NCBI GenBank assembly: GCA_903840415.1
Contig: CAIMFY010000110.1
Location: forward strand, 62,001-126,000
Length of the DNA stretch: 64,000 nucleotides
Direction of reading: 5' to 3'
From: an uncultured Opitutia bacterium
GTDB lineage: Bacteria > Verrucomicrobiota > Verrucomicrobiia > Opitutales > Opitutaceae
The notes under the pieces were generated by a model, which was given only the letters and a program-made list of their open reading frames with translations, was not told the origin of the DNA and ran no database searches. The stretch's first letter is position 1. Each line of letters begins with the position of its first letter. This document shows, in pieces, positions 1 to 64,000 of the stretch. The position numbers were made by a program, and so were the translations under genes.

Positions 1-1
1 C

Positions 2-166
2 CCTCCCGGATCGCAGGATCGACTTTATTGGAGTCCGATTTTCGACCCGGTGCGCGAGGACCCGAGGTTCCTGCGCAAAGTCGAAGAGTTGGGGGTCGCC
101 GCGGAATACAAGGTCGCACGTGCGACGCTCGCGCGGATGCTGAAGGAGCAGGAGGCGAAAAAATGA
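2..166 (+). CDS. 3' end of a TPR-type protein (5' end outside window)
   Basis: An open frame enters from the left edge and stops with TGA at 164-166. Its last 54 codons include the motif FDPVREDPRF followed by a charged tail ending in EAKK. The same motif closes the TIR-TPR-TolB-like protein further downstream (FDPVREDPRF near its C-terminus, also ending in EAKK), so this is very likely the tail of another large TPR protein of the same family. Its stop overlaps the start of the next gene in an ATGA (163-166), which places it in the same translationally coupled operon. Whether it carries a TIR or TolB-like domain cannot be seen. Confidence 0.75.
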   Translation, partial: PPGSQDRLYWSPIFDPVREDPRFLRKVEELGVAAEYKVARATLARMLKEQEAKK

Positions 167-3100
167 GTGCCACGGAAAACAAAGCCGTCTTCCTCAGTTA
201 CGCGTCGCAGGACGCGGAGGCGGTGGAGCGCATCGCGGAGGCGCTGCGCGCCGCCGGCATCGAGGTGTGGTTCGACAAGAACGAACTCGTCGGTGGCGAT
301 GCGTGGGACCAAAAAATCCGCCGACAGATCAAGGAGTGCGCGATCTTCGTGCCGGTGATTTCGGTGAACACCAACGCGCGCGCCGAGGGTTACTTTCGGC
401 TCGAGTGGAAACTCGCCGTCGATCGTTCGCACCTGATGGCGGACGACGCGCCGTTTTTATTTCCTGTCGTCATTGACGATACCTCCGACGCCGCCGCGCG
501 CGTGCCGGACAAATTCCGCGAGGTGCAGTGGACGCGCCTCAGTGTGAAAGACACGCCCGAGACGCTCGCGAAGCGTGTGGCAAGACTCCTCGGGCACGGT
601 CCCGCGACGGAGCCGGAGCGTCTTCGCCCCGCCGAACGCCGCGAGGGCGCAGTGCCGGAGAAACCCCGGCTGGTGGGCCGCTTTGCCAGGGCGACGGCGT
701 GGTCCGTCGCGGCGCTGATCGCAGGGTTGGTGGCTTATCTGGTCCTCAAACCGCGGCGCAGTCCCGAGGAGATCGCGAAGCTGCTTTCTCAGGTGCAAAC
801 TATCACCGAGCAGGTGTCGAAGACCACCGGGGAAACGCGACCCGCTTCCAATTTGGCAATTTCCGAGGCGCGCCAGCTCGCGGCCAGCGCGCGGGCCATG
901 AGCTTGGACAAATACGATTCGACGCCGGAAGACTACGCAGCGGCAGAAGTCATGGTGAAACGCGCGCTCGAACTCGATCCGAACGACGCGGAGATCTGGG
1001 CGCTGTCGTCGCACCTCAATTTTTCATTTGGGTCCCGCGGCTTCGATCATGCGCACTCGCGCGTGGCCGCGACCCGCAGCCAGGCCGAACGCGCGCTGAG
1101 CCTCGACCCCAACTCCCTGGATGGGCTTTACGCCCTCGCCCGCTGGCAGCGCGACAACGACGATCCGGCGATCGCCGAGGCGTCGTTCAAGAAAATCCTC
1201 ACGCGCGAGCCGCTTCATTCTGGAGCGCTCGCCGGTCTCGCGTGGATTTACGATCAAACGGATCGGGTAGATGAATCTGCGGCACTCTACGAGCGGGCCG
1301 CGGCCGCGCCGGGCGGCAACCCCGCGCTGGCGCGTTACACGGAATACCTGCTGTTTTTTCACCACGCGCGGTTCGAGGAGGCGGACCGCTGCATCCGGCA
1401 GTCGGTCGCGGCGCAGCCCTCCGCCAACTCGCAGGCCGGGCTCGCGATGGTGTTGCTCACGTGGAAGGGCGAGGCGGACGAAGCGGCGCACGTGCTCGCC
1501 TCGGGGCCGACTGCAGTGCGGAACGAGCCGCGCACGATTTGGACTACTGCGCTGGTGCAACTTTGCCAGCGCGCGCCCGAGGCGGCGTTGAAAACTCTAA
1601 ATCGTTTTTCGGATGATTACATTCAGGACAACTGGTTTGCCGGGCCGAAGGACTACTGGGTGGGCCGCGCACACGCGCTGACCGGACGCATGGAGGCTGC
1701 GCGCCTCGCGTGGGAATCAGGCCTCGCCGTGCTCGAAGCCCGCCTGAAAGCCGCGCAGCAAAACCGCTCGCTGCACTTGATGCGAGGCGAGCTGCTCGCG
1801 TGGCTGGGCCGGAACGACGAAGCGCTGCGCGAGGCGCGCACGGTGGCCGAGCTGGCGCGCAGCGACCGCGTGGCGTGGTTCAATTCGGAAGCGCGCATCT
1901 ACGCGGTGCTCGGGCGCGCGGACGACGCGCTGCCGCTGCTGGAAAAATTTCGCGCGGCGCCCGTCGGCCAGAACGTCGGCTGGCCGCTCACGGCCGCGCT
2001 GCTCCGGCTCGATCCGCTCTGGGACAAGATCCGCGACGACTCGCGTTTTCAGGCGCTGTGTGCCGAGCCGGCGGCAGAAAAAAATAAAACGGGTGCGACT
2101 CCGACCGTAATGCCCGCCGTTCCGCTATCGGCCGCGCGCGAGCTCGCCGACAAGGCGCGCGCCCTGCTTCAGGGATTCGACGCCACGCGCGAGGACTTCG
2201 CCCTCGCGGAGGATTTCTGTCAGCGCGCACTTAAGCTCGACTCGACCGATGGCGAGGTCTGGGCCGCCTACTCGCAGGTCAACTCCGCCTTCGGTTACCG
2301 CGGCTGGGACACCTCGCCGGAGCGCCGCGAGCAAACCCGCGTGATGGCCGAGCGCGCGATCCGGCTGGCGCCGGAATCGGCGCAGGCGAAACTTGCGCAG
2401 GCGGGTGCCTGGAGCGCCTTTGGCATCAACCGCGCTGAGACGGAAAAATTGCTCCGCGAGGTCGTGCAGGAGCGGCCCAACGATCAAGGTGCGCTCAAAT
2501 TTCTTGCGGTCACGGTGCTCAATCGCGGCGGACTCGACGAATGCCTCGCGCTCAACGAGCGCTCCGCAGCGCTGCCCGGCGGCGATGCGCTCGCCCTCTA
2601 CAACAACGCCCGCTACCTCTGGCAGCGAGGCCGGCAGGCCGAAGCCTATACGATGTTGCAGCGTTCCCTGGCGCAGAAACCGTTCAGCTCGTCGCTCGTG
2701 CTCAAGACGATCATGGAAATGACGTGGCGCGGCGACCTTGTGGCGGCGGAGGCGACATTGAAACAGATTCCACAGTCTGCCCAGCTTGAGGATCGGGCGA
2801 ACTACACGGCGGGCCTCGTGCGCTTTTATCAGCGGCGCGCGGATGCGGCGCTGGAGGCGTGGGGCGCGTTCCCCCGGGATTACTACAACGACTTCCAATA
2901 CGACGGACCCAAGGGCCTGATCATCGGCCTGGCCGACGAACTCGATCATCGCGACGCCGCCGCGAAAATCGAGTGGCGCGCGGCACTGCAGGCGGTCGAG
3001 AAGCGGCTCGCGGCGACGCCGAACAATCCCACGCCTTATTTCTACAAGGCGTATCTGCTCGCGTGTCTCAGCGAGAAGGCGGCGGCCGAGGAAGTGCTGC

Positions 3101-3333
3101 GCACCCACGAGCAACTGGCGGGCGTCAAATTCACGGCCGAGTCGCCGCTGTCGTTCGACCTGGCGCTTGTCTACACGCGGCTCGGCCGCTTCGACGACTT
3201 CTTCGCCCATCCGCCGACCGGCAACCTCGCGCGCATTCGGATCGATCCGCGCTTTCAGGCGCTGCGCGCCGACCCGCGCTTCGAAAGCCTCCTCGCGGAA
3301 AATCAGCGACGAAAGGCGGAGTCGAAGAAATGA
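163..3333 (+). CDS. TIR domain - transmembrane - TPR protein (first of four)
   Basis: 1056 residues starting at ATG 163, where the TIR domain begins; the longer open frame upstream reads through the previous gene's tail. The TIR domain spans about residues 6-142, with box 1 KAVFLSYASQD, the BB-loop region GIEVWFDKNE and FRLEW (Glu81), which lines up with the catalytic Glu of NAD-cleaving TIRs such as SARM1. One hydrophobic helix at about 177-195 should anchor it in the inner membrane. The rest is alpha-helical TPR made of two similar halves (about 235-650 and 655-1050), each opening with an ALxLD repeat block plus RGWD/RGFD and closing with an LDPLWDKIRDD/IDPRFQALRAD motif. Probable role: a membrane sensor or scaffold coupled to TIR signalling or NAD hydrolysis; the function is inferred. 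Coupled to both neighbours through ATGA overlaps. Confidence 0.85.
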   Translation: MSATENKAVFLSYASQDAEAVERIAEALRAAGIEVWFDKNELVGGDAWDQKIRRQIKECAIFVPVISVNTNARAEGYFRLEWKLAVDRSHLMADDAPFLFPVVIDDTSDAAARVPDKFREVQWTRLSVKDTPETLAKRVARLLGHGPATEPERLRPAERREGAVPEKPRLVGRFARATAWSVAALIAGLVAYLVLKPRRSPEEIAKLLSQVQTITEQVSKTTGETRPASNLAISEARQLAASARAMSLDKYDSTPEDYAAAEVMVKRALELDPNDAEIWALSSHLNFSFGSRGFDHAHSRVAATRSQAERALSLDPNSLDGLYALARWQRDNDDPAIAEASFKKILTREPLHSGALAGLAWIYDQTDRVDESAALYERAAAAPGGNPALARYTEYLLFFHHARFEEADRCIRQSVAAQPSANSQAGLAMVLLTWKGEADEAAHVLASGPTAVRNEPRTIWTTALVQLCQRAPEAALKTLNRFSDDYIQDNWFAGPKDYWVGRAHALTGRMEAARLAWESGLAVLEARLKAAQQNRSLHLMRGELLAWLGRNDEALREARTVAELARSDRVAWFNSEARIYAVLGRADDALPLLEKFRAAPVGQNVGWPLTAALLRLDPLWDKIRDDSRFQALCAEPAAEKNKTGATPTVMPAVPLSAARELADKARALLQGFDATREDFALAEDFCQRALKLDSTDGEVWAAYSQVNSAFGYRGWDTSPERREQTRVMAERAIRLAPESAQAKLAQAGAWSAFGINRAETEKLLREVVQERPNDQGALKFLAVTVLNRGGLDECLALNERSAALPGGDALALYNNARYLWQRGRQAEAYTMLQRSLAQKPFSSSLVLKTIMEMTWRGDLVAAEATLKQIPQSAQLEDRANYTAGLVRFYQRRADAALEAWGAFPRDYYNDFQYDGPKGLIIGLADELDHRDAAAKIEWRAALQAVEKRLAATPNNPTPYFYKAYLLACLSEKAAAEEVLRTHEQLAGVKFTAESPLSFDLALVYTRLGRFDDFFAHPPTGNLARIRIDPRFQALRADPRFESLLAENQRRKAESKK

Positions 3334-6300
3334 GCGAGCCGACCAAGGCCGTATTCCTGAGCTACGCGTCCCAAGACGCCGAGGCGGCGCGGCGCATTTG
3401 CGACGTGCTGCGCAGTGGTGGCGTCGAAGTGTGGTTCGACGCTGACGGCGGGCTCGAACACGGCGACGAATGGGACGTAAAAATCCGCCGTCAAATAAAA
3501 GAGTGCGTGCTGTTCATTCCCGTCATCTCGGCGAACACGCAGGCGCGGCACGAAGGTTATTTCCGGATCGAGTGGGATCTCGCGGCGGAGCGGGCGCGCG
3601 GCATCGCGAGCGGCGTGCCCTTTATTTTGCCGGTCGTGATCGATGACACCCGCGAGCCCGACGCGCTGGTGCCGGATCGTTTCCGCGCCGTGCAGTGGAC
3701 CAAGCTCCGCGGCGGCGAAGTTCCTCCCGAGGTGCAGCAGCGTTTCCTGAAACTCTGGTCGCACCGCACCGGCGTGTTGAAGCACGAGGCGACGCAGGCG
3801 AGCGCCCCGGAAGTTCGCGCCGCACCTTCAGCCGCCGAGACGATCGGCAAACCCGGCGTGAAAAATTACGCGCTCATCGCGGCGGCGATCGCCGTCATCG
3901 TTGCCGGCGTCGGTTGGTGGCTGCTCGGCGGACGCAGCAAACCCGCTGCGCCGTCGCGCGCGCCGGCCATTGCCGTCACGCCTGCGAACCCCGCTCCGGC
4001 CACCGCGCCGCTTTCCGAGGCGCGGCAACTCGCGGAGAAGGCGCGCGCGCTGTTCGACGCTCTCGACGGCACGCGCGACGACTACAAGCTCGCGGAAGAA
4101 TTGATCGCGCAAGCGAAGACAAAGGACGGCACCGACGCCGAGGTTTGTGCCGCCGAGGCGCAGTTGCATGAGCGATTCATCCAGCGCGGCTGGGACTCCT
4201 CCGATGCGCGCCGCGAGGCGGCACGTGCAGCGGTGCAACGTGCGATGCGGCTCGATCCGCAGTCGTTCGAGGCGCGCTTTGCGCAAGCCTTTCTGCTGAG
4301 TTACACTGGCAGCGACGGCTTGGAGCGCACGCGGCAGATGAGCGTGCTGCGACGCGAGCGGCCGACCGATCAGCGGATCCTTCGCGCGCTGGGCACGGGA
4401 CTCGATCGTCTGGGCCGCTTGGAGGAAGCGATCCCGATCTTGGACGAATCCGCGGCACTGCCCGGCGGCGACCCGCTCGCGCTCTACACCAAGAGCCAGA
4501 TTTATTGGTGGGTCGGCCGCACGGCCGAAGCCGAGGCGGCGATTGAGGCATCGATCGCACAGAAGCCGTTCACCGGGGCGCTGCTGATGAACGTCTGGTA
4601 TAAGACGACCCTCCATGGCGATCTCGACAGCGCGTGGGCGCTGCTGAACCGCATCAACCCGGCGGAATTGGTGGAGGACCGCGCCTGTTTCTTTGCCTTT
4701 TGCATCGAGTGGTATGCGCGCCGACCCGACGCCGCGATTGCCCACCTCTCGGTCGTGCCGCGCGACTGGCTCAACGACAATTTTTATCGCGGACCCAAAG
4801 CTCTGCTCGTCGGCGACGCCCAGCAACTCGCCGGCCGGCCCGACGCCGCCGCTCTCGAATGGCGCGCGGCGCTCAAGCTGGTGGACCAACGGCTGGCGGC
4901 CAGTCCCAACGACTGGCAATTGCTCAGTCATCGCGTCGGCCTGCTGGTCCGGCTGGGCCAGCGCGAGGAGGCGGAGCGCTTGCTTGGCGTGCTGACCCAA
5001 CTGCTGGGGTCCGATGCCGATACGACCTCGCGTGTGCTGAGCAGAGCTTACACGCAGCTGGGCCGCCAAGCGGAAGCCATCAGCCAAATCTCCGCCGGCT
5101 TGAAACGAGGCAAGCGTGCCGTCCTATTCACTGCGGCCGACCTGCGGCTCAATCCCAGCTGGGATCCGCTGCGCAGCGAACCGGCCTTCGCCGCCGTCAT
5201 CGCCGAAGCCGAAGCGATCGAAAAAGCGGCGGCGCTCCAGAGCGGCGGTGGTGGCGGCGCCGCGCTGGCTCCGGCGGCCGACGCCAAATCCGTCGCCGTG
5301 CTAGCGTTTGCGAATCTGAGCGACGACAAGGGCAACGAGTATTTTTCCGACGGCATCAGCGAGGAGTTGCTCAACGTGCTTGCGAAGGTGCCGGGACTGA
5401 AGGTGACGGCGCGCACGTCGGCGTTTTTCTTCAAAGGCAAAAATCTGCCGATTCCCGAAATCGCCAGGCAACTCGGCGTCGCCTACGTGATCGAGGGCAG
5501 CGTGCAGCGCGCGGGCGAGAACGTCCGCATCACTGCACAGCTCATCAAGGCCGCCGACGGGTTCCACGTCTGGAGCGAGCACTTCGACCGCGAGTTGAAA
5601 AACGTTTTCGCGCTGCAGGATGAAATCGCGGGGCTCATCGCGAACCAACTTTCGCTCAAGCTTGGCGCTAGTTCCGCCGCGGCCGCGACGAGCGTGAACC
5701 CGCAGGCGCTGGAATTCTATCTGCAAGCCAATCAATTGATGCGTTTGCGCGACACGATTTTCATCAACACCGATCGCGTGGAGGAACTGCTCAACCGGGC
5801 GCTGGCGCTCGAGCCGAATTTCGCGCGCGCCCAAGCCATGCTCGCCGTGGTCTGGACGGTGCGCGGCAGCCTGCAATCCAGCTCGATCAGCCGCTTCGGC
5901 CAGCGCCATTCGCCGGAGCGGGCGCGGATCGAAGCCAAGGCGCGACAGGCGATCGCGCTCGACCCGACGGCACCGGAACCGCACGTCGCCCTGGCAATGG
6001 GAATGTGGACCTGGTGGGATCGGGCCGGCGCCGAAAACGAACTACACACCGCGCTCTCGCTCAACCCTAGTCATGCCGTCGCCCATCAGCAACTCGGGAT
6101 CATGGCCATGGATGACGGACGGATGGACGATGCCATCGCCGAGGTGAGGTTAGCGGTGCAACTGGATCCCCTATCGCAGGACTCCATCGAGTCTTTGGCG
6201 CGCAAGCTGCATGTGGCGGGCCGCTACACTGAGGCGATCGCCACCTACGATCGCGCGCTGGCTCTGGCCGACTCCGAGGTCGCGCGCGAGCACAAGGCTT

Positions 6301-6683
6301 ACGCGCTCGCCCAACTGGGCCAGAAAGAGGCCGCGCTGGCCTTGGCCCGCAGCCTGTCGCTTGAATGGCTGCGATTCCGGACGTTCGCGGCGGCAGGCGC
6401 CTGGGCGGAGGCGGAGAAAACGTTCCCGACCACAGCACCTGAAAACCGAGCCTATTATTTGTTCATGCTCGGGCGGACGGAAGAAGGACTCGCCGCCCTC
6501 AATCCGGCGGAGATGGAGTCAACCTATTTGCACGACGTCCTCTTTGAACCCTGGTTCGATCCGGTCCGAGAGGATCCGCGCTTCAAGAAATTTCTGGAAA
6601 CGCTCGGCGTCACGGAATCCCACGCCCGTGCGCAGGCGTGGCGCAAGGCGCATCCGGCAGAAAAATCGGAGGCGAAGAAATGA
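3330..6683 (+). CDS. TIR - transmembrane - TPR - TolB-N-like - TPR protein
   Basis: 1117 residues from ATG 3330, which overlaps the previous stop (ATGA). The N-terminal TIR domain (about 6-142) has KAVFLSYASQD, GVEVWFD and FRIEW with Glu81 in the catalytic position. A hydrophobic helix lies at about 181-199. One TPR module follows (about 215-645), then at about 652-778 a domain beginning SVAVLAFANLSDD and containing EYFSDGISEEL and VIEGSVQR. This is typical of the TolB-amino-terminal-like domain (COG5616 type) often found next to TPR repeats in regulatory proteins. A second TPR block closes the protein, ending FDPVREDPRF. It is the only complete member of the four with the TolB-N-like insertion. 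The FDPVREDPRF ending is shared with the partial gene at the left edge, so that gene may have the same architecture. Confidence 0.85.
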   Translation: MSEPTKAVFLSYASQDAEAARRICDVLRSGGVEVWFDADGGLEHGDEWDVKIRRQIKECVLFIPVISANTQARHEGYFRIEWDLAAERARGIASGVPFILPVVIDDTREPDALVPDRFRAVQWTKLRGGEVPPEVQQRFLKLWSHRTGVLKHEATQASAPEVRAAPSAAETIGKPGVKNYALIAAAIAVIVAGVGWWLLGGRSKPAAPSRAPAIAVTPANPAPATAPLSEARQLAEKARALFDALDGTRDDYKLAEELIAQAKTKDGTDAEVCAAEAQLHERFIQRGWDSSDARREAARAAVQRAMRLDPQSFEARFAQAFLLSYTGSDGLERTRQMSVLRRERPTDQRILRALGTGLDRLGRLEEAIPILDESAALPGGDPLALYTKSQIYWWVGRTAEAEAAIEASIAQKPFTGALLMNVWYKTTLHGDLDSAWALLNRINPAELVEDRACFFAFCIEWYARRPDAAIAHLSVVPRDWLNDNFYRGPKALLVGDAQQLAGRPDAAALEWRAALKLVDQRLAASPNDWQLLSHRVGLLVRLGQREEAERLLGVLTQLLGSDADTTSRVLSRAYTQLGRQAEAISQISAGLKRGKRAVLFTAADLRLNPSWDPLRSEPAFAAVIAEAEAIEKAAALQSGGGGGAALAPAADAKSVAVLAFANLSDDKGNEYFSDGISEELLNVLAKVPGLKVTARTSAFFFKGKNLPIPEIARQLGVAYVIEGSVQRAGENVRITAQLIKAADGFHVWSEHFDRELKNVFALQDEIAGLIANQLSLKLGASSAAAATSVNPQALEFYLQANQLMRLRDTIFINTDRVEELLNRALALEPNFARAQAMLAVVWTVRGSLQSSSISRFGQRHSPERARIEAKARQAIALDPTAPEPHVALAMGMWTWWDRAGAENELHTALSLNPSHAVAHQQLGIMAMDDGRMDDAIAEVRLAVQLDPLSQDSIESLARKLHVAGRYTEAIATYDRALALADSEVAREHKAYALAQLGQKEAALALARSLSLEWLRFRTFAAAGAWAEAEKTFPTTAPENRAYYLFMLGRTEEGLAALNPAEMESTYLHDVLFEPWFDPVREDPRFKKFLETLGVTESHARAQAWRKAHPAEKSEAKK

Positions 6684-7072
6684 GCGTGATCGCAACCCAT
6701 TCCTCGGGCGCGTGGCCGTGGCCCGACTCGCTGGATGCGCTCCAGGCCGCGCCGCAGCATCACTGCGTCACATTTGAAAACGATCGGGTGCGAGTGCTCG
6801 ACACGCGGATCAGCCCGGGCGACACGGTTCCTCTGCACACGCACCGCTGGGCGTCCGTGCATCACATCCAGAACTGGAGCGATTTTGTGCGGCGTGATGC
6901 CGAGGACCGCGTGCTCGTCGACACGCGCGGCCGACCGGCGCCGGCGAGTCTGCCATGGATCCAGTGGGGTGAGCCGCTGCCGCCGCATACGCTGGAAAAT
7001 GTCGGCGCGACGGAGTTGCACGTGGTCAGCATTGAGCTCAAGAGTGGTCCGTTCGCGAGTTCCCACCCGTGA
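6680..7072 (+). CDS. small cupin-fold protein
   Basis: 130 residues from ATG 6680, overlapping the previous stop (ATGA); its own stop overlaps the GTG of the next gene (GTGA, 7069-7072). The region around residues 47-62 (SPGDTVPLHTHRW) resembles cupin motif 1, with metal-ligand candidates His53 and His55. A second conserved stretch (PPHTLENVGATELHVV) fits cupin motif 2. No signal peptide or membrane segment, so it is probably cytoplasmic. The substrate cannot be predicted; cupins include dioxygenases, isomerases and ligand-binding sensors. Its position inside an otherwise all-TIR operon, with coupled junctions on both sides, suggests it works with those proteins. Confidence 0.72.
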   Translation: MSVIATHSSGAWPWPDSLDALQAAPQHHCVTFENDRVRVLDTRISPGDTVPLHTHRWASVHHIQNWSDFVRRDAEDRVLVDTRGRPAPASLPWIQWGEPLPPHTLENVGATELHVVSIELKSGPFASSHP

Positions 7073-10000
7073 GCGATTCCAGCAAAGCCGTTTTTCTCAG
7101 CTACGCCTCGCAGGACGCGGAGGCGGCGAAGAAAATTTGCGACGCGCTCCGCGCCGCGGGGGTCGAGGTGTGGTTCGACCGGAGCGAGCTGCGTGGCGGC
7201 GATACGTGGGACCAGAGTATCCGCAAGCAGATCAAGGAGTGCGCGCTGTTTCTCCCGGTGGTGTCAGCCAACACTCAGGCGCGGCGCGAGGGCTACTTTC
7301 GGCTCGAATGGAAACTCGCCGACGACCGCACGCACCTGATGGCGCGCGGCACGCCGTTCCTCGTGCCAGTGTGCATCGACGACACGAAGGATTGGGACGC
7401 GCTCGTGCCGGACTCGTTCATGAGTGTGCAGTGGACGCGGCTGCCCGGCGGCGAGACGCCGGCGAAATTCTGCGACCGCGTGCTCGCGCTGCTCCGGGGC
7501 GAGGTCGCGCCAGCGCGTCCGCGTCCTGCCGCGCGGGCGTCGCACTCCGACTCATCGGCGTCCTCGGTCCCGTTAGCGTCGCCGCCCGATAAAAAATTTC
7601 CGACGTGGACGCTCGCGGTCGGCGCTGCCGTCGTGATCGGCGCCGGCGTTTTCTTTGCGACGCGATCGAAGCCGCCGACACCGCCATCGTCAGCGCCGGT
7701 GGCTGCCGCCACGGCTCCGGCCGCGCCGGTCGTGGCGCCGCCGGCCGCAACTTCGGGGGACCCGGAACTCAAGCGGGCGCAGCAACTCATCGATTCCCCG
7801 GAGGCAATTTTCGCAGACGTCACGCTGGCGGAGGAATTGTGCCGCAACGTCCTCTCGCAGCGTCCGACTGATCCGGCCGCGTCCGTGATGATGGCGCGCG
7901 TCCAGAGCTATGTTTTGTTGCGCGGCTTCGATCGTAGCGAGGCGCGCTTCTCGCAGGCGCGGCAGGCGGCGGAGCGCGCCTTTACCCTGGCTCCGGACGA
8001 CGTGGAAGCGGCCGCCGCAATGGGCACCTATCTTTATGCTCGCGGTATCGAGCTGTCGCGCGCCGCGAAACTTTTCCGGTCGGCGATCATGGCGCGACCG
8101 GATGAGCCGCGGTTTTACCGGATGCTCGACAACGTCCTCTCGAACGATTCCAAAGTGCCGCGGGCGGAGCTGATCGCCTCGGCGGAGCGCACGGCGCAAC
8201 GTTTTCCCAAGGATGCGCTCGTGCACTACGAACTGGCCCGGCACTACCGCGATGCGGCGATGCTCGAGCCGACCGAACGCGAGCTCGACCTCGCGATCCA
8301 GCTCGGTCCCGTCGCCAACGCGATCATCGCGAAGGCGCGGCTGGCGCTTGTCGTGCGGGGCGACGCCGCGGCGATGAAGGCCCTGCTCGATCAATTGCCC
8401 GAACGCTACCGCACGACGGACCGCGCAGTGTTCAGCCAAGTCCAATATGCGTTTGCCAGCGGTCGTTATGAGGAGGGCCTCGAGGCGCTGCGGGCGGTGC
8501 CGGAGCCGTGGCTGGTGGATTTCGAATTTACCGGGCCCAAGGCGCTGCTGGCGGGTGAGCTGCAGTTGTTGCAGGGCAAACCCGAACTCGCGCGGCTGAG
8601 CTTCGAGTCGGCGGTGGCGGAGCTCGCGAAACACACGGCGGTCGCCAACGTGAGCTTCCGTTCCATGTGGCTCGACGCGTGGCTTCTCGCGCGACTCGGG
8701 CGGGGCGAGGAGGCCCGCACGCGCAACGCCGTGATTTTCCCGGAATATCCGCGGCCGTTCCAAATCTACTTGGGCCAGAACTGGTGGTTTAACCCGATCA
8801 CCCTTAACCTCATCATCGGCGAACGCGCCAAGGCGCTTGATCTGATGCGCGAAGTGGTCGAGTTCCAGGATGGCCGCGGCATCATGCGCGTGGCCATGAA
8901 GGTCGACCCACGCATGGCGCCGTTCCGCGACGATCCGGAAATCAAGGCGCTGCTCACGGCGCCCACGACGACCGGCCCGAAGATCGCCCTCACCGCCCGC
9001 GATTGGCCGCATAACCCCGAACTGAAGCGCGCCATCGCCCTGCTCGACGGGCTCGACGCCATCCGCGACGACTTCGCGCTGGCCGAGGAGATCACCAAGC
9101 ATGAACTCGACCGGGTGCCGGGCGACGCCGAGGCCGCGACCGTGATGGCGCGCGTGCAAAACCAATATCTCCTCCGCGGCTTCGACCGGCGCGAATCGCG
9201 CGCCGCGCTGGCCAAACAATACGGCGAGCGGGCCGTGCAACTCGCGCCCGACGAACCCGAGGCGCTCTATGCACTGGCGAATTTTCTCGGCAGCCGGGGC
9301 GCCGATGCGACGCGGGCGGAGAGCCTGCTGCGCCGCGCGTGCGAACTTCAGCCGGGCCAGCCGCGCTTCTGGCGGCTGCTGGCCACCCAGGTTTTTGATC
9401 GGGATCGGGCCGAGGCCATCAAGATCGCCGAGGAGAACGTGCGGCGGTTTCCGGCGGACGCGCTGACCCACTACGATCTTTCCATTCTCTACCGCAATCA
9501 GCGGCGCTGGGCGGATTTTGAGCGGGAGACCGACGCGGCGTTGGCGCTCGCTCCGGTCGCGAATGCGATGGTGTGGAAGGCCCGGGCGATGCTCGGATTG
9601 CATGGCGACATCGCCGGCATGAAGACCTGGCTCGACAAGGTGCCGGCGCGACTCAACTCGCAGGAGCGGGCGGTTTACAGCCGGTTCCTCTACGCCGCGA
9701 TGACTGGAGAATTTGAGATCGGCTTTGCGGCGTTGCGCGGTTTCACCGATCTGTGGTTCGTCGAATCGAGCGAATACGGCGGACCGACCGCCCTCCTCAC
9801 CGCGACATTGTTCGAGTTGCAAGGCAAGGCGGCGCTCGCCCGACTGCAGTATGAGGCCGCGCTCAGCGAGGCGCAGCGGCAGAAGGCGGCAACCCCCTCG
9901 GACCTCTACGTGCGCGGCGCGGAAGTCTGGGCGCTTCGCGGACTGGGCCGGCTCGACGAAGCCCGCACGCTCAATCGCGCCTACCTCGAAACGGTGGCCC

Positions 10001-10236
10001 GTCCGCTGCGCCTCTCGCCGATCTTCGGTTGGTGGTTTGGGCCGATCGCGCAGAGCCTTTTAATCGGCGACCGCGACACGGCACTGGTGTTGATCCGCGA
10101 AGTCGCGGCCAACCCCGTCGGCCGCGAAGCGCTCCGCGTGCATTTTCGCACCGACCCGCGCATGGCGCATTTCCGCGACGACCGGGAAATCACCGCGCTC
10201 TTCGCCGAGCCGGCCGCGACCGATCCAAAACAATGA
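7069..10236 (+). CDS. TIR domain - transmembrane - TPR protein (third)
   Basis: 1055 residues from GTG 7069, the only start that keeps the whole TIR domain; it overlaps the cupin stop (GTGA). TIR spans about residues 6-142 (KAVFLSYASQD, GVEVWFDRSE, FRLEW with Glu80), followed by a Pro/Ala/Ser-rich linker, a hydrophobic helix at about 180-197 and a second Pro/Ala-rich linker. Two homologous helical-repeat modules follow, each starting with a PELKRA block and an LLRGFDR signature and ending DPRMAPFRDD or DPRMAHFRDD. The modules resemble each other more than those of the sister genes, which suggests a duplication within this gene. Membrane-anchored signalling or NADase role inferred from domain content. 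Confidence 0.85.
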   Translation: MSDSSKAVFLSYASQDAEAAKKICDALRAAGVEVWFDRSELRGGDTWDQSIRKQIKECALFLPVVSANTQARREGYFRLEWKLADDRTHLMARGTPFLVPVCIDDTKDWDALVPDSFMSVQWTRLPGGETPAKFCDRVLALLRGEVAPARPRPAARASHSDSSASSVPLASPPDKKFPTWTLAVGAAVVIGAGVFFATRSKPPTPPSSAPVAAATAPAAPVVAPPAATSGDPELKRAQQLIDSPEAIFADVTLAEELCRNVLSQRPTDPAASVMMARVQSYVLLRGFDRSEARFSQARQAAERAFTLAPDDVEAAAAMGTYLYARGIELSRAAKLFRSAIMARPDEPRFYRMLDNVLSNDSKVPRAELIASAERTAQRFPKDALVHYELARHYRDAAMLEPTERELDLAIQLGPVANAIIAKARLALVVRGDAAAMKALLDQLPERYRTTDRAVFSQVQYAFASGRYEEGLEALRAVPEPWLVDFEFTGPKALLAGELQLLQGKPELARLSFESAVAELAKHTAVANVSFRSMWLDAWLLARLGRGEEARTRNAVIFPEYPRPFQIYLGQNWWFNPITLNLIIGERAKALDLMREVVEFQDGRGIMRVAMKVDPRMAPFRDDPEIKALLTAPTTTGPKIALTARDWPHNPELKRAIALLDGLDAIRDDFALAEEITKHELDRVPGDAEAATVMARVQNQYLLRGFDRRESRAALAKQYGERAVQLAPDEPEALYALANFLGSRGADATRAESLLRRACELQPGQPRFWRLLATQVFDRDRAEAIKIAEENVRRFPADALTHYDLSILYRNQRRWADFERETDAALALAPVANAMVWKARAMLGLHGDIAGMKTWLDKVPARLNSQERAVYSRFLYAAMTGEFEIGFAALRGFTDLWFVESSEYGGPTALLTATLFELQGKAALARLQYEAALSEAQRQKAATPSDLYVRGAEVWALRGLGRLDEARTLNRAYLETVARPLRLSPIFGWWFGPIAQSLLIGDRDTALVLIREVAANPVGREALRVHFRTDPRMAHFRDDREITALFAEPAATDPKQ

Positions 10237-13200
10237 GCGAGTCGACCAAAGCCGTCTTCCTCAGCTACGCGTCGCAGGATGCGCCGGCGGTGGAGCGCAT
10301 CGCCGAGGCGCTGCGTGCCTCGGGCATAGAGGTGTGGTTCGACAAGAACGAACTCGTCGGCGGCGACGCGTGGGACCAAAAAATTCGAAGGCAGATCAAG
10401 GAGTGTGCGCTATTCGTGCCGGTGATTTCCGCGAATACCCAGGCCCGCGCCGAGGGTTATTTTCGGCTCGAGTGGAAACTTGCCGTCGATCGTTCGCACC
10501 TGATGGCGGACGACGCGCCGTTTTTGTTTCCCGTCGTGATCGACGAGACGTCCGACGCGGCGGCGCGCGTGCCGGACAAATTTCGCGAAGTGCAGTGGAC
10601 GCGGCTCAGTGTGAAGGACACGCCCGAGACGCTCGCCGCGCGCGTCGCAAAAATCCTCGGCGGCGAATCGATGAAAACGGGCGCGGTCATAGGGGCGTCG
10701 CTTGACGACGCCCGCGGGCGTGGGCGAGCCACGCCCCTACAATCGAAAAGTCCGTCGTGGCTGCGCTATGTTTGGATGGGTTTTGGCATTCTCATTGCAC
10801 TGATCTACGCGCTGCGCCCGATGTGGTCGCCGCCGCGGGCGCGGGATGCCCAGCCGCCGGTCGCGGAAAGGTCCGCCGCGTTGGCTCCCAAGTTTTCCGA
10901 GGCGCGCCAGCTCGGCGAAAAAGCCCGCGCGCTTTTCGACAAGATCGACTCCAACGCCGACGATTTCGCCATCGCCGAAAGCCTGCTCAAGCGCGCACTC
11001 GAGCTCGACGCTACCGACGGCGTCATCTGGGCCTACTCGGCGCGCCTCAACAGCGCCTATGTCACGCGCAATTTTGATCGGGCTAGCACCGCGCGCGCCG
11101 AGGCCTCGCGCAGCCAGGCGGAACGCGCAGTGAAGCTCGCGCCCGATTCCGCGGAGGCGTGGCATGCGCTGGGCCGGAGCCTGTTTTTGACCGATCGCCC
11201 GCAGGCCGAGGAGGCGCTGCGCCACGCGATCCAGCTCGCGCCGGACGACGGCCGTATTCTGCTCAGCCTGGGCTCAGTCTGCCGCCTGCAAGGCCGGCCC
11301 GACGAGGCGCTCGCGTTCTACGTGCGGGCCACCGCGCAACCGGACGTGAAGTCGCTCGCCCTCTACGACCAGTTCTTGATCCACCTTTACCTGCGGCGCT
11401 TCGCCGAAGCTGACCGCTGCGTGCGCGAATCGATCGCGGGACTGCCCACGACCAACAACCTGACCGGGCGCGCCATGCTTGAGATCGCCTGGCGCGGCGA
11501 CCTCGACGCCGCGCAGCGCACCCTAGCCGACGCACCCGCCGCCATGCGGGCGGAACCGCGCATGGTGTTTATCAGTGCGCTCGTGGCGCTGATGGCCAAA
11601 CAGACGGACGATGCCTTGCGCGCGCTCGACCGGCTGCCCGGCGAGTTCATCAACGATGCGTGGTATTCTGGGCCGAAGGCGCTGCTCGTTGGCCTCGCGC
11701 ACACGCAAGCCGGCCGCCCCGAAGCTGCGCGCATCGACTGGGAAGCCGGCGTCACCGTCGTGCGCCGCCGCCTCCAAGACGCTTCGAACGACCCCGAACT
11801 CCACCTCCGCCTCGGCGAACTTCTCGCATGGTCGGGCCAGGCCGAGGAGGCGCTGCGCGAGGCGCGCGCGTTCGAGGAACTCGCGCGCAACCGCACCGAC
11901 TGGACGCTCTCCTCCGCGCGCATCTACGCCGCGCTCGGGCGCGCCGACGAGGCGCTGCCGATTCTCGAAAAATTTCTCACGGTCACGGCTTCGGGCCGCT
12001 GGCCGCTCACCCCCGCGGTCCTCCGGCTCGACCCGCTGTGGAGCAAGTTGCGCGACGACCCGCGGTTTCAGGCGCTGTGCGTGGAGCCGGCGGAAAAAAT
12101 CGAAGCGAAGCCGTTGAGCGAAGGCGCGCAACTCGCGGCGCGCGCGCTGGCGCTGATCGTCAAGGTCGGCTTCACCCGCGACGATCTGGCGCCAGCGGAG
12201 GATTTCGCGCGGCGCGCGACGGACCGCGAACCCGACTCCGCCACCGCGTGGGGCGTGCGCGCCGGCGTGCAGTCCGCGTGGCTGTTCCGCGGCTGGGACA
12301 CCAGTGAAAAACGACTCCAGGACACCCAGACGTTCGCGAATCACGCTCTCGCGCTCGATCCGAAGGAGCCCGAAGCCTTGCTCGCGCTCGGCCACGTGCT
12401 GCGGACGCAGGGCGCTTTCGACCAAGCCGAAGCGCACCTGCGCCGGGCGTTGGCGGCCAATCCGACCCATATCCGGCTCGCGCGCGCGCTGGGTTACACC
12501 CTGAACACCGCTGGGCGCGATGAGGAGGCCCGGACGGTGTTGCTCGAAGCCGCTAAGCGCGCGCCGCGCGATCCGCTGCTGCGCTACGAGCTAGCGCTGG
12601 CCTATTCGACTTACGGGGCAAATGGCGCGAATCCCAAAAATGTTGCGGGTGCGCTCGAACAACTCGACACCGCGATCGCGATCCAGCCATTTTCCTCCGC
12701 CTTGATTCTGAAGGCGATGCTCCTCGGTGGCTGGCGCGGCGATCTTGCGGCGATGCGTGGCGCGCTCGACCAGCAGGACAAGCTCCCGCTGGCCGAGCGA
12801 TCCGAAGATCGCTCGGTTTGCGTGGAAATGTGGGCGGGCCTGCTGGAACACCGGCCGGATCGCGTTGAGACGGCGGCAGCGTTGACCGCGCGCAACTATT
12901 TTGACGACTCGGTCATGCCGCTGCGACCGAAGTCTTGGTCACTCGCACTGGCGCACCGGCTGGTCGGCAAGGATAACTTGGCTCGCAACGACTGGCAGGC
13001 GGCTGAAACCGTGCTGCGCCAACGGCTACAGGACGATCCCGCCAACGAGAAATATCAAGTCGAACTCGCCATCACTCTCGCGTGGCTCGGCCAGCGCGAG
13101 GAAGCGGCCCGGCTCGTGGCTCCGATCGAGCCGGTTTGGAAGGAAGAGTTCAAGTTTTGGCGGACGGCCTTGCTGGCGCGGTATTACGCGGCCTTGGGCG

Positions 13201-13352
13201 ACATCGCTAAGGCGATGCCGTATCTCGCTCAGGAGATTGATCAGAATGCGTTCACCACGCATAAAGTGATCCCGCTCGATCCATGGTGGGACAAACTGCG
13301 CGGGCAACCCGTGTTTGAGGCGCTGCTCAAGGCGCCGGTGGAGAAAAAATAG
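10233..13352 (+). CDS. TIR domain - transmembrane - TPR protein (fourth)
   Basis: 1039 residues from ATG 10233, overlapping the previous stop (ATGA). The TIR domain (about 6-142; FRLEW with Glu80) is nearly identical in protein and close in DNA to that of the gene at 163, pointing to recent duplication or gene conversion. The linker between TIR and the transmembrane helix (about 177-194) contains residues encoded by a REP-like double hairpin (10690-10739), read in frame. Two TPR-type modules follow, closing with LDPLWSKLRDD and LDPWWDKLRG. The TAG stop at 13350-13352 lies inside a hairpin that probably ends the operon. This is the last gene of the coupled series. Confidence 0.85.
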   Translation: MSESTKAVFLSYASQDAPAVERIAEALRASGIEVWFDKNELVGGDAWDQKIRRQIKECALFVPVISANTQARAEGYFRLEWKLAVDRSHLMADDAPFLFPVVIDETSDAAARVPDKFREVQWTRLSVKDTPETLAARVAKILGGESMKTGAVIGASLDDARGRGRATPLQSKSPSWLRYVWMGFGILIALIYALRPMWSPPRARDAQPPVAERSAALAPKFSEARQLGEKARALFDKIDSNADDFAIAESLLKRALELDATDGVIWAYSARLNSAYVTRNFDRASTARAEASRSQAERAVKLAPDSAEAWHALGRSLFLTDRPQAEEALRHAIQLAPDDGRILLSLGSVCRLQGRPDEALAFYVRATAQPDVKSLALYDQFLIHLYLRRFAEADRCVRESIAGLPTTNNLTGRAMLEIAWRGDLDAAQRTLADAPAAMRAEPRMVFISALVALMAKQTDDALRALDRLPGEFINDAWYSGPKALLVGLAHTQAGRPEAARIDWEAGVTVVRRRLQDASNDPELHLRLGELLAWSGQAEEALREARAFEELARNRTDWTLSSARIYAALGRADEALPILEKFLTVTASGRWPLTPAVLRLDPLWSKLRDDPRFQALCVEPAEKIEAKPLSEGAQLAARALALIVKVGFTRDDLAPAEDFARRATDREPDSATAWGVRAGVQSAWLFRGWDTSEKRLQDTQTFANHALALDPKEPEALLALGHVLRTQGAFDQAEAHLRRALAANPTHIRLARALGYTLNTAGRDEEARTVLLEAAKRAPRDPLLRYELALAYSTYGANGANPKNVAGALEQLDTAIAIQPFSSALILKAMLLGGWRGDLAAMRGALDQQDKLPLAERSEDRSVCVEMWAGLLEHRPDRVETAAALTARNYFDDSVMPLRPKSWSLALAHRLVGKDNLARNDWQAAETVLRQRLQDDPANEKYQVELAITLAWLGQREEAARLVAPIEPVWKEEFKFWRTALLARYYAALGDIAKAMPYLAQEIDQNAFTTHKVIPLDPWWDKLRGQPVFEALLKAPVEKK
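10690..10739. repeat. REP/BIME-like double hairpin inside a coding region
   Basis: Two adjacent perfect 8-bp hairpins: GGGCGTCG-cttga-CGACGCCC at 10693-10713 and GGGCGTGG-gcgag-CCACGCCC at 10716-10736. They are bracketed by an inverted TAGGGGCGT / ACGCCCCTA pair (10690-10698 and 10731-10739). The two 24-nt arms are inverted copies matching at 20 of 24 positions. The right end reads GTAGGGG on the minus strand, resembling the GTAG foot of REP elements mobilised by RAYT (Y1) transposases. It lies in the TIR-to-membrane linker and is translated without a stop. I see no other close copy in the window. Confidence 0.75.
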
Positions 13353-13376
13353 GCACGAGGAGTGCGGCTATTTTTT
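13344..13376. terminator. bidirectional terminator containing both stop codons
   Basis: AAAAAATAG at 13344-13352 pairs with CTATTTTTT at 13368-13376, continued by GCAC/GTGC (13353-13356 and 13362-13365) around a GAGGA loop with a GG bulge. The A-run becomes a U-run in either direction, so it can work as an intrinsic terminator on both strands. The stop of the plus-strand TIR gene (13350-13352) and that of the minus-strand gene (13368-13370) are both within the stem. Confidence 0.7.
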
Positions 13377-13721
13377 CGCGGGCGGTGCTTTTGGCTTCGC
13401 AGGCGCCGGAGGTTTTTGATCGGAATAGACGGGCGAGGTCGGAAAGAACGGCGCGATGTAGTCGATGGCGGGTTTCAGGATCGCCGGCTCGGTGCGCGTG
13501 ATCGTCCAGTGCAGTGTCAGAATGAACAAGACGATCAGACAAATGAACGCGACGAGCGCCGGACTGATGCTCTTGAGCAACCGGTAAAAACTGATCGTCA
13601 TCATCACCGCCAGAAACCCGCAGAGGATCGTGAGGAAGTGGTGTTCGCCGAAGAGCGAATCGAGGGCGCTCCACAGGGTGTGGAGTTGTTGATAGAGCGG
13701 GGAGAGATCGACGTTTTTCAC
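13368..13721 (-). CDS. small membrane protein of unknown function
   Basis: 117 residues with two hydrophobic helices (about residues 28-46 and 54-72), a short loop, and a Pro/Ala/Lys-rich C-terminal tail ending PKAPPAKK. I do not recognise a family. It converges on the TIR operon and shares the terminator hairpin with it, and it is divergent from the next TIR gene. The A/P/K-rich tail is common in high-GC membrane proteins and gives no functional clue. Topology prediction suggests both termini face the same side. Confidence 0.65.
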   Translation of the reverse strand: MKNVDLSPLYQQLHTLWSALDSLFGEHHFLTILCGFLAVMMTISFYRLLKSISPALVAFICLIVLFILTLHWTITRTEPAILKPAIDYIAPFFPTSPVYSDQKPPAPAKPKAPPAKK

Positions 13722-13953
13722 GGTAACCGGAGCGTTGATTCAGACCTTGGTGAGGAGCGGCGGTTCGAGGCAAAAAGTAATATCCTCCCATGGCTTGCGG
13801 GTGGTGCGTAGCGACCAGACGGCTGGGATGCCGGCGTGCAAACGTAACCGGCTGGCAAACTGCGTGCTGGCTCTATGGGCCGTCGTCTGTTTGATGGCGC
13901 GTGTGGTGCAGGTTTCTTGTCCGGCTTGCACACCTTTCCCACTCACACCTCGG

Positions 13954-16164
13954 ATGATTGCGCGCGCACCATCCATTTTAACTGCGGAGCAACTTGCTGC
14001 GCCCGGTGCGACCGTCGGCAAACGCTACCGCGTGTTTCTCAGTTACAGTCACACGGACACGACGTGGGCGCGCTGGCTGATGCGGCGGCTGGAAGGCTAC
14101 CGGGTGCCCGCGCGGTTTCACGGCCGCGCCGCGCCGATCGGTGCGGTGGGCGCGCGCATCGCGCCGGTGTTTCGCGATCGCGATGAGTTGCCGACGACGA
14201 GCGATCTCGGGGAAACGATCCGTGGGGCGCTGCGCGAATCGGCGACGCTGGTGGTGATTTGCTCGCCGACCTCGGCGAAGTCGCGCTGGGTGCGGGAGGA
14301 GATTCTGACGTTCAAGCGCCTCGGTGGTAGCGCGCGGGTGTTTGCTTTCATCGTCGATGGCGAACCGAAGGCGCAAGGCACCGATGAAGATTGTTTTTCA
14401 CCGGCGCTTCGCTTCGAACTCGGCGCGGATGGACAACTCTCGGCGACTCCCGCTGAACATGTGGCCGCCGACGCGCGGCCGGAGGGCGACGGCAAGGAAG
14501 ATGCGTTCGTGCGCCTCGTGGCCGGCCTCCTCGGCCTGGGCTTCGATGAATTGCGCCGGCGCGAACAGGCCCGGCGGCTTCGCCGGTTGACGTGGATTGC
14601 GGTTAGCTCCGTCGCGGGCATGGCGATCACGCTCGGCCTCGCGCTCTACGCGATGAATGCCCGCAACGAGGCGGTGTTGGCGCGCAACGATGCGCAACGC
14701 CGGCAGGATCACAGCGAGGAACTGATCGCGGTCATGTTGAATGACATGAAAGCCGGGCTGCAAAAGGCGGACAAGCTGGACGCCTTGGATGAAACGGGGG
14801 CGAAATTGATGGGCTATTTTCAAACCCTCGATCCGCGCGATCTGACGGATACCACTCTGGCCCAGCAGGCCAAGGCGCTCACGCAGATCGGGCAGATTCG
14901 GATGGCGCAGTTGCGCTACGCCGAGGCGAGCGCGGCGTTTGCGACGGCGTTTGCCCGATCGGCTGCGTTGGCGAACCGGCATCCGGGTGACGGCGGCATG
15001 TTGTTCGATCGGGCGCAGGCGGAATATTGGGTCGGCTTCGTGCAATATAAACGAGGCGAACTGGCGCCTGCCGGCGAATGGTTTGCGCGTTATCGCGACT
15101 CGGGGGTTTCGCTCGCGGGTCTTAACCCGGGCAACCAGACATGGCAGTTGGAGAAAGTTTCAGGACTGCACAACCTGGCCGTGCTCGAACTGGAACGGGG
15201 GAATCTCGCGGAAGCACGCACGGGATTTTTGGAGGAACTGGCGACCCTCGAGAAAATGGCGGCGGTCGCGCCCGCCGATTCCCCGATGAAGTTCAAGATC
15301 GCGAACATCGAATCGTTTCTTGGCACGACGGCGGAGCGCGCCGGTGATTTTCCCGAGGCGATTGCGCGCTATGGCCAACAGGTGGCCCGACTCGAAGAAT
15401 TAGTGCAGGCCGAGCCGCAGAGTGCGCGGTGGCGACGGCGGTTCGGCGACGCCGTGGCGCTGCGGGTGGGGGCGATGATGATCTCCGGGCAGCGATCGGC
15501 CGCCGGCGAAGGGCGCCGGCAGGCGCTGGAGATTTTTGAGAGCCTTGCGGCGCAAGACACGACCAACCGCGAATGGCAGTATGCGGTGATGAACGCGCGA
15601 TTGAAGGAGGCAATTTTGCTGCGCACCGACGGCCCCGGGAGTGCAGCCGCCAAGATCGTCCATGAATGTCTGCCGACGATCGAGCAGCTGTCCAAGAGCG
15701 AGACGTCAGACCGCGCGATCGCTGGGTTGTTGGCCACCTGCTGGCGACTGGAGGCGCAATCGAGTGATGCGGCGTCGCCTTCGATTGCGGCCCACGCGGT
15801 GGCCCAGGCGATGGCGATTGGCAAGTCTCTGCTTGAGCAAAATCGCGCCAGTGAGACTAATCTTGGCGACTATGCCAGTGCCTGTGTCGTCGCCGGCGAG
15901 ATCGCACGGCGCAGCGGCGAGACTGAGGCGGCGCGCCGGCGCTGGCAAGAGGTCGTCGAATTGCTCCAGACCCGCATCGAAAAATCGAGAAACTGGCGCG
16001 TGCTGGATCCGGCGGCGCGTGCCCTCTGCTTCCTCGGCCGTGACGACGAAGGCCAGGCTCTGATCAGCCGGCTGCAAGCCACCGGCTATGAGCCGCTCGA
16101 AGCGTGGCCCGATCTCAATCATCCAGTTTTTCCCGCACCCAACAACCTGACTCAGTCAAAATAG
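13954..16164 (+). CDS. TIR domain - transmembrane - helical-repeat protein (distinct subtype)
   Basis: 736 residues if started at ATG 13954. The frame is open further upstream, and ATG 13828 would add a Cys-rich hydrophobic segment (NCVLALWAVVCLMARVV) that could be a signal or membrane anchor, so the start is uncertain. The TIR domain covers about residues 24-140: RVFLSYSHTD at the front, VFRDRDELP, and SRWVREEI with Glu116 in the position of the NADase glutamate. A helix at about 212-233 crosses the membrane. The C-terminal 500 residues are helical repeats of TPR type, preceded by the segment EELIAVMLNDMKAGL. This SYSHTD-type TIR differs from the SYASQD type of the upstream operon. Two small paralogous genes follow in the same direction. 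Confidence 0.8.
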   Translation: MIARAPSILTAEQLAAPGATVGKRYRVFLSYSHTDTTWARWLMRRLEGYRVPARFHGRAAPIGAVGARIAPVFRDRDELPTTSDLGETIRGALRESATLVVICSPTSAKSRWVREEILTFKRLGGSARVFAFIVDGEPKAQGTDEDCFSPALRFELGADGQLSATPAEHVAADARPEGDGKEDAFVRLVAGLLGLGFDELRRREQARRLRRLTWIAVSSVAGMAITLGLALYAMNARNEAVLARNDAQRRQDHSEELIAVMLNDMKAGLQKADKLDALDETGAKLMGYFQTLDPRDLTDTTLAQQAKALTQIGQIRMAQLRYAEASAAFATAFARSAALANRHPGDGGMLFDRAQAEYWVGFVQYKRGELAPAGEWFARYRDSGVSLAGLNPGNQTWQLEKVSGLHNLAVLELERGNLAEARTGFLEELATLEKMAAVAPADSPMKFKIANIESFLGTTAERAGDFPEAIARYGQQVARLEELVQAEPQSARWRRRFGDAVALRVGAMMISGQRSAAGEGRRQALEIFESLAAQDTTNREWQYAVMNARLKEAILLRTDGPGSAAAKIVHECLPTIEQLSKSETSDRAIAGLLATCWRLEAQSSDAASPSIAAHAVAQAMAIGKSLLEQNRASETNLGDYASACVVAGEIARRSGETEAARRRWQEVVELLQTRIEKSRNWRVLDPAARALCFLGRDDEGQALISRLQATGYEPLEAWPDLNHPVFPAPNNLTQSK

Positions 16165-16177
16165 AAAGACACCCGCT

Positions 16178-16717
16178 ATGCCGAATCCGAATCCACGAGC
16201 CCGCGTCAGCGTCGACGTCACGAACTTTATCGATGTCCTCAACACGCCCCTGGGCGTGGGCAACCGCGTCTGCGCCGCCACCGTGATCTTGGAAAAATCC
16301 ATCACGAAAGTGATCACGCAAAATCCGCCGAAAACCGGCTCGATCATTGTCTACGCTCCGGTGGAAGTCGAATTCAAGATGCTCGGTGCGACCACCTATC
16401 GACTCGCCGGCATCGCCTTCAGGAACAGCTCCGCGGCGTTTCGCCTGCACCAGAAGGGCACCAAGACCCGCCGGGATGAGCACGGGAACGGCAGCGAAAA
16501 CATGCCGAAGGACAGCATCTTGATTAACGAGTCCGGCAATGGTGACACCACGATTCAAATCACCGACGACTTCTCCACCCATGGTGTGCCGCCGAATCAG
16601 CCCACCTGGGAATTTTATCTCTTGGTGCAGGACAGCCACGGGTTTGTCGGCATCATCGATCCCGATATCGAAAATCAATCTGAGGCCATGAAGCGCGGCC
16701 GGTCGCGCGCGTCCTAG
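16178..16717 (+). CDS. small protein of unknown function, paralogue A
   Basis: 179 residues beginning 13 bases after the TIR gene stop, with AGAAAG upstream of the ATG, so probably co-transcribed with it. No signal peptide or membrane segment. It looks beta-rich and shares with the next gene an N-terminal VTNFIDV/VTNIDFVDV motif, a central INES/INEL motif with an alternating hydrophobic strand, and a tail WEFYLLVQDSHG... GIIDPDIENQS. After that motif it has an extra basic tail (KRGRSRAS). I do not recognise the family; a beta-sandwich fold is a guess. Confidence 0.7.
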   Translation: MPNPNPRARVSVDVTNFIDVLNTPLGVGNRVCAATVILEKSITKVITQNPPKTGSIIVYAPVEVEFKMLGATTYRLAGIAFRNSSAAFRLHQKGTKTRRDEHGNGSENMPKDSILINESGNGDTTIQITDDFSTHGVPPNQPTWEFYLLVQDSHGFVGIIDPDIENQSEAMKRGRSRAS

Positions 16718-16761
16718 TTCCGGCTTTCGTTCCACCACCACACCCAACCAAAGGAAAACAT

Positions 16762-17208
16762 ATGGGCCAAGCCACAGTCACCGTCACTAATATCGATTTC
16801 GTCGACGTCATCAGCTCGTTCGGCGCCGGTGCCGAACGCTATTCCACCGCCACGTTTACCATTCAACCGAATCCACCGTCTGGCATTACTCAAAATGCCA
16901 CGGGGCGATTGATCGTGACCGCCGATACGGACATCACCTTCAGTTTTCCGGCGGGCAGTCCGTGCGTGCCGATGGGCATCAGCCATCGGCAGAAAAAGGG
17001 AAGAAGCGATCCGTGCGGCAAGGAAAACTTTCCGAAGGAGCACATTGTGATCAACGAACTGCCGGACGGCAGCGCGACGATCAAGATTCGCAACAAGTGC
17101 CGGCACAAAGGTGCGGCCGACACGTTTGTCTGGGAGGTTTACATCGGCATCCACGACAGCGCCGGAACGCTCGGAATCATCGATCCCGACATCGAAAACC
17201 AGAGCTAA
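16762..17208 (+). CDS. small protein of unknown function, paralogue B
   Basis: 148 residues with a good ribosome-binding site (AAGGAAA about 7 bases before ATG 16762). It is a tandem paralogue of the preceding gene, ending in the identical GIIDPDIENQS. It differs in having four cysteines (SPCVP, SDPCGK, RNKCRHKG), whereas paralogue A has one. No signal peptide or membrane helix. The gene is followed by a clear intrinsic terminator, which would end a TIR-A-B transcription unit. Function unknown. Confidence 0.7.
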   Translation: MGQATVTVTNIDFVDVISSFGAGAERYSTATFTIQPNPPSGITQNATGRLIVTADTDITFSFPAGSPCVPMGISHRQKKGRSDPCGKENFPKEHIVINELPDGSATIKIRNKCRHKGAADTFVWEVYIGIHDSAGTLGIIDPDIENQS

Positions 17209-17223
17209 GTTTTCGCTCTTAGC

Positions 17224-17261
17224 AGCGGGCGCCCGGTCAGCCGTGCGCCCGCTTTATTTTT
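17224..17261 (+). terminator. intrinsic terminator after paralogue B
   Basis: A perfect 9-bp stem AGCGGGCGC / GCGCCCGCT (17224-17232 and 17245-17253) with a 12-nt loop, followed by TTATTTTT. It lies between convergent genes, 15 bases after the plus-strand stop. Confidence 0.8.
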
Positions 17262-17268
17262 GCGCCGA

Positions 17269-18621
17269 TCACTTCGCCGTCGGCGCGCCAGTCACCGTGC
17301 CGGCTTTGATCAACACCATTTTTTCCGGATCGAGATGCTTTTTGATCGCGCCGTTGACCTGCGCGGTGGTGAGTGCGGCGACGCGAGCCGGATATTGGTC
17401 GATGAAGCTGAGATCGAGATCCCGGTTGAGCGTCGTGAGGATCGTGCCGGCCATGCCGCCGGTCGTCGAGAGCCCGACTTTGTAGCTGCCGGCCAGATCG
17501 GTCTTGCGCTGGGCGAGTTCGGCGTCGGTCACGCCGCTCTGATACCAGGCGAGGAGCTGGCGTTTCGTCGAGTCGATGCCTTTCTCAAGCAGGCCGGGCG
17601 CGAAGTTGGCCTGGATGCGCCAGTCGCCATCGACGAAGGTGTCGTTGGTCACCAAGGAACCGATACCGTAAGTGAGGCCTTCCTTGTCGCGGACGTTGGC
17701 CATGAGGCGGCCGGTGAAACCGCTGCCGAGGATTGCGGTGCCGACGCGCAGGGCGAGCGTGTCGGGTTCGCCGTAGCGGAGGCCGGTCGTCTGGCCCCAC
17801 ATGACGGTGACGTTGGTCTTGTCGGGCATGAACACGGTTTGATCGCGCGGGGCATCGACGTTGGTGGCTTTTGCGGGGTGCGGCGGGACTTCGCCACCGG
17901 TCCAGCCGGCAAACGATTTCGTGACCTCGCCCTGCGCGGCGGCGACATCGACATCACCGACGAGCACGAGGCGCAGAGTCGCGGGACCATAATACTTTTT
18001 GTGAAACGCCTTCACTTCTTCGAGGGTGGTCTTGTCGGATCCGGCGAGGAGTTCTTTCACGGGCACCTGGCGGTTCGGGTGGCCGATGGGATAAATCGAG
18101 CGGGAGAACGTGTCGCCGGCGCGGAAATCGGTGTCGTCCGAAGCGCGTTTCAGGCGGCCGGCGAATTGTTTTTTAAACTTGGCGAATTCCTCGGGCGTGA
18201 ACGCGGGCGTGCGGAGTTGCTCGGAGATGAGGCCGATCACGAGTGGGAGATCCTTGCGCAGGCAGTGGGCGTTGATGTTGAGGGAGCTTGCCGTGGAGTT
18301 GAACGAAATGCTCGCGCCGACGTCGCCGAGCATTTGGGAAATCGCGAACTTGTCGTGATTGGTCGTGCCTTTGTCGAGCAGGCCGGCGGTGAGATCGGCG
18401 AGGGCGGGGTTGGTGTCGGGGCTGAGCGAATCACCAGCGGCGAGCGAGCCGCGGAGGGTGACGACTTCCTGCACGCCCGTCTTGAGGACGACGAGATCGA
18501 TGCCGTTGACGGTGGTGCGGACGGCGTTTTTCGAGACCTGCGCGGAGGCGGTGAGCGCGAAGCTCAGGAGGAAAAATGGGAGGCTGGAGGCGGGAGGCGG
18601 GAGGCAAAAAAAGAATTTCAT
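17269..18621 (-). CDS. M16-family peptidase, non-catalytic subunit type
   Basis: 450 residues with an N-terminal signal-like hydrophobic segment ending ALTASA, so probably exported to the periplasm. The fold is that of M16 (pitrilysin/insulinase) peptidases, shown by the C-terminal signature GFTGRLMANVRDKEGLTYG and the preceding AILGSG. The zinc-binding HxxEH is absent at its usual N-terminal position, where ALADLTAGLLDKG occurs instead, as expected for the inactive partner of a two-chain M16 protease. It follows the catalytic subunit by 33 bases on the same strand, so the two probably form a heterodimer that degrades peptides in the envelope. Confidence 0.88.
   Translation of the reverse strand: MKFFFCLPPPASSLPFFLLSFALTASAQVSKNAVRTTVNGIDLVVLKTGVQEVVTLRGSLAAGDSLSPDTNPALADLTAGLLDKGTTNHDKFAISQMLGDVGASISFNSTASSLNINAHCLRKDLPLVIGLISEQLRTPAFTPEEFAKFKKQFAGRLKRASDDTDFRAGDTFSRSIYPIGHPNRQVPVKELLAGSDKTTLEEVKAFHKKYYGPATLRLVLVGDVDVAAAQGEVTKSFAGWTGGEVPPHPAKATNVDAPRDQTVFMPDKTNVTVMWGQTTGLRYGEPDTLALRVGTAILGSGFTGRLMANVRDKEGLTYGIGSLVTNDTFVDGDWRIQANFAPGLLEKGIDSTKRQLLAWYQSGVTDAELAQRKTDLAGSYKVGLSTTGGMAGTILTTLNRDLDLSFIDQYPARVAALTTAQVNGAIKKHLDPEKMVLIKAGTVTGAPTAK
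18578..18605. repeat. four heptad G-rich repeats within a signal-peptide coding region
   Basis: On the plus strand four tandem heptads lie at 18578-18584 (GGGAGGC), 18585-18591 (TGGAGGC), 18592-18598 and 18599-18605 (both GGGAGGC). They lie in the first 15 codons of the minus-strand M16 gene and encode its unusual LPPPASSLP stretch. The G-runs could form a quadruplex and the repeat could change copy number by slippage. Confidence 0.7.
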
Positions 18622-18654
18622 GGGGAAATGTTTTCTGGTTTCAAAACACGTGGG

Positions 18655-20064
18655 TCACTTCGCGGCGGGCAGGGCCGGTTCGGGCGCGGCGACGATCGGG
18701 ATGAACCAGCCGGTGACGCTCTGGTTGATGTCGAGGTAGCGGTTGGCGACGCGCTTCACGTCGTCGGGAGTGACTTTGCGCGTGGCGGCGTCGAGCGTGT
18801 AATAGAGGGTCCAGTCGCCGGCGGCGATGTCCTCGTTCAAGCTGCCGGCGATGGCGAAGGTGCCGTCGCGTTTGTAGGCCGTCGCGGCGACGAGTTTGCC
18901 GAGGGCGGTGGCGACTTCGGCGGGCGTCACGCCGTCTTTTTTCAAGCGATCGACTTCGGCGATGATGATTTTTTCGACCTGCTCATGAGTGGCCCCTGGC
19001 GCGAGGCTCGCATAGATTTGGAAGAGCGACGGATCGTGATAATAACCGGCACTGGCATCGACGCTGGTCGTGAGATTTTTGTCGGTGAGCGCGCGATAGA
19101 ACCGGCTGGTTTTGCCGCTGGAGAGGATGTTGCCGAGAATGTTGAGCGCCGGCAGATCGGGATGCGTGGCCGCGGGGCTTTTGTAGCTGATGCCGACGAC
19201 ACCGAGTTCGGCGGCGCGCTGGACGGTCACGCGACGCGGACCGCTTTGTTCGGGCTCCTCGGTGTAAACCTGCGGGATGGGCTTTGGTGCGCGCGGGTAG
19301 CCGCCGTAATTTTTCTTCACCAGCGCCATGGCGGTGGCCGGCTCGAAGTCGCCGATGATCGTTGCGGTGGCGTTGTCGGGCCAGTAAAACGTGTCGTAGA
19401 ACGCGCGGAGTTTTTCGATCGGCACTTTCTCGATGTCGCTGCGCCAGCCGATGGTCGAGTGGTGGTAGGGGTGCGCCTGAAACGCCGCGGCGAAGATTTC
19501 CTTGTCGAGCGCCTGCGTAGGATCGTTTTCTCCGATTTCGAATTCGTTGCGGACGACGGTCATTTCGGGGCGGCGGTCGTCTTCGCGCAGCCAGAGGTTG
19601 CGCATGCGGTCCGCCTCGATGGCCATGTAGCCGGCGAGGTGCTCGTTGCCGATTTCGGAGTAATAATTGGTGCGGTCGAGCCAGGTGGTGGCGTTGTAAT
19701 TTCCGCCGATCGTCTCGAGAAATTGCTTCACGCTGTTACCCTTGGCGTCGTTGAAATTCGGGCTGCCCTTGAACATCAGGTGTTCGAGCAGGTGCGTCGC
19801 GCCGGTCGTGCCGGTGACTTCGTTGCGCGAGCCGACGTGATAGGTGACCATGAACGTGACGACCGGGGCCGAGTGCTCGGGCAGGAGCAGCACAGAGAGG
19901 CCGTTGGCGTCCAGCGTGTATTCGGAGATCGCGCCGACGGTTTTCACATAGGTGAAGCCCTCAAATTTCTGAGGGGCGGGCGCGTCGGCGGCGCGGAGAG
20001 CGGCCACCGGGGCGAGAACAAAAAGGCCGGCAAGTAACGCGGACCAAGATCGGAAGAATTTCAT
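18655..20064 (-). CDS. M16-family zinc peptidase, catalytic subunit
   Basis: 469 residues from ATG 20064, chosen over the longer frame because it places a classical signal peptide (MKFFRSWSALLAGLFVLAPV, then AALRA) at the N-terminus. The zinc motif HLLEH lies at residues 91-95, with a further Glu-rich segment EADRMRNLWL and VRNEFEIGEND downstream supplying the third ligand, as in M16 peptidases. C-terminal M16 domain features include NILGNILSSGKTSRFYRAL. It acts together with the HxxEH-lacking protein encoded 33 bases downstream. Confidence 0.9.
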   Translation of the reverse strand: MKFFRSWSALLAGLFVLAPVAALRAADAPAPQKFEGFTYVKTVGAISEYTLDANGLSVLLLPEHSAPVVTFMVTYHVGSRNEVTGTTGATHLLEHLMFKGSPNFNDAKGNSVKQFLETIGGNYNATTWLDRTNYYSEIGNEHLAGYMAIEADRMRNLWLREDDRRPEMTVVRNEFEIGENDPTQALDKEIFAAAFQAHPYHHSTIGWRSDIEKVPIEKLRAFYDTFYWPDNATATIIGDFEPATAMALVKKNYGGYPRAPKPIPQVYTEEPEQSGPRRVTVQRAAELGVVGISYKSPAATHPDLPALNILGNILSSGKTSRFYRALTDKNLTTSVDASAGYYHDPSLFQIYASLAPGATHEQVEKIIIAEVDRLKKDGVTPAEVATALGKLVAATAYKRDGTFAIAGSLNEDIAAGDWTLYYTLDAATRKVTPDDVKRVANRYLDINQSVTGWFIPIVAAPEPALPAAK

Positions 20065-20139
20065 GCGAAGGAAGACGTGATAAGGTGCGAACCGTAACCA
20101 AAAGCGCGCCGAGGCCAAGTCGTTTGCGGCGAATCTCGC

Positions 20140-20610
20140 CTACAACCCCAGTCGCAACTCCACGGCAGCGAGGGCGGCGATAAAGGCCTCGGGCGTCGGA
20201 GCGGCGAGCAATGCGGCGCGGTCGGCCGGATCGCGGAGTAGTTTGCAGAGCGCGCTCACGACGGCGAGGTAGTCGCCGGGTTTCGACTTCGGCGTGCCGA
20301 GCACGAAGATGAGCTTCACGATTTCGCTCTTGTCGTCGAAGGGCAGGCCGGCATCGCAGCGGCCCACGGCCATCACGATTTTCTTCACGTGCTCGGTGCG
20401 GGCGTGGGGGAGGGCGACGCCATTGCCGAGGCAGGTGGTGTCGAGCCGATCGCGGGCGAGAAGTTCGTCGTAGAAGACGGCGAAGTTGGTGACATCGGGG
20501 TTCCCATCGAGGAGTCGCGCGATATCACGGAGCATGATGGAGCGCTGGGTGCCCTTGAGGTGCAGCGCGATGCGAGACGGATGAAGCAGCGATGAAATTC
20601 TACCGGCCAT
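20140..20610 (-). CDS. PTS EIIA-type protein (PtsN-like)
   Basis: 156 residues forming a single EIIA domain of the fructose/mannitol (PTS_EIIA_2) type. The phosphorylatable histidine is His69 in GNGVALPHAR, and the conserved KLIFVLGTP strand follows. Without EIIB or EIIC domains or sugar-transport neighbours it is most likely a regulatory EIIA of the nitrogen-PTS kind, relaying phosphate state to cellular targets, not importing sugar. It is upstream of the M16 pair on the same strand but about 75 bases from it, so a shared transcript is possible only. Confidence 0.85.
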   Translation of the reverse strand: MAGRISSLLHPSRIALHLKGTQRSIMLRDIARLLDGNPDVTNFAVFYDELLARDRLDTTCLGNGVALPHARTEHVKKIVMAVGRCDAGLPFDDKSEIVKLIFVLGTPKSKPGDYLAVVSALCKLLRDPADRAALLAAPTPEAFIAALAAVELRLGL

Positions 20611-20698
20611 GCGAAACAGAGAGAGTAGAAATCAGAAAGGAGGCAGGCGAAAGCAGAAACGCGTTACGCGACCGGGTGCGGCGCGCTGAGTTACGGTC

Positions 20699-21363
20699 AT
20701 GAAACGATGGCTCATGCTGGTTGGCTGCTGGTGCGTTGTGTGGAGTGGCGTGCGTGCGGATGACACCGCTTTTTCAAAAGCGGTGCGCCCGGAGGAATTT
20801 TCGGCGGCGGGACTGGCGAAACTTTCTCCTGACGAGCTCGCTCGACTCGACGCGCTGGTGCGCGATTTCAAAGGCCGAATTGTGATCGCCGCAGTCGCGC
20901 CTGAGAAACCGGCCATCGCAAACGACGATCTCGCGGTGCGACTGGCCGCGGCGAAACACGAGGCGGCTGTCGCGGAAGCGGCCCGGGTGGCCGCCGAGGC
21001 CAAGGCTGCGAAGGCCGAAGCCGAGGCCAACGCTCGCGTGGCGTAGGCCGAAGCGGCGAAAGACAAGCAATCTGCGCCGGACTGCTCGCGAAAGCGAAGG
21101 TGCTGCTCACGCCCGGCACGGAGGTGGAGTATGCGACCACGGAGAGCCGCCTCATCGGCGATTTCACCGGTTGGGATGGCCGGTCGATCTTTACGCTCGA
21201 AAATGGGCAGCACTGGCAACTGGCCAACGCGGGTTCCAACATCACGCCGCTTATTTCGAGTCCGAAAGTAACAATCGTTCCGTTGTCCTTCGGCGGTTTC
21301 TGGATGACGATCGAAAGAGTGAACCAGCGCATGCGGGTCGTGCCGCTCGGCGGCGGCAAGTAG
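20699..21363 (+). pseudogene. broken secreted coiled-coil protein gene
   Basis: The first part (20699-21046) encodes a signal peptide (MKRWLMLVGCWCVVWSGVRA), a PDELARLDALV motif and an Ala/Glu/Lys coiled coil, then hits TAG at 21044-21046. Homologous-looking sequence continues in the same frame for about ten codons (AEAAKDKQSA) and then only in the next frame. There ICAGLLAKAKVLLTPGTEVEY runs on to a C-terminal domain with FTGWDGRSIFTLENGQHW and stops at 21361-21363. The simplest reading is one C-to-T nonsense change (CAG to TAG) plus a one-base deletion near 21076. A sequencing error could mimic the deletion, less easily both. Confidence 0.7.
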
Positions 21364-21407
21364 CCGCTGCGCGCAGGGGCGATCGTCGCACCGCGGAACA
21401 TTCGAGT

Positions 21408-21447
21408 GCGAACGCAGGGGAAACACATCCGTTTCCCCTGCGTTCGC
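21408..21447 (-). terminator. perfect 17-bp hairpin just downstream of gyrA
   Basis: GCGAACGCAGGGGAAAC (21408-21424) is perfectly complementary to 21431-21447 across a 6-nt loop, starting three bases beyond the gyrA stop. No U-run follows in either direction, so it is either a U-less terminator or a 3'-end stabilising structure for the gyrB-gyrA mRNA. Confidence 0.55.
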
Positions 21448-21449
21448 GA

Positions 21450-23957
21450 CTATGGGATCGACGGTGTGTCCGGCGCTTCGCTGGCGGCGGTCGCAGCCTG
21501 CTCCTCCGCGCTCTCGACGATGCGCGCGATGCTGAGGAGCTTGTCGCCGGGCGCGAGCGTGAGGAGCTTCACGCCCTTGCCGCCACGATTCACCTCCCGG
21601 ATGGTGTTTACCGGGCAGCGCACGCTCTGGCCCTTCGCGGTGAGTAGCATGATCTCGTCGGTATCCTTGATGCTGAGTGCGCCGGCGAGATTCACCGAAC
21701 CGTCTTCGGGCAACGTGATCGCCCAGACGCCGCTGCCGCCGCGGTTGATGAGCCGGTAGTCCTCGAAACGCGTGCGCACGCCGAGGCCGGCTTCGCTCGC
21801 AACGAGGAATTTTGCGGTGTGGTCCACGACTTCGATGACGTCGAGGTAGTCGCTCTCGAGCTTGAACCGCATGCCGGTGACGCCACCGGTCGCGCGACCG
21901 GTGGGCCGGAAAAGATCCTCGCCGGACTCGGCGTCGCGTTCGCGGAAGCGGACGGCGAGGCCCTGGTGCGAGACGAGGATGAGTTCGTCGCTGCCGGTAG
22001 TGAGCACGGTGCCGATGACGACATCGCCCTCGGCGAGGTTAATGCCGATGAGGCCGCCCTCACGGGTGCAGTTGGCGTAGTCGGCGAGGGAACTCTTCTT
22101 AATCACGCCACTCTTTGTGGCCATGACGAGGTAGCGATCCTCGGCGAAGTCCTTCACGCAAATCATGGCGGCGATCTTTTCGCCCTCCGCGAGGCGGAGG
22201 AAAGAGGAGACCGACTTGCCCTTCGAGGTGCGGGTGCCTTCGGGGACATCGTAAACCTTCTTCGCATGGCACTGGCCAATGCTCGTCAGGAAAAGGATGT
22301 AGTCGTGCGTCGAAGCCGTGAAGAGGTTCTCGACGAAATCCTCGTCGTAGGTCTCGGCGCCGATGACGCCCTTGCCGCCGCGCTTCTGCGAGCGGTAGTC
22401 GGCGACGGGCGTGCGTTTGATGAAGCCGAGGTGCGAGACGGTGATGACGCAGCCCTCGTTCGGGATCACGTCTTCCATTCGGAAGTCGGCGGCGTCGCCG
22501 ATAATTTCGGTGCGGCGGGGCGAAGTGTATTTCGCCTTCATCTCGGCGAGTTCCTTTTTGATCAACGCGAGCAGTACGGCCTCGGACTCGAGGATCGCGC
22601 GGAGCTCCGCGATGAGCTTCATGAGTTCGAGGTATTCGGCTTCGATCTTGCCGCGCTCGAGGCCGGTCAGCTGGTAGAGGCGGAGTTCGAGGATGGCGTC
22701 GGTCTGACGCTCGGAGAGCGGATACTTCGCCATCAGGCGCACCTTGGCCTCGTCGCGATTCTGCGAAGCTCGGATGATTTTGACGAAGTCGTCGAGGTTA
22801 TCGAGGGCGATGATGTAGCCCTCGAGAATGTGTGCGCGATCCATCGCCTCTTTCAGGCGAAACTGCGTGCGGCGCGTGACGACATCGCGGCGGTGCTCGA
22901 TGTAGCACTCGATGAGTTCCTTGATGTTCATCTGCTTCGGCCGCTTCTTGTCGAGGGCGAGCAAGGTGACACCGAAGGAGGATTCGAGCGCTGTCTTCTG
23001 GAAGAGCTGGTTGATGACAACCTTCGCCTGCTCGCCGCGCTTCAACTCGATGACGATGCGCGTGTTTTCGTCGGACTCGTCGCGCAGATCGCGGATGCCA
23101 TCGATCTGTTTTTCGCCGACGAGCTCGGCGATGCGGAGGACGAGGGTATTGCGGTTAACGTTATACGGAATCTCCGTAATGACGATCTGCTCCATCCCGC
23201 CCTTGAGTTCCTCGGTGTGGGCCTTGCCGCGCGTGCGGACGATGCCCTTTCCGGTTTTCAGGTAGCTGAGAATGCCTTCGCGGCCGGAGATGATGCCTCC
23301 GGTTGGATAGTCGGGGCCTTTGACGATGTCGCAGAGGTCGTCGACCGAGATACGCGGGTTGTCGATGATGGCGACGGTGGCGTCGATGATTTCGTCAAGA
23401 TTGTGCGGCGGGATGTTCGTCGTCATGCCGACGGCGATGCCGGTCGAGCCGTTCATCAGCAGATTCGGCAACGCAGACGGAAGAACGGTCGGCTCGGTGG
23501 TCGACTCCTTGTAGTTGGGGACGAAATCAACGGTGTCTTCCTCGATGTCCTTGAGGAGATCTTCCGCGATGTCCTTGAGGCGGGCCTCGGTGTAACGATA
23601 AGCGGCGGGCGGATCGCCATCGACGGAACCGAAGTTGCCCTGCGGATCAATGAGCGGATAACGCATGACCCACGGCTGCGCCATGCGGACGAGCGTGTCA
23701 TAGACCGACGAGTCGCCGTGCGGGTGGTAATTTTTCAGCACTTCGCCGACGACGCCGGCGCACTTGTCGAACGGGCGATTGTGCAGGAGGCCTTCCCGGA
23801 GCATCGCGTAGAGCACGCGGCGTTGCACGGGCTTCAGGCCATCGCGGGCGTCGGGGAGGGCGCGCGAGATGATGACCGACATCGAATATTCGATGTAGGC
23901 CGTCTGCATGATGTCGGTGATGTTGGCCGAGGAGAGTTTTTCGTTGGCGGTATACAC
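21450..23957 (-). CDS. gyrA: DNA gyrase subunit A
   Basis: 835 residues starting at GTG 23957. This type IIA topoisomerase subunit cuts and rejoins DNA and, with GyrB, introduces negative supercoils. The catalytic tyrosine is Tyr122 ([10 protein letters not shown]). The C-terminal wrapping domain has the GyrA box QKRGGKG, separating it from ParC. In the quinolone-resistance region Ser83 and Asp87 ([11 protein letters not shown]. coli numbering coincides) are the wild-type residues. It follows gyrB by 54 bases in the same direction, a common operon. The GTG start has no obvious Shine-Dalgarno sequence. Confidence 0.97.
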
Positions 23958-24011
23958 GAGAGAGGCGAAAGGCTGGAGACGAGAGGCGGTGGGCGGACGC
24001 GGAGCGCCGGC

Positions 24012-27463
<3,452 letters not shown>

Positions 27464-27560
27464 ATTTCGTTGCGGGCGGCGGGGGCGCAGAGAAATTTGT
27501 CGTCATTCCTCGCGTTGATGGTGCCCGCCAGATCCAAGCGCTTTTGCCCCCACTGACTCC

Positions 27561-29039
27561 ATGTGCTCCTCCATCCGTAGTGTTGGCCATGTAGCCCGCA
27601 TCGTGCATCGCGCGATGGCGGTCGTCCTGATCGGATGCTTGGTGGCGGCGGGTCGCGCCGCAGACCCGACGTCGTCACCACTGCCGGCGCAGCGGCCGAA
27701 CATCGTCTTCATTTTGGCCGACGATCTCGGTTACGGAGACGTGGCGTGCTACGGCCGTCCGGATGTGCACACGCCCGCGATTGATCGGATCGCCGCCCGC
27801 GGCGTGCGTTTCACGCGGGCTTACGCAAATTCCGCGGTGTGCAGCGCCTCGCGCACCGCGCTCATCACCGGCCGCTACCAATACCGGCTGCGCGTCGGGC
27901 TGGAGGAGCCGATTTCCAGTGTCGATGTTGGCCTGCCGCCCGAGCACCCGACGCTTCCGTCGCTGCTGAAGAAAACCGGCTATCGCACGACGCTGATTGG
28001 GAAATGGCACCTCGGCCGCCTGCCCAAATACGGACCTCTGCAGAGCGGCTACGATCAGTTCTACGGGTTTCGCAGCGGGGCGTCGGATTATTTCATCCAC
28101 GGTTCGGCCAGCGGCGATTTCTGGGTCGACGACCGGCGGATCGATCAGGAAGGCTATCTGACCGACCTGTTCGGCCAGCGCGCCGTCGAGACGATCGATG
28201 GGTATGCGAAAACCCGGGAGCCTTTTTTAATCAGCCTGCATTTCAATGCGCCGCACTGGCCGTGGGAAGGGCCCGGCGACGTGGCGGAATCCAAACGCCT
28301 GCACCAACCCGGCGCCTCGCTGATGGACTTCGACGGCGGTTCGCAAAAAACCTACGTCGAAATGATCGAGGCGATGGATCGCCAGATCGACCGCGTGCTG
28401 CAGGCCTTGGAGAGAAACGGCCTCACGCAAAATACCATCGTGATCTTCACGAGCGACAATGGCGGTGAGCGGTTTGCCTACATGTGGCCGTTCACCGGGC
28501 GAAAAACGGAATTACTTGAAGGCGGCCTGAGCGTGCCGGCGATCATTTCGTGGCCGGCGCGGATTCAGCCCGGCCGCACCAGCAATCAAGTGATGATCCA
28601 CATGGACTGGCTGCCGACGTTGCTCGCCGCCGCGGGCACGGCGCCCGATCCGGCGTTTCCCAGCGACGGCATGAATCTGCTCCCGCACCTGTTGCAGGGT
28701 GCGCCGACCGTCTCGCGCCAGCTGTTTTGGCGTTACAAGGCCAACGCGCAGCAGGCCGTGCGCGACGGCGACTTCAAATATGTGAAACTCCTCGAAAACA
28801 CGTTTCTCTTCAACGTCGTCGACGATCCGATGGAGCGTGCGAACCTGAAGGACCGCGAGAAGGTGACTTATCGCCGGCTTGCCCGCGCGTGGTTCGATTG
28901 GAACAAGACAATGCTCCCGCTCCTCGACGAGAGTTACACGCACAGCTTCGACGGGAAAAATCTAGCAGATCACATCGGCACCAAGGCCGCCGCCCAAAAA
29001 GCCGAAGTGCCGCGTCCACCCGATGATGTCGACAAGTAA
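27561..29039 (+). CDS. secreted sulfatase (arylsulfatase family S1)
   Basis: 492 residues if started at ATG 27561. ATG 27615 (MAVVLIGCLVAAGRA) would give a cleaner signal peptide and may be the true start. Metal-binding Asp residues occur in ILADDLGYGD. The active-site signature is C94-SASR, the CxAxR variant of the sulfatase motif, in which Cys is converted to formylglycine. TSDNGG further on is the second metal motif. It probably acts in the periplasm on sulfated polysaccharides or sulfate esters, as in many Verrucomicrobiota and Planctomycetota. No formylglycine-generating enzyme is encoded in the window. Confidence 0.9.
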   Translation: MCSSIRSVGHVARIVHRAMAVVLIGCLVAAGRAADPTSSPLPAQRPNIVFILADDLGYGDVACYGRPDVHTPAIDRIAARGVRFTRAYANSAVCSASRTALITGRYQYRLRVGLEEPISSVDVGLPPEHPTLPSLLKKTGYRTTLIGKWHLGRLPKYGPLQSGYDQFYGFRSGASDYFIHGSASGDFWVDDRRIDQEGYLTDLFGQRAVETIDGYAKTREPFLISLHFNAPHWPWEGPGDVAESKRLHQPGASLMDFDGGSQKTYVEMIEAMDRQIDRVLQALERNGLTQNTIVIFTSDNGGERFAYMWPFTGRKTELLEGGLSVPAIISWPARIQPGRTSNQVMIHMDWLPTLLAAAGTAPDPAFPSDGMNLLPHLLQGAPTVSRQLFWRYKANAQQAVRDGDFKYVKLLENTFLFNVVDDPMERANLKDREKVTYRRLARAWFDWNKTMLPLLDESYTHSFDGKNLADHIGTKAAAQKAEVPRPPDDVDK

Positions 29040-29110
29040 CCGGGCCGCGGCGCCTTCGGATCGCGGCGCGAGCTTGCGCTGGCGCCGCGAGCGGGCACAT
29101 ATGGCGGCTT

Positions 29111-29563
29111 AGCTTTGGGGCCTGGTCGTCGCTCCGAGTTCTTTGATCCCAAGGCGCGGGCTAAACCCGCGTCCGTTTTAGAAAGTTCGGAGAGGAAAGT
29201 CCGGACACCGCAGGGCAGGATGCCGCACGAGCTTCACGGCAAGTGCGGGCGGCGCGCGTCAAGGTGCGTCGACGGACAGTGTCACAGAGAATATACCGCC
29301 GCGCGGGCAACCGCGCGGTAAGGGTGAAAAGGTGGGGTAAGAGCCCACCGCGCCGACGGCGACGTCGGTGGCACGACAAACCCCTTCCGGTGCAAGACTA
29401 AATAGGTGACTGGGTGGCCCGTCCGATAGTCACGGGTAAGTCGCATTTCACGCGGCGCTGCGCAAGTGGTGTCGCGTGGAACTCGTCCGTAAGGACGTGA
29501 GAGAAATGACGGCCGAAGCGCCGCAAGGCGCAGGACAGAATCCGGCTTACCGGCCCCAAAGCT
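29111..29563 (+). ncRNA. rnpB: RNase P RNA (bacterial type A)
   Basis: The universally conserved cores are present: GAGGAAAGTCCGGAC (about 29192-29206), CACAGAGAATA (about 29283-29293), GGTAAGAGCCCACCG (about 29336-29350), AAACCCCTTCCGG, and near the 3' end GGACAGAATCCGGCTTAC. The ends are set by a perfect 12-bp P1 helix, AGCTTTGGGGCC at 29111-29122 pairing with 29552-29563. The molecule is about 453 nt, somewhat long for type A, with extra hairpins in the P12-P14 region. A short T-run (29566-29570) follows P1. It processes tRNA 5' ends. Confidence 0.95.
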
Positions 29564-29575
29564 AATTTTTCACCC

Positions 29576-29617
29576 GCGGAGAGTGGCGAAGCAGGCGAGA
29601 GCGCGAAGTCTCTCCGC
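29576..29617. terminator. possible hairpin between convergent rnpB and pseudopilin gene
   Basis: GCGGAGAG (29576-29583) is complementary to CTCTCCGC (29610-29617) with a 26-nt loop. There is no long T-run, so termination function is only possible. Confidence 0.3.
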
Positions 29618-29627
29618 CCGATGGCGG

Positions 29628-32087
29628 TCAGAGCGTGCTGAGGGTGGTCGCGTAGTCGCCCGACTTCACATAGTCAAAGTCGACGCGGCGATACGAGAGC
29701 ACGTTCGGAATCATTGGCGGATAGTTGCCGTTGGCGAAAATCTGATCGAAGCCCCATTGGCGGGTGGGCGGGCTGTAGTAGCTGCTACTCCAGGCGCCGA
29801 CGTCCACTTTGTTGCTATACATCGAAATCAGCGAGCCGCGGATCGCGACGGTATCGCTACCCCAGTTTTCCAAGAATCGAGGCATGTTGTGAACACCGCC
29901 GCTATAAGATTGGGTGCCGGTGGATGTGGGGCTGGTAGAATTGCTGCCGGAGATTATGGCGGCGGCAATTTCGGTGGTTCCGCTCGAGTTGGGGGTGGAC
30001 GAACTTTGGCTATAGATACTGTAAGCTGAGGTGCCGGAGGTATTGGTAGCTGGGACTGTCTTGGTGCCGGTAGTCGCGGTAGGAGCCGTGCCAAAGTAAT
30101 TCGGCGAAAGGATCGTCACGGCGTCGCCCGCTATCGCCACGGGGGTTTCCTTGCTGGCGCTGAGGTTGCCGGTCGCGGAGGTGTCGTCGGGATAGAGGGC
30201 TGAATTCGTAGCCGTCGCAGTGCTCACGACACCGTCGGCATTGAAGTAGCCCAAGACATAGACAGGGGCGTTCGTCGCAACGGTGAGGCCCGTGACGGCA
30301 TTGGGTGCGGGAACGGTAGAGTTGTTCGGGACCAGGGAACTGCCAGAAGAGACTGTTCCGTTGGTGAGGATCACAGACGTGTGCCGAGTGGAGGCACCGT
30401 TGTCGATCTCCACATAGATTCCGCCATTCCAGCCGGTGGAACCCGGGTTGTTCGGGTCGTAGCCGTTAGAGTAGGAGGTCGCGCCATATTTCGTCGTGGT
30501 GCCGTAATTGAGAATGTCGGTGCCGGCGATGCCGGTGGTGCTGCTCGTCACCCCCATGTCGGTCAAAGCCGTCCGCAGTTTTCCCATGTCGAGCTGCACG
30601 AGATTGACGCCTGTGGCTTGATGCTTGTCGTAGAGGCCAGAGGTCACGCTGCTTCCCGAGGCGGCAAACGGGATGAAATTCACGAATCCGGGAACGCTGG
30701 TCGACAGCACCGCTCCGCCGTTGGGGCCGTCGGCGGTAGCACCGGTAGTAGTGCCAGTGTGGGTATTGGGATCTCCGTAGAGGGAAATGGTGGCGGTGTT
30801 GCTGGTAGTGCCGGCGACGACGACTTTGATGTAAAGGCCCGCTTGGTTGGAGAATTTTGCCGACTCGATCGCTTGCTTGGCGACCTTGTAGGGGTCGGCG
30901 GTTGGCACGGTGAGCGCAGGATCGATGAGCGCGTGGGGGCCGTAGCCGGGGGTGTAACCGGCACCGAATTGGGCGGCCAGTCCGGTGGTGCCGACCGTGG
31001 CAGGAGTATCGGCGACGATGTCGCTGGCGAGGATCGGGTTGCCGGAACTGTCGGCTGCGACGATTTCGGTGAACCCCATCGGATTGTAGGATTGGATACC
31101 GTTGGCGACGGTTTGGAGGTTGCCGTGCCAGGTTTGCGAGGCGTTCTGGGCAAATGCCGTCGTCCGGGCTGCGGTGACCAAGGGAATCAGGTTGTTGATG
31201 CCGCTAGTGGCGCTGTCGGCACCCATGGTGCTGTCATTCCATGTGCCACCGGAACTCTTCATGCTGGCCAGATTGTTGCCAGTGCTGTCGGTCGCAAAAT
31301 TGACATTTTGGGATGACAGCGAGGTGCCGCTGCCCTCTTGGGCCGTGCTGGTGGTGCCCTTCCAAGCGTGGAAGACGTTGCCGGAGGCGCTGACGGGCCC
31401 ATGGAAATTGATCACCGAGGAACCGACCGATCCGATGAAAAGATTGCCGTTCACATGCACTGGACCGTAGATATCCATCAGCGGTTGGGGATTCACTTCG
31501 AGATCGTTGCCGCTATAAAAGATCGCGTAGGCGAGCAGCGGGGCGCCGCGAATGGAGACGGTTTCCTTAATATAGGCGGTCACCGGTGCGCTGCCGCTGG
31601 TTGGGGGCTGCACCGTAACCTTGGCGAGAACGGCGACGTCGCGGCGCCTGACCATGCGGCCGATGAGAGGGTCATACTTGTTGTTGGGATCAGCGGGATC
31701 GACGAAATAGTAGCCGGTTGATGGGACCGGCCGGACGGTGCCAACGCTGAGAACGATGCTGCTAGTGTCTACGTGGCTGCCGGCAAAAAACGACGAGGTC
31801 ACGGTGGAATTGAATGTCACCTGGGTATTTCCGCCGGAGCCAAAAGTCGGCGCCATGTTTTGATTGAACGCCTGGGCCACTTGGTAGCAGCCGTATTCCG
31901 CCACGGCTTCGGCGGCATTGCGGGCTTCGAGCACGTAGCTGGCGCGCTGGTTGAGTCGGCGTTCAGAGACTGACCAACCCATGACCGAGGCCGCCAGGGT
32001 CAGCAGCACGAAGGAGAAAAGAAGCACAGTCACCATCGCGGAGCCGCGCTGCGGTTGATGGAGGCGGGAGAAGGAAAGCGAATTCAT
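29628..32087 (-). CDS. large PilX/GspK-like pseudopilin-type protein
   Basis: 819 residues. The N-terminus has a basic start, then GSAMVTVLLFSFVLLTLAAS and VMGWSVSERRLNQRASY, which looks like a PilX/GspK-type pseudopilin helix without the conserved Glu5. RNAAEAVAEYGCYQVAQ follows, as in PilX relatives. The remaining 750 residues are Ser/Thr/Gly/Asn-rich with predicted beta content, far longer than ordinary minor pilins (about 200 residues). It is the last of three genes in the order PilV-like, PilW-like, this one (10-15 base gaps), so it probably acts as a tip or minor subunit of a type IV pilus or secretion pseudopilus. Confidence 0.75.
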   Translation of the reverse strand: MNSLSFSRLHQPQRGSAMVTVLLFSFVLLTLAASVMGWSVSERRLNQRASYVLEARNAAEAVAEYGCYQVAQAFNQNMAPTFGSGGNTQVTFNSTVTSSFFAGSHVDTSSIVLSVGTVRPVPSTGYYFVDPADPNNKYDPLIGRMVRRRDVAVLAKVTVQPPTSGSAPVTAYIKETVSIRGAPLLAYAIFYSGNDLEVNPQPLMDIYGPVHVNGNLFIGSVGSSVINFHGPVSASGNVFHAWKGTTSTAQEGSGTSLSSQNVNFATDSTGNNLASMKSSGGTWNDSTMGADSATSGINNLIPLVTAARTTAFAQNASQTWHGNLQTVANGIQSYNPMGFTEIVAADSSGNPILASDIVADTPATVGTTGLAAQFGAGYTPGYGPHALIDPALTVPTADPYKVAKQAIESAKFSNQAGLYIKVVVAGTTSNTATISLYGDPNTHTGTTTGATADGPNGGAVLSTSVPGFVNFIPFAASGSSVTSGLYDKHQATGVNLVQLDMGKLRTALTDMGVTSSTTGIAGTDILNYGTTTKYGATSYSNGYDPNNPGSTGWNGGIYVEIDNGASTRHTSVILTNGTVSSGSSLVPNNSTVPAPNAVTGLTVATNAPVYVLGYFNADGVVSTATATNSALYPDDTSATGNLSASKETPVAIAGDAVTILSPNYFGTAPTATTGTKTVPATNTSGTSAYSIYSQSSSTPNSSGTTEIAAAIISGSNSTSPTSTGTQSYSGGVHNMPRFLENWGSDTVAIRGSLISMYSNKVDVGAWSSSYYSPPTRQWGFDQIFANGNYPPMIPNVLSYRRVDFDYVKSGDYATTLSTL

Positions 32088-32096
32088 AATAGGGAA

Positions 32097-32831
32097 TCAA
32101 CCGCGGGGAGAGACGGAGAAGTTGTAGGTGTTGCCGGTCTGGGTCACATTGCCCATTTCCGTTAATGATTCCGTGACTTGGGCGTTAATCATGATGCTGC
32201 GGTTCTTGAGATTGTAGAACAGGGCCGGAGTTGGCGTCGCCACGGTGGCGTTGGTCGCTAGTCCCTGCGCGAGTTGCTCGACGATCGGATAGGAGTCGGC
32301 GGTGCCGGTGACGAGGGTGCTTAGGATGCCCGATAAGCCTGCGGTTCCCCCGGAGGTGACGTTCACATAATTAGCTGGCGCGAGCTTGATATCATACCGG
32401 TGCACCGGACCGGTGTTGAGTGTCGTGTTGGTCACTTCGCGGTAGTATCCGACGAGCTCAGTAATCATGCTAATCCCTCTGCTGGTTTGGGACGGATCGG
32501 TGTAAAGCAAGACGAGGTAGTCACCGACCTGACCATCCGCCACCGCGGCATCCACGGCCGCCGATCCGGAGCCGGTGGACGTGACGGCAAAGCTGGGATA
32601 GATGCAGTAAAAATTCGCCGCGACGGCATCGGTATCCAGCTTGGCGGTGAAACTACGGATATCCCGATTGATCATGAGCCGGGCTCGGTCGGAATAATAC
32701 ATCTTCAAACCTTGCCGCATGAAGGCCACCATGCCGACGCCAGCGATGCCTAGAATCGTCATGGTGATCAAAGTCTCCGTGAGGGTGAAACCGCGGCGCG
32801 TGCGACGAATAAAGGGCAAAAAGGGATTCAT
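32097..32831 (-). CDS. prepilin-type N-terminal cleavage protein (PilW-like)
   Basis: 244 residues with a clear class III prepilin signal: basic leader ...RTRRG, cleavage before FTLTETLITM with Glu at +5, then a hydrophobic helix (TILGIAGVGMVAF). The soluble part is beta-rich. It should be cut and methylated by a PilD-type peptidase, which is not encoded in this window. It is the middle gene of a three-gene pseudopilin operon and resembles PilW-type minor pilins by position and signal, not by a confirmed family match. Confidence 0.82.
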   Translation of the reverse strand: MNPFLPFIRRTRRGFTLTETLITMTILGIAGVGMVAFMRQGLKMYYSDRARLMINRDIRSFTAKLDTDAVAANFYCIYPSFAVTSTGSGSAAVDAAVADGQVGDYLVLLYTDPSQTSRGISMITELVGYYREVTNTTLNTGPVHRYDIKLAPANYVNVTSGGTAGLSGILSTLVTGTADSYPIVEQLAQGLATNATVATPTPALFYNLKNRSIMINAQVTESLTEMGNVTQTGNTYNFSVSPRG

Positions 32832-32846
32832 GGTGAGATCAGGAAA

Positions 32847-33533
32847 TTAGAATGTCTGCACGGCCGAGCGGACGGACCGGACCGAGTCCATCGCGTAACG
32901 GATTCTGCCGCCGTCGACATATTGCCAAGTGTAGACGATGATGAAGCCGTAGGCTTTGCACTTCGGCGACGCATTCGGCGAGAGGTCGGAGACTTGCACC
33001 CAAAAGTTCATCCGGAGATCTGACTTTCCCGGAGTGGTGGTCGGGTAGGCAGTGAGGGTGGTGTTGGCGCCAGGCCAAATGGCAGCCCATGTCGTGGCGC
33101 CGGCGGCGACTTGGCTGTCCATATCGAAGGTCTGCAGATTATCGACGACTCCGGTGGGCGTCACTCCAGGGGTCGCTCCGGTCATGGTGGCGATGGCCAC
33201 GGTTGACGGCGTGGTGGCCAGGCTGATCAAAGTCGCGTTTTGATCTTTCATCGTCGGCAGGACGAATGACGTGGTCAGGTTGGGGTTGTCTTGGGGATCG
33301 GTCGGGAGGGAGTTGACGAACTGCTGGAGCGGCATGTTTTTCAACTGTTCGACATAACCCTGAACAATCGTCAGCGCGCAACTTTGGGCGATACTGGCGG
33401 ACGCCAATCGACGGGTCTGCAAGAACGCCGTGAGGACACCGACCATCATGATCCCCATGATGCCCATGGCGGTGACCACTTCGATGAGAGTCATGGCGGA
33501 GTGGGGCGAACGTGATCGAAAAGTAGGGCGCAT
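32847..33533 (-). CDS. prepilin-type N-terminal cleavage protein (PilV-like)
   Basis: 228 residues from ATG 33533 (a TTG two codons earlier is less likely). The prepilin signal has the form ...RSPHSA before MTLIEVVTAMGI, with Glu at +5 and a Met-rich hydrophobic helix. The residue before the cleavage site is Ala in place of the usual Gly, which PilD-type peptidases can accept. First gene of the pseudopilin operon; by size and order it corresponds to PilV/GspI-type minor pilins. The upstream region carries a REP-like palindrome cluster. Confidence 0.8.
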   Translation of the reverse strand: MRPTFRSRSPHSAMTLIEVVTAMGIMGIMMVGVLTAFLQTRRLASASIAQSCALTIVQGYVEQLKNMPLQQFVNSLPTDPQDNPNLTTSFVLPTMKDQNATLISLATTPSTVAIATMTGATPGVTPTGVVDNLQTFDMDSQVAAGATTWAAIWPGANTTLTAYPTTTPGKSDLRMNFWVQVSDLSPNASPKCKAYGFIIVYTWQYVDGGRIRYAMDSVRSVRSAVQTF

Positions 33534-33588
33534 AATCAAAATGGGGCGAGGTTCGCGGCAAATCCTAGCAGAAATTCCCAGTTTTACC

Positions 33589-33644
33589 TAGGGCCATGTG
33601 GCGGAATATCAGCCCTACCGAAGGGAGCCGTTCGGCCCTACCGA
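33589..33644. repeat. REP-like palindromic cluster between pilV-like gene and rpsT
   Basis: GCCCTACCGA occurs twice in direct orientation (33612-33621 and 33635-33644), with an inverted TAGGGC at 33589-33594. A CCGAA/TTCGG hairpin sits between the direct copies (33618-33635). On the minus strand each direct copy reads TCGGTAGGGC, again containing the GTAG tetranucleotide of REP feet. Sequence differs from the element at 10690. Confidence 0.5.
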
Positions 33645-33770
33645 CCGGAGGTGAAATCGTCCGCGCGACCGGCGGGTTTCGATCGCGCCGAGTGAGAGTG
33701 CCTTTGACAATACCCTTGACTCGCCCGCGGGCGTTTGAGTGTTTGGCCGGCTCCAACCACCTTTTCGACC

Positions 33771-34031
33771 ATGGCCAACACTAAATCTGCCATCAAAGCC
33801 GCACGTAAATCCACCCGTCTCCAGACCCGGAATCAGGGCGTGAAGACGCGTCTGAAAACGCTGCACAAGAAGCTCGACGCGGCCATCGCCTCGAAGGATG
33901 CCACCGCGAGCAAGTCCGCCGCCTCCGCCTACACGTCTGCGATGGACAAGGCCGTGAAGTCCGGTGTCGTGCACCGCAACGCCGCCTCCCGCGCCAAGGC
34001 CCACGTCGCCAAGATCGTTTTCGCGAAATAA
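33771..34031 (+). CDS. rpsT: 30S ribosomal protein S20
   Basis: 86 residues from ATG 33771, where the canonical start MANTKSAIKAARKS occurs; the frame is open upstream but has no S20 similarity. Highly basic, alanine-rich helical bundle that binds 16S rRNA in the body of the small subunit. Typical length. It is a single-gene unit: divergent from the pseudopilin operon and followed by an intrinsic terminator. Confidence 0.97.
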   Translation: MANTKSAIKAARKSTRLQTRNQGVKTRLKTLHKKLDAAIASKDATASKSAASAYTSAMDKAVKSGVVHRNAASRAKAHVAKIVFAK

Positions 34032-34058
34032 GGCGTTTAACCTTCCGGTCATTTTCTC

Positions 34059-34096
34059 GCCCCGCGCTCGTTTGAGCGGCGGGGCTTTTCGTTTTT
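34059..34096 (+). terminator. intrinsic terminator after rpsT
   Basis: GCCCCGC-GCTC / GAGC-G-GCGGGGC stem around a GTTT loop (34059-34085), followed by TTTTCGTTTTTT. Confidence 0.85.
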
Positions 34097-34154
34097 TGCG
34101 CCGAAAAAATTCCGTGCGCAGATTGGTTTGAGCTTCGGGCGCGCATCCGTGTTC

Positions 34155-36980
34155 ATGGGGTCCGCCGTGTTCGCTCCGCCTCTCAACGTCCGCCGCCATT
34201 TCCTGCCTTGGGATCGCGCGCTGCTTCCGCAGGCCGTCGCTTGGCTGGCGGGCGACTGGCGCGGCGACGGCCCGCTCGATCTTTCGCGGTGGTTGGTGGT
34301 CGTGCCGACACGGCAGTCGGGCCGCCGGCTGCGCGAGGCACTGGCGGAACACGCTGCGGCGCACGCACAGGCCGTGCTGCCGCCGCGCGTGCTCACCCCG
34401 GATGTGTTGCTAGGGTCGGCGCTGGCGCCGGGCGCGGCGACGCCGCTGGAGTCGCTGCTCGCATGGACGGAGATTTTCCGCGCGCTCCCGCTCGACGAAT
34501 TTCGCGACGTGTTTCCACTCGATCCGCCGGCGCGGAATTTTGCTTGGGCGCTGCGGCTCGCCCGCGAGTTTGTCAAATTGCAGGCGACTCTGGCCGAAGG
34601 CGGCCGAAGGATTGGCGATGTCGCGGACGGCGCGACCGCGGATTTTCCCGAGGCGGCGCGCTGGCGGCAACTCGGTGAACTCGAGCGCCGCTACGATGCG
34701 TGGCTCGCCCGTCGCGATCGGCGCGACGCGCAGGCGATTAAAATTCTCGCGGCCCGCGATCCGGCGCCGCCCGCCGGCGTGGGAAAAATCGCCGTGCTCG
34801 CCGCCCCCGATCCGCTGCCGCTGGCGCTGGCGGTGCTGGCGGCGCACGCCCGCACGCTGTCGGTCGACGTCGTGATTCACGCTCCGGAAGCGGAGGCGGA
34901 AAATTTTGACGGCTGGGGCCGGCCGCGGTCCGAACGATGGAGCGGGCGAGTGCTGGCACTGCCGGATTTCGGGGACCATGTCCACCTGTGCGCCGATCCG
35001 GCGGAGCAGGCGGAGCGCGTCGTCGAGGTCGTGCGCGGCTACGAAAACGCCCCGGCGGTGCTCGGCGTGGGCGTGGCGGATCCGGAAGTGTTGCCGCAAC
35101 TGGAGCGGGCGTTCGCGCGCGCCGGCGTAGCGGCGTTCAACCCCGACGGCCGCGCGCGCCGCCACGATGGGCTGCATGCGCTGCTGACCGCGCTCGCCGA
35201 ATTTGCGATCGCGCCGGCGTTCGATGCCGTCGCGGCACTGGCGCGGTGCCCGGATGTGCTGGAATGGCTGCGCACGAGGGCGACTGGAAATTTTTCCGCG
35301 GTGGAAACGCTCAAGCAGCTCGACGCGCTGCGCGCCCGCCACCTGCCGCCGACGCTCGCCGCCGCGCAAGCGCACGGCGAAAGATTGCCGGCGGCCGCGG
35401 CGGCATTGGCGGCGCTCGCGGACTTGCGGGCGGCGCTCACCGGCGGCGCGTTTCCCTCCAACGCCGCCGCCGCGCTCACGCAGATTTTCTCCGCCCGCAC
35501 GCTCGACGCCGGCGGTCCGCTCGCGGCCTCCGCGGAAGTGTGGACAGCGACGTTGCGCGAGGTGGGCCAGGCGATCGCGACCGCGGACGGCGCGCCGCTG
35601 GCGCTGGCCGATGCGTGGGAATTTGCGCTCGTAGCCTTCGCCGCCGAGGTCCGCACCGACACCCGCGATCCGGGGGCGATCGATTTGCTGGGGTGGCTCG
35701 AGTTGCTGTGGGAGGATGCTCCGCACCTGATCATCGCGGGCGTCAACGACGGCCGTGTGCCCGACGCGATCGTGGGCGATGCGTTTTTGCCGGAGGCGCT
35801 GCGCGTGCAACTCGGCCTCAAGACCAACGCCGAGCGCTTCGCGCGCGACGCCTATTTGCTGCAGGCGTTCGCCGCGTCGCGGGCCCACGCCGGAGCGCGC
35901 CTCGACTTGCTGCTCGGCAAGACCACCGCGGCCGGCGATCCGCTGCGACCGTCGCGGTTGCTGCTGCGCTGCCCAGATGCGGAACTGCCTGCGCGCGTCG
36001 CGCAACTTTTTCGGCCGGTCGCCGCGTCGAAGACCGCGCCGTCGTGGCATCGTGCGTGGCAACTCGCGCCCCGCCGCGTGGCGCCGCCGCTGCGCTTGTC
36101 GGTGACGGCGCTGCGCGCCTGGCTGGCGTGTCCGTTTCGTTTTTACCTGCGGCACGTCTTGAAAATGGAGCGCGTCGAGCCGGCGAAGGATGAACTCGAC
36201 GCCTTTGATTTCGGTATCCTCGTTCACGCCGCGCTGCAGCAGCTCGGCGAAAACACGGCGCTGCGCGACTGCACCGACGTCCGGCAGCTGCGCGAATTCC
36301 TGCTCGAGCAGTTCGAACTCGCCGCCCGCCGGCGCTACGGCGCGGAGCTCACGCTGCCGCTCGTCGTGCAATTCGAATCGGCACGCCAGCGTCTCCGCGC
36401 CGCGGCGACGATCGAGGCGGCTGAGCGCGCGGCGGGCTGGCGGACGGAGCGCGTCGAGTGGAAATTCGACCTGCCGCTCGGCGGCGTGACGCTCAGCGGC
36501 AAAATTGACCGCATCGATCGGCATGCGGACGGGCGCATGCGGGTGATCGATTACAAGACGGGCGACGCGGCGAGTGCGCCGGAGAAGGCGCACTGGCGAT
36601 CGCCGCGCGACGACGATGCGGTGCGGCCCGAGTGGTTACGCTGTGCCGATGCGAACGGCAAACCACGCGTGTGGATCGATTTGCAGCTGCCGATCTATCT
36701 GCGCGCGGTCGCGGCGGAGTTTGGCGACGCAGTGGAGTGCGGTTATTTCAACCTGCCAAAGGCCGCGGGCGAGACGGCGGTAGTCGCGTGGGAAAATTAT
36801 TCTCGCGCCACGCAGGCGGCGGCGGAAGCGTGTGCCGCGGGCGTCGTTTCCGCTGTGGCCGCGGAAAATTTCTGGCCGCCGACCGAGCTGATGGGCCGCG
36901 CGGCCGAGTGGGACGAGTTCGCCGAACTGTTTCACGAAGGTGCAGCCGCGAGTGTAGCGTGGTGGGAGGCGCAACCGTGA
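34155..36980 (+). CDS. addB: AddB-like PD-(D/E)XK nuclease / inactivated helicase subunit
   Basis: 941 residues from ATG 34155 (TTG 34128 is in frame but less likely). The N-terminal two thirds resemble the helicase-like fold of AddB without a Walker A lysine (WLVVVPTRQSGRRLREAL in its place). The C-terminal nuclease has ACPFRFYLRHVLKME, FGILVHAALQQL and RVIDYKTG, the D-x-K nuclease core. The three cysteines that follow the nuclease domain in classic AddB and bind an Fe-S cluster are missing; the corresponding region reads NFWPPTE. Coupled by GTGA to the AddA-like helicase, so the two should form the end-processing complex that prepares double-strand breaks for RecA. Confidence 0.82.
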   Translation: MGSAVFAPPLNVRRHFLPWDRALLPQAVAWLAGDWRGDGPLDLSRWLVVVPTRQSGRRLREALAEHAAAHAQAVLPPRVLTPDVLLGSALAPGAATPLESLLAWTEIFRALPLDEFRDVFPLDPPARNFAWALRLAREFVKLQATLAEGGRRIGDVADGATADFPEAARWRQLGELERRYDAWLARRDRRDAQAIKILAARDPAPPAGVGKIAVLAAPDPLPLALAVLAAHARTLSVDVVIHAPEAEAENFDGWGRPRSERWSGRVLALPDFGDHVHLCADPAEQAERVVEVVRGYENAPAVLGVGVADPEVLPQLERAFARAGVAAFNPDGRARRHDGLHALLTALAEFAIAPAFDAVAALARCPDVLEWLRTRATGNFSAVETLKQLDALRARHLPPTLAAAQAHGERLPAAAAALAALADLRAALTGGAFPSNAAAALTQIFSARTLDAGGPLAASAEVWTATLREVGQAIATADGAPLALADAWEFALVAFAAEVRTDTRDPGAIDLLGWLELLWEDAPHLIIAGVNDGRVPDAIVGDAFLPEALRVQLGLKTNAERFARDAYLLQAFAASRAHAGARLDLLLGKTTAAGDPLRPSRLLLRCPDAELPARVAQLFRPVAASKTAPSWHRAWQLAPRRVAPPLRLSVTALRAWLACPFRFYLRHVLKMERVEPAKDELDAFDFGILVHAALQQLGENTALRDCTDVRQLREFLLEQFELAARRRYGAELTLPLVVQFESARQRLRAAATIEAAERAAGWRTERVEWKFDLPLGGVTLSGKIDRIDRHADGRMRVIDYKTGDAASAPEKAHWRSPRDDDAVRPEWLRCADANGKPRVWIDLQLPIYLRAVAAEFGDAVECGYFNLPKAAGETAVVAWENYSRATQAAAEACAAGVVSAVAAENFWPPTELMGRAAEWDEFAELFHEGAAASVAWWEAQP

Positions 36981-39900
36981 GCGCCCTGCGGCACCAAATG
37001 ATTCTCGCCTCGGCGGGCTCGGGCAAAACCTACGCGCTGACGAGCCGGTTCGTGCGGCTGCTTGCCGGCGGCGCGGCCCCCGAGCGGATCGTGGCGCTGA
37101 CGTTCACGCGCAAGGCGGCGGGCGAATTTTTCGACGAGATTTTGAAGAAGCTTGCGTGCGCGGCGGCGGAGCCCGCCTACGCGCAAAAACTCGCCGCGGA
37201 GATCGGCGCGCCGGCGTTTGGCGCGGCGGAATTTCTCCGGCTGCTGCGCGGCATGATCGAGGCGATGCCGCGGTTGCAGCTCGGCACGCTCGACGGGTTT
37301 TTCGCGCGCGTGGTGCGGGCGTTTCCGCTGGAGCTCGGGCTTGGCGGTGATTTCGAAATCATGGAGGCGACGGCGGCGCGGCGCGAACGGCGCCGCGTGC
37401 TGCGGCGGATGTTTGCCGCGGCGGGCGAGCCGGATGCGGCGCAGCGAGAATTTATTGAGGCGTTCAAGCGGGCGACGTTTGGCGTCGACGAGAAACAGAT
37501 CGCCCGTGTGCTCGACGGGTTTCTCGACGAGCACTCCGAAAAATTCCTCGCGGCGCCCGACGCCGCGCAGTGGGGCGACCCGGCGCGCATCTGGCCGGAA
37601 GGCTGCGCGTGGCTCGCGGCGGCGGCGCAGCGCGAGGAGTCGGTGCGCGCCCTGCACGTGGCGCTGACGTGGGCGACGCTCGGCGACAAGCAACGCGCGC
37701 GACTGGAGGATTTTTTCGCGGCGCTGCCGGAGTGGTCGCCCGGCGCGACGCTGCCGAAACCGGTGGAATATCTGGTGAAGAACGCGTTCGCCGCGTGGCC
37801 CACCTTGGCGGAGATCGTCGTGGAGCGGAAAAAAGTTTCGTTGCCGCCAGCGGCGCGCGCGGCGCTCGGCGCGGTGGTCGCCGGCCTTGCGGGCGCGGAA
37901 ATCGCGCGGCGCCTCGAGATGACGCGCGGGCTGTTTGCGGTGCTGCGCGGCTATGAGCAGAATTATCATGCGTCGGTGCGGCGCGCGGGTCGGCTGACGT
38001 TTGCGGATGTGCTGCGGCTGCTGCTGCCGGGTGCGGGCGCACCGGTGTTGTCGGCGGAAATTTCCGGGGACGCGCGGCTGCTGATCGACTGGCGGCTCGA
38101 CGCGCAGTTCGATCACTGGCTGCTCGACGAGTTTCAGGACACGAGTTTCGCGCAGTGGAGCGTGCTGCGGAACCTGATCGACGAGGCGGTGCAGGACGCG
38201 GAAGGGCGGCGGAGTTTCTTCTACGTCGGCGACGTGAAGCAGGCGATCTTCGCGTGGCGTGGCGGCGATCCGCGGCTATTTCGGGAAATTTTCGATCACT
38301 ATAATTGCGCGGCGCCGGGTGCGATCGTCGAGGAGCGGCTCGATGTGTCGTGGCGATCGGGGCCGGCGGTGATCGCGATGGTGAACCGCGTGTTTGGTGA
38401 CGACGGCGCGCTGCGCGGTGTCGCGCCCGCGGATACCGCGGCGGCGTGGACGCGCGAATGGCGGCCGCACACCAGCGCCCAGCCAAAACTCACCGGTTGC
38501 GCGGAGCTCCGGCACGCGGACGATGAGTCGGGCCGCTTCGCCGCCACGCTCCGCGTGTTGCGCGAAATCGAACCGCAGCGGCGCGGCCTCGACGTGGCGG
38601 TGCTCGTGCAAAAGAACGACACCGCGGCGGCGCTGGCGGATTTTCTGCGCCGCGAGGGCGGGCTTGCGGCCGTCGCCGAAAGCGATCGCCTGATCGCCAC
38701 GGACAATCCGCTCACGACGGCGCTGCTCGCGTTCTTGCGGGCCGCGGTGCATCCTGGCGACACGCTCGCCTGGGAGCACGTGAGCATGACGCCGCTCGCG
38801 GCGAAACTCGGTCTGGCCTCGCCCGAGGCGGCGACGGAGCGGGTGCTCGCGGCGGTGCACGAACACGGTTTCGCCGGCGCGCTGGCGGCGTGGCTCGGGC
38901 GGCTTGCGCCGGTGCTGGCGGGCGACGCGTTTAGTCGGGATCGCGGCGCGCAATTGATCGCGGCGGCGGCGGAGTTTGACGAGGGCGGCAGTCGCGACGT
39001 GGCGGAGTTTATCGAGTTTGCCGAAAACTGGTCAGTGCGCGACACGGACGCCGCCGGCGTCGTGCGCGTCATGACGATCCACAAGTCGAAGGGACTCGGT
39101 TTCGACGTGGTGATTTTGCCGGACCTCGAAGGCGACTCGATCGCGACGCGGCGCGGTGGGCTCGCGGTGCAACACGCGCCGGATCGCTCCGTCGCATGGA
39201 TTCTCGATCCGCCGGCGAAGATTTTTTCCGAACACGATCCGGTGCTCGCGGCGCGGGCGGCGGCCGATGCGGCGGATCGGGCGGCGGAAAATCTGTGTCT
39301 GCTCTACGTGGCGATGACGCGCGCGAAACGCGGGCTCTACGTCATCACCAAGCCGCCGGGCGAATCGACCTCGAAAAATTTCCCGCGCTTGCTGGAGGAG
39401 ACTCTGGGCGAGACGTGGCAGGAGGGCGACGTCCGGTGGTTTGAGTCGATCGCGCCCGTGGCGCCGGTGACACCGGCGGGGCACGCGACGTGGAATCTGG
39501 CGGAGCCGTCGCGCCCGGCCCGAGCGGCCCGGCGGCCGTCGCGCACACCGTCGGAATTGAAAAAGGGCAGTGTGGGCGGCGGGTTGCTGTTTTCGCTGGA
39601 GAGCGGTTTGGCGGTCGCTGCGGATTTTGGTCACGCGGTGCATGCGTTGCTGGCCGAAGTGGAGTGGGCGGGTGCGGCGGATGCGACGCGGTGGGCCGCA
39701 GCGTGGGTGGCGCGCGGGATCGATCGGGCGGCGATCGATGAGGCGGTGGGTTGCCTGCGCGCGCCGGGGCTGGACGGAGTTTGGCGAGAGACGGCGCAGG
39801 CCGAGGTGTGGCGCGAACAGGCGTTCGAAATCGTGCTCGATGGGGCGTGGGTGACGGGGGTGTTCGATCGCGTGGTGGTGGAGCGTGAGGCCAGCGGACG

Positions 39901-40117
39901 CGCGGTGCGGGCGACGGTGTTTGATTTCAAGACGGATCGGGTGGTTGGCGAGGCTGCGGTGATGGCGGCGGTCGCGCGGCACGCGGGGCAAATTAATGTG
40001 TATCGCCGCGTCGTGGCGCGGCTCGCGGGCCTCGCCGAGGGCGCGGTGGCCGGTGAGGTGATCTTCACGCGGCCGGGCCGGCGTGCGGCGGTGCCAGCGA
40101 CGGGCGCGAAATTCTAG
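36977..40117 (+). CDS. addA: AddA-like UvrD-family helicase-nuclease
   Basis: 1046 residues from GTG 36977, overlapping the AddB-like stop (GTGA). Superfamily 1A motifs: Walker A ASAGSGKT (residues 11-18), motif Ia ALTFTRKAA, Walker [10 protein letters not shown], motif [16 protein letters not shown], motif [15 protein letters not shown] and motif [15 protein letters not shown]. At the C-terminus a RecB-type nuclease core is visible (TVFDFKTD then [10 protein letters not shown]). This matches AddA, the ATP-driven motor and second nuclease of the AddAB complex. It replaces RecBCD in many bacteria, repairing breaks and degrading foreign linear DNA. Confidence 0.88.
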
Positions 40118-40172
40118 CTGGACAGCGCGGCGGGCGCTGAGCACGGTGCGCGTTCACCAACACGCATCCACC

Positions 40173-40274
40173 ATGGGTAATCTGAAAAAGAAACGTCGTC
40201 TGAAAATGAACAAGCACAAGCGCCGAAAGCGCTTGAAGGCGAACCGCCACAAAAAGCGCACGTGGCAGAAGTGA
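40173..40274 (+). CDS. AURKAIP1/COX24-domain small basic protein
   Basis: 33 residues from ATG 40173, with [20 protein letters not shown] and then [13 protein letters not shown]. The [12 protein letters not shown] core is the AURKAIP1/COX24 signature, found in mitochondrial small-subunit proteins and in very small bacterial proteins thought to bind the 30S ribosome. About 55% of residues are Lys or Arg. It begins 55 bases after the AddA-like gene and is followed by two hairpins, so it may be transcribed alone or read through. Easily missed because of its size. Confidence 0.82.
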
Positions 40275-40276
40275 GC

Positions 40277-40296
40277 GGCGCGCCCTGTTGCGCGCC
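40277..40296 (+). terminator. hairpin immediately after the COX24-type gene
   Basis: GGCGCGC (40277-40283) pairs with GCGCGCC (40290-40296) around a 6-nt loop, 2 bases after the stop; a T-rich stretch comes only about 12 bases later. Confidence 0.4.
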
Positions 40297-40329
40297 CCGA
40301 CTTCCGTTTGGTTTTTATTTCCTTGGCAA

Positions 40330-40356
40330 CCCGCCGCCGACTGCGGCGGGTTTTTT
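40330..40356 (+). terminator. intrinsic terminator upstream of the pil cluster
   Basis: Perfect 8-bp stem CCCGCCGC / GCGGCGGG (40330-40337 and 40343-40350) with loop CGACT and a six-T run. The following 200 bases up to pilM hold no gene; I found no convincing promoter there. Confidence 0.88.
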
Positions 40357-40556
40357 GTGAGCCCCTGTTCAAGAAAAGGTAAATGGCGATCAGCCCGTGG
40401 GTAAGGCCGGTGTTTAATCTTGTCATGCCCGGGGGCATTTGGGAGCTTGCGCGGCCGGTTGGCATGGGCCGATTCCAGTCCACGCCAAATTTCGAAAAAC
40501 ACCCTAGACGCCATACACCGAGCTGACGATTTGCCGCACCGCGATAGCCCGACTAC

Positions 40557-41624
40557 ATGCTCTTTTCCCAGAAAACCAAAGGGTTCTTTGTCGAGTTCAA
40601 CGACCAGGCGGTCATGCTGGCCCGCACATCCGCGGTGACGCTGCCGTTTGCCGTTGAGGACATGCGTGAATGTCCGCCGAACGATCCCGCTGCTTTGGAG
40701 GAGGCGATCAAGCAGATCCAGCCGAAGCGGAGCCCGAGCGGTTATTTGCATGCGGCGGTGGGTGTTTATTCGGGGAAGCGGCTCGTGCGCCGGCATGCCC
40801 TCGAACTGAAACGACTGAAGGAGGCGGGCTATTTTCCCGAGGTGTTTTCGCAGCAGTTTCGCATCGAGCAGGACAAATATTTCATCGCGATCCTGAATGC
40901 GAGCGACGGGTCGGACTACGATTTGAACAAGGCCGCGACCAAGGACGTGCTGTTTTGTGGCATGCCCAACGATGAAATCGTAACGCTCCAGACTTCGCTG
41001 CTCGCCTCGGGAATCTACCCGGAACGTCTGGAACTGGGCACAGTGTCCATGCTCGGCGGCGTGGTGGATTGCCTGAATTTCACGAAGTCAAAGACGCCGA
41101 CGCTTGTGCTCGAAATCGGCACGGACTCGACCCACTCGTTCATCGTGTCGGCCGGCGGTGTTGAGGCCTCGCGACCGATTCCACAGGGGCTCGATGCGAT
41201 GGTGCCGATCGTGCAGAAGGAACTGGGGTTGAAGGACGAGGAGTCCGCGAAGAAACTTTTTTATTCCAACACCTTCGATTTCACCGGCATGGGCCCGCTG
41301 CTGACTAAGCGACTGCTCAAGGAATTGCAGTCGTCGATCGGATTTTACGAGGTGCAGACCGGCCAGTCCGTCGGCCAGGTGTTGACGACGCAACTCTCCC
41401 CGAAACTCGCGTGGCTCGATGCCGCCATCGCCAGTGCGCTCGGCATCACGAGCCTCAAGCTTGATCCGGCGGCTTGGCTGCACTCGCGCCAGATTTCCCT
41501 GCCCGATATGCTCGCGAAAAACGCTCAGGATATTCGCTGGTTCGGCCTGCTCAGCCTGATGGCCCACTACAACAACACTGTCCCCGCTGCTCATGGCGCT
41601 CCCGTTCCAGAAGAAAAAAAGTGA
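40557..41624 (+). CDS. pilM: type IV pilus assembly protein PilM-like
   Basis: 355 residues. An actin-like (FtsA/MreB fold) cytoplasmic protein: TPTLVLEIGTDSTHSFIV is the phosphate-binding region, and the surrounding layout matches PilM, which binds the cytoplasmic tail of PilN and links it to the motor. First gene of a pilM-N-O-P-Q type cluster. Its 3' end overlaps the PilN-like gene by 32 bases. The start at 40557 follows about 200 bases without genes after a terminator, so the promoter should lie there. Confidence 0.85.
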   Translation: MLFSQKTKGFFVEFNDQAVMLARTSAVTLPFAVEDMRECPPNDPAALEEAIKQIQPKRSPSGYLHAAVGVYSGKRLVRRHALELKRLKEAGYFPEVFSQQFRIEQDKYFIAILNASDGSDYDLNKAATKDVLFCGMPNDEIVTLQTSLLASGIYPERLELGTVSMLGGVVDCLNFTKSKTPTLVLEIGTDSTHSFIVSAGGVEASRPIPQGLDAMVPIVQKELGLKDEESAKKLFYSNTFDFTGMGPLLTKRLLKELQSSIGFYEVQTGQSVGQVLTTQLSPKLAWLDAAIASALGITSLKLDPAAWLHSRQISLPDMLAKNAQDIRWFGLLSLMAHYNNTVPAAHGAPVPEEKK

Positions 41625-42237
41625 GGCGGCGACCGCCCTCCTCGTGCCCACGTGGCACCCGAATTTCCGCAACTTCGAAAAGTTGCCGGACATCAAGGTC
41701 GTGCGCACGGCCTTCTTCGTCAACGGCATCTCGATCAGCCTCGCGCTGGCGCTGCTGACGTATTTCAGCTTTCAAGAATGGCAGCTGCACACGTTGCAGA
41801 CGCAGATCGCCGACTGGCAGCGCCAGATCGATCGCGACAAATCGGGCAGCGACAAGGCGGTGGCGCTCTTCAAGAAATTCGAGGCGCAGCAGGCGAAGTT
41901 TCAGGAGGTGGAAACTTTTCTGAAGTCGAAGCCGCTCGTGTCCGACCTGCTGGTGCGACTCGGGCAGACCCTGCCGCCCAACATCGCCCTCGACAGCCTC
42001 GACCTGCGTGAAAACGGCCTCGCCCTCCGCCTCACTGTGCGCGGTGCGCCGGATGCCGCCACGACCTACGCCAACGCCTATCTCGAACAACTCAAGGCCG
42101 ACAAGCAGTTCGCGCGTTTCGATCAGGTTTCTCCTGATGGTTTTAAGAACACCAGCGTGACGCGCAACACCTCGACGGGCCGGCTCAACGTCGAGTTTTT
42201 CCTGAGCACCAAATCCGGAAAGGACGCGAAGAAATGA
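41593..42237 (+). CDS. pilN: PilN-like inner-membrane protein
   Basis: 214 residues: a short cytoplasmic N-terminus, one membrane helix (about residues 41-59, FFVNGISISLALALLTYFS), a coiled coil (about 65-115) and a ferredoxin-like C-terminal domain. This is the PilN/GspL-C organisation. The N-terminus lacks the exact INLLP motif by which PilN usually binds PilM, though a hydrophobic segment ALLVPTWHPNF may serve. Overlaps pilM by 32 bases and the next gene by ATGA. Confidence 0.78.
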   Translation: MALPFQKKKSEAATALLVPTWHPNFRNFEKLPDIKVVRTAFFVNGISISLALALLTYFSFQEWQLHTLQTQIADWQRQIDRDKSGSDKAVALFKKFEAQQAKFQEVETFLKSKPLVSDLLVRLGQTLPPNIALDSLDLRENGLALRLTVRGAPDAATTYANAYLEQLKADKQFARFDQVSPDGFKNTSVTRNTSTGRLNVEFFLSTKSGKDAKK

Positions 42238-42794
42238 CAAACGAAGAACTCTTCGCCTTGGTGAAGAAAAACCCGATCGGTGTCGGCTGCGCCGTGCTGA
42301 GTCTGGCGCTGGCCGGGGCTATTTATTTTCGCGCCGACGAGGTGCCGGCCGCTACGGAGGAGCTGGCCAAGAAATCCGACGAAGGCAGCCGCTTCGCCGC
42401 TAATCTTCAAAACGCCGCGCAGCTTAAGGAGCAGGTTGACACGCTCACGGCCTGCGAGAAGGAGCTGGAGACCCGCTTGGTGCATGCCTCGCAGCAGCTG
42501 ACCAACCAAGGTTACTTCTACAAACTCGAGAGCGACACCGGCACGAAGATGACGTCGATTTCCATTGGCGCGCCGGGACCGCAGTCGCGCGTTGCCGCGA
42601 AGACGATGTTCAACGCCGTGCCGTTTTCGATCTCCGTTCAAGGCACCATGAATCAGATGGTTGACTACCTGCGCCGCCTGGAAAGCGGGGCGCGTTACTG
42701 CCGCGTGATGAGTGTCATCTGCAGCGTGCCCGCCACCGATCGCAATGGCCCCGTCACCCTCACCCTCAACCTCGAACTGCTCGGACAACCATGA
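42234..42794 (+). CDS. pilO: PilO-like inner-membrane protein
   Basis: 186 residues with one N-terminal membrane helix (about 15-32, GVGCAVLSLALAGAIYF), a coiled coil and a C-terminal ferredoxin-like domain (NAVPFSISVQGTMNQMVDYL), as in PilO. It should pair with the PilN-like protein in the periplasm to form the alignment complex. Joined to both neighbours by ATGA overlaps (42234-42237 and 42791-42794). Confidence 0.78.
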   Translation: MTNEELFALVKKNPIGVGCAVLSLALAGAIYFRADEVPAATEELAKKSDEGSRFAANLQNAAQLKEQVDTLTACEKELETRLVHASQQLTNQGYFYKLESDTGTKMTSISIGAPGPQSRVAAKTMFNAVPFSISVQGTMNQMVDYLRRLESGARYCRVMSVICSVPATDRNGPVTLTLNLELLGQP

Positions 42795-43369
42795 CGCCTC
42801 TCGTCCGCCCCTCGGTTGCCGCGCTGACGCTGGTGCTGTTGCTCCCGTTCGCCGCTGCGAAACCCATCTCCGACCTCACCTCCCCGGAGAAACGCCGCAC
42901 CATCGTAGAACTGGCGCAGCAACTTACGCACTCGCCCGCGCCGGTGCCGGTGCCGGCGGATCTCGCGCATCCGTTTAATCCCCCGGGCTTCGAACAACCC
43001 GATCCTGAAGAATTGAAGGCCGCTGCGGCCGCCTACGCGAAGGGTCAGGGCCCGGCGCCGGCCATTGGCACGGCCAACGCCAGCAGTGGCGCCGGGGTCG
43101 CCGCGAACCAGCCCCCGCGTGAGACCGGCGACCGCGAAATCCTCGCCAGTCTCGCCGCGAAACTGCCCACCACCGGCACGATGATCTTCAACGGCGAACC
43201 GCTCCTCCTCCTCAGCCGCGGCCGCGTGAAAATCGGCGATCGTTTCACGGTTGCCTACAACGGCCAGGATTACGAACTCGAGCTCATCGCCATTGACCGC
43301 ACTACCTTTACGCTCCGCTACCACGGCGAAGAAATTACCCGGTCCATCAAACTAGGAAAGTCCCCATGA
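42791..43369 (+). CDS. periplasmic protein in the PilP position
   Basis: 192 residues with a signal peptide (PSVAALTLVLLLPFAAA) but no lipobox cysteine, a Pro/Ala-rich linker, and a small C-terminal beta domain (FNGEPLLLLSRGRVKIGDRF to FTLRYHGEEITRSI). The position between PilO and PilQ and the C-terminal beta domain suggest the role of PilP or GspC, linking the inner-membrane complex to the secretin. Sequence similarity to PilP is not evident, so the assignment is by context. ATGA overlaps on both sides. Confidence 0.65.
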   Translation: MTPLVRPSVAALTLVLLLPFAAAKPISDLTSPEKRRTIVELAQQLTHSPAPVPVPADLAHPFNPPGFEQPDPEELKAAAAAYAKGQGPAPAIGTANASSGAGVAANQPPRETGDREILASLAAKLPTTGTMIFNGEPLLLLSRGRVKIGDRFTVAYNGQDYELELIAIDRTTFTLRYHGEEITRSIKLGKSP

Positions 43370-45189
43370 GAACCCGACACTTTTTCTTTCTCACCTTCGC
43401 CGCCCTGACCGCCGCGATCGCCGCCTTCGCCGTCATCCAGCAGGAACCGACGCCACCGCCCGCGACCGCCGGCGACAAGCCCGCCACACCCGTCACCCCG
43501 GCACCCGCCGCGACCGTGGCACCCGCCGCGCCCGTCGACGCCAGCAAGCTCGCCGACAAACCCGCCGCTCCCGAGGTCGCGCTCAAAGGTGCCGAAGACG
43601 CCGCGAAAATCGCCGTCGCCAAAGGCGCCAAGGACGCCGCCGGCCATGAAACGCTCTCCGTCGATTTCCCCGACGAAGACGTGCGCAACATCCTCCGCAA
43701 CGTCGCCGATCTGTTTGAACTCAACATCATCATGCCCGAGACACTCCAGGGCAAGACGACCATCAAGCTCCGCGACGTCACCTGGCGCCAGATCTTCCAA
43801 AACGTCCTCGATCCCGTCGGCTACACTTATGTCGAAGACGGCAACATCATCAAAATCGTCAACAAGGAGTCGCTCAACGATGAGCCCGTGACGACCGAGG
43901 TGTTCCTCATCAACTACGCCCGTGCCGAAGACATTCTCCCGACCATCTCGTCGCTCGTCGACACCGCCAAGGGCAAGATCGTCGTCGATAAGCGCAGCAA
44001 CAGTCTCGTCATTACTGAGCGCCCCACGCGCATGAGCCGCATCCGCCCGATCATCGAGCAGCTCGATCGCGCGACCGATCAGGTCATGATCGAGTCGAAG
44101 TTCGTCGAGGTCACCAACAGCGACATCAAGAACATCGGCGTCAACTGGTCCTCGCTCGGGACCGGCGTCACCCTCGGGGCCGGCAATCTCACGCAGACCT
44201 TCAATAGCTCCGGCAATCAGACGACGGGGAACGGCTCCAATTTCAACAACACGATCGGTTCATCCGGCACCAACGGCAATACGACCGTCACTACCATCGG
44301 CCAGAACAATGGCACGACCACCAGCAACTCCGTCACGTCGACCAACGGCACGCCGACCTCGACCTCCACCACCGGCACCACTGGTGGCCTCAACAACTCA
44401 ACCACCACCACCGGCAACAACGGAGTCACCGACACGTTGAACACCACTCTCAATCTGCTTAACTCCGTCGCCAACGCCGGCAACACCGCCCGCACCAGCA
44501 CCGCGCTCTTCAACGCCTCGCAGTTCAACGTCGTCCTCAGTGCGCTCCAGACTCTCAGCGACGTGAAGATCGTTTCCAATCCGACCATCGTCACGCTCAA
44601 CAACTCCGAGGCCACGATCAACACCGGCACTTCCTATCCGCTGCCGAATTATACGTTTAACCCGCAGACCGGCACGCAGGAAGTCTCCGGCTTCACCTAC
44701 AAGGATATCGGCATCATCCTCAAGGTCACGCCTCAGGTGAACGCCCGTGGTTTCATCAAGATCACGCTGACTCCTGAGGTCAGCCAGCAAAACGGCACGA
44801 GCACGTTCGGCGCGGCCCAACTCCCCATCATTGCCACCCGCAAGGCCAGCACCACCATCTCGCTCAAGGACGGTTTTACCATGGGCATCGGCGGTATGCT
44901 GACCGCGCAGACGACCAAGGGTGGCACCAAGGTCCCGCTGCTCGGCTCCATCCCCGGCGTCGGACGCCTCTTCAGCTCGGACACAAAAAATACGGCCGTC
45001 ACCAACCTGATCATCTTCATCACGGCCAAGACGCTGAGCGCGGAAGGCGCCGCCACCGAGCAAGTGTTCGATTCCAGCCGCGTGCGCGACCTCGAGCTGC
45101 ACCGCGAGGATCTCCCCGGCTACCGCGACGGCTCCGATCCGTTCCTGCCGTCAAATCCTGGCGAAAAAACGCCGGTGAAAAAGAAATGA
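43366..45189 (+). CDS. pilQ: type IV pilus / type II secretion secretin
   Basis: 607 residues: a signal-anchor-like N-terminus and Pro/Ala-rich linker, an STN-type domain (about 100-165, DVRNILRNVADLFELNII), an N1-type ring-building domain (about 180-235) and the secretin core with ESKFVEVTNSD, VKIVSNPTIVTLNNSEATI, GIILKVTPQVN and the C-terminal VPLLGSIPGVGRLFSS signature. Residues about 275-360 are an Asn/Thr/Gly/Ser-rich stretch inserted in the secretin domain. No AMIN domain is seen. It forms the outer-membrane pore for the pilus or secreted cargo. Last of five overlapping genes. Confidence 0.9.
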   Translation: MRTRHFFFLTFAALTAAIAAFAVIQQEPTPPPATAGDKPATPVTPAPAATVAPAAPVDASKLADKPAAPEVALKGAEDAAKIAVAKGAKDAAGHETLSVDFPDEDVRNILRNVADLFELNIIMPETLQGKTTIKLRDVTWRQIFQNVLDPVGYTYVEDGNIIKIVNKESLNDEPVTTEVFLINYARAEDILPTISSLVDTAKGKIVVDKRSNSLVITERPTRMSRIRPIIEQLDRATDQVMIESKFVEVTNSDIKNIGVNWSSLGTGVTLGAGNLTQTFNSSGNQTTGNGSNFNNTIGSSGTNGNTTVTTIGQNNGTTTSNSVTSTNGTPTSTSTTGTTGGLNNSTTTTGNNGVTDTLNTTLNLLNSVANAGNTARTSTALFNASQFNVVLSALQTLSDVKIVSNPTIVTLNNSEATINTGTSYPLPNYTFNPQTGTQEVSGFTYKDIGIILKVTPQVNARGFIKITLTPEVSQQNGTSTFGAAQLPIIATRKASTTISLKDGFTMGIGGMLTAQTTKGGTKVPLLGSIPGVGRLFSSDTKNTAVTNLIIFITAKTLSAEGAATEQVFDSSRVRDLELHREDLPGYRDGSDPFLPSNPGEKTPVKKK

Positions 45190-45235
45190 GCGCACTCAGT
45201 TGCGTTTCCCCAACTTTGAACGACGAGGTGCAACC

Positions 45236-48200
45236 ATGAAACTCTGGCTCCGATTTTTCCTAGGTGCTTCTCTGGTGCTCGCCGCCGCGACCGTGGCCCG
45301 CGCTGCGCCTATTCTCAGTGTGACGAGCGTTGCCTCCGCCACGGGTTACCCAGGCGATGCTGTGACCTTTGGCATCGGTATCAGTAATTCTGGCGCGGCC
45401 ACGCCGGCCGACGATTTTTCCGCCATTAGCACGGCGGATTTTCGGTTCGATTTCGTAAACACCGTTACGGGTTATGCCTTCAGTGCTACGGCACTGAAAG
45501 TATTTCCGGTGGCCTTGATTCAGGGCTCTACGACCCCAGCAGGTGGCGGTAGTCCAGTTCCTGGCACCGGATCATTCAACGTCACTACAACACTTCCCAC
45601 GAAGATAGTTCAGGCGGGCAGCTATTACGTGAGAGTGACTATGACCTCCACCACTTACGGTGCTGGCTCTTTCAGCTCCGGCACGTTCGATGATGGCAAG
45701 CCACATCTCTCGGTCACCGGCAAGCCCGACTTCCAAATCACGAGCCTGAGCTATGCCGCCGGCACGTCCTACAAAGGCGGCGACGTCATCCCCATGACGA
45801 TGACGTTCCGGAATAATATTTCCGGCAACACCCACAATGCCGTGCCGTATGTCCCCGGCGGGCCGACCGAAGCTGCCGCCAACTTTCCGACCTATTTTCG
45901 CATCTCGGTCGTCCTCTCGGCCAACCCGGCGTTTGGCGATGCCGACGATTTTCAACTCACGTTTTTCGACATCAGCGCGGCCACGCTCGCTACACTCACT
46001 GGCAACAACGGTAGCACCGTCCTGAACGCCGACGGGCTAGACCGCACCTACTCGTGGAATCAGCTTCTGCCCGGCAATTTTTCCGGCTCCTACTACGTGC
46101 TGGCGAAAATCAACAGCCTCTCGTCGAGCCAGGTTGTCGAAGACGACCCGCCGGTGCAGACCGTCAACGGCAACAACATCTGGGCCGGCAATTCGCTCAA
46201 TCCCAACGCCACCCTCATCAACCTGCTGCCGTCGAATTTCCCGACGACGTCGCTCGTCAGCCAGGCCACTGGATCGAACATCTCGGGCTCGGGCTACAGC
46301 GACAATCCGTCGATGAGTTCCGATGGGCGCTACGTGGCGTTTGCCTCCGATGCCACCAATCTCGTCACGCCTACCACGAATGGCGTGCGCCATGTTTATC
46401 TCTTCGACAGCCAGGCCAACACCACCCGCCAGCTCAGCAAATCGCTGCAGGGCGTGCAGGGCAACGGCAACTCGAACAATCCCGCTCTCAGCGCCGGCGG
46501 CGGCCAGGTCGCCTTCGCCTCCGACGCCTCGAATCTGATCTTTGGCGACACCAATGGATTCTCCGACATCTACGCCGTGAACGCGGTGTCGGGTGAGATT
46601 GCGCGCGTCAGCGTGACCTCCTCCGGCGATCAGGCGAACAACCCCAGTTTCAAACCCGCTATCAGCACCGATGGCCGCTACATTGCCTTCGAATCAACCG
46701 CGACCAATCTCGTACCCGGTGTCGTGCGCGCGATCACGATTCCACCTGGCGGTGGCGGCACCGGCTATTTGACGATTCCCACGGTCACGATCACCGGCGG
46801 CGGCGCGACCACCAACGCCACCGCCGTCGCCACGATTGCTGGCGGCGCGGTGACGGGCATCACTCTCACGAGCGGCGGCGTCGGATATAACGGCTCCGCC
46901 GTGACGGTGACGATCGCAGGCACGACCGGCACCGGGGCCACGGCGACGGCCTATGTCACCCCGGCGGTGACGGTCACGCCGGGCGTCAGCCACATTTACC
47001 TGCGGAACCGCGACGTCTCCGGCACCGGAATTTTCGACACGATGGGCAACACCGAGACGACGATCGTGGACGTGGCGCCCGGCGCCTATCCCTACACTGT
47101 CGCCAACGGCAACAGCACCCAGGCCGCGATCAGTGCGGACGGCAGCCATGTGGCCTTCGCCTCGACTGCCGTCAACCTCACTGGCACCGCCACCACCGCC
47201 GGCCGCCAGCACGTTTACGAGCGCCCGATCGCCTACACTGGCGGTTCCTCCGCCGGGGCCGCCGTGTTGGGCACCACCGTGCTCGTCAGCGTGCGGACCG
47301 GCACGACGACGGAAGCCGACGGCAACAGCCAGACGCCGTCACTCAGCGCCAAGGGCGAATACGTCGCCTTCGCGTCGCTGGCCGACGATCTCCTCGGTGT
47401 CGGCATCGACACCAACGGCGTCTCCGATATTTTCGTTTACGATAACACCGGCAAGGCGACCAACGGCACCGTGACTCGCGTGAGCACTCCCGATCCGAGC
47501 ACGGCACTGACGCAGGGCACCGATCCGATGGGCAGCGTCAACCCCACTATCAGCTCCGATGGCCGGTTCGTCACGTTCGCCTCGCTGGACAACAACCTGA
47601 CGGCGGGCGACGCGATCGGGCGTTATCTCAGCGGCCCCACCGGTGCGACTGCGACCGCCACGGTGGGCGGTGGCGCGGTGACCCTGGTCAATGTCGCCAC
47701 GTCGGGCTCCGGCTACACCAAGGTGGCGCCCATCGTGCGGATTGATTCGAAAGGCGCCGGGGCGACTGCCGCCGCGACGATTTCTGGCGGTGCAATCACT
47801 GGATTCACCGTGTTAAACCAAGGCGACGGAAAATACGTCTCTGCGCCCACGGTCGTGATCACTGGTGGCGGCGCCACTACGAACGCCACGGCCACCGCAA
47901 CGATCAATGGCAGTGGATTCGTCACGGGCCTGACGTTGGCCGCACCCAACTTCGGCGGTGCGGGTTACACCTCGCAGCCGCTGATTACTATTTCCAGCGG
48001 CAACAACGCCACGGCCACAGCGACGATGAAGGTCACAGGTATCGTCGTGACTGGCGGCGGCTCGGGCTACACCTCGGCGCCGACCGTGACCATCACGGGT
48101 GGCGGCGGCACGGGTGCGACGGCGACAGCCACCGTCACAGGCGGCGTGGTCACGGGTCTCACACTCGGCGCCAACGGCTCCGGCTACACGTCGGCCCCGT

Positions 48201-51200
48201 CGGTGGCGTTCAGCAATGGCGGCGGCACGGGTGCGACGGCCATCGTTTCCATGGGAGTCAATGCCATCGGTGTCACCAACGGCGGCACCGGTTACACCTC
48301 GGCACCCACCATCACGATTCTCTCGGGGGGCGATGCCGATACCACGCTCGATATTTTCGTGCACGACCGCGACACGGCGACGTCGGGCACGTTCGACGCC
48401 AATGTCGCGACCACGTTGGTCAGCGCCAATCGCTTCGGCTATCAGACCTACAATATCCTCGGGATTCCCAGCACCTCGGCGAGTAACATCTACCCGGTCA
48501 TCAGTTCCAACGGTCGGTTCGTGGCTTTCCCGTCGGACGCCGAGAATGTCGCGGGCCTCGCGTTTGGCGCGACCAATCTGCTTTATCTCGACAGCAATAG
48601 TTCGCGCGACGTCTTCATCGCCGACCGCCGCACCACCGTCATCTCCAGCGGTAACGGCAACACTCCGACGGTGACCATCACCAGTCCCGGCACGGGCTCG
48701 TCGGTCTATGTCAACAACGCTACGACCATCACCGCCAGTGCGATCGCCGTCGTGGGCGTGGTCGCCAACGTCCAGTTCTACGTGAATGGCGCCGCCCTCG
48801 GTGCGCCTATCACGGTGTTCCCGTATCAGACGACGTGGACTCCGACCGCGGTGGGCTCGACCTTCACGCTGAGCGCGATCGTGACTGACAGCTTCGGCAA
48901 CCAGGGGATTTCGCCCAACATCACCGTCCACGTCAACGCCCAGCCCTCCGTCGGCATCAGCGTGCCGTTGACACAAATGACCCTGGGCGATCCGGCGCAG
49001 ACCGCCACCGCCACCGCCAGCGCCAACACCCCTGGCTCCTCGATCCAGAGTGTCACGTTTATCGCGACGGGCCCCGCGGCCTCGCTGCCCGGTGGGGTAA
49101 ACACCATCACGCTCGGTGCGCCGCCCTACACGACGACGTTCAACCCCAGCGTGAGCGGCACTTACACGCTCCAAGCGACCGCCAAAGATTCCCCGAACGG
49201 GGACAATGGGCAGTCTACCATCATAACCGTGATCGTGAACCCGGTCGGCGGTGGTGGTGGCGGCACTACGCCTCCGACGGTCACCCTCAGCCCATTGCCG
49301 CCGCTCACCTCGCCGGTCAACGTGCCCGTGGTGCTCACCGCCACGGCGACCGCGGCCGGCAGCGCGTCGATCCAGAACGTGAAGTTCCTGGTCAACGGTG
49401 TGACCCAAAGCACCACTTCCTCAGCCCCCTATACCTACACGTTTACCCCCTCGTCTGCCGGCGCGTATGTGCTGACGGTGCAGGCCCTCGACAGCTTGAA
49501 CACCCAGGGCAACTCGACACCGTTCACGCTGACGGTCGGCGGCGTCGCGCCAACGGTGAGCTTCGGTAGTGCGATCCCGGCGACGCTACCGGTCAACATT
49601 CCGTATAATCTGACGGCCACCGCGACCCCCGGCACCGGCAGCGGCACCACCATCACGCAGGTGCAGTATTTCGCCAACACGGTGTCGATCGGCACCGCCA
49701 CCGCGTTTCCCTATCTCGTGACGTGGACACCGGCCGGCACGGGCACCTACACGGTCACCGCAGTAGCGACCGACAACATGGGCAACAAGAGCCTGGCCGC
49801 TACCTCGATCGTGACGGTGAACACCGGCACCTCGCCGACCATCACGCTGACTTCGCCGAACAACAACGCGGCCTATTCCGTCGGCGATCCTATCACGCTG
49901 GCGGCGACGACTAATCTGGGTGCGGGTTTGGTGTCGAGCGTGCAGTTTTTCGTCAACGGCGTGCAGACGGCGGCCATCACCGCTGGTGTCACTGGCGGGA
50001 CCTTGCCACTCTTCACGGCCAAGTTTACCCCGGCCGCGGGCGGCAGCTACACCTTCGTGGCGGTGGTGACCGACATCGCCGGCAACCGCACCACGTCGTC
50101 CCCGGCAACCGTCACGGTCAGCACCGGCTCCGTGCCTACCGTCAGCCTCGCCCCGGCGCTCGCGGGGGCCAGTTTCCCCGTCAACACCTCTCAAATCCTG
50201 AGCGCCACGGTCATCGCCAACGGCGGCTCGATCACCGGAGTCGAATTCTTTGCCAACGGTCTCTCGCTCGGAAAAGCGGCGGCGTTTCCCTACGCGATCG
50301 CGTGGACGCCGACCGGCACCGGCGTTTATTCCATCACGGCAGTGGCGACGGATTCGCAGGGCAACATCACGACCAGCGCGATGATATCCGTCACGGCGAC
50401 GGGCTCCGCTGGTCCAGCGGTATCGGTGGTTGCACCGGTGGCCAGTTCAACCATCGCAGTCAATACCCCGCAGACGCTCACCGCCACGGCCTCGTCACTC
50501 AGCGGGTTCATCACCAGCGTGCAGTTCTACGTGAACGGCCTCCCCTTCGGCGCCGCCGTCACGGCGTATCCGTATTCCACGCCATGGACCCCCACCTCGA
50601 CCGGCACCTATTCCATCAAGGCGCGCGCGACCGACAGCTTTGGCAACATCACCGATTCCGTCGCCATCGGCCTGACGGTGGCGACCACGCCGCCACCGGT
50701 CGTTTCGATCACGAATCCAGTCAACGGCTCCTCCTACACCGTTGGCACCGCTTTGAGCATTGGCGCCAGCGCCTCGGACCCCGCCGGCACGATCACGCAG
50801 GTGAAGTTCCTCGTCAACGGCGTGGCGCTGCCGACAGTCGCGACGATCTCGCCTTACTTCGCCGCGTGGACTCCCGGCTCCGTCGGCACCTACACCCTCA
50901 CGGCCCAGGCCACCGACAACACCGGCAACGTCACCACGAGCGCCCCGGTCACCGTCACGATCGGAGCCAACGCCCCGCCGACCGTTTCGCTGACCAGCCC
51001 CGCCGCTGGAATCAGTTATGCGCTGGGCAATCAGGTGCTCGTCGCCGCCAGCGCGAGCGACTCGGATGGCACCGTCGCCTCCGTGCAATTCTTCGCCAAC
51101 GGCCTGTCGATCGGCACGGTCACGGCGGCGCCGTTCAACACCAGCTGGCGTCCGAAAGTCGCCGGCACCTACACGCTCACCGCGGTCGCGACGGACAACT

Positions 51201-53524
51201 CCGGCAACTTGACCACCAGCGCGTCGGTCTCAGTCACCGTCACCTCGGTCGGTGCGCCCACGGCCACCATTGTCAATCCCATCGCGGGCCAGACCTACAG
51301 CGTGGGCAACTCGATCCCGTTCATCGTGACGACCAGCGGCGGAAACGGCCCGATCGCGCTGGTGCAGTTTTTCGTCAACGGCGCGCCGCTCGGCAGCCTG
51401 CCCGGCTCACCCTATGTGCAGACCTGGAAACCGCTCGCGGCCGGCAACTACAGCCTATTGGCGGTCGCCACCGACAGCGCCGGCATCTCGTCCAACTCGC
51501 CTGCGCTCGCCGTCGTCGTCAACCCGAACGCGCCGCCGACTGTCGCCCTCACCGGCCCCGCCACCAACACGACGGTCAACTCCGGCACGCCGATCAACTT
51601 CACCGCGACCGCGGCGGACATCGATGGCAGCGTCGCCTCGGTCGTCTTCCTCGTTAACGGCAACCTCGTCGGCAGCTCCGCGGCTTCGCCATTCACCGCG
51701 GCCTGGACACCCACCGCTGCTGGCTCTTACGCCGCCGTCGCCCAAGCGACCGACAATTCCGGCAACGTCACCACTTCTGCGGCGATCAACATCAGTGTCA
51801 GCGCGAACCAGCCGCCCGCCATTGCGCTAGCGTCGCCGACCAGCGGCACCGTCCTGCGCGCGGCCTCCGCCACCACGATCAACGCCACGGCCTCCGATAC
51901 CGACGGCACGATCGCAAGCGTCCAGTTCTTCGCCAACGGCGTGGCGATCGGCGCCCCGATCACCACGATTTCATCGACGGGCTACTACACCGCCCAATGG
52001 ACGCCGGCCTCGGGTGGCATCTACACCCTGACTGCCACGGCCATCGACAATTCTGGCGCCGCCACCTCGACCACCTCGACGGTGCTCGCCCTCAGTGCCG
52101 CGAGCGGCGGCGGCGATACGGTTTTCACCGGCAGCATGTTCGGCCTCGGCGAAACCGGGCGGTTTGCCATCATCAACGCCAGTGGCAAGAGCGCCGCCTT
52201 CATCGGCTACTCCACGCTCGGCGCCGGCAAAGTGTATTTCTATCCAAGCATTCCGGTGGATGCGTCCCGCGGTTTCACGCTCTCCGATTCGACGGGTAAG
52301 GTGCTCATCGCCGGCTCCGTCGGCGACACCGCCGCGACGATCACGACGCTCGATGGCGCGGCGACCACGCTGATCGGCGTGGTCACTTTCCCCACGGGCA
52401 CGCCCGTGGCGAGCGGCTACTACACCGGCAGCATCGCCGGCCGTCCGGCGAGCCAGCTTGCAGCCATCGTCGGCCCCGACGGCTCGATCACGCTCTTCGC
52501 CACCGATGGCTCCGTGCGCACCGCCGGCGCCGGCACCGTGAGTGCGACTGGCGCGTTCACCAACATCCCCGCGCTCGGCGGCGGCACCTTCACCGGCAAA
52601 GCCGATCCCGCGACCAAATTCCTCACCGGCAACCTCACCGGCCCGATCGCCGGCGGCCTCATGGGCGCGATCGAGTCGGGCGTGTCGTTCAGCGATGGCT
52701 TCCTGCGCAATCTCTCCTCGCGCGGCCAGGTCGGCTCCGGCTCCAACATTCTCATCGCTGGCTTCGTCGTCGGTGGCACCACGCCGAAGAACGTCCTCAT
52801 CCGCGCCATCGGCCCGTCGCTGACGCAGTTTGGCATCACCGGAGCGCTCGCCGATTCCTACCTGCAACTCTTCGGTGGCACGAGCGGCACCACACAACTC
52901 GCAGCGAACGATAACTGGGGTGGCTCGACCGCGCTCATCAATGCTTCTAAGAGCGTCGGTGCCTTCTCGCTTTCGACCACGAGTCTCGACTCCCTCCTCC
53001 TCGTTTCGCTCGCGCCCGGCAATTACACCGCGCAAGTCAGCGGAGTGAGCGGCGCCACAGGCACCGCCCTCGTCGAACTCTACGATGTGGACAACCCGAC
53101 GCCCTACTCGACGCAGAAAGTCACCAACATTTCCACCCGCGCCCTTGTCGGCACCGGCCAGAACATCCTGATCGCCGGCTTCGTCGTGAACGGCAACACG
53201 CCGAAAAAACTTCTGATCCGCGCCGTCGGACCGAGCCTCGCGCCCTATTTGGTCGCGGGCACCACCGTCCTCGCCGATCCTTTCCTGCGGATCATTCGGA
53301 ACAGCGATAACCTTGTCGTCCGCGAGAATGACAACTGGGAAACCGGCAACGACATTTCGCTCGTGACTGCGGCCACCGTGAGCGCCGGCGCCTTCCCGCT
53401 CGCGTCGGGTGGCAAGGATGCCGTGATTCTGATCAACCTGCCGCCCGGCACCTACAGCGCACAAGTCAGCGGCAATAACGCGACCACCGGTGTCGCGCTG
53501 GTCGAAGTCTACGAGGTGCCGTGA
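45236..53524 (+). CDS. giant secreted Ig-repeat / beta-propeller surface protein
   Basis: 2762 residues from ATG 45236, preceded by GAGGTG and starting a clear signal peptide (MKLWLRFFLGASLVLAAATVARA). Domains in order: an N-terminal beta region with a CARDB-like part (about 160-300); a PD40/TolB-type propeller (about 345-1135, repeated SSDGRYVAFASDATNLV motifs) interrupted by two Gly/Thr-rich repeat cassettes; twelve Ig-like repeats (about 1141-2284) with the recurring pattern VQFFVNG...WTP...GTYTLTAVATDNSGN; a Gly-rich domain starting FTGSMFGLGETGRFAII; and two C-terminal repeats of the SSRGQVGSGSNILIAGFVV type. Probably an adhesin or matrix protein exported through the secretin encoded 46 bases upstream, which is inference. 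Confidence 0.85.
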   Translation: MKLWLRFFLGASLVLAAATVARAAPILSVTSVASATGYPGDAVTFGIGISNSGAATPADDFSAISTADFRFDFVNTVTGYAFSATALKVFPVALIQGSTTPAGGGSPVPGTGSFNVTTTLPTKIVQAGSYYVRVTMTSTTYGAGSFSSGTFDDGKPHLSVTGKPDFQITSLSYAAGTSYKGGDVIPMTMTFRNNISGNTHNAVPYVPGGPTEAAANFPTYFRISVVLSANPAFGDADDFQLTFFDISAATLATLTGNNGSTVLNADGLDRTYSWNQLLPGNFSGSYYVLAKINSLSSSQVVEDDPPVQTVNGNNIWAGNSLNPNATLINLLPSNFPTTSLVSQATGSNISGSGYSDNPSMSSDGRYVAFASDATNLVTPTTNGVRHVYLFDSQANTTRQLSKSLQGVQGNGNSNNPALSAGGGQVAFASDASNLIFGDTNGFSDIYAVNAVSGEIARVSVTSSGDQANNPSFKPAISTDGRYIAFESTATNLVPGVVRAITIPPGGGGTGYLTIPTVTITGGGATTNATAVATIAGGAVTGITLTSGGVGYNGSAVTVTIAGTTGTGATATAYVTPAVTVTPGVSHIYLRNRDVSGTGIFDTMGNTETTIVDVAPGAYPYTVANGNSTQAAISADGSHVAFASTAVNLTGTATTAGRQHVYERPIAYTGGSSAGAAVLGTTVLVSVRTGTTTEADGNSQTPSLSAKGEYVAFASLADDLLGVGIDTNGVSDIFVYDNTGKATNGTVTRVSTPDPSTALTQGTDPMGSVNPTISSDGRFVTFASLDNNLTAGDAIGRYLSGPTGATATATVGGGAVTLVNVATSGSGYTKVAPIVRIDSKGAGATAAATISGGAITGFTVLNQGDGKYVSAPTVVITGGGATTNATATATINGSGFVTGLTLAAPNFGGAGYTSQPLITISSGNNATATATMKVTGIVVTGGGSGYTSAPTVTITGGGGTGATATATVTGGVVTGLTLGANGSGYTSAPSVAFSNGGGTGATAIVSMGVNAIGVTNGGTGYTSAPTITILSGGDADTTLDIFVHDRDTATSGTFDANVATTLVSANRFGYQTYNILGIPSTSASNIYPVISSNGRFVAFPSDAENVAGLAFGATNLLYLDSNSSRDVFIADRRTTVISSGNGNTPTVTITSPGTGSSVYVNNATTITASAIAVVGVVANVQFYVNGAALGAPITVFPYQTTWTPTAVGSTFTLSAIVTDSFGNQGISPNITVHVNAQPSVGISVPLTQMTLGDPAQTATATASANTPGSSIQSVTFIATGPAASLPGGVNTITLGAPPYTTTFNPSVSGTYTLQATAKDSPNGDNGQSTIITVIVNPVGGGGGGTTPPTVTLSPLPPLTSPVNVPVVLTATATAAGSASIQNVKFLVNGVTQSTTSSAPYTYTFTPSSAGAYVLTVQALDSLNTQGNSTPFTLTVGGVAPTVSFGSAIPATLPVNIPYNLTATATPGTGSGTTITQVQYFANTVSIGTATAFPYLVTWTPAGTGTYTVTAVATDNMGNKSLAATSIVTVNTGTSPTITLTSPNNNAAYSVGDPITLAATTNLGAGLVSSVQFFVNGVQTAAITAGVTGGTLPLFTAKFTPAAGGSYTFVAVVTDIAGNRTTSSPATVTVSTGSVPTVSLAPALAGASFPVNTSQILSATVIANGGSITGVEFFANGLSLGKAAAFPYAIAWTPTGTGVYSITAVATDSQGNITTSAMISVTATGSAGPAVSVVAPVASSTIAVNTPQTLTATASSLSGFITSVQFYVNGLPFGAAVTAYPYSTPWTPTSTGTYSIKARATDSFGNITDSVAIGLTVATTPPPVVSITNPVNGSSYTVGTALSIGASASDPAGTITQVKFLVNGVALPTVATISPYFAAWTPGSVGTYTLTAQATDNTGNVTTSAPVTVTIGANAPPTVSLTSPAAGISYALGNQVLVAASASDSDGTVASVQFFANGLSIGTVTAAPFNTSWRPKVAGTYTLTAVATDNSGNLTTSASVSVTVTSVGAPTATIVNPIAGQTYSVGNSIPFIVTTSGGNGPIALVQFFVNGAPLGSLPGSPYVQTWKPLAAGNYSLLAVATDSAGISSNSPALAVVVNPNAPPTVALTGPATNTTVNSGTPINFTATAADIDGSVASVVFLVNGNLVGSSAASPFTAAWTPTAAGSYAAVAQATDNSGNVTTSAAINISVSANQPPAIALASPTSGTVLRAASATTINATASDTDGTIASVQFFANGVAIGAPITTISSTGYYTAQWTPASGGIYTLTATAIDNSGAATSTTSTVLALSAASGGGDTVFTGSMFGLGETGRFAIINASGKSAAFIGYSTLGAGKVYFYPSIPVDASRGFTLSDSTGKVLIAGSVGDTAATITTLDGAATTLIGVVTFPTGTPVASGYYTGSIAGRPASQLAAIVGPDGSITLFATDGSVRTAGAGTVSATGAFTNIPALGGGTFTGKADPATKFLTGNLTGPIAGGLMGAIESGVSFSDGFLRNLSSRGQVGSGSNILIAGFVVGGTTPKNVLIRAIGPSLTQFGITGALADSYLQLFGGTSGTTQLAANDNWGGSTALINASKSVGAFSLSTTSLDSLLLVSLAPGNYTAQVSGVSGATGTALVELYDVDNPTPYSTQKVTNISTRALVGTGQNILIAGFVVNGNTPKKLLIRAVGPSLAPYLVAGTTVLADPFLRIIRNSDNLVVRENDNWETGNDISLVTAATVSAGAFPLASGGKDAVILINLPPGTYSAQVSGNNATTGVALVEVYEVP
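46727..46982 (+). repeat. Gly/Thr-rich repeat cassette 1 inserted in a propeller blade
   Basis: The blade sequence ...ATNLVPGV is broken by about 85 residues of GxGY/ITGGGA-type repeats before resuming at VSHIYLRNRD. Units carry the pattern GY...PTVTITGGGATTNATAVATI followed by GGAVTGITLTSGGVGY. Confidence 0.6.
47612..48330 (+). repeat. Gly/Thr-rich repeat cassette 2 inserted in a propeller blade
   Basis: About 240 residues of the same repeat type as cassette 1, with at least six GSGYTSAPTVTITGGG-like units, lie between DNNLTAGDA and LDIFVHDRD of another blade. This is the same blade position as cassette 1. Confidence 0.6.
48660..52090 (+). repeat. twelve tandem Ig-like repeat units
   Basis: Each unit is about 90-100 residues, starting PPTVSLTSP or a variant and ending TDNSGN...TVTV, with a central VQFFVNG strand. 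They fit the bacterial Ig-like (Big) superfamily. DNA similarity between units is moderate, which suggests old duplications. Confidence 0.75.
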
Positions 53525-53548
53525 GCTGAAGTGACTGTGATTTTGTGA

Positions 53549-53577
53549 GGCCGCGCGATTCGTTGCGCGGCCTTTTT
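53549..53577 (+). terminator. intrinsic terminator after the giant gene
   Basis: GGCCGCGC (53549-53556) pairs with GCGCGGCC (53565-53572), loop GATTCGTT, followed by five T. It lies between two convergent genes. Confidence 0.85.
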
Positions 53578-53581
53578 GCTG

Positions 53582-54229
53582 TCACCACGCCCCGACCACA
53601 AAACCCGCCGCCGCCTTGATCGCGACGACGCCAAAATTTTTAGCCGCATGGGCCGCGAAGCACGGCAGCAGCGACCGCTGTGGATTCCACGCCGCGAGTC
53701 GGGCGGCATACAACCAGATCGACGTGGCGAATACCGCACCCATGCTGAACCAGCCTTTCGCCGAAAACGTGAACGCAAAACCCGCGTCATCCCAGCGCCA
53801 CAGAAACGGATGCAGCAGCGCAAAACCGATCGAGGCGACCGCGGTCGCGACCCACATCACCGCATGGCCGCGCGACGTGACGACGATCCATCCGCGAAAA
53901 ATCAGCTCCTCGATGATCGGTGCCGCCGTCACGGAGTAGAGCGCAAACAGCCACGTCATCCGCGATTGTTGGGCGGCGAGGCCGAGTGCGTTTTCGCCCA
54001 GCGTCTCACCGGCGAGAATCAGCAGCACTCCCGCCACCGCGATCCCGATGGCGCGCGCAGGCGCCTCGGTCGCGCCCGGCAGTGCGCCGGGAGGGGCGGC
54101 ACCAGTGCGCCAGGCGCGGCGATCTGCGAGCCACAGCCAGCCGGCGTAGAGGCCGGCGACGGTCATCAGCACAATGAGCAGCGGGTGATTCACTCGCTTG
54201 TCATTGCGATGAGGGCGGCGCGGAGGCAA
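53582..54229 (-). CDS. CPBP-family intramembrane metalloprotease (CAAX/ABI type)
   Basis: 215 residues with at least five hydrophobic segments. All three CPBP motifs are visible: EELIFRG (EExxxR), FALLHPF (FxxxH) and HAAKN (HxxxN). Family members are membrane-embedded glutamate-type proteases that process prenylated or other membrane proteins; bacterial roles vary (bacteriocin immunity, envelope signalling). The partner substrate is not evident here. Starting at 54229 gives a basic N-terminal segment before the first helix; ATG 54193 (VNHPLL region) is an alternative. Confidence 0.88.
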   Translation of the reverse strand: MPPRRPHRNDKRVNHPLLIVLMTVAGLYAGWLWLADRRAWRTGAAPPGALPGATEAPARAIGIAVAGVLLILAGETLGENALGLAAQQSRMTWLFALYSVTAAPIIEELIFRGWIVVTSRGHAVMWVATAVASIGFALLHPFLWRWDDAGFAFTFSAKGWFSMGAVFATSIWLYAARLAAWNPQRSLLPCFAAHAAKNFGVVAIKAAAGFVVGAW

Positions 54230-54315
54230 TCCCGCCGGTTTCTCATTCCAGTCTGCTTCGGACCGGCGAGTAATGATTGGTTATTTTATATTTCCTACCT
54301 AGCGTTGATAGAATC

Positions 54316-55347
54316 ATGAGCAGCGCCGCCGCGACACCCGCCGCCTCCGCCCAACCGCACGCCTTTGCGGGAGTCTTCCCGCTGCTCGCCCCGCATCTCG
54401 CGGAGCTCGACCGCTTCCTGCACGGACAGATCGCGGCCTTTGAGCCCGAGATTCGCGCGATGGCCGACTACTGCATCGACACTTCCGGGAAGCGCATCCG
54501 GCCGGCCTTGGTGTTTCTCAGCGGCTGGCGCGGCCCCGGCGTCGTGATGCCCGATCTGGTCCGCGTTTCAGCAGTCGTCGAACTTGTCCATCTTGCGACG
54601 CTCGTGCATGACGACATCATGGACGAGGCGGACGTCCGCCGCAGCCGTCGCACTGCCGCTCGCGAATATGGGCCGACCGCCGCCGTGCTGCTCGGCGACG
54701 CTCTGTTTGCGCACGCGCTCCATCTTGCGACGCAGTTTCCGACGACGGAGATTTGCGCCGCTGTTTCCGATTCCACGCGCAAGGTCTGCGCCGGCGAAAT
54801 CGTCCAGACCCTGCGCCGCGGCTCGACGAGCATCACGCTCGCCGACTATCAGCGCATCGTCGATCTCAAGACGGCGGAGCTGTTTCGCGTTTCGTGTTTT
54901 CTCGGCGCGCGGCTGGCTGGTTTCGAGCCGGGTTATGTGGACGCCGCGAGCCGGTTCGGCCGGCACCTCGGCATCGCCTATCAGATCTACGACGACCTCG
55001 TGGATTTCTTCGGCGACGAAGCCCGCATCGGCAAGACCCTCGGCACCGATCTCGCGAGCGGCAAACTCACCCTACCGCTCCTTGCGTTGCTCGAGCGCCT
55101 GCCTCCCGCCGATCGCGCAGAACTCACGGCGGAAATTACCGGTCGGCGCCCGTCACAACTGGCCTTGCGACTGCAGCAAATGCGCGAGCTCGGCGTGTTT
55201 GCGGCGGTGGCCGAATCAGTGCACACGGAACTCGCCGCCGCGGCCGCCGCGGTGCAGGAATGGCCGGATCACCCACCCGTGCCACTGCTCCTTGGTCTGG
55301 GCGATGTGCTGCGGGCCCAGGTCGCCGCTTTGCGTCCTCGGACTTGA
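54316..55347 (+). CDS. polyprenyl (trans-isoprenyl) diphosphate synthase
   Basis: 343 residues from ATG 54316, chosen because the family's N-terminal helix begins soon after. First Asp-rich motif HDDIMDEAD and second YDDLVDFFGD are intact, with GKRIRPALV binding the diphosphate and KTAELF further on. It condenses isopentenyl units onto an allylic diphosphate to make the long chain for quinones (octaprenyl synthase or similar). Chain length cannot be fixed from sequence alone. It has an AT-rich upstream stretch (TATATT at 54287-54292) but no clear -35. Confidence 0.9.
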   Translation: MSSAAATPAASAQPHAFAGVFPLLAPHLAELDRFLHGQIAAFEPEIRAMADYCIDTSGKRIRPALVFLSGWRGPGVVMPDLVRVSAVVELVHLATLVHDDIMDEADVRRSRRTAAREYGPTAAVLLGDALFAHALHLATQFPTTEICAAVSDSTRKVCAGEIVQTLRRGSTSITLADYQRIVDLKTAELFRVSCFLGARLAGFEPGYVDAASRFGRHLGIAYQIYDDLVDFFGDEARIGKTLGTDLASGKLTLPLLALLERLPPADRAELTAEITGRRPSQLALRLQQMRELGVFAAVAESVHTELAAAAAAVQEWPDHPPVPLLLGLGDVLRAQVAALRPRT

Positions 55348-55412
55348 TTTGACAAGGAATTGGCAACTTTCCGTTTGCACCAACGCGACGGTTGTCGTTA
55401 CTTCCCTGCGTC

Positions 55413-56048
55413 ATGGACGCAACCAAAGCTCTCGGCAAAACACTCGTGGCCTCGCCCGAGCGTCAGCTGGAAGCGGATTCGGATATGGAGATTGTGCACC
55501 GCGTGCAGGCTGGCGATGTGGCCGCTTTTGACCGACTCATCCTGAAATACCGCGAACGCCTTTACGGCATCATTTACAACATGACGTCCAATCGCGAGGA
55601 CGCCGCAGACCTCACGCAGGACTCATTTATCAAGGCCTTTCAGTCGATTCACCGGTTTGGCGGCCAGTCATCGTTTTTCACCTGGCTCTATCGGATCGCG
55701 GTCAATTCGACCCTCACCCATCTGCGCAAAAGCCGACTCCGGTCGTTTTTTAGTCTCGAACGCGTCAATGCTGACGAACCGGTTTCACGCGAAATCATTG
55801 AGGCTCTGACAGATAAGACAGGCGTTGACCGAGATACATTTGTCCGTGAGCTCCAAGAAAAATTGAACGATGCGATGCAAAAGTTGTCTATCAAGCATCG
55901 CACTGTGATTACTTTATTCGAAATCGACGGGCTGAGTCATCAGGACATTGCCGAGGTCATGAACTGTTCGGTGGGCACCGTCCGTTCGCGCCTGCACTAC
56001 GCCAAACAGCTGCTTCAGGCCGAACTCCAGCCCTATATGCGCAAATGA
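55413..56048 (+). CDS. ECF sigma factor (RpoE/SigW type)
   Basis: 211 residues from ATG 55413. Region 2 is seen at YRERLYGIIYNMTSNREDAADLTQDSFIKAF and FFTWLYRIAVN, and region 4 at LSIKHRTVITLFEIDGLSHQDIAEVMNCSVGTVRSRLHYAKQ. No region 1.1 or 3, as in extracytoplasmic-function sigma factors. Its stop overlaps the start of the next gene (ATGA, 56045-56048), whose single-helix product is the probable anti-sigma factor. It should switch on an envelope-stress or similar regulon. Confidence 0.92.
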   Translation: MDATKALGKTLVASPERQLEADSDMEIVHRVQAGDVAAFDRLILKYRERLYGIIYNMTSNREDAADLTQDSFIKAFQSIHRFGGQSSFFTWLYRIAVNSTLTHLRKSRLRSFFSLERVNADEPVSREIIEALTDKTGVDRDTFVRELQEKLNDAMQKLSIKHRTVITLFEIDGLSHQDIAEVMNCSVGTVRSRLHYAKQLLQAELQPYMRK

Positions 56049-56899
56049 TGAATCAAGAACACCGTCGCCCCGTCAGCCTAGAAGACCTGCTGCGTCTGAA
56101 GCGTGCCGAGCGCCCGCCCGTAGAATTTTGGAACGAGTTTGATCGCGAACTGCGGGCGAAACAGCTCGCGGCCTTGGTCGAAAAACGTCCGTGGTGGCGC
56201 ACGCTTCCGGATGCGTTTGGCAGTTTGTCGCGTTATCATTTGCCCCTTGGCGCCACCGCGATTCTGGCTCTCACGGTTTTGACGGTCCGCGAATATCGCA
56301 CGGTGGATGCGGAACCGGCGATCGATGCAGTTGGCAATCTGGCGGAGACTGTCACGCCTGCGATGACGCCGTCCAATGACCTTGCCGTCAGTCATTTTGT
56401 GACTCCCACGCGTCAGACGACGACGGTGGCAACGGTTGATAACGAAAACGCGACCGATTCGACCACTTTGATCTCGGCTTCAGAAACGACTTCTTCTGAT
56501 CAGCGCTCCCGGATGATTTCAGAATCGGATGCCACGTCGCGCACCGCCTATGCGAGGTCAGATGCGACACCGGCAGCACGCTTTATCGCTGCGAACCTCG
56601 CGCTCGCCCAAGCCGCCGAACCTGCCATCGCGCAGAATCTCCTTGGCGCATCGCGCGGTTTTGAAGCCCGCGCCATGCCGGCCCGGACGCCTGTTGTCGA
56701 TCCGTTGTCGCAAATGGCGTCGCCCTCCGACGTCCGCCGCTCCCGCCTGCTCAACGGCGCCGCGGTGGCGGTCTCGATGAATACCGTCGTGCCGACGCGC
56801 ACCGCCGAATTTCACTCCCGCCGTCTGTCGGACGATCAACTATACGATACGGTCAGCCGCTTCGGTGCTCGCGGCAACAGCGTGCTCGTCAAATTCTGA
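56045..56899 (+). CDS. probable membrane anti-sigma factor
   Basis: 284 residues. The N-terminal 60 residues (SLEDLLRLKRAERPPVEFWNEFDRELRAK) are charged and helical, suiting sigma binding. One hydrophobic segment at about 62-78 (YHLPLGATAILALTVLTV) would span the inner membrane, and the rest is a Ser/Thr/Ala-rich periplasmic part. No zinc-binding HxxxCxxC is visible, so it would be a non-zinc anti-sigma. Assigned by coupling with the ECF sigma gene and by topology; not by family match. Confidence 0.7.
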   Translation: MMNQEHRRPVSLEDLLRLKRAERPPVEFWNEFDRELRAKQLAALVEKRPWWRTLPDAFGSLSRYHLPLGATAILALTVLTVREYRTVDAEPAIDAVGNLAETVTPAMTPSNDLAVSHFVTPTRQTTTVATVDNENATDSTTLISASETTSSDQRSRMISESDATSRTAYARSDATPAARFIAANLALAQAAEPAIAQNLLGASRGFEARAMPARTPVVDPLSQMASPSDVRRSRLLNGAAVAVSMNTVVPTRTAEFHSRRLSDDQLYDTVSRFGARGNSVLVKF

Positions 56900-56959
56900 T
56901 CACGGTGGCGCGGGCGGCTCCGCCTGTCTGCACGCCCGGAACCGCCAGACGCCATTCTG

Positions 56960-58603
56960 CTACGCCTTGGCCGGCAGACACGCTCCGCAGCCGTTCGCGA
57001 AGAAATCGTTGCCCTTGTCGTCGACGAGGATGAACGCCGGGAAATCCTGCACCTCGATCTTCCACACGGCTTCCATGCCGAGTTCAGGATACTCGAGGAC
57101 TTCGACTTTCTTGATATTCTCCTTCGCGAGGATGGCCGCCGGTCCGCCGATGCTGCCGAGGTAAAACCCACGATGTTTTTTGCAGGCATTAGTGACCTGC
57201 GCGCTGCGGTTGCCCTTGGCGAGCATCACCATCGATCCGCCGAGCGATTGAAACAGATCGACGTAGCTATCCATGCGCCCCGCCGTCGTCGGTCCAAATG
57301 ATCCCGACGCAAAACCCTTCGGCGTCTTCGCCGGTCCGGCATAATAGACGGCGTGATCTTTGAAATACTGCGGCAGTCCCTGGCCGGCATCGACGCGTTC
57401 CTTCAGTTTCGCGTGGGCGATATCGCGGGCGACGATCAACGGGCCGGTCAGCGAAACACGCGTCGTCACGGGGTACTTTGACAGCTCCGCGAGGATATCC
57501 GCCATCGGCCGGTTGAGATCTACCCGGACGATCTTGTCATCTTTCCACAACCGCGCTGCCGCGGGAATGAAGCGGCCGGGGTTCGCCTCCATTATTTCGA
57601 GGAAGAGTCCGTCCCTGGTGATCTTCGCCTTAATGTTGCGATCGGCGCTGCACGACACGCCCATCCCGACCGGACAACTCGCGCCGTGACGCGGCAGGCG
57701 AATCACCCGGACATCGAGCGCAAAATATTTTCCGCCAAACTGCGCGCCGATCCCGGTCGCCCGCGCGATATCCATCACCTTCGCCTCCATCGTCAAATCG
57801 CGAAACGCCCGGCCGTGTTCGTTGCCCGTGGTCGGCAGTGCGTCGAGGTATTTTGTCGAGGCGAGCTTTAGCGTCTTCATGCACGCTTCGGCACTCGTGC
57901 CGCCGACGACGAAGACCAGATGGTAAGGCGGGCACGCCGCCGTGCCGAGGAGCGGCAGTTTTTCCGCGACAAATTTCTCGAAGCTCTTCGGGTTGAGCAC
58001 GGCTTTCGTTTCCTGAAAAAGAAACAGCTTGTTCGCCGAGCCGCCGCCCTTCGCGACGAAGAGGAACTCATACTTCGCGCCCTCGGTCGCGAGCACATCG
58101 ATCTGCGCCGGCAGGTTGGTGCCGGTGTTCACTTCCTTCCACATGTCGAGCGGTGCCGTCTGCGAGTAGCGGAGATTTTCCTTCGTGAAGCACTCGTAGA
58201 CGCCCTTGGAGATCCACTCGGCGTCGTTTGCGCCAGTCCACACCTGCTGGCCCTTCTTCGCCATGATCGCAGCGGTGCCAGTGTCCTGACACATCGGCAA
58301 AATTCCCTCGGCGGCGATCTCGGCGTTTTTCAGGAGCGTGAGCGCGACGTAGCGATCGTTATCCGAGGCCTCCGGATCGTCGAGGATGGCGGCGACTTGC
58401 TGGAGGTGTTTCGTCCGCAGCATGAAGGACGTGTCGTGAAACGCCTGCTGCGTGAGAAATGCGATCGCCTCCGGCGCCACCTTCAGAATTTCGCGGCCTT
58501 CAAAGGTAGTCGTGCTGACGCCTTCCTGAGAAAGCAGGCGATACTCGGTCGTATCATCACCGAGGGGAAACGGATCTTGGTAAACAAAGGGCGGCGTGGA
58601 CAT
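56960..58603 (-). CDS. fumA: class I fumarate hydratase (iron-sulfur)
   Basis: 547 residues from ATG 58603 (a TTG at 58624 is less likely). Single-chain class I fumarase converting fumarate to malate in the TCA cycle. The three cysteines holding the [4Fe-4S] cluster are exactly where they are in E. coli FumA: Cys105 (MCQDTGTA), Cys224 (ACPPYH) and Cys318 (SCSADRN). The C-terminal beta domain has the [15 protein letters not shown] and GGPAAIL signatures. An oxygen-labile enzyme, consistent with a life including low-oxygen conditions, though class I fumarases also occur in aerobes. Transcribed alone, convergent with the sigma unit. Confidence 0.95.
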
Positions 58604-58697
58604 GGCGGACGAAAAGTTGGCCAAACTTCCCGGTATGTAAAGTGCGCTGGTTTTCCGCCGGCAGGAATAAGCGCCGATGGCCGGCCGAAAGCCGATG

Positions 58698-59948
58698 CTA
58701 CTTTCCTGCCATTGTTTTCACTACTTCGTGAAACCGTCCAAGGTCCGCGGGGGTCGCCACCTCGCCGGGTTGGCGGTTCCATCCGTTGGCGCCAGGCCAC
58801 GCTCCGCGCACCAGAAAATTTTCTTGCGCGGCGACGATGTCCGAGACGTGGAGGTAATCCTTCTGCTCCTTCTCCTCGCGCACGCCGCTCACCAGCGCCG
58901 CCGGAATCGGTGCGATGTGCCCGCTTGAGAGGTGCGCCAAATCGTTAAGCACGACAAACGCCCGGGAGTCGGCCAGCGTCGTCGCCGGCCGCGGCGACTC
59001 GTCGCGCAGGTAGCGATGGTAGTCGCGGTGGTTTTCGACGAGCGGATCAAACGGCTCCGGTGCGATCTTTTCGGTGCGGCCGTCGTTCCAACGAATCTCA
59101 ATTTGACGGCCGACGACGTAACGCAGCACGGCTTTGTCGCAGAGCACCATTTCGAGGTGCGTGCTCGCACCGGCGCAGGCGTGCGAAAGCGCGAAGCGCA
59201 GGTTCACGCCCGAGGTGGTGTCGGTCTCGACGAAAAACGTGTAAGCCCCTTCGATCGCATGGGCGCGATACAGTTCGGCGCGCACTGCGGCGGGCTGTCC
59301 CCAGCTGAATAATTCCGTCCCGCCCGCCCAAAACAGCAGGTTGTGGACGAAGTGCGCCATGGCGTTGCCAAAGCAGGAGTCGAGGACGATGCGGTCATTC
59401 ATCATCAGCCGCCCCGCCCAGTTGTTGCGGGAGAAATAGCTCGCCGGTCGCGGCCAGAGGGCGCTTAGGGTCGCGCCGCGGATCGCGCCGAATTCACCGG
59501 CGAGCAACCGCTCTTTCAGCGCCAGCCGGGGCTTTTCGATGATGAAGTTGAAACCGACCAACGAAGATTTCCGCACCCGACTGTCCGCGGCGATCATCTG
59601 CTCAAGTTCCGCAAAATCGAGCGTCGGCGGCTTTTCCAGGTAGACGGGCAGACCGAGCGCCGTCACGGCGGCGTGCATCTCGGCATGCAGGTTGATCGGC
59701 GTCGGCACGACGACGAGATCGAGGCCGCGGTGACACGCATCGAGCATCGCCCGATAGTCGGAGTAAACCTGCACGCCACGCTCTGCGAGCCGCCAGGTCT
59801 GCTGCTCGATCGTGAACGACTTCACCCGCGGATCGCAGGTGGCGATGAGTTTCGCTTCACCCAACTCCTCGAGCGCCGCAACCGCCGTGTGGTGCGAGCC
59901 CGCGAAGCCGCCCATGCCGATAATGCCGGTCCGGATGGGTGGCTTCAC
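58698..59948 (-). CDS. Gfo/Idh/MocA-family oxidoreductase
   Basis: 416 residues from GTG 59948. N-terminal Rossmann fold with [13 protein letters not shown] for NAD(P) binding, then [13 protein letters not shown] and the family signature EKPPTL. The C-terminal domain provides the sugar-binding beta sheet. Members oxidise or reduce sugar and inositol derivatives; the substrate here is unknown. The GTG start overlaps the stop of the KdsD gene upstream (GTGA on the minus strand), so the pair is translated together, possibly linking it to cell-surface sugar metabolism. Confidence 0.88.
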
Positions 59949-60934
59949 ACGATTTTTAATTTGGGCAAGTCTTGCCCATCGATCAGGCCGACTGGCCGCC
60001 CGCGGGCATCGACCACGATCAAGTCGTCGATTTTGTGCGCTTCGAAGAGGCGCAGCGCATCAACGCCGAGAGCGTCTTCGCGAATCGTCTTCGGCGTGCA
60101 TGTCATGAAGGTGGCGACGGGTTGCTGCAAAAAATCCGGTCCGGTGAGCGCGCTACGCCGAAAATCGCCGTCGGTGAGTATGCCGCTGAGTTTGCCGGAC
60201 TTTTTGGCGACCAGCGCGATGCTGCCGCTCTTGGCTTTCGTCATCGCCAGGATCGCTTCCTGCGTGGTGACGGTATCGGCCGCCACCGGCAGGCGGTGGC
60301 CGGTGCGCATGATGTCGCGGACGCGCAAGAGCAACACTCGGCCGAGATTTCCAGCGGGATGAAATTTAGCGAAGTCGTCGCGGGTGAGGCCGCGGGCTTC
60401 GAGCAACACCATCGCCAGCGCGTCGCCGAGCGCGAGCGCCGCGGTGGTGCTGGCGGTCGGAGCGAGCTCGAGCGGACACGCCTCGCGCCGGGCGCGGTAG
60501 AGCAGGTGGTAGTCGGCGCTCTGGGCGAGGTCGGAGTCGGCATGGCCGGTGAAAGCGACGACCTTCAAACCGAACCGTTTCAGCATCGGCACCAGTCGCA
60601 AAATTTCATCCGACTGGCCGCTGTTGCTCAGGAGAAACGCCAAATCGCCCTCTGTGCACAGCCCGAGATCGCCATGGAGTGCCTGCGTGGCATCGAGAAA
60701 ACACGAGGCGACGCCCGTGCTGTTAAACGTCGCCGCGATCTTCTGCGCGATGTGCGCCGACTTGCCGACGCCGCTGAAAATCAGTTTGCCGCCAGCCACC
60801 GTGACGGCCTCGACCGCGCGCGCGGTGGCCACAAATTCCGCCCCGAGGCTCTGCGCCGTGTCCACTAGCGCGGTCGTCTCGATTCGGATGCAGGCACGAG
60901 CGCGGGCGAGGGTGGGTTTCGGTTGCAGGGCCAT
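59945..60934 (-). CDS. kdsD: D-arabinose 5-phosphate isomerase (KpsF/GutQ family)
   Basis: 329 residues: a SIS domain (about 40-180, SGVGKSAHIAQKIAATF, then ALHGDLG) and two C-terminal CBS domains (about 205-329). It interconverts ribulose 5-phosphate and arabinose 5-phosphate, the first step to KDO for lipopolysaccharide. Length and motifs match KdsD. Overlaps the downstream oxidoreductase gene by four bases. The GutQ paralogue or a capsule KpsF cannot be excluded, but a KDO gene is the usual role. Confidence 0.9.
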   Translation of the reverse strand: MALQPKPTLARARACIRIETTALVDTAQSLGAEFVATARAVEAVTVAGGKLIFSGVGKSAHIAQKIAATFNSTGVASCFLDATQALHGDLGLCTEGDLAFLLSNSGQSDEILRLVPMLKRFGLKVVAFTGHADSDLAQSADYHLLYRARREACPLELAPTASTTAALALGDALAMVLLEARGLTRDDFAKFHPAGNLGRVLLLRVRDIMRTGHRLPVAADTVTTQEAILAMTKAKSGSIALVAKKSGKLSGILTDGDFRRSALTGPDFLQQPVATFMTCTPKTIREDALGVDALRLFEAHKIDDLIVVDARGRPVGLIDGQDLPKLKIV

Positions 60935-61009
60935 TTAGAGTTTGAGTAGCGAAGCGAGGTTGCGGAATTTACGGCGAACCACTGCCCGTTCAATCCCATT
61001 CCCTGCGAG

Positions 61010-61879
61010 ATGACTGTCCGTCTTAAAATTGCCACCGCGCTGGCTGCCACCATGCTGATCCTTGGCGCGGGCTGCGGCGGCGGAGGCACGGTCGCGTTTA
61101 CCTCTGAAACGGACGACCCCTATTACCGGGAGGGCCAGCGACTCGTCCGGCAAGGCCGCGAGGCGGAGGCCCTGTCGGCCTTCCTGAAGGTGATCGAGAA
61201 ACGCGGTGAGCAGGCTTCCGCCGAGGCCCATCTCGAAGCCGGGCTGATTTATCTCAACCACATCAAGAATCCGATCGAGGCCATCCATCATTTTCGAAAA
61301 TACCTCGAACTTCAGCCCAACGCGAAACAGGCGCCCGGCGTGCGCAGCCTGATCGAAACGGCCACGCGGGAGTTTGCGCGCACGATTCCCGCCCATCCGC
61401 TTGAAAGCCAGTCGGTGGGCATCGACCAGAGCGAGCAAGTCCGCCAACTGCAGCGCGAGAACGACGACCTGCGCGCCGCGCTTGCGGACCAGCACACCGC
61501 GACGACAACGCAATTTCTCCGCTCTTCGCGCGCGCCGATCGACGCCGACGAAACGCCGCCCGCTGCGTCGGCTCCGGACGGAAGTCTATTGATCATGCCG
61601 GCACCGCTGCCGCCGCGCGCCGCCCGCACCGAGCCGACGATCATCGTCGCGCCGTTGTTTGGTCTGTCGAATTCCGCGCCACCGGGTAGCCGCGTGGCCT
61701 CGCACCCGGCTGTTGGTGCTCACAAGCACACCATCGTTCCCGGCGACACGCTCTTCCGGATCTCAGTGAAATATTTTGGCAACGGCTCGAAGGTGGACGA
61801 TATCTTCAATGCCAACCGCGACGTGATGCAGAACAAGAATTCCCTTCCGCTCATCGGCACGGAATTAAAAATCCCCTGA
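61010..61879 (+). CDS. LysM-domain lipoprotein with TPR and coiled coil
   Basis: 289 residues. Signal peptide with a lipobox (ILGAGC, Cys22) predicts an outer- or inner-membrane lipoprotein. Residues about 35-110 form a TPR-type helical pair, about 135-160 a coiled coil, then a Pro/Ala-rich linker and a C-terminal LysM domain (HTIVPGDTLFRISVKYFG) that should bind peptidoglycan. Function probably in envelope organisation or cell division, as for YbgF/LysM-like proteins; not established. The next gene starts 3 bases after its stop. Confidence 0.85.
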   Translation: MTVRLKIATALAATMLILGAGCGGGGTVAFTSETDDPYYREGQRLVRQGREAEALSAFLKVIEKRGEQASAEAHLEAGLIYLNHIKNPIEAIHHFRKYLELQPNAKQAPGVRSLIETATREFARTIPAHPLESQSVGIDQSEQVRQLQRENDDLRAALADQHTATTTQFLRSSRAPIDADETPPAASAPDGSLLIMPAPLPPRAARTEPTIIVAPLFGLSNSAPPGSRVASHPAVGAHKHTIVPGDTLFRISVKYFGNGSKVDDIFNANRDVMQNKNSLPLIGTELKIP

Positions 61880-61882
61880 ACC

Positions 61883-63034
61883 ATGCCGCGTACCTCCCAA
61901 CGCACGTCCGTTTTTTCCGAGTCGGTGATTCGCGGGATGTCGCGGATCGCCACGCAGCACAACGCCATCAACCTGGCGCAGGGGTTTCCCGACTGGGATC
62001 CGCCTGCCGAGCTCATTCAGGCGGCGAAGGACGCGATGGACACCGGTCGCCACCAATACGCCGTCACGTGGGGTTCGCCTGAACTGCGTGCAGCGCTCGC
62101 CGCGAAGCTGGAGCGCTTCATAGGTATTCCGATCGACGCTGGCAGCGAACTCGTCGTCTGTTGCGGTGCGACCGAGGCGATGATCGTCGCGATGATGACG
62201 GTCTGCGATCCCGGCGACAAAGTCGGGCTCTTCTCGCCGTTCTACGAAAATTATTCCGCCGATGCGATTCTCTCGGGTGCGACGCCCGTGCTCGTGCCGC
62301 TGCACCCGCCGCACTACCGCTTCGATCCGGCGGAATTGCGCACGGCGTTCGCGGGCGGGCTGAAGGCATTCGTGCTCTGCAACCCGTCGAATCCGTGCGG
62401 CCGCGTCTTCACCCGCGCGGAGCTGCTGCAAATCGCCGCACTCGCGGAGGAGTTCGACGTATGGATCATCACCGACGAGGTTTACGAACATATCGTGTTT
62501 CCACCGCACGAGCACGTCTACTTTGCCGCGCTACCCGGCATGGCGAAGCGCACGCTGAGCTGCTCGTCGCTTTCGAAAACATTTTCGATCACCGGCTGGC
62601 GCATCGGCCACGTCCATGCGCCGCCGGAGATCATTGCGCAGGCGCGGAAGGTGCACGACTTCCTCACCGTCGGCGCCGCCGCACCGCTCCAGCACGCCGT
62701 CGTGACCGCGCTGAATTTCCCCAAGAGCTACTACACCGACCTCGCCGCGGAATACGGCCGCTCGCGCGAAATCTTGCTCGGCTACCTCGACCAAATCGGG
62801 CTCACCTACACGCGACCCGAGGGCGCCTACTTCGTGATGGTCGATATTTCGCCGTTTGGCTACGCGAGCGACGTGGAGTTCGCACACTGGATGACACGCG
62901 AAATCGGCGTCGCGCCCGTGCCGGGTTCGAGTTTCTTCGCGCCCGGCGAGAACCGCTATATCCGGCTCAACTTTGCCAAAAAGCCCGCGACGCTGCACGC
63001 CGCGGGCGAGAGACTACTGAAGTTGAAACGCTGA
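61883..63034 (+). CDS. PLP-dependent class I/II aminotransferase
   Basis: 383 residues. Fold-type I aminotransferase with NLAQGFPDWDPP at the front, the substrate/PLP strand CNPSNPCGRVF, IITDEVYEH and the Schiff-base lysine in SSLSKTFSITGWRIG. The C-terminus has the arginine region NRYIRLNFAKK. The INLAQGFPD motif groups it with the kynurenine/methionine/glutamine transaminase branch (YbdL, KAT-like); substrate uncertain. Three bases after the LysM lipoprotein gene, so probably co-transcribed although functionally unrelated. Stop codon lies one base from the converging gene. Confidence 0.9.
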   Translation: MPRTSQRTSVFSESVIRGMSRIATQHNAINLAQGFPDWDPPAELIQAAKDAMDTGRHQYAVTWGSPELRAALAAKLERFIGIPIDAGSELVVCCGATEAMIVAMMTVCDPGDKVGLFSPFYENYSADAILSGATPVLVPLHPPHYRFDPAELRTAFAGGLKAFVLCNPSNPCGRVFTRAELLQIAALAEEFDVWIITDEVYEHIVFPPHEHVYFAALPGMAKRTLSCSSLSKTFSITGWRIGHVHAPPEIIAQARKVHDFLTVGAAAPLQHAVVTALNFPKSYYTDLAAEYGRSREILLGYLDQIGLTYTRPEGAYFVMVDISPFGYASDVEFAHWMTREIGVAPVPGSSFFAPGENRYIRLNFAKKPATLHAAGERLLKLKR

Positions 63035-63035
63035 C

Positions 63036-64000
63036 TCAGAGCGCTCCGATCGCCTCGTCGAGGACGGCGAGGAGGAAGTCGGCGTCGGCTTGCGTAATGT
63101 TCATTGGCGGGGCAAAGCGGATCGTCTGGCCCCACAGGCCGCCCTTGCCGAGCAGCAGGCCGAGTTCGCGAGCGTTTTCCACCGCTTGCGCGCACTCTTC
63201 CTTGCCGGGCGCCTTGGTCGCGCGGTCCTTCACGAACTCGATGCCGAGCATCAGGCCCTTGCCACGCACGTCGCCGATCACCTTGTATTTCGACTTCAGC
63301 TTATCGAGGCCGGCGAGGATGTAGTTGCCGAGCTTGAGGCAGTTTTCCTGCGTCTTCTCCTTTTCGATGACCTCGAGCACGGCCTTGCCAATGGCGCTGA
63401 CAACCGGGTTACCGCCGAACGTGTTGAAGTGGACCTTCTGTGCCATCACGGCGGCGATTTTCGGCGTGGTGACGACGGCGGCGAGCGGTGCGCCATTGCC
63501 GATGCCCTTCGCCATGGTGACGATGTCGGGTATAACGCCCTGCGTCTCAAAACCCCAGAAATGCGTGCCGGTGCGACCGAAGCCCGTCTGCACTTCATCG
63601 GCGATGCAGACGCCGCCCGCCGCGCGCACATGCTCGTAGGCGGCCTTGAGGTAGCCTTGCGGAAATTCGACGAAGCCACCCACCCCTTGAATCGACTCGG
63701 CGATGAACGCGGCGACCTTGCCCGGCGTCGCGTAGTTGATGAGATCCTTGACGTCGTCGGCGTATTTGCGGCCGCCATCGGGATCGTCGTAGCCGTATTG
63801 ACCGCGGTAGGGATAGGGCGCGATTGCGTGGTGGACGCCAAAGGAGTGCGGCACGTTGAATTTCCACGTGCTGTGCGCGGTCAAGCCCATCGAGGCGGGG
63901 CTGCCGCCGTGGTAGGCGTTGCGCAGCGCGATTGCGTCGTAGTTGCCGGTGTAGAGGCGCGCCATGAGCATCGCGAGGTCGTTGGCCTCGGAGCCGGAGT
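63036..64000 (-). CDS. class III aminotransferase, 5' end outside window
   Basis: At least 320 residues, continuing upstream past the right edge; the ATG at 63971 is internal because [11 protein letters not shown] precedes it. Class III (omega) aminotransferase motifs are [32 protein letters not shown] and the PLP lysine in [14 protein letters not shown]. The overall style is close to alanine-glyoxylate aminotransferase 2 (AGXT2)-like enzymes and other aspartate-aminotransferase-family class III members. Substrate not settled. Converges on the class I/II aminotransferase with only one base between stops. Confidence 0.9.

Follow-up and report, generated by a model that had tools for sequence, protein, structure and literature searches.

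The kinase PknS of Xanthomonas citri, which is reportedly required for resistance to amoebae, belongs to the described systems that lie closest to the receptors examined here. According to one report, PknS has a periplasmic TPR region and phosphorylates the sigma factor EcfK, and the ECF43 kinase-sigma pairs PknS-EcfK and PknT-EcfP combine a cytosolic Hanks kinase, one helix and a TPR region with an adjacent sigma gene (PMC13147305). The kinase relatives of our locus resemble these pairs in architecture, having a kinase, a helix, a TPR half and a nearby sigma gene. They differ in that a gene for a small beta-sandwich protein follows, and in that a TIR domain can replace the kinase, in which case the sigma factor is absent. 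The TIR form, in turn, shares a TIR domain with a conserved Glu with Thoeris and other TIR defence systems; unlike in Thoeris, its TPR half is also found on kinases, and no ThsA-like gene was recognised adjacent to it.

For the small protein, the nearest described proteins are known by their folds. SO1698 of Shewanella, a DP-EP protein (PF08985), is said to cleave itself at an Asp-Pro bond, and PixA (PF12306) is an inclusion-body protein. MakC and MakD of Vibrio cholerae are described as small accessory proteins of unknown function that are not secreted and remain inside the cell (PMC11484084). The pairing of a TPR receptor with a small gene of the kind reported below was not described in the literature searched, in which subscription papers were thinly covered.

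The locus was found in the window, by which we mean the whole 64,000-nucleotide stretch of DNA analysed, and its features are collected in Table 1. An earlier note had recognised a TIR–membrane–helical-repeat protein followed by two paralogues carrying the peptide GIIDPDIENQS; the open reading frames and Pfam matches bear this out, and the repeats are TPRs. The receptor matches TIR_2 (5.3e-14), ThsB_TIR more weakly, and TPR_12; the ThsB_TIR match passes its cut-off (32.9 against 21.2 bits), with TIR_2 scoring better. Matches to the PADLOC ThsB model (E 0.018) and the NCBIfam Thoeris type III model (0.054) fall far below cut-off. As for a ThsA, the two small partners gave no PADLOC match, and the adjacent M16 and 117-aa genes were compared with Pfam alone. 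A Trp-Val-x-x-Glu stretch of the TIR domain, kept in all 14 aligned TIR receptors, contains Glu116 (codon 14299-14301), which we take to be the catalytic Glu. The basic stretch ahead of the hydrophobic helix suggests that the enzyme lies inside and the TPR half outside the membrane. Gaps of 13 nt and 44 nt separate the receptor from partner 1 and partner 1 from partner 2, respectively. Both flanks, the 117-aa gene and the M16 genes, are kept at L038, L040 and L044, and one flank at L034, L036, L090 and L100; the TIR module thus occupies a conserved chromosomal site in several genomes.

Table 1. Features of the receptor module and its flanks (positions in the window)
Feature	Coordinates	Strand	Basis or remark
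TIR–one membrane helix–TPR receptor protein, 736 aa from ATG	13954..16164	+	ORF call and Pfam
TIR domain, aa 27-136 of receptor	14032..14361	+	Pfam
Hydrophobic helix, aa about 213-234, basic stretch ahead of it	14590..14655	+	Hydropathy only
TPR half, ~500 aa, common to kinase receptors	14659..16161	+	Alignment and model
Small partner 1, 179 aa	16178..16717	+	ORF call, paralogue alignment
GIIDPDIENQS of partner 1, aa 158-168 of 179	16649..16681	+	
Small partner 2, 148 aa, predicted beta-sandwich	16762..17208	+	ORF call, model
GIIDPDIENQS of partner 2, aa 138-148; model strands 137-140 and 144-146	17173..17205	+	
Flank: 117-aa membrane protein	13368..13721	-	Adjoins TIR module also in L036, L038, L040, L044
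Flank: two M16-peptidase-like genes (first by Pfam)	17269..20118	-	Adjoin module also in L034, L038, L040, L044, L090, L100

The source genome holds 20 TIR_2 matches in all. Four further long TIR-TPR genes follow one another at window positions 163-13352, their ends overlapping; they belong to an extended series of TIR genes on the same contig, in which TIR_2 is matched from C110:49920 onwards. Between two of them a 130-aa ORF (6680-7072) overlaps both neighbours by a few bases and has no Pfam match at 0.01.

The two small proteins align end to end with 36% identity (pairwise E 5e-23) and are thus full-length paralogues, conserved most strongly in the tail; their bodies, earlier described as divergent, are related as well. 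GIIDPDIENQS is identical at all 11 residues, as had been noted, but as a terminal sequence it describes partner 2 only, since partner 1 continues for 11 residues beyond it. Five of its 11 codons differ between the two genes, all silently, which points to conservation at the protein level and rules out recent copying of DNA as the source of the identical tails. A search with the single protein found only these two copies in the source genome. No fitting family was found for the small proteins in Pfam, NCBIfam or PADLOC, nor in PHROGs below E 0.1, and sequence searches with the family profiles returned no solved structure.

A two-row profile picked up distant relatives within the taxonomic family of the source genome. 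With a 16-row profile, they were found in at least 36 of 252 genomes of that family. Across the phylum the 16-row profile detected at least 7 of 387 genomes, all of the same family, and the two-row profile only the source genome itself (1 of 387). A contig scan with the two-row profile gave 261 pattern matches, none confirmed; a second scan gave 30, of which eight were confirmed, all in records labelled Opitutia, Opitutae, Opitutaceae or Verrucomicrobia. None of 15 pattern matches in viral contigs was confirmed, and a profile search of plasmids found no small-protein match. The retrieved loci contained 60 small ORFs by profile, and 59 were aligned, one split gene being left out. A second copy in L098 (E 7e-4) and the plasmid ORF of L144 described below do not form part of the family profile. 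In the numbering of the 148-aa protein, F13, F90, G138, I140, D141 and P142 are nearly invariant. The Asp-Pro of the tail is present in 57 of the 59 members; one has His-Pro and one is truncated before the tail. Tandem arrangements were seen in the window, L043, L083, L088 and L106, and also in L098 and L100. By a crude rule, four of the 59 small proteins, plus one doubtful case, have a signal peptide. Likely carriers are found in L043 (9567-9971), L088 (9028-9525) and L037 (12650-13150); those of L043 and L088 are second copies behind a leaderless one, and that of L043 is shortened by a broken frame.

Among the 59 aligned members, 39 adjoin a kinase-helix-TPR receptor, 14 a TIR-helix-TPR receptor and one a truncated receptor, and five have none; the split small gene adjoins a split TIR receptor, so that a receptor of this kind stands beside 55 of 60. 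This agrees with the earlier note's proposal that the small genes belong functionally with the large TIR protein. Of the five members without a receptor, four (L034, L047 and the two of L100) border a contig end, which leaves L096 as a true orphan. L034 comes from the same genome as L036, whose second member it is; it lies where a different contig ends, next to the flank genes known from the window.

Counted from the receptor side, the TPR half was found in at least 41 of the 252 family genomes, on at least 62 receptors (63 rows, one being split). Both the small gene and the TPR half are present in 35 genomes, the small gene alone in one (at a contig end) and the receptor alone in six (Fisher p 1.7e-35). 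A small gene accompanies 56 of the 62 receptors (39 kinase, 16 TIR and one truncated), 49 recognised by profile and seven by eye from a DP-x-I tail. These seven ORFs end in D/H-P-x-I or similar and match the profile with E from 1e-20 to 0.006; a tail of this type was present in 4 of 212 unrelated small genes taken as a control. In all but one of the 49 profile-supported cases the small gene lies behind the receptor; in L036 it comes before the TIR gene. The receptors without a recognisable small gene are TIR receptors L128, L130 and L139 (broken) and kinase receptors L133, L136 and L137. Distances among TPR halves and among small proteins correlate (r 0.48, n 48, 0 of 5000 permutations), a figure that includes species history; within the TIR receptors alone the correlation is not significant (r 0.17, n 13, 785 of 5000 permutations). 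The pairing of small gene and receptor is firm, and near-constant adjacency to the same receptor half points to a dedicated receptor-partner pair.

The TPR halves of the TIR and kinase receptors are homologous, aligning over 499 columns with 39% identity (E 8e-139) when compared by hhalign with a set of 29 kinase sequences, one of which (L038.3) is not a small-gene partner. Six TIR-TPR proteins of the neighbouring type, used as a control, gave probabilities of 52 (E 1.5e-4) and 83 (E 9.6e-6), a general TPR likeness. The window receptor's TPR half is not specifically related to the TPRs of the neighbouring TIR-TPR operon, and no such small gene follows the TIR-TPR genes of that upstream operon. 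A tree built from 48 TPR halves shows two switches of the enzyme label, of which well-supported branches require at least one. The half is modelled as a solenoid of 20 helices (pLDDT 88.0); among solved structures a sequence search matched only general TPR proteins, and no match to it was found in phages. Since the TPR half is common to both kinds of receptor, it is a likelier partner for the small protein than is the TIR domain, and it is the likely point of contact.

The combination may extend in part beyond the family. On an alphaproteobacterial plasmid of Novosphingobium (L144), a TIR-TPR relative with 31.9% identity over 526 residues is followed after 9 nt by a 158-aa ORF that ends GLTIDPDIKNPPPQV, containing IDPDIKN. 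This ORF has no family-profile match at 1e-3, so that place, size and tail are the grounds for counting it as kin. No gene with a DP-type tail stood behind any of the five examined, of eight matches, among TIR-only plasmid relatives that lack this TPR half. In Niveispirillum (L145, 2216-5527) the TPR half carries another kind of front part, and the DP-type tail is absent behind it. By eye, that front part resembles a winged-helix regulator.

The two kinds of receptor differ in their further neighbours. The kinase domain is PF00069 (1.3e-43), and the gene near it encodes an ECF sigma factor (PF07638, 3.1e-55). A sigma gene lies within 3 kb on the same strand at 22 of 34 kinase receptors, the other 12 having none nearby, versus 0 of 13 TIR receptors; where at least 1.5 kb of upstream sequence is known, the figures are 21 of 28 and 0 of 11. 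In these 22 the Hanks kinase and adjacent ECF sigma gene of the described pairs recur, and no sigma gene was seen at the TIR module of the window. With the kinase exchanged for TIR, the sigma factor is gone and the small protein is kept, which assigns the latter to the input side. A Gly-rich gene is found near 10 of 34 kinase receptors versus 0 of 13 TIR receptors. Its product, of some 270-320 aa and leaderless in appearance, is encoded behind the small gene (L041, L042, L088, L110, L112 and others), and two such proteins scanned had no Pfam match at 0.01.

A model of partner 2 by AlphaFold2, made from 11 sequences, is all-beta (pLDDT 88.3, pTM 0.83). In a Foldseek search of the PDB the only matches below 0.001 were four SO1698 entries (E 8.2e-5 to 2.0e-4), whose TM-scores were low (0.34-0.43). 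VIA-align gave Z of 9.8 and 8.8 for PixA, 8.4-9.6 for SO1698, 8.5 for MakC and 7.7 for MakD, followed by 7.0 for 4q52 and then 5.9, and the tool warns that a best Z of 7 to 8 is common by chance. A viral fold library held no match at E<=0.001. The predicted model resembles PixA in its beta-sandwich (4lzk, Z 9.8, 3.2 A, 124 residues aligned, 4% identity) and in an Asp-Pro near the C-terminus, the PixA of the same taxonomic family (L142) ending in W-D-P, but the small gene differs in its context, a TPR receptor. PF12306 matched none of 16 small-family members at E<=1 (hhalign probability 0.2), and the true PixA genes (L142, L143) are separate from the small-protein family. The likeness to SO1698 comprises the fold and an Asp-Pro at the equivalent place within about two residues; PF08985 matched no small protein at E<=1 and found nothing over its cut-off in 19 and 213 genomes. 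MakC and MakD share the fold and are likewise a pair of small proteins, but are encoded with a secreted protein set and not with a receptor. Kinship of the small protein with these proteins is thus likely at the level of the predicted fold, and unproven by sequence.

Our preferred reading, to which we would give about an even chance, is of a receptor with a swappable enzyme whose activity is set by the small protein as a dedicated partner of the TPR half, the output depending on the enzyme. A membrane receptor would consist of a front enzyme, TIR or Ser/Thr kinase, one helix and the common solenoid of about 500 TPR residues, and the product of the adjoining gene, a small leaderless protein with the PixA/DP-EP fold, would pair with the TPR half and set receptor activity through binding or release. 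By analogy with PknS and EcfK, the kinase version would most likely act on the neighbouring ECF sigma factor, and the TIR version would most likely cleave NAD+. We regard regulation of the shared TPR half, by a partner dedicated to it, as the small protein's most likely role, with contact and direction of control both inferred. Against this stand its lack of a leader when the TPR half is predicted to face outside, the six receptors (three kinase, three TIR) without a recognisable small gene, the orphan member L096, the 12 kinase receptors that lack a nearby sigma gene, and a distance correlation that loses significance within the TIR receptors and includes species history.

An alternative that we consider unlikely puts the small protein at the output end, or makes it a client of the receptor: a self-assembling PixA-like protein whose synthesis or action is set off by receptor firing. 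The fold matches to the PixA inclusion-body protein and SO1698 favour it, as does the absence of a leader, by which the small protein would be cytosolic like the enzyme domains; MakC and MakD, too, remain intracellular in the source cited above. However, one small family accompanies two unrelated enzymes, which makes a common enzyme substrate unlikely, and no sequence relation to PixA was found.

Somewhat less likely again is that the small protein cuts itself at the tail Asp-Pro and that a released or exposed strand is the signal. Besides the near-universal Asp-Pro, this could draw on SO1698, the best Foldseek match, of which the wild-type and some mutant chains align only to residue 115/116, opposite model residues 141-143 (D141-P142), while mutants D37A, S114A, D116A and P117A align to 122. 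Yet the Asp is replaced by His in L093 and L129, no invariant column corresponds to a second catalytic Asp, PF08985 finds nothing over its cut-off, and the W-D-P ending of the family's PixA suggests that the motif may be structural.

A thin chance remains for an inhibitor or antidote that silences the enzyme in the manner of an antitoxin. The tight gene order, with 13 nt between receptor and partner 1, would suit it; the retention of the small partner when a kinase replaces the TIR domain, its usual place behind the receptor, and the conserved chromosomal site of the module in several genomes all speak against it. A longer shot still is a private lysis alarm, in which small protein freed from kin lysed by phage or predators would be caught by the outward TPR half of survivors and fire the TIR or the kinase-sigma output, a scheme under which a partner with no leader could meet a periplasmic sensor, and which brings to mind PknS and its part in amoeba resistance. 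Barely tenable, finally, is the earlier note's docking peptide for the TIR protein: conservation in the family peaks in the tail, but in the model of partner 2 the tail forms strands of the beta-sandwich and so is not a free peptide, and homologues stand mostly beside kinases (39 of 54 placed members), an outcome of the kind that the note itself had named as a refutation and one that also excludes a TIR-specific partner.

On the preferred reading of a regulated TPR receptor, the same sensor half and small partner serving two unrelated outputs, TIR and kinase, amount to a natural experiment. In TIR signalling, for which triggers are in many cases unknown, the module would let input and output be told apart; proteins of the PixA/DP-EP fold, which are poorly understood in function, would gain a directly testable candidate receptor.
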